From NCBI GenBank assembly GCA_029261615.1, contig JAJDAX010000260.1:1-14635 (forward strand): 14,635 nucleotides of DNA, written 5' to 3'. The notes under the pieces were generated by a model. That model was not told the origin of the DNA and did not search any database. It was given only the letters and a program-made list of their open reading frames with translations. Below are positions 1 to 14,635 of the stretch, in pieces. Position 1 is the first letter of the stretch. Each line of letters opens with the position of its first letter. This DNA comes from Nitrospinaceae bacterium (lineage in GTDB: Bacteria > Nitrospinota > Nitrospinia > Nitrospinales > Nitrospinaceae). The position numbers and the translations under genes are program-made.

Positions 1-1
1 G

Positions 2-643
2 CAAAAGGGCAAAACCGAAACGGTCCAGTTCATTCGCGCCGTGGAATATTCTCTGAACGGCAACCCGATCTCTGAAAAGCCGGTGGGATTGATCCGGGCG
101 GAGTCCATCAACAAAAAGACTTTGGATCAGTACGCCGACACACTGTCAAAATTGGCAGGAGAAGTTTACAGAGTAGAAACACGGTTTGCCGTGACCCGGC
201 AATTAAACTACACCGACGCCGCGACACTCCAACGGCTCAAGGAAAATGCACCTAAGAGAGGTACTGGAACAGAGCAACCAAACGCGGTGGTGTTCCCCTT
301 ATCCAAGACCCCTGCATGGTGGGCACTCACCCAGGAAAAACGCCAGAGCTATTTTTTTGGAAATCCCGCGCAGTTTGGCAAAGATCATCTCAGCCACAAT
401 GGGGTGGGGTTCAAATACATCAACCGCATCTTTCGTAAACTCTATCATTCACGATTCATCGATCAGGGCCAAGACTTCATGACTTATTTCGAATTTGGGG
501 ACGCTGACGCAGGAACGTTCGACGCTCTGCTGTCCGGGCTCCGTGATGACAAGAGACTCAATCGGGAGTGGATCTATGTGGAGGAGAAACCCATTGTTCG
601 GGGCAAGCGGGTGGCCACATCAGCAGAGATGCTGAAACCTTGA
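2..643 (+). CDS. cld: Chlorite dismutase family protein (5' end outside window)
   Basis: Haem b enzyme of the chlorite dismutase family, which converts chlorite to chloride and O2. The frame is open to the left edge, so the GTG at 41 is an internal Val and 213 C-terminal residues are visible. Counting from that Val as 1, the segment AWWALTQEKR (92-101) is followed by H119 and by R132 in FRKLYHS. The 13-residue His-to-Arg spacing matches the proximal haem His and distal catalytic Arg that I recall for functional Clds. HemQ-type relatives lack this Arg. Further family blocks are DFMTYFEF (145-152) and EWIYVEE (176-182). Known Cld carriers include perchlorate reducers and nitrite oxidisers. The gene is not part of the mobile element. 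Family call is firm; chlorite-degrading activity is inferred from the two residues. Confidence 0.85.
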   Translation, partial: QKGKTETVQFIRAVEYSLNGNPISEKPVGLIRAESINKKTLDQYADTLSKLAGEVYRVETRFAVTRQLNYTDAATLQRLKENAPKRGTGTEQPNAVVFPLSKTPAWWALTQEKRQSYFFGNPAQFGKDHLSHNGVGFKYINRIFRKLYHSRFIDQGQDFMTYFEFGDADAGTFDALLSGLRDDKRLNREWIYVEEKPIVRGKRVATSAEMLKP

Positions 644-760
644 ACGCGAATCGGAACTTGACCAAATCCCAACTTTAATCTTTATGCCCTGAACGGATAA
701 GCATGGATTGGGTTCACCCTTTGGTCTACGACTATATATGGTCTGTATTTTTGGAAGTGA

Positions 761-938
761 AATGTCCGCTTCTGGCCCAGACTGTGTGAAAACCCGGACA
801 GCAAGACACCTTACAGAAAACCGACTCCGCCAGAAGCTCGTAGAGCTACGATCAGCATATTAGGAAGGGGGCAAGCATCCTCTATTTGGAGTTAGTTTTG
901 AGTTTTCACACAGTCTGGACCCAAAGCGGACGTTCATT
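761..938. repeat. MITE-like element with long terminal inverted repeats
   Basis: The left arm 761-793 and right arm 902-938 are imperfect inverted copies sharing a GTCCGCTT block and a perfect CAGACTGTGTGAAAAC block. About 108 bases lie between them with no ORF of note. The size (about 178 bp), the terminal inverted repeats and the non-coding core are what a miniature inverted-repeat transposable element looks like. It may derive from an insertion sequence, but no transposase is present here. A lone copy of the outer half of the arm is found at 1793-1822. The rest of the 644-1032 intergenic stretch shows nothing else recognisable. Confidence 0.7.
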
Positions 939-1032
939 TATAATAAAAGTCTTGATAAGCCCCACACCCTAATGTTCATCCAGCTTCCGACATTATTTTG
1001 AGGAAATTAATCTATAAGGAGCTATTTAAATT

Positions 1033-1578
1033 ATGAATCAGAGTATTTTAAAAATTGCTTTTACTCTTACATTTGTAATGATATTGCCAAATATCACTGG
1101 AAGCGCCTTTGCTGACACCCCACTACGGCGTCCATATCAATATATGGTTTGCTCAAAAAACGCAAAACACTGTGCCGTCGTTGATCCTCTGGCGGGGGTG
1201 AGCGTTTACGAAACAGGCAATAATGAGTTAGGAAGGAATATGCGTGAGCCACTTTGGCGCTTAAAAGGGTGGCGGCAATGGAGCTTCTTATCTAATGGAG
1301 GCCAATATTTTGTGGAGCCTTTTTTGGGATTTAATCTCCTCCCCATTGATTATGATATTTCCACAGTTATGCTAAGAATTTGGAAAGGTGGAAAACTGCA
1401 ATTTTCTTTAAAGTTGATAGATATAATTAAAGATTTTGACAAATTAGAAAGAACGGTTTCTCATTTTCATTGGGGCACATATGAGGGTTTCAATGCTGAC
1501 GGAAATTTTATTATTAAGACCGTTGAGAAAAGACGGCTCGCTATTAATATCAAAACAGGAAAAATAACTGAACAATAA
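1033..1578 (+). CDS. Secreted/periplasmic protein of unknown function
   Basis: A 181-residue protein that I do not recognise. Residues 1-27 form a typical Sec signal peptide: K7 near the start, a hydrophobic core (about 8-20), and a likely signal peptidase I site after SAFA-D. The mature part is about 154 residues with a C40/C47 pair that could form a disulfide, several Trp residues, and alternating hydrophobic segments suggesting beta structure. AAGGAG lies about 11 bases before the ATG, a slightly long but usable spacing. It stands alone between the MITE-like repeat and the left side of the Mu-like element, on the opposite strand to the element's operon. It is probably host DNA but could be cargo at the element's late end, since the element boundary is not resolved. 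No truncation is seen. Confidence 0.7.
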   Translation: MNQSILKIAFTLTFVMILPNITGSAFADTPLRRPYQYMVCSKNAKHCAVVDPLAGVSVYETGNNELGRNMREPLWRLKGWRQWSFLSNGGQYFVEPFLGFNLLPIDYDISTVMLRIWKGGKLQFSLKLIDIIKDFDKLERTVSHFHWGTYEGFNADGNFIIKTVEKRRLAINIKTGKITEQ

Positions 1579-1830
1579 TCCTTGCACCCACCCAAGGTTT
1601 GGGTATTGAGGTCAGCAACCTTCCCTTGATAGTTGCACCATATCCTAATGTTTGTTTTTTGCTGGCCATCGCCCCTTTGATCGTCACAGCGTGGGCCCGC
1701 AAGTGACCCAAATCAGAACTAAAATGCATGAATACCAGCAGCATTTTATGTAAAGAACTAAGAGATATTTCCTGTTAAACGCTCTTAAGCTGAACGTCCG
1801 CTTCTGGCCGAATACCGACGTTGATAACCT
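1579..1830. other. Non-coding interval likely to hold one end of the Mu-like element
   Basis: This 252-base stretch separates the last element gene (Mor-type) from the secreted-protein gene. It should contain either the element's right end or the deletion joint where late genes were lost. A short perfect hairpin (ACCCAA, 3-base loop, TTGGGT) lies at 1590-1604 without a T tract. Several TG dinucleotides could start a Mu-type end, but I found no convincing inverted partner or 5-bp duplication near 12.0-12.7 kb. The 64-codon minus-strand open frame across 1550-1744 has no support. Confidence 0.35.
1793..1822. repeat. Solo copy of the MITE-like arm, palindromic
   Basis: This site repeats the GTCCGCTTCTGGCC block of the left arm of the element at 761-938, in the same orientation. 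It is itself flanked by AACGTC and GACGTT, making a 30-base imperfect palindrome. It sits 8 bases beyond the stop codon of the Mor-type gene. It could be a remnant of the same repeat family or a hairpin ending the minus-strand operon, though no U tract follows it. Confidence 0.5.
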
Positions 1831-2217
1831 TTAAAACAACTCTCCCTGGCCTTCGTGGTCCTGGGCGATTTCCCGGACTTGGCGCTCGGTTAGGTTGAAC
1901 TCCCGGCACAGACGTTCCAGATAGGGTTTGAAGGCGACACCATCAGCAATGGCTGTTGCCTTTGCCCTACGGAACCGGTCCCGGATTTCTGCGTCCCGTT
2001 CATGCCTGAAGCTCTCCATACACTTATTGAAATAAATTTCCTGCCCCCCAAACTCGGCCATCAGGTCGATCACAATATGAACGGCCAACTGCTCAGCCAG
2101 GCCTTTTTCAATCTTTCTGGATTGAAGGCGTTCAGCGGTTTGGATAGCGATCGCCTGGAATTTCTCCGGTAACTGTTCAGTTTTCTGTACCCGATCTAAC
2201 AACCATTTAGGTTTCAT
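1831..2217 (-). CDS. mor: Mor-type transcription activator (Mu middle-operon activator family)
   Basis: A 128-residue protein resembling the Mor/C family, which in phage Mu activates the middle promoter by binding DNA as a dimer and recruiting RNA polymerase. Residues about 37-56 form the helical dimerisation segment. FGGQEIYFNK (56-65) matches the family's conserved GGQ-x-YIPK strand. REFNLTERQVREIAQ (105-119) is the C-terminal helix-turn-helix. Mu Mor is of similar length. Its start ATG overlaps the stop of the RepA-like gene as ATGA, so the two are translationally coupled. In Mu, middle and late genes follow Mor; here only 250 non-coding bases and a host-like gene follow, so its normal target promoter and regulon are not visible. 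Family call is good from motif and position; it could be the paralogous C activator instead. Confidence 0.75.
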   Translation of the reverse strand: MKPKWLLDRVQKTEQLPEKFQAIAIQTAERLQSRKIEKGLAEQLAVHIVIDLMAEFGGQEIYFNKCMESFRHERDAEIRDRFRRAKATAIADGVAFKPYLERLCREFNLTERQVREIAQDHEGQGELF

Positions 2218-3269
2218 TTTTCACCTGCTTTCCCCTGTGGTGTCGTGTGAGTCGCGCCTATAGACGCATCCCACACCACACCAGATCGTTTTAAGTATTC
2301 TTTCCCGGTTTTTGTGATCCTCACCCCACCGACTTTCAAGCGGGTCAAGTATCGGTCCTTTTCCAACTGGCTTATGATTCCCGCGTATTTATGGGTATCG
2401 CCGCCCAAGGTCGAACGAATAACTGTGATCGTTTGTTTTTCCCCCTGGTGATCGAGGAAGGCCAACACTTGCAGAGCACGGTCTACAGGTGCCTGCATTT
2501 GGGTGACTCCTTCAGATTCGATCCTAAACCCGGAATCATCATTCATCGACAAAACCAATTCAGGAGCCTCTTTAAAATGCTTTTGAATGGACAATAAAGA
2601 GCGGCTTTTATCGGGGTTGTTTTCGAGAAATAAATAATGGTCACCGAATCCGCTCAAGGCTCCGGAACCCCGGATGCTATCCAGTAACTCAGCCTTTTTC
2701 TTGGCTTTAGTGGAATGATGACAAACCATGATCCCGGCATCCGTCATTTGAGCCAGCACAGTGAGCCACCTTGAAACAGACTTAATCTCATTCGCCCCAT
2801 TTTCATCACCACCGAAGCAATGGGAGAGTGGATCAAATAGCACAAAGTTGGGTTTGACCTCATGGATGGCCCGGCTTATATCTTGCTGATCGATATCATC
2901 CTCAAGGCTGACCGGGGTATCGATGTTAATTATTTCCTGCCTGTAAAAATCAATTTCACGACGTTCACAAATATTTATCATGCGCCTTTGGAGTTCCTGT
3001 CTCGGGCCTTCCGGGGAATAAATAATGACTGGACCCTGGGCTACGGGGAATTCCTCAAGAAATGGAAGCCCGGATGCAATGGAAAGACACATATCAAGGG
3101 CTATGAAAGTCTTCCCGGTTTTAGGTGGGGAGCAAAACATCCCTGTCCCGCCTCGCAACCAATAATCCCGCACAAGCCAGCGCCGTTCAGCGGTCGGTGC
3201 AGACTCCGGGCTAAACCGGCTCAGCTGGAGACGACCAAAACTGAATTCTAATTGCTGGCTTGAAGACAC
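2214..3269 (-). CDS. RepA-like RecA-fold ATPase (putative replicative helicase/loader)
   Basis: A 351-residue P-loop ATPase of the RepA/AAA_25 type, known from plasmid and phage replication modules (RSF1010 RepA is a hexameric 5'-3' helicase). Visible: Walker A SPPKTGKT (47-54), Walker B NFVLFDPLS with D146, the GIMVCHHSTK segment (179-188), a GSGALSGFGDHYLFLE block (201-216), and a probable C-terminal winged helix (about 265-325). The start is GTG at 3269 preceded by AAGGAA about 7 bases upstream. Its end overlaps the mor start (ATGA). Phage Mu itself has no such gene and recruits host PriA/DnaB for replication, so this is an addition to the Mu plan. It may drive or load host machinery during replicative transposition; that role is inferred. 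It is separated from the upstream early operon by two antisense genes, so it may have its own promoter. Confidence 0.75.
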   Translation of the reverse strand: MSSSQQLEFSFGRLQLSRFSPESAPTAERRWLVRDYWLRGGTGMFCSPPKTGKTFIALDMCLSIASGLPFLEEFPVAQGPVIIYSPEGPRQELQRRMINICERREIDFYRQEIINIDTPVSLEDDIDQQDISRAIHEVKPNFVLFDPLSHCFGGDENGANEIKSVSRWLTVLAQMTDAGIMVCHHSTKAKKKAELLDSIRGSGALSGFGDHYLFLENNPDKSRSLLSIQKHFKEAPELVLSMNDDSGFRIESEGVTQMQAPVDRALQVLAFLDHQGEKQTITVIRSTLGGDTHKYAGIISQLEKDRYLTRLKVGGVRITKTGKEYLKRSGVVWDASIGATHTTPQGKAGEK

Positions 3270-3292
3270 TATTTATTTCCTTTCGGTTTGGC

Positions 3293-3298
3293 TATAAT
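3293..3298 (+). promoter_or_regulatory. Consensus -10 box for the membrane-protein pair; leaderless start suggested
   Basis: A perfect TATAAT lies 7-12 bases before the ATG at 3305 (first base of the box 12 upstream). A transcript from it would begin at or near that ATG, implying a leaderless mRNA, and no Shine-Dalgarno sequence precedes the ATG. The matching -35 region is poor. The box also lies just upstream of the GTG start of the RepA-like gene on the other strand, so the region could serve as a divergent promoter. Confidence 0.4.
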
Positions 3299-3304
3299 TT
3301 GTAT

Positions 3305-3829
3305 ATGGGCTGGAGACGAACCGAATTTGAACCGCTATTGTCTGATACCACTTTAAAGATCAGGCGGAATCTCCTGTTTGCCTGTGCTGGTGGATTGATA
3401 ATTAAAACCTATGATTTAAAATTATTTAAATGGCTCGTGGATGCGAGCGCACAAGAAGCCCGTTCCATTTTTGCGGTTTTTATTTTTTATTTATTTTTTG
3501 AGTGGTTGAATTATGCGCTCCCTGAAAGTTACCCTCATTTGAATGGGGAAATAAGAATAAAAAAACTTGTGAAAATTCGAGATGATTCCAGGGAGCCAAC
3601 CCCCTCTGCCCAGCTTGCAGAGGCAGCTCATGCCGACTTGACCCCGGAAGACCGTGAAATAGAGCAAGGAATGAAGGATGCAGATAACAGAGCAGTAGAA
3701 TGGAACAATAGGAAAATAATATTTTTTGATATTGGCTTCCCTACATTATTTGGTTTAATTATGTGCATATACTTCATGAGTGACCTTAAAGCTTTTATTT
3801 CATCAGTTTTCAAAGCATTATTCTCTTGA
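3305..3829 (+). CDS. Membrane protein of unknown function, first of a paralogous pair
   Basis: A 174-residue protein from ATG 3305; an upstream TTG at 3260 is in frame, but it lies before the -10 box and inside the opposite gene. Plan: short N-terminal tail, basic LKIRRN motif, a hydrophobic segment (about 20-37), a second one (about 54-75), a cytoplasm-like charged middle (about 80-135), and a C-terminal hydrophobic segment with FFDIGFPTLFGLIMCIYF. The same plan and motifs recur in the next gene (LKVRRN; LLFDVALPLAFGLIICICF), so the two are diverged duplicates. Both are antisense to the element's operon and AT-rich, as expected for 'moron' cargo in a prophage. Superinfection exclusion or another membrane-located defence role is a guess from location. 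I do not recognise the family. Confidence 0.65.
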   Translation: MGWRRTEFEPLLSDTTLKIRRNLLFACAGGLIIKTYDLKLFKWLVDASAQEARSIFAVFIFYLFFEWLNYALPESYPHLNGEIRIKKLVKIRDDSREPTPSAQLAEAAHADLTPEDREIEQGMKDADNRAVEWNNRKIIFFDIGFPTLFGLIMCIYFMSDLKAFISSVFKALFS

Positions 3830-3865
3830 GTTAAAATCACACTTCACCTTATCCAAAATCCCAAC

Positions 3866-4522
3866 ATGGAAATACCCGAAATTAAACTCGAGTCCCCTTT
3901 AAACGAGAACGCTTTAAAAGTTAGGCGAAATTTATTACTTGTCTGCACCATTGGATTGATTGTTAAAGTGTTTGGATCCGAAATTGAAAGAATCAAAATC
4001 CTACCACTTTTAATCGAGGCAACTCCGCAACAAGCATTGTCAATAATTTCCATATTTTTATTTTATTTATGGGGCGAATGGTTAGTAATTATTTTTTCAG
4101 AAGTCTTCCCTTGGTGGAAAATCAACAGAATTAAAAAAAAATGGATCAGAGACAAAAGAGATTTTGATAAACAGGAACGATTTTTTAATGACATGTTAGC
4201 GACTGAAACCCCAACAAATAATCCAATCAAACAAAATTATGAATTAAGTGAGTATGGGAAATACAAAAGGCTTCTTTCACATGTGAAGTCAAACTCATTA
4301 ATTAAGGACAATGAAGTCATCAAATTTGAAAATGATTTTGAAAACCTAGAAAACAAAGACATCCTTGTCCGCTCTTCTGAATTCAAGGCGTTTGATAATT
4401 TTACTAAAAGAGTTTTGCTATTTGATGTGGCGCTTCCATTAGCTTTCGGTTTAATTATTTGCATATGCTTTTTATTCGACTTTATGGATTTTGTGGTAAA
4501 GGTTTTTTCTTATTTCTTCTGA
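3866..4522 (+). CDS. Membrane protein of unknown function, second of a paralogous pair
   Basis: A 218-residue protein, 36 bases downstream of its paralogue and co-directional. N-terminal LKVRRN (17-22) leads into a hydrophobic segment (about 22-38). A second runs across ALSIISIFLFYLWGEW (about 57-72) and onward. A charged, Lys/Glu-rich region (about 85-180) follows, longer than in the first copy, and then a terminal segment with FDVALPLAFGLIICICF. This predicts three membrane spans with one soluble domain. No Shine-Dalgarno is visible before the ATG. Base composition is visibly AT-richer than the neighbouring element genes, a sign of separate acquisition. It is convergent with the tail of the minus-strand operon, overlapping the last tiny ORF by 13 bases. 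The function is not known. Confidence 0.7.
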   Translation: MEIPEIKLESPLNENALKVRRNLLLVCTIGLIVKVFGSEIERIKILPLLIEATPQQALSIISIFLFYLWGEWLVIIFSEVFPWWKINRIKKKWIRDKRDFDKQERFFNDMLATETPTNNPIKQNYELSEYGKYKRLLSHVKSNSLIKDNEVIKFENDFENLENKDILVRSSEFKAFDNFTKRVLLFDVALPLAFGLIICICFLFDFMDFVVKVFSYFF

Positions 4523-4566
4523 TTTTTATCGTTTATTTGCCATTGAGCACAATATAAAAGGCTCAT
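4510..4566 (-). CDS. Possible 18-residue peptide at the end of the early operon
   Basis: An 18-codon ORF beginning with MSLLYCAQWQ whose ATG overlaps the stop of the preceding 33-codon ORF (TGATG), the same coupling style as the rest of the operon. It ends inside the 3' end of the convergent membrane-protein gene. Being so short it may be chance. Confidence 0.25.
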   Translation of the reverse strand: MSLLYCAQWQINDKNQKK

Positions 4567-4667
4567 CACCTCGTCTTTGAGTAAAAATTAAAAGTCAAAA
4601 CGACCACGAATCCCGCCACTAAAATACCCGCGAGAAATGCGAACTCGGCAATATAGGGGCTACACAT
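4566..4667 (-). CDS. Small single-span membrane peptide (33 aa)
   Basis: A 33-residue ORF starting inside the last codons of the zinc-binding protein gene (ATGTGTAG arrangement, 8-base overlap). It holds one uninterrupted hydrophobic stretch, AEFAFLAGILVAGFVVVLTF (residues 7-26), followed by a basic end (SKTR), which predicts one transmembrane helix with a cytoplasmic C terminus. The overlap with its upstream neighbour and the clean membrane segment argue for a real gene. Small membrane peptides are common in phage early regions, for example as host-envelope or lysis modulators, but no specific role can be assigned. Confidence 0.5.
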   Translation of the reverse strand: MCSPYIAEFAFLAGILVAGFVVVLTFNFYSKTR

Positions 4668-4911
4668 GATCTATATTCCCTCGATTTTTTAATTCTTTGT
4701 TTAGTGCGTTGATTGCTTTGCCAAGTCGCCTGATGTAATCCTTCGGGAAGCGTCCTACTTCGTTCCTGTATTTCTGTGCTCTATGCATATCCATCCGTTC
4801 AGGGTCCGGCATCATCCATTGACAGTTGACGCAGAAAGGGAAATCCGGTTTTGCTTCATCTTTGCAATCCGGGTTTGAACAGGGTTTGAATTTTTTGGGT
4901 GAAGGGTGCAT
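4660..4911 (-). CDS. Small zinc-binding protein of the element's early operon
   Basis: An 83-residue protein from ATG 4911, with AGGAAA about 5 bases before it; an in-frame TTG at 4956 would add 15 residues. Residues about 11-29 carry a Cys4 knuckle, CSNPDC followed by CVNC, typical of a zinc ribbon. The remainder is charged and helical (PERMDMHRAQKYRNEVGRF, then a Lys/Asn-rich tail). Small phage proteins with this layout, a Cys4 motif followed by a W-M/V-P segment and a basic helical tail, are frequent and usually uncharacterised. It lies 94 bases after gemA and is coupled to the next tiny membrane ORF. DNA or protein binding is inferred from the zinc motif only. Confidence 0.6.
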   Translation of the reverse strand: MHPSPKKFKPCSNPDCKDEAKPDFPFCVNCQWMMPDPERMDMHRAQKYRNEVGRFPKDYIRRLGKAINALNKELKNRGNIDHV

Positions 4912-4926
4912 TGGGTTTCCTGATTT

Positions 4927-4994
4927 GCCGTGGGGCGAGGTGGTTGGTTTGCACAAAATCCACTCTGGGCGAATTTGTATTCCCGCCCCACGGC
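4927..4994. repeat. Perfect 11-bp inverted repeat between gemA and the zinc-protein gene
   Basis: GCCGTGGGGCG at 4927-4937 and its exact complement at 4984-4994 are separated by 46 bases. In the minus-strand transcript they could pair into a GC-rich stem directly upstream of the zinc-protein start (4911). There is no U tract, so it is not an ordinary terminator. It could modulate translation or transcript stability. Confidence 0.45.
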
Positions 4995-5005
4995 GTTAGT
5001 CATTT

Positions 5006-5635
5006 TCAATTTCTCTTCTCCAGAATTTCGAATAGTTTTGTCATGGAAACTTTTGGCATGGTGCGGTGGCCACGCTTGCGACCTTGCTGGATAAAGTGGA
5101 TCAGCTTTTCTTCTGCATCCCCCATGAACCGGAGTTCCCATTCGGTCAGACTCTCCGGGCGCAGCGCTCGGATTGCTTTCACCAGGTCACCAGCAAGGGA
5201 AGCGATCAATGCGTAAATTATTTTCTGACCGTGCCTGTGCGTTTGAGGCCAGGGTTGTTTCACGATTCGTCTGGTGAAATCGATCTTTGCCTTGCTCGAC
5301 CAGTTAAAAAACTGAAAGAAACAATCGATAACGTGCTGTTGAGTTTCCTTGATCGGGGCATCCGGATCGGCGGGAGCTTGTGGCAGTTTCTTTTTTGATA
5401 CCGGTTTTTGCGCGGGTTTGAAATGAGGCGCATCTTCAAGGCTTTTCAATTGTTTTATAAATTGTGTCGCCTGAACCTTGGTCAGGTCTTTGCTGGACCT
5501 CACACCGAAAAGCCCCTGCATCATGTCCCGTCTGGAATCTTCCGTGAATGGCTGGGTTTTCGCGATTGCTCCGGCAAGGGTATGAATCAGTTTGACCTGA
5601 TCACCCGTGATGGGTTCTTCCTGGAGTGCGTTCAT
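5006..5635 (-). CDS. gemA: GemA-like regulatory protein (DUF1018)
   Basis: A 209-residue protein placed as Mu gemA is: after gam and before mor. Residues 8-68 carry the pattern I associate with GemA/DUF1018: T-x-x-Q-x-K-L-I-H-x-L-A (ITGDQVKLIHTLAGAIAK), then an SRRDMMQGLFGVRSSKDLT segment and a helix QATQFIKQLKSLED. In Mu, GemA modulates host gene expression and DNA topology. A basic, Pro-rich linker (about 70-88, KKKLPQAP) is followed by a second helical domain (about 95-209) that makes it longer than Mu GemA. Start ATG is preceded by AAGGAAGG at good spacing. The family assignment rests on recalled pattern plus synteny, so it is moderate. Confidence 0.6.
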   Translation of the reverse strand: MNALQEEPITGDQVKLIHTLAGAIAKTQPFTEDSRRDMMQGLFGVRSSKDLTKVQATQFIKQLKSLEDAPHFKPAQKPVSKKKLPQAPADPDAPIKETQQHVIDCFFQFFNWSSKAKIDFTRRIVKQPWPQTHRHGQKIIYALIASLAGDLVKAIRALRPESLTEWELRFMGDAEEKLIHFIQQGRKRGHRTMPKVSMTKLFEILEKRN

Positions 5636-5732
5636 TATTCACCTTCCTTCTTAAGGTGGACGAACCGGGTGAAATCTTTCAGGAATCGCAGGCGAATTAC
5701 GCCAGTCAGGCTTTTCCTGTGGGTTGCGGTGA

Positions 5733-6053
5733 TTAGTTGTTTGAAAACCGGGAGTCACCGGGTTTTTTAATGGAAATAAATGCAGCGGCTTTTTCAGATT
5801 TAAAAATGTACAGGAGAGTTAACCCGAAGCGCCTGGCGGCCTCCACAATAAACTCTATGGCCTGTTCTCTTGTTTCGATAAGGCCACCGTATCGGCTTTG
5901 ATCAACTGAGACGATTCGGCATTCTTCATCGGTAAGAGGTTTGTTTTTGACCAGGGCTTTAAAAAGGTCTCGACGTAAAGACCCATCTCCATCGTCCAGT
6001 GTGCTCACGAGTCGCACCGTATTTTGTATTAGCATTTCTTTTGAATCGCTCAT
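5733..6053 (-). CDS. Hypothetical early protein (106 aa)
   Basis: A 106-residue protein that I do not recognise. The ATG overlaps the stop of the preceding 25-codon ORF (ATGA), so it belongs to the coupled operon. The N-terminal half is acidic and helical (LVSTLDDGDGSLRRDLFKAL), followed by LTDEECRIVSVDQSRYGG. The C-terminal half contains an amphipathic helix (QAIEFIVEAARRFGL) and a short hydrophobic strand. No signal peptide, membrane span or metal motif is seen. By position between gam and gemA it matches the variable small early genes of Mu-like phages. About 97 bases follow before gemA. Confidence 0.55.
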   Translation of the reverse strand: MSDSKEMLIQNTVRLVSTLDDGDGSLRRDLFKALVKNKPLTDEECRIVSVDQSRYGGLIETREQAIEFIVEAARRFGLTLLYIFKSEKAAAFISIKKPGDSRFSNN

Positions 6054-6127
6054 TTGAGGTCGAGCTCCATTTGTAATTTTTCAAAGTTAAATCTTTTTGA
6101 TGACGCTGGTTTAACCATCACAATCAT
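6050..6127 (-). CDS. Coupled 25-residue mini-ORF
   Basis: A 25-codon ORF (starts MIVMVKPASS, ends LQMELDLK) filling exactly the gap between gam and the 106-residue gene. Its ATG overlaps the gam stop and its stop overlaps the next ATG, both as ATGA. Two precise overlaps make it likely to be translated, either as a small protein or as a device passing ribosomes onward. The peptide is basic then amphipathic, and no function can be given. Confidence 0.45.
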   Translation of the reverse strand: MIVMVKPASSKRFNFEKLQMELDLK

Positions 6128-6699
6128 TTCAGATTTGCATCCATCCTTTTAAGGCGCTCTTTCATTTCCTTTTCGGCATCCGTCTGGACCGTGAAGGTTT
6201 CTTTCCGACCTACCTTTAAACCGACAGATTCGAGATATATTCCGTCTATAGCGCCTTCTGCGAAATCACGGAGGATAGATTCCTTATCCAGCTTTTCTTC
6301 CGTCCGGATGTAAAGACCATCGGACAACCTTTTAAGTCGGGCAATCACGGCATCGGCTGTTTTACAAATATTCGTGAGCAGGGAGACAGCGGGTTTCCCG
6401 GCGTGAAAAACAAGTGAACCGTATCGAAGCTTGAAGGTTTGTTTGCCTGTTTGTTTCCGGACTTTTTCTGCATATATTTTTAAATCCTTAACAAGCCGAT
6501 TTCTTTCAGCGGTCATACCAGCCGAATCACCCTCTGACCGTTTCTGATCGAATTTTTCCTTAACTTTCATAATTGCCCTGGCTTCGGATTGACCCCAGTA
6601 CTGGAAATCCATATCGATTGCATGGCAACGCTTAAGAGCCGCTACCGCCTGCTCCGTCGTTTCGATCCCAACCTTAGGGCTTTTCTTTGACTTACTCAC
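6124..6699 (-). CDS. gam: Host-nuclease inhibitor Gam-like protein
   Basis: Mu Gam binds double-stranded DNA ends and shields them from RecBCD and other exonucleases; it is a bacterial Ku homologue. I place the start at GTG 6699, giving 191 residues (Mu Gam is 174), because AAGGAGG lies 5 bases upstream. The longer frame from 6843 would add 48 non-homologous residues and overlap another small gene. Residues about 12-95 are long charged helices (AVAALKRCHAIDMDFQYWGQ and following), then the beta region KQTFKLRYGSLVFH and SVGLKVGRKETFTVQ near the C terminus, the pattern expected for Gam. It follows the transposition genes, as in Mu. It overlaps a 56-codon ORF upstream by 8 bases and a 25-codon ORF downstream by 4. 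Confidence 0.8.
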   Translation of the reverse strand: MSKSKKSPKVGIETTEQAVAALKRCHAIDMDFQYWGQSEARAIMKVKEKFDQKRSEGDSAGMTAERNRLVKDLKIYAEKVRKQTGKQTFKLRYGSLVFHAGKPAVSLLTNICKTADAVIARLKRLSDGLYIRTEEKLDKESILRDFAEGAIDGIYLESVGLKVGRKETFTVQTDAEKEMKERLKRMDANLK

Positions 6700-6862
6700 A
6701 ACGACCTCCTTTTTTTTCTGTGTTGTTCCTGACAATTTCCGCTTCGACCTTCTTTGACTCAAGTACGGGTTTGCGCTTCCACATAAACTTTCCGAGGATG
6801 CGGCGGACTCGTTTGAACTTTGATTTCGGCAGGGGATAGGCATTGACCTGCCAGTCCCGCAT
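6692..6862 (-). CDS. Small basic protein (56 aa) between the MuB-like operon segment and gam
   Basis: A 56-codon ORF that fills the space before gam. Its ATG overlaps the stop of the 67-residue gene (TGATG), and its last 8 bases overlap the gam GTG start. The product begins MRDWQVNAYPLPKSKF and is strongly basic (FKRVRRILGKFMWKRK), ending in a polar tail. A nucleic-acid-binding role is possible from charge alone. The exact overlaps at both ends are the main evidence that it is a real gene. Confidence 0.55.
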   Translation of the reverse strand: MRDWQVNAYPLPKSKFKRVRRILGKFMWKRKPVLESKKVEAEIVRNNTEKKGGRCE

Positions 6863-7065
6863 CACGATTCACCGCCAAACCGGATGGGCTCACCCGGTTC
6901 TGGCAATGGGGTGTCTTCAACGTAATCTGTGAGCTCATCACGTAATTCGAGAATTTCTTCAAATGAAAGTTCAAATTCAGATTTACGCAACACAAGTTTG
7001 TGGCACCTTTTCTTCTTCGTCGAGATGTTGGTTATCTGAATCAATTTCTTTAGTTTCTGAGGCAT
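6862..7065 (-). CDS. Hypothetical small early protein (67 aa)
   Basis: A 67-residue protein starting at ATG 7065 with AAGGAG 9 bases upstream. The first 83 bases overlap the 3' end of the MuB-like gene in another frame. The N terminus is very basic (PQKLKKLIQITNISTKKKR); the second half is acidic and helical (SFEEILELRDELTDYVED) with a Pro-rich end. The good ribosome site and the coupled downstream ORF support it as a gene. I do not recognise the family. Confidence 0.55.
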   Translation of the reverse strand: MPQKLKKLIQITNISTKKKRCHKLVLRKSEFELSFEEILELRDELTDYVEDTPLPEPGEPIRFGGES

Positions 7066-8053
7066 TTCGTTTTGCTCCTTTTTTGCTTGTCCTGTATTGC
7101 GGCTTGAGTTGGGAAATAGAATGTTTCGCCGCCTCTTCCAGGAGCCGCCTGGACATGGGGGTGTTTTGTTTTTGACCGCGTGTTACGGCCAAAGTGAGGA
7201 TGCGGATTACAAGATGCAATCCGCCGTAATATTGATTGGCTATTGTGAGGAGGTATTCGAATTCTTCTTTTTTCAAGCGCCCTTTCATAAGCCCATGAAT
7301 GACCTGGTCAAAATCCTTTTCGCTGAATTTTGGCTCAACCACTAATACGTTCATGCGAGCCGCCATTTGCTGGTAAAAGCTTTCATCGGATTTAGTGGTT
7401 ACTGAGTCGCGGACTTTATTGTTCCCGGCGATCACGATTCCCATTCCGAGATCATGCAGGGCTCGGATCACTTCGAATATGGTGGTGTTTGGTCCGCTGT
7501 CTGGATTGAGTGCCTGGGCATCATCAAGGATCAGCATTTTTCCACCGGCTGAGGCAAGGTCACATATCCGGTTAAAAAGGACTATCTGATTACCGGCGGT
7601 CGGAAGGTTGAGTGAGAGTGCGATTTGTTGAAGAAAGGACACGCGCCCGCGCATGTATGGGTGGCACTTGATGTAATAGGTATTTGGCTTTTGGGAGTAA
7701 ATCTTCAAGGCGGTTGTTTTGCCGAGGCCGGAATCTCCAACGATGACTGATATCTGGTTATAGGCGTGGGCCATCACGCAGAAGCGTTCTATTGTTTTTG
7801 CCTGGCGGGTGAGGACATATTCTGTTTCGATGATGACGGCTTGTCGCTCGCCTTCCAGTGAGAAATATTGATTTATTTTTTCAATGACGTTTTTATTTGA
7901 GCCTTTGTAGGTGCCGCGCATCCAGGCGGACAGGGTTGCGGCGGAAATTCCTGCGGCTGAGGCAAACCGGTTATTTGAGTTTCCGGGCTTTGCTACCCAC
8001 TCCTCTACTTTTTTGCGCGCGGTTCTCTCTTGTGGTTCTAAAGCTTTTTCCAT
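6983..8053 (-). CDS. MuB-type transposition ATPase (target-selection AAA+ protein)
   Basis: A 356-residue AAA+ ATPase related to Mu B, which coats target DNA, activates the MuA transposase and gives target immunity. An N-terminal helix-turn-helix (about 28-50, ASAAGISAATLSAWMRG) resembles the lambda-repressor-like N domain of MuB. Walker A is GDSGLGKTT (106-114) and Walker B MLILDDAQ (173-180). Sensor-1-like GIVIAGN (205-211) follows, with a candidate Arg finger at R233 in AARMN. The C terminus (about 320-356) is a charged tail absent from Mu B (312 aa). GGAGG lies 5 bases before the ATG, and the gene starts 17 bases after the transposase stop. The transposase-ATPase pairing supports a working Mu/Tn7-class transposition module. 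TnsC or IstB relationships are less likely given gam and mor nearby. Confidence 0.85.
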   Translation of the reverse strand: MEKALEPQERTARKKVEEWVAKPGNSNNRFASAAGISAATLSAWMRGTYKGSNKNVIEKINQYFSLEGERQAVIIETEYVLTRQAKTIERFCVMAHAYNQISVIVGDSGLGKTTALKIYSQKPNTYYIKCHPYMRGRVSFLQQIALSLNLPTAGNQIVLFNRICDLASAGGKMLILDDAQALNPDSGPNTTIFEVIRALHDLGMGIVIAGNNKVRDSVTTKSDESFYQQMAARMNVLVVEPKFSEKDFDQVIHGLMKGRLKKEEFEYLLTIANQYYGGLHLVIRILTLAVTRGQKQNTPMSRRLLEEAAKHSISQLKPQYRTSKKGAKRNASETKEIDSDNQHLDEEEKVPQTCVA

Positions 8054-8070
8054 TGGTTCCTCCGTTTCAA

Positions 8071-10065
8071 TTACCCGTTGATGGCGATATCGTCAAGAAA
8101 GTCCAGTGAGTCGTCATCATCATTTAATTCCTGGTCGAGAATTTCCAAATCATCAACGAAATCCAGTTCGTCGGTTTGTTCCAGGTCTCGGCCTTTGCGT
8201 TCAGCTTCCTGCTCTGCGATTGACTTGTATTGAGTTGGCTTTAGTCCTACGCCTTCCAGTGCGGCGTTGGCTTCCTTGAGGTGGACTGCTTTACGCTTCT
8301 TGATGCCTTTAATTTTTTTGGTGCCTTCGGCGTTTTCGATCAGGTCCATCATTGGGTTGTTGGTCAGTGTTTCGATGGCATTTTTTTGCTCTCTCAAAAT
8401 CGCGCGCTGGGCTTTTCTTAATTCACGCCATTCGACTGCGGTGAAATCCACAAGACGCGAATCAATAGCGGTGGTCAGGAATTCGTTTTCAAGGTTGAAA
8501 ACGTAAAGTTGCCCAGCTGATTCAGAAGAGACGCGGACCTTTACTTTTTGACCGTCGAAACTGACCAGATTGGGACTGACATAAATCCCTGTTTCAAAAT
8601 CAATTCCTTTTTTCTGAACTATGCGGGTGCCCATTGGCTGGAGAAGGATATCCAGTGCGCGGACGTTCACGACGTGACGCTTTGGCATGGTGCATTGCGC
8701 GGCCTTGATTTCCGGGGCCATCTTGATTCCACCGTGGCGGCGTTGGTGATAGACATTTTCAATCCACCGGTCGATGATTTCCTGTAGTTGTTCCGGCATC
8801 AGGTTTAATTCAATTTGCCCACCACTCATGAAACGCTGAGCAAACGTTTTTTGCGCTTCGATATCTTTTCGCTCTGCAACGCTGTGGCCTATGTAGCCCT
8901 GGAGCTCTTCAAAGAGACCGGTTGAGAGTGTCCGGAAAAACCGTTCTATATGGGGTTTCTTTTCTGGAGAGAAGGGCGGGACCACAACCTGATTGATGCC
9001 GAGGGATTCACAAATAGTCTTGACGTGTTTCGAGGTGAAATCTTTGCCGTTATCGGAAACGATATTGGTGGGTAATCCCCAATCGATTATGGATTCCCGG
9101 ATTACATTTGCGATGGCGTGAGAGTTTGACGTTTTGGAAACATGACACTTGGCTCTTCTGGGATAGATGTCCAGCATTCCGGCTATGTTATAGCGTTTAT
9201 TGTCTGCAAGCAGGAGGTCGGCTGGAGTCGAATCGGTTTCCCAAAAGTGATTAACGTAGGTGGCTTTTTCAGATTCTGACCCGTAGGCCACCATGTGCTG
9301 ACCTTTCCAGGCATCCGGGTTTTGAATGAATTTAAAAAGTGACGCGTTATTTTTTTTCCAGGTATTCACGAAGCGGCGAACGGTGGAGCCTGAGATTTCT
9401 GTTTCCGGGAATTTCAAAGCAACATATTCAAATATGCGTTCAATTCGACGGTGGGGCTTGTCTTTGATTAGTGAGAGGATATAACCTTGCTGGACCTTTG
9501 TTAATTTTGCCCGGCTCGATCCAAACTTTTTGCAAGCGAGACCCTGGAGTCCATGCTCTTGATAGCCTTTCCGCCATCGGTAAAAAGTGTCGATACCAAT
9601 ATTATTTTTGGTACACAATTCTTTTAAAATTGCCGTCCTGGATTCCGACGTTTGAATTTCTTTTTCGATTGATTGAATTATTTCCAGGCGCTGTTCTATT
9701 ATTTTTTTGTGTTCCGGCGGTTGAGAATCAAACCACGGCAGGGCCGCCTCGGCGGTGCAAGACTCGATGGCAACCGATTTGCTTCCGTTGTGCTGAGGCG
9801 ACCCTTTCGTGCCTCCACCGGTATCCTGGCGTTGCTTTGGTTCGGTGGGGGTGGGGTTTGATGAATAAAATTCCAGCACTTTTTTTTGTGCTTTTTTTGA
9901 GAGACTATCTGCCCGGATTTCTGTGCGGGTTTTTCCTTGCTGGTTTCCATTTATTTTTCGGGTGGTGTATTTGCCCTTCTGGATCCGTTTTTCTATCGCG
10001 CGGGATTTGCAGGACTCCAGAGAGGCCGCGCCATCTATGCTGACCCACTTCGCGGCAAGGCTCAT
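8071..10065 (-). CDS. MuA-type DDE transposase
   Basis: A 664-residue transposase of the Mu A class (Mu A is 663). The N-terminal end- or enhancer-binding domain begins AKWVSIDGAA and includes the region up to about 70 (SLSKKAQKKVLEFY), as in MuA. A second DNA-binding helical part covers about 140-240, including FYRWRKGYQEHG. The RNase H-fold core has D278 in ETDSTP, D338 in VSDNGKDF and E374 in PHIERF, so the last two acidic residues are 35 apart (D35E), shorter than in Mu A. QRRHGG (441-446) and a C-terminal beta-barrel-like part follow. The tail (about 629-660) is extremely acidic (DELDFVDDLEILDQEL). The start overlaps the upstream gene stop (ATGA). All catalytic residues are present, so activity is plausible. 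Confidence 0.93.
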   Translation of the reverse strand: MSLAAKWVSIDGAASLESCKSRAIEKRIQKGKYTTRKINGNQQGKTRTEIRADSLSKKAQKKVLEFYSSNPTPTEPKQRQDTGGGTKGSPQHNGSKSVAIESCTAEAALPWFDSQPPEHKKIIEQRLEIIQSIEKEIQTSESRTAILKELCTKNNIGIDTFYRWRKGYQEHGLQGLACKKFGSSRAKLTKVQQGYILSLIKDKPHRRIERIFEYVALKFPETEISGSTVRRFVNTWKKNNASLFKFIQNPDAWKGQHMVAYGSESEKATYVNHFWETDSTPADLLLADNKRYNIAGMLDIYPRRAKCHVSKTSNSHAIANVIRESIIDWGLPTNIVSDNGKDFTSKHVKTICESLGINQVVVPPFSPEKKPHIERFFRTLSTGLFEELQGYIGHSVAERKDIEAQKTFAQRFMSGGQIELNLMPEQLQEIIDRWIENVYHQRRHGGIKMAPEIKAAQCTMPKRHVVNVRALDILLQPMGTRIVQKKGIDFETGIYVSPNLVSFDGQKVKVRVSSESAGQLYVFNLENEFLTTAIDSRLVDFTAVEWRELRKAQRAILREQKNAIETLTNNPMMDLIENAEGTKKIKGIKKRKAVHLKEANAALEGVGLKPTQYKSIAEQEAERKGRDLEQTDELDFVDDLEILDQELNDDDDSLDFLDDIAING

Positions 10066-10547
10066 TCTGTTTTTCCTTCCCGAAGTGAGGTTTCAAGTTC
10101 TTTTTCTTTTTTTTCGAGGCGATCTTTTGTGCGTTTGATTCGATCCAGTTCCAACTGGACAACTTCTCTGCTTTTAAGGAGGCGGTGGTTTGTTGTGGTG
10201 GCCAAAATTTCTATTAATTTGAAATCGCCGGTGACTTCACAAAATGCCGGTATCATTTCGGCGGGGATTCCCCATCTTTTATTTCCGTTGTGATCCACCC
10301 CTTCGGAGGTTTTTGCTCGCGATTCTGAGGACCAGTTATCGAGTGTGCTTTTAGTCAGGTCGATTCCTGTGAGGCGAGACATCTCGGCAACAATCTGGCA
10401 CCGATCAATTGCTGATACCCTTATTGCTTCACTGACGGCTGCTCTAATTCGGATATCCACGTCCAGACTTCCTGGGAAGAGGGTTTGCTGATATTCTTTG
10501 CCGTCAGCGCGTTTCCCTTTATTTGACGTAGACCGGTGGGTTTTCAT
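10062..10547 (-). CDS. Conserved early phage protein upstream of the transposase
   Basis: A 161-residue protein, coupled to the transposase by ATGA. LFPGSLDVDIRIRAAVSEAI (23-42) is followed by a segment with a helix-turn-helix look (VAEMSRLTGIDLTKSTLDNW, about 53-72). Then come GIPAEMIPAFCEVTGDFKLIEIL (about 92-114) and a coiled coil (about 128-155, LDRIKRTKDRLEKKEKELE). I recall similar proteins just upstream of Mu-like transposases, usually called hypothetical or phage regulatory. DNA binding and dimerisation through the coiled coil are inferred. No Shine-Dalgarno precedes the ATG, and a terminator-like hairpin lies just upstream, so expression may depend on read-through. Confidence 0.6.
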   Translation of the reverse strand: MKTHRSTSNKGKRADGKEYQQTLFPGSLDVDIRIRAAVSEAIRVSAIDRCQIVAEMSRLTGIDLTKSTLDNWSSESRAKTSEGVDHNGNKRWGIPAEMIPAFCEVTGDFKLIEILATTTNHRLLKSREVVQLELDRIKRTKDRLEKKEKELETSLREGKTE

Positions 10548-10568
10548 GTTTTAAAATTCACGTATAAG

Positions 10569-10618
10569 TTAAAATTAAAACCCCGGTGGTAGTGCTTCTC
10601 CAGGCGGCTACCACCGAG
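10569..10618 (-). terminator. Intrinsic terminator or attenuator between the Ner-like gene and the transposition genes
   Basis: On the minus strand a 12-bp stem (9 bp perfect, CGGTGGTAG with CTACCACCG, extended by CC/GG and one G-U pair) with a 15-base loop is followed by a U-rich run (TTTTAATTTTAA). It lies 10 bases after the stop of the Ner-like gene and 35-71 bases before the next start. The form is that of a rho-independent terminator, so it should limit transcripts reaching the transposase. Confidence 0.7.
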
Positions 10619-10627
10619 GCCGGGAAG

Positions 10628-10843
10628 TCAGGGCCGTTTCCGCCCTGCCTGATTCTTGATAAAGAGTTTTTTTTCCGGGCGGTCAAAATATCTGGCGATT
10701 CGGAAACGGAGTGGGCCGGATTCCCTTGTGCAATTAATCACCTTATTGAGGTGGGCACGGTCTACACCCAGTTCTTCGGCCAGTTCCGTTTGGGTCAGGC
10801 CTTTTTCTACAATTAATTGATTGACTGGGTTATTAAGATTCAT
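10628..10843 (-). CDS. Ner/Cro-like early repressor
   Basis: A 71-residue helix-turn-helix protein, first gene of the leftward early operon. The motif is LTQTELAEELGVDRAHLNKV (about 16-35). The remainder is short and basic (RKRP end), so there is no separate oligomerisation domain. Size and place match Mu Ner (75 aa), which turns down early transcription and the repressor promoter during lytic growth. It is divergent from the S24-type repressor across 92 bases. Sequence alone only says XRE-type HTH; the Ner role comes from position. Confidence 0.75.
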   Translation of the reverse strand: MNLNNPVNQLIVEKGLTQTELAEELGVDRAHLNKVINCTRESGPLRFRIARYFDRPEKKLFIKNQAGRKRP

Positions 10844-10889
10844 CTCAGATTTTAATTGTGTCTTAATTAGTTTTTAAGTGTCTTTTGGC

Positions 10890-10919
10890 AAAATAAACCA
10901 AATATTAAGTAATTGTCAA
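10890..10919 (-). promoter_or_regulatory. Early promoter of the leftward operon
   Basis: On the minus strand a perfect -35 TTGACA (10914-10919) is followed after 18 bases by TATTTT (10890-10895), matching 4 of 6 positions of the -10 consensus. It is followed by about 46 bases to the Ner-like ATG. This is the only strong candidate promoter for the transposition operon. Confidence 0.55.
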
Positions 10920-10922
10920 TTA
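10910..10922. promoter_or_regulatory. Probable operator in the repressor/Ner switch region
   Basis: A perfect interrupted palindrome, TAATTG-T-CAATTA, covers the -35 box of the early promoter. A related looser site, TAATT with AATTA around GTGTCTT, is seen at 10853-10869, and GTGTCTT recurs at 10878-10884. Binding of the repressor or Ner-like protein here would block the early promoter. No Shine-Dalgarno precedes the repressor ATG at 10936. Confidence 0.45.
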
Positions 10923-10935
10923 AAAAATAATTAAA

Positions 10936-11601
10936 ATGGAAAATATTGATTTAAAAGAGGTTGGGGAGAGGGTCCGGAGTTTACGGGGTGATTTAAGCCA
11001 ACCTGTATTTGCTGCCAGGCATGGCGTGAAGCAAAATGATATAAGTCGGCTTGAAACTGGCCGCGCTTTAAACCCTGCACCCGGTCTGCTATTGAGTATT
11101 GCCAAGGATTCGGCGGTCTCTATTGAATGGCTTCTGACCGGTGACCACAAAGCACCGACTGGAAATTTGGTTGCGGAAGATGATTTTATTTATGTCCCAA
11201 GGCTTCAAGTTACTGCGGAGGGTGGCGAGGGATTTGAAAACCGTGAAGAGCCTGTTGTTGACCATTTAGCCTTCCGAGCAGATTGGGTTCGTGATCAACT
11301 TCGTATTAAGCAGGAATATTTGGTTTCGATCCAGGCAAGTGGGGACAGCATGGAGCCCACAATTTCTGAAGGTGATGAACTGCTGGTCGATACTTCAAGG
11401 CAGGAAATATCGGTAGATGGTATATACTGTTTAAAATTATCTATTGGTCAGTTGGTCGTTAAGCGTGTTCAAAGAAAGCCTGATGGCGAATTGATTATTG
11501 TCAGTGATAATCCTAAATACCAGCCTTTCCCTATGACACCAGGTGGGAGTGAATCAATGAGTGTCATTGGTCGGGTGGTCTGGATTGGGAGGAAATTATG
11601 A
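10936..11601 (+). CDS. S24/LexA-type phage repressor (XRE HTH plus self-cleaving peptidase domain)
   Basis: A 221-residue immunity repressor. The N-terminal XRE helix-turn-helix covers about 8-67 (FAARHGVKQNDISRLETG). The C-terminal S24 peptidase domain shows catalytic Ser138 in SGDSMEPT and Lys176 in LVVKRVQ, the Ser-Lys dyad of LexA, lambda CI and P22 C2. The linker (YVPRLQVTAEGGEGFENR, about 86-103) would hold the cleavage site; a classical Ala-Gly is not present. Phage Mu's own repressor lacks this domain, so here RecA/SOS-triggered induction is likely. It is divergent from the Ner-like gene and coupled by ATGA to the membrane protein behind it. The ATG has no Shine-Dalgarno, suggesting weak or leaderless translation. 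Confidence 0.85.
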   Translation: MENIDLKEVGERVRSLRGDLSQPVFAARHGVKQNDISRLETGRALNPAPGLLLSIAKDSAVSIEWLLTGDHKAPTGNLVAEDDFIYVPRLQVTAEGGEGFENREEPVVDHLAFRADWVRDQLRIKQEYLVSIQASGDSMEPTISEGDELLVDTSRQEISVDGIYCLKLSIGQLVVKRVQRKPDGELIIVSDNPKYQPFPMTPGGSESMSVIGRVVWIGRKL

Positions 11602-12023
11602 ATTTTCTATATTGGATTGTTGTTGTTGTCGTGGTTATTTGGAATGGTTTTGATGCAAACAAAAGAGGGGCTTCTCTGGTATGGCCCGTTGGTACACTTA
11701 TTTTGCTTCCGGTTTTTTTGCCCGTCTATTTCGCTTTTCGCCCATTATTACCTGGTGAAACCAGAGATGGGGGCCGTGGTTGGAATGTCCTTAAAAACCT
11801 GGCTCTTTCCTGGACAGCATTAATGGTTTATGGAGGGATGGCTGGTTTTTTTGCTGCGGCTTCTCAGAATGCAGGTAAAGTTCAAACTGGTACTGAGGCC
11901 GCCGCTTCGGCAATTGGGACTGGGATCGGGATGGGGCTAATAGTTATGGTCTGGCTTATCCCAATGATATGCATGTTGGTGCTCGGATTTTTCCTGAAAA
12001 AGAGTGTGGTTGAGGAGGGGTGA
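11598..12023 (+). CDS. Four-helix membrane protein co-expressed with the repressor
   Basis: A 141-residue inner-membrane protein with hydrophobic spans at about 2-17, 27-47, 65-87 and 105-134. The loop between spans 2 and 3 carries RPLLPGETRDGGRGWNVLKN. A GGAGG ribosome site lies inside the end of the repressor gene, and the ATG overlaps its stop (ATGA), so it should be made whenever the repressor is, that is, in the dormant state. Genes in this position in temperate phages often act in superinfection exclusion or lysogenic conversion; that role is inferred from context. It is the last gene before the non-coding interval expected to hold the element's left end. Confidence 0.7.
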   Translation: MNFLYWIVVVVVVIWNGFDANKRGASLVWPVGTLILLPVFLPVYFAFRPLLPGETRDGGRGWNVLKNLALSWTALMVYGGMAGFFAAASQNAGKVQTGTEAAASAIGTGIGMGLIVMVWLIPMICMLVLGFFLKKSVVEEG

Positions 12024-12487
12024 CTTGTCCCGGCTTCACTTTTCCACAAAACGGCATGGCTCCAATTTCATTTTCAAAAATCACATAAAGCTTTGTAAAA
12101 TAAGTGTGGTGGCATTTTTGCAAGGATGCCACTACCCAGACTCTCCCGATATTTTCTGGAGTCAAAAGCCTGACGTGCTTCCGGAAGGTTTATAAATGGC
12201 CTTGAAACGGTATTTCACTGGTGTGCTAACGACCTTCAAAAGCCCTTAAATCCCACCGTTCAAACTCCCCACCCAAGTAGCCCGCCCTGTTCACAGGCCC
12301 TTAAAATGGGTACCGTCCATTTTCACCTCAAATAAGAAAACCTTTCCCTTCTCAAAAATAAAACCCCTATAAACCTTTAATAAAAAAGGAATAAAGGGGT
12401 AATAAAACCGCTGTCTCGTAACCTACCGTTTTTCTTAACTCAGGTGATAGTTCACATCCCCAACACTACTTTGGATGACTTAAAACC
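12024..12487. other. Non-coding interval likely to hold the element's left end
   Basis: No supported gene. A hairpin at 12106-12135 (10-bp stem with one G-T, arms around GTGGCAT and ATGCCAC) has no T tract. A TGAAA/TTTCA palindrome lies near 12202-12218. On the minus strand two similar 15-base blocks, GGTTTTATTTTTGAG and GGTTTTCTTATTTGAG, occur about 27 bases apart near 12325-12365; they could be transposase-binding repeats, but this is speculative. An AT-rich palindrome with ACCCCT and AGGGGT arms covers 12363-12400. No clear match to the 1579-1830 interval was found. Confidence 0.35.
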
Positions 12488-12593
12488 CGTCATCGCGAGC
12501 GACTGAAGAGAGCAACGCGATCCAGAGATTTTTTGATTTTTACGAGTGTTATCAAACTGGATTCCTTCGTCGCGATTACTCCTCGCAATGACG
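12488..12593. repeat. MITE-like inverted repeat (CGTCAT-GCGAG family)
   Basis: Arms at about 12488-12525 and 12557-12593 are imperfect inverted copies beginning CGTCATYGCGAG and ending near GATCCAG/GGATTCC. The CGTCATTGCGAG...GAAGC...ATCCAG pattern is a widespread dispersed intergenic repeat in several bacterial phyla, from recollection. The core between the arms is about 30 bases. It codes for nothing and suggests that host chromosome is already reached here. Confidence 0.7.
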
Positions 12594-12618
12594 AAAGCTT
12601 TTGACTTTGATTCAATAT

Positions 12619-12665
12619 TCCCCCTTTTCAAAGGGAAGGCGAAGCCACGGGGCTTTGAAGGGGGA
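12619..12665. repeat. Short inverted repeat, CCCCCTT/AAGGGGG family
   Basis: TCCCCCTT-TT-CAAAG pairs with CTTTGAAGGGGGA across an 18-base middle, with one 2-base bulge. This resembles the common dispersed intergenic repeats with TCCCCCTTTTCAAAGG arms. It lies right beside the repeat at 12488-12593. The remaining bases to 12788 contain no other recognisable signal. Confidence 0.6.
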
Positions 12666-12788
12666 GCAAAAACAAAATTGAAAATTACTGTTCAATCTTT
12701 CCTTATTAATCAGTTAATATCCTGACTACATAAGATGCTCATATTTTTCTTTATCTCTTAAGAAGACAGCTGGTTGAGGATATACCTT

Positions 12789-13118
12789 ATGGAAGAAATT
12801 CTGATTCCGATTTGTTCGCTCCTGATTCTGTTCACTCCGGTTGTCTTGTTTGTAAGGCAATTTAAAAGGGTTCGGAATGGTCTTGATTCTCGACTGAAAG
12901 GGACGGTTTTTTATGCGGCATACTCGGCTATCCCCTCCCTGCTCTTTACTCTTATATTTCTAGTGCTGATAGGCATTGAAGAGGTTTTTAAAATCTCTTT
13001 AGTCAGCGAAGGCTATGCACGGGCTGTCATTATGTTGGGCGGTGGGGGGATAGGACTTGTGATTTTTGGGACCCTTATTTTTTCTGTGGCTTTGCTGTTT
13101 TTCAGACCGAAGGAATAA
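12789..13118 (+). CDS. Small membrane protein of unknown function (109 aa)
   Basis: A 109-residue protein from ATG 12789, with GAGG about 10 bases upstream; an in-frame TTG at 12774 lies before that site and is less likely. Three hydrophobic spans: about 4-24 (ILIPICSLLILFTPVVLF), 42-63 (YSAIPSLLFTLIFLVLIG) and 79-104, the last starting with a Gly-rich turn (LGGGGIGLVIFG). A basic loop (RQFKRVRNGLDSRLKG) after span 1 suggests it faces the cytoplasm. Unrecognised. It lies outside the confidently assigned element genes, next to another small membrane protein on the same strand, and is most likely host. Confidence 0.6.
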   Translation: MEEILIPICSLLILFTPVVLFVRQFKRVRNGLDSRLKGTVFYAAYSAIPSLLFTLIFLVLIGIEEVFKISLVSEGYARAVIMLGGGGIGLVIFGTLIFSVALLFFRPKE

Positions 13119-13204
13119 ATTCTGACCACTTTTAAATATTTTTGAGCAATCCCACCTAAGGGAGTTGTTAGGATCGGGGAAAATATACCTGGAGGGTTTA
13201 TTCG

Positions 13205-13501
13205 ATGTCACTTTTTATACTCATCTTTGGAATATTAGCCTTACCAATAATCTATCTCCTATTTCGGTTTACCGCAAAAAAGCGCTGGATTTCTTTAGGA
13301 ATGCTGGTTGTTGCGATACTGGTAATCCCCGTTCTTTTATTTCGTCCCGTGTGTGTTCTGATTGAAAACGGCGAGGAAGAGGCCAAAAAATACAACTACG
13401 AACAACGCGAAGACAAAAGTTTTTACGTCAAGGTTTTTCAAAAAAAGGACGGGCAGTGGCACCACTGCAAACCCTGGATTGCACGCCAGTTTTTTTTCTG
13501 A
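13205..13501 (+). CDS. Small membrane protein of unknown function (98 aa)
   Basis: A 98-residue protein with GGAGG about 9 bases before ATG 13205. Two hydrophobic spans (about 2-22 and 30-50) are separated by a basic turn (RFTAKKRW). A charged soluble tail (about 51-98) follows, with EEEAKKYNYEQREDK, a Cys at about 88, and an aromatic end (WIARQFFF). Two spans plus an outward or inward tail are all that can be predicted. It follows the 109-residue membrane gene by 86 bases in the same direction and may be its operon partner. Not recognised. Confidence 0.6.
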   Translation: MSLFILIFGILALPIIYLLFRFTAKKRWISLGMLVVAILVIPVLLFRPVCVLIENGEEEAKKYNYEQREDKSFYVKVFQKKDGQWHHCKPWIARQFFF

Positions 13502-13629
13502 TTTCGAGAATTTCCAAGTGAGCCTTTAATGGCACCCTTCTAACTGTGCGCAAGTTTACCTGCACGGCGAGTGGCGGCTGAGGAGTTGAAATGATTGGAG
13601 GTTTGGTCTACCCTGATCGTTTTGCTGGC

Positions 13630-13656
13630 TTGAAAATCTTTGTTTTCCCTTATAAT
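13630..13656 (+). promoter_or_regulatory. Possible promoter upstream of glnD
   Basis: TTGAAA (13630-13635) and a perfect TATAAT (13651-13656) are 15 bases apart, slightly short of the usual 17. It would give a leader of about 110 bases before the glnD ATG. The rest of 13502-13774 shows no gene. Confidence 0.35.
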
Positions 13657-13774
13657 GGAGATCACGAAAACAAAACTTGGAAAGCCCGGCAATCACATTG
13701 ATCGTCCCCCTTTGCCTTCTTTGGTTAATTGATCCAGACAGGCCCCGATTAGAAACCAGCTCAATCGGCTCCCC

Positions 13775-14635
13775 ATGACCCAAACTCAAACATCCCAATT
13801 TCGCATCGAGTTCGACCAGCTAGGCCCCTTGCCGGCCGATGCCCGTGAACGACTGGGATACTATCAACAGTTTAAAAAACTGGTGCGTGAGGGCAAGGAC
13901 AAGATTCGCAACTGGCACCACGGCGGGGCCGGGGGTCGCGAAGTGGTGCAGGCTCACACGGCGCTGATCGACAGTGTCCTCCGGCACGTGATCGAAACAG
14001 TCAAGTCGTTGGACACTTATAAGGATGAGGATTTACTCGACCAGTTTGTGCTGGCGGCAGTTGGCGGCTATGGACGCGGAGAGCTCAACCCGGCCTCGGA
14101 CATCGACCTGCTGTTTTTGCTATCGAAGAAAATGAACAAGAAGCTCGACACCTTCATTCAGGAGGTGATTTCGGTGCTCTGGGGAATCGACCTTGAAATC
14201 GGTCACAGTTGCCGGACCATCCGCGAATGCCAGTCTCTTGCAGCCGAAGACCAGACAATTCGCACGTCCATGATCGAAACCCGTTATCTCATCGGCGACA
14301 AATCACTCTACGAAAAACTGGTGAGCTCTATTGAAAAAAATGTCCTGAAGAAAGGCGCAAAGGAATTCCTTAATGAAAAACTCAAGGAAAAATCTGAACG
14401 CTACGAAAGCGGCGAGCATGTTTCCAGTAATCCTGAGCCCAATCTGAAGGAAGGCTTCGGCGGCCTGCGTGACTATCACGTCGCGCTCTGGGCTGTGGCG
14501 GTGCGTTTCGGTGTCTTGTCCTTCAGGGAAATCAAAGGCGATGAAGTGGTGAGCCCGCAGGAAATCAGCCGGCTTGAACAGTCGGTCAACTTCACCCTGC
14601 GCGTGCGCAATGAATTGCATTACCAGACGGGTAAG
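13775..14635 (+). CDS. glnD: PII uridylyltransferase/uridylyl-removing enzyme (3' end outside window)
   Basis: GlnD is the bifunctional sensor of glutamine that uridylylates PII proteins (GlnB/GlnK) when nitrogen is short and removes UMP when glutamine is plentiful. The first 287 codons are present out of roughly 850-900 usual for the family. The nucleotidyltransferase motif GGYGRGEL (97-104) with ASDIDLLF (D109, D111) is intact, and the family signature EPNLKEGFGGLRDYH (221-235) follows. The HD and ACT domains would lie past the right edge. The ATG is chosen because an in-frame stop lies at 13730-13732 and no earlier start exists; no clear Shine-Dalgarno is visible. GlnD places the host among bacteria with PII control by uridylylation. 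It is a host housekeeping gene, not element cargo. Confidence 0.93.
   Translation, partial: MTQTQTSQFRIEFDQLGPLPADARERLGYYQQFKKLVREGKDKIRNWHHGGAGGREVVQAHTALIDSVLRHVIETVKSLDTYKDEDLLDQFVLAAVGGYGRGELNPASDIDLLFLLSKKMNKKLDTFIQEVISVLWGIDLEIGHSCRTIRECQSLAAEDQTIRTSMIETRYLIGDKSLYEKLVSSIEKNVLKKGAKEFLNEKLKEKSERYESGEHVSSNPEPNLKEGFGGLRDYHVALWAVAVRFGVLSFREIKGDEVVSPQEISRLEQSVNFTLRVRNELHYQTGK

Follow-up and report, generated by a model that had tools for sequence, protein, structure and literature searches.

Mu-type transposable phages (saltoviruses) have their early genes in the order repressor/Ner, MuA, MuB, Gam, GemA, Mor. The stretch of DNA analyzed here (the window, 14,635 bp), which appears to be an entire contig, resembles them in its repressor/Ner switch, MuA-family transposase (phrog_310, DDE), MuB (phrog_296) encoded next to MuA, Gam, GemA and Mor, as well as in the existence of a complete related prophage that is bounded by TG...CA and flanked by a 5-bp target duplication. 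It differs from them in an extra AAA_25 ATPase gene before mor, in its MuA protein being 20-39% identical to the 20 listed of 156 matched phage records, and in that late genes and the right end are not seen in the contig.

The one complete kin prophage in the MuA clade of the window, C58 (L002; contig JAJDBH010000058.1 of genome G002, Nitrospinaceae), is 39,989 bp long, spanning from TGTAGAGG... to ...GGTTACA, with the 5-bp duplication TAATA on both flanks. It shares ner, the regulator, MuA (40-42% identity), GemA, AAA_25 and Mor with the window, in the same order, but is complete, with accessory zones and late genes, and the ATPase encoded at the place of muB is shorter (by eye) and has no blastp match to the window MuB. 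The IMG/VR contig 3300033050_000064 (L072) has the regulator, MuA (44%), MuB (36%), GemA, AAA_25 and a mor-like gene in common with the window, differing from it in a holin gene 1.3 kb past the mor-like gene. No literature report of a Nitrospina Mu-like phage was found: the available part of PMC8705779 does not mention one, and in that of PMC11009272 the only mention is of Mu-like prophage proteins from a different phylum.

We are confident that the contig holds the left arm of a Mu-type transposable prophage that inserted upstream of glnD in a member of the Nitrospinota, and that the part past mor has either been deleted or is cut off where the contig stops; this estimate covers the deletion, the truncated view and the assembly join considered below as its sub-cases. 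The visible stretch is the transposition-and-control half of an ordinary Mu-like prophage with intact early genes (Table 1), given the gene set, the intact catalytic motifs, the backbone order (repressor / Ner / regulator / MuA / MuB / Gam / GemA / AAA_25 / Mor), and the kin loci that continue into lysis, head and tail genes. Several observations weigh against this reading. Virion genes are absent from the contig; every named early gene is intact, while a decaying remnant need not look so and a functional unit is possible; the nearest MuA kin among the matches listed are 41-52% identical, so that "the same element" means the same family rather than the same copy; and the statistical support for the left terminus is no more than moderate.

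Table 1. Features of the window, with strand and supporting evidence
Feature	Coordinates	Strand	Evidence or remark
Chlorite-dismutase-like gene (cld), cut by contig end	2..643	+	PF06778 2.6e-7
174-bp inverted-repeat (MITE-like) element	761..934	.	84% identical to element 3' of mor in C58
Secreted-type protein	1033..1578	+	ends 252 bases from mor
Short imperfect palindrome directly 3' of mor	1793..1822	.	both arms found by script
Mor/C-type late activator, last early-operon gene	1831..2217	-	PF08765 1e-14; phrog_532 1e-13
AAA_25 (RecA/DnaB-like) ATPase	2214..3269	-	PF13481 1e-32
Membrane protein, accessory gene	3260..3829	+	36% identical to product of 3866..4522
Membrane protein, accessory gene	3866..4522	+	no PHROG or PADLOC match
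Small early ORF	4660..4956	-	no confident match
GemA	5006..5635	-	PF06252 2e-8
Small early ORF	5733..6053	-	no confident Pfam/PHROG match
Gam end-protection protein	6124..6843	-	PF07352 2.5e-12
Small ORF overlapping muB end	6862..7065	-	no Pfam match
MuB target-selection ATPase, adjoins MuA	6983..8053	-	phrog_296 1e-46; Walker A GDSGLGKT
MuA transposase	8071..10065	-	phrog_310 1e-86; PF09299, PF00665
Early regulator	10062..10547	-	phrog_2345 5e-30
Ner-like HTH protein	10628..10843	-	PF01381 1e-6
CI/S24-type repressor	10936..11601	+	PF00717 1e-17; phrog_4 2e-47
Small membrane protein directly after repressor	11598..12023	+	four hydrophobic segments; weak phrog_6586, E 0.005
Second site resembling terminal site, inverted to it	12322..12343	+	16 of 22 bases match
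Candidate left terminus, 5'-TGTGAACTATCACCTGAGTTAAGAAAAACGG read inward, outermost base 12456	12426..12456	-	by eye, then matrix ranking
Host glnD, start of host flank on left-end side, outside element	13775..14635	+	PF08335 3e-19; 89% identity to G013

All named early frames are open, and the MuA DDE residues (D278, D338, E374) are present, being invariant positions in the MuA alignment (A1). Together with the Pfam and PHROG matches, this bears out the original prediction, according to which the repressor, Ner-like, MuA, MuB, Gam, GemA and Mor-type genes are present and apparently intact. The tight coupling described there is seen in most of the operon; the exception is a pair of plus-strand genes encoding membrane proteins (paralogues, 36% identity) that lie between the ORF preceding gemA in the table and the ATPase gene. 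The Ner-like protein is 43-48% identical to the products of genes upstream of muA in L001 and C58, and GemA is 32% identical to those of genes in C58 and L072. The small membrane protein encoded next to the repressor is probably made in the lysogen, where its role is perhaps superinfection exclusion.

The S24 repressor would keep the divergent early promoter off. Upon induction, Ner and the second regulator would tune this promoter, MuA and MuB would perform replicative transposition from both ends, Gam would protect the DNA ends, and the AAA_25 ATPase would probably aid replication fork assembly on the strand-transfer product. Mor would then turn on the late genes; its targets, not visible in the contig, would either have been deleted together with the right end or lie past the contig end behind an accessory island.

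The element was originally delimited as 1831-12023, while the candidate left terminus places its end further out. With a matrix built of two right ends (the C58 right terminus and a right-end-like sequence in L007, the latter unproved), this candidate ranks first among 29,210 positions and first among the 1,837 positions starting with TG. It also ranks first when five termini are pooled, and 307th with left termini alone. When the 750-bp end region was shuffled 300 times, its score was never reached; with the whole window, 3 of 40 shuffles reached it. The left terminus at 12456 is supported but not proved, and the inverted site resembling it is a possible MuA-binding site. Just outside the candidate, positions 12457-12461 read TCCCC. 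At the other side of the window, no right terminus is detectable in positions 1-1850 (best right-end score 9.43, shuffle mean 9.09), from which the TCCCCTG motif is absent as well. A direct search for inverted repeats between the two sides of the window yielded none at 18 of 24, and no target-site duplication was found in the contig.

The lack of a right terminus in this region is consistent with a deletion remnant, in which a deletion running from the 3' flank of mor into host DNA beyond it took out the late genes and the right end. We regard such a deletion as quite plausible, at somewhat below an even chance. The break point may be the palindrome adjoining mor or the MITE-like element, and the copy, retaining one end, would form no transposition complex by itself. 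The named early genes remain intact, which counts against the deletion, as does the comparison with G013, the closest host by GlnD (89%). The original prediction had proposed an empty site as the way to define the ends and the 5-bp duplication, but G013 offers neither a definable empty site nor a boundary: its nucleotide alignment with the glnD side of the window begins only at 13585, and its cld and glnD genes are 59 kb apart in opposite orientation.

In each of the six loci read, the AAA_25 gene is located directly upstream of mor or a mor-like gene (alignment A2; the count leaves out G017, G078, G012 and G063, being weak or without mor context). This constant position rules out the ATPase as cargo of this particular copy, and for the same reason the argument from an "added" ATPase, put forward originally in favor of a self-standing element, fails. 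Within this phage group the ATPase belongs to the backbone, although it is uncommon across Mu-like loci generally, as blastp with the window proteins found it in only 2 of 151 Mu-like MuA loci. The profile made from A2 includes the G002, G013 and G030 members, whose matches to it are thus by construction. Two profile matches, G039 and G063 (both with E about 1e-12, over 94 and 65 profile positions, respectively), were left out of the family. No result came from scanning viral contigs with the single AAA_25 protein or the single MuA protein. The locus adds a Mu-type prophage group in Nitrospinota with an AAA_25 ATPase set just before the late activator, and the role of this ATPase is testable.

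Late genes (lysis, head or tail) are present downstream in all five same-backbone kin loci whose sequence extends 2.3 kb or more past mor; one of the five was judged from the ATPase gene instead of mor, and the reading covered only the named loci among the 151 MuA loci, L252 and L253 (G065) being left out. In C58, mor (34% identity of its product to the window Mor, 3e-13; no PHROG match at 0.01) is followed by genes encoding terminase (phrog_2 2e-30), portal (phrog_113 2e-128), head protease (phrog_328 8e-70), major head protein (phrog_371 1.5e-104) and tape measure protein (phrog_1533 3e-86). In L072, the holin gene (phrog_3427 2e-26) follows a gene that we call mor-like by its position and similar start, as neither the PHROG comparison nor tblastn with the window Mor gave a match; the sequence ends 2.3 kb past this gene. 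In G013, gam, AAA_25 and mor are followed by a Mu portal gene 3.6 kb past mor, and each of two G030 loci has AAA_25 with a Mu portal gene downstream. Of the two signs that were to mark this copy as an ordinary prophage remnant, one is seen, since elements of this kind do carry head and tail genes beyond mor elsewhere; the other, a unique deletion in this copy, is a possibility. The contig indeed has no virion genes, as originally stated, but it stops 1,830 bases past mor, while the C58 terminase gene, the first virion gene tested, starts 8.5 kb past mor.

These kin loci speak against the proposal that the locus is a non-viral transposon of the Mu type that stands on its own, or else a satellite using the capsids of another phage. 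The early operon is intact and no late gene is present in the contig, and a potential helper exists, since the closest host relative has a Mu-like prophage that looks complete and whose MuA is diverged; if true, this would be a rare Mu lineage without virion genes. The idea of a smaller element packaged in the capsids of another phage has a parallel in AH14b, a phage satellite with the helper AH14a, according to the available part of PMC4936722, but no capsid-hijack gene is recognized in the window. More generally, no capsid- or packaging-redirecting genes were recognized among the scanned proteins (Pfam, PHROGs, PADLOC), several ORFs matching nothing. The ends are not seen closing around the early genes, the ATPase belongs to the backbone, and the late activator is retained without a visible target. 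Moreover, matches of the MuA protein by itself, which might have hinted at the independent insertions that the original prediction proposed to look for, gave no near-identical copy among those listed: of 7,997 best word-sharing candidates scored, 378 passed, and the best 120 of these include no near-identical MuA, the best other matches among them being 47% identical (P0002) and 52% identical over three quarters of the length (P0004). There is no sign of autonomous movement of the visible part. Overall, a transposon or satellite is very improbable, and its specific version, a Mu-type element that lost its virion genes and persists as a transposon or as a satellite of related Mu-like prophages in the same hosts, with Mor answering or acting on helper late promoters, is more doubtful still.

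Returning to the prophage left arm, the deletion of the late region, one of the two options offered originally, is still live but unproven, because the contig may end inside an accessory zone such as follows mor in a relative. According to this second sub-case, the truncated view, which we hold tentatively as a realistic possibility, the prophage is whole, the contig breaks off within the accessory island that separates mor from its lysis genes, and the late genes lie further on. In C58, an island of this sort takes up about 5 kb and includes genes on the opposite strand as well as repeats like those of the window, and late-operon-like ORFs start about 5.3 kb past mor (by eye); the contigs of L001, L005 and L007 likewise stop within the early region of such prophages. 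A longer version of the palindrome is found 3' of mor in C58 (positions 9835-10008), and 8 of 14 palindrome matches in the 3.5-Mb G002 genome fall in the two accessory zones of this prophage (control pattern, 1). However, palindromes also occur outside prophages, none of seven G030 matches being on its two prophage contigs, and the matches in G001, G013, G014 and G011 do not exceed the control. Besides, the L072 holin gene is much closer to its mor-like gene. No relevant literature on the palindromes was found in the parts of sources available. As this case illustrates, the impression of a "virus without a particle" can arise from a contig end or a repeat.

Genes past mor bear on both sub-cases. 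The gene about 250 bases from mor was fairly labeled host-like, but it gives no proof of native host DNA: a relative of its product (62-63% identity) is present in 1 of 77 Nitrospinota genomes, beside genes that are non-phage by eye, and it may be either accessory cargo or a host gene. The dismutase-like gene is patchy too (13 of 77 genomes). Its product is 80% identical to that of G011 and 75% to that of G013, while for GlnD these values are 55% and 89%, respectively; in the tree, it falls outside the G011/G027/G013/G048 group (support 92/93, not starred) and inside a group of six (99/99). The gene has moved horizontally and may belong to the host or to the cargo, so that it says little about whether the DNA around it is native to the host, and we rejected it as proof of a host boundary, given the identity discordance with GlnD and the tree position. 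With both boundary genes patchy or moved, the deletion loses support, and the mobility of the dismutase-like gene, which in G023 adjoins these palindromes, agrees with the truncated view. On the other hand, both genes look host-type, and no relative in viral contigs was confirmed by protein alignment, with 34 stretches for the secreted-type protein and 18 for the dismutase-like one matching a pattern and none confirmed; this favors the deletion over the truncated view. The deletion is also favored by the GC3 of the dismutase-like gene (0.59), closer to glnD (0.65) than to muA (0.51), and by the six dismutase-like loci with listed neighbors, which are non-phage by eye, one of them being an IS-type transposase gene.

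The 174-bp element appears not to be prophage-bound, which weakens the truncated view further. In G065 it has three near-full copies (86-92% identity), all at most 330 bp from contig starts as numbered, and this pattern suggests one more sub-case, an assembly join at the repeat that put an unrelated chromosomal end with cld beside the prophage. We consider it unlikely, as other genomes have few full copies (one in G002; none in G013, G014 and G023), making a wrong join unnecessary.

Our analysis points to an ordinary Mu-type prophage in the window, of which only the left arm is visible. Domain searches confirmed the early Mu genes at the positions originally predicted; the minus-strand operon is, however, broken by two plus-strand membrane genes, neither of which could be assigned to a named PHROG or PADLOC family. 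In MuA, D278, D338 and E374 are all retained, and the Walker A motifs of MuB and of the AAA_25 protein are intact. In the usual Mu programme, a repressor is set against the early promoter, Ner provides feedback, MuA and MuB carry out replicative transposition, Gam gives protection and Mor switches on late expression. The gene set of the window would imply the same programme, with the AAA_25 ATPase possibly acting in fork building and the repressor-linked membrane protein in superinfection exclusion.

Features in the window and in the related prophage on contig G002:C58
Feature	Location	Strand	Remarks
Chlorite-dismutase-like gene	2-643		last feature past mor, cut by contig end
174-bp inverted-repeat element	761-934		between secreted-type gene and dismutase-like gene
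Secreted-type gene	1033-1578		between palindrome and 174-bp element
Palindrome	1793-1822		first feature past mor
Two membrane-protein genes	3260-4522	+	36% identity between the pair; interrupt minus-strand operon
Mu portal	C58, 20004		PF06074, 2.5e-109

The AAA_25 gene, regarded in the original prediction as added cargo, is a backbone gene within this prophage group, as it occupies the same place, directly upstream of mor or a mor-like gene, in the window, in the C58 prophage (L002), in loci L190, L192 and L250, and in the viral contig L072. The L002 Mor is 34% identical to that of the window (3e-13), with no match in a PHROG search; the mor genes of L190, L192 and L250 belong to phrog_532 (3e-9), phrog_836 (1e-13) and phrog_836 (2e-13), respectively, while the L072 gene, having no family match, is called mor-like by its position and first residues only. 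The ATPase is not general among Mu-type elements (blastp with the window protein matched two of the listed 151 MuA loci).

A profile of 17 MuA proteins identified 71 loci in genome contigs and at least 80 (of 580) in viral contigs. Within the Nitrospinota, four of 77 genomes matched at 1e-10, strongly only G001 and G002. The prophage on contig C58 is whole and 39,989 bp long (bases 745 to 40733, flanked by TAATA on both sides), with terminase, portal, head protease, major head and tape-measure genes downstream of mor, and in L072 a holin gene lies 1.3 kb beyond the mor-like gene. The Mu portal is present in 3/77 genomes (G002, G013, G030) versus 0/14 control genomes, and in G013 and G030 it comes after an AAA_25 gene of the same kind. 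The MuA proteins of these two genomes were not detected by the profile search, the G013 transposase being a diverged phrog_310 member (5e-98). Kin share the early backbone, and late genes occur in all five named backbone loci that extend 2.3 kb or more beyond mor (C58, L072, G013, G030:C53 and G030:C18, the last read from AAA_25 to portal, its mor gene not scanned); of the 151 MuA loci listed, a minority was read for late genes. This count leaves out L001, L005 and L007, ending before mor, and L250 (G010), ending 1.1 kb past it. A self-standing Mu transposon or a capsid-borrowing satellite is unsupported and improbable.

Moreover, a complete-looking Mu-like prophage is seen in G013:C1 at approximately 1566000-1606000 (L202, L190, L203), where repressor, gam, AAA_25 and mor form a backbone common to the window; the diverged MuA on this shared backbone suggests exchange of transposase modules.

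With 14,635 bases given as the longest contig for its MuA protein, the window seems to represent an entire contig. The choice between deletion of the late region and a contig ending inside the accessory zone of a whole prophage is close to even. The C58 accessory zones speak for the latter: 3' of mor, C58 has an element 84% identical to the 174-bp one, together with opposite-strand genes that form an island and include a RelA/SpoT-like candidate for defence (PDC-S33, 3e-101), and 8 of the 14 G002 matches to the palindrome pattern (at most one mismatch; one for a control pattern) fall within both accessory zones of this prophage. However, viral contigs gave no confirmed relative of the dismutase-like or the secreted-type gene, the palindromes are also found elsewhere in host genomes (in four of the eight genomes or records covered they are no more frequent than the control), and the 174-bp copies in G065, up to 92% identical, may also speak against it. 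A wrong assembly join at this element is a minor alternative, the element being multi-copy in G065: its three near-full copies (C335, C330, C117) each lie less than 330 bp from the contig start as numbered, which suggests that it breaks assemblies.

Between the accessory genes of C58, at 9835-14651 and 37097-40570, are imperfect palindromes roughly 30 bp long (AAYGTCCGCTTYKGG...), which seem to mark off mobile gene units. The same palindromes lie between genes arranged in rows in G023:C156 (L226) and G023:C20 (L227); a dismutase-like gene adjoins them in C20 (5863-6471), and C156 starts with part of such a gene.

The left ends of L001, L002, L005 and L007 can be aligned, all beginning with TG. 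A right-end matrix, built from two sequences (the C58 right terminus and a right-end-like sequence of L007), gave its top score among 29,210 window positions at 12456 on the minus strand, a candidate left terminus picked out by eye ahead of the matrix test, 433 bp beyond the last repressor-side gene. Against this candidate, 3/40 whole-window shuffles reached the score (0/300 end-region shuffles did so), and with left termini only the position ranks 307. On the plus strand of 1-1850, the best right-terminus score was no better than shuffles, and TCCCCTG is absent.

The right-end-like sequence in L007 (approximately 4590-5357) would belong to another Mu-like element and ends 4 bp (GTTA) before the prophage left terminus, as if one element stood head to tail with a remnant. 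In two Nitrospinaceae genomes (L001 4455-7384, L007 1269-5357), the prophages are found close to where one and the same host gene begins (about 84% nucleotide identity), reflecting either shared ancestry or a preferred site.

For the window GlnD (13775-14635), identity reaches 89% with G013, 71% with G014 and at most 61% with the remaining matches, GlnD being matched in 71/77 genomes of the phylum. Since, in addition, the MuA-profile loci pointing to this phylum come from Nitrospina and Nitrospinaceae, the most likely host is a member of the Nitrospinota close to G013. The dismutase-like gene (window; L206-L214, L178, L179), encoding a secreted product, is patchy in the phylum (13/77 genomes, 11 strong). 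Its tree disagrees with GlnD, so the gene is mobile and no marker of native host DNA; very short branches joining the distantly related hosts G011, G027 and G013 suggest that it spread horizontally in recent times.
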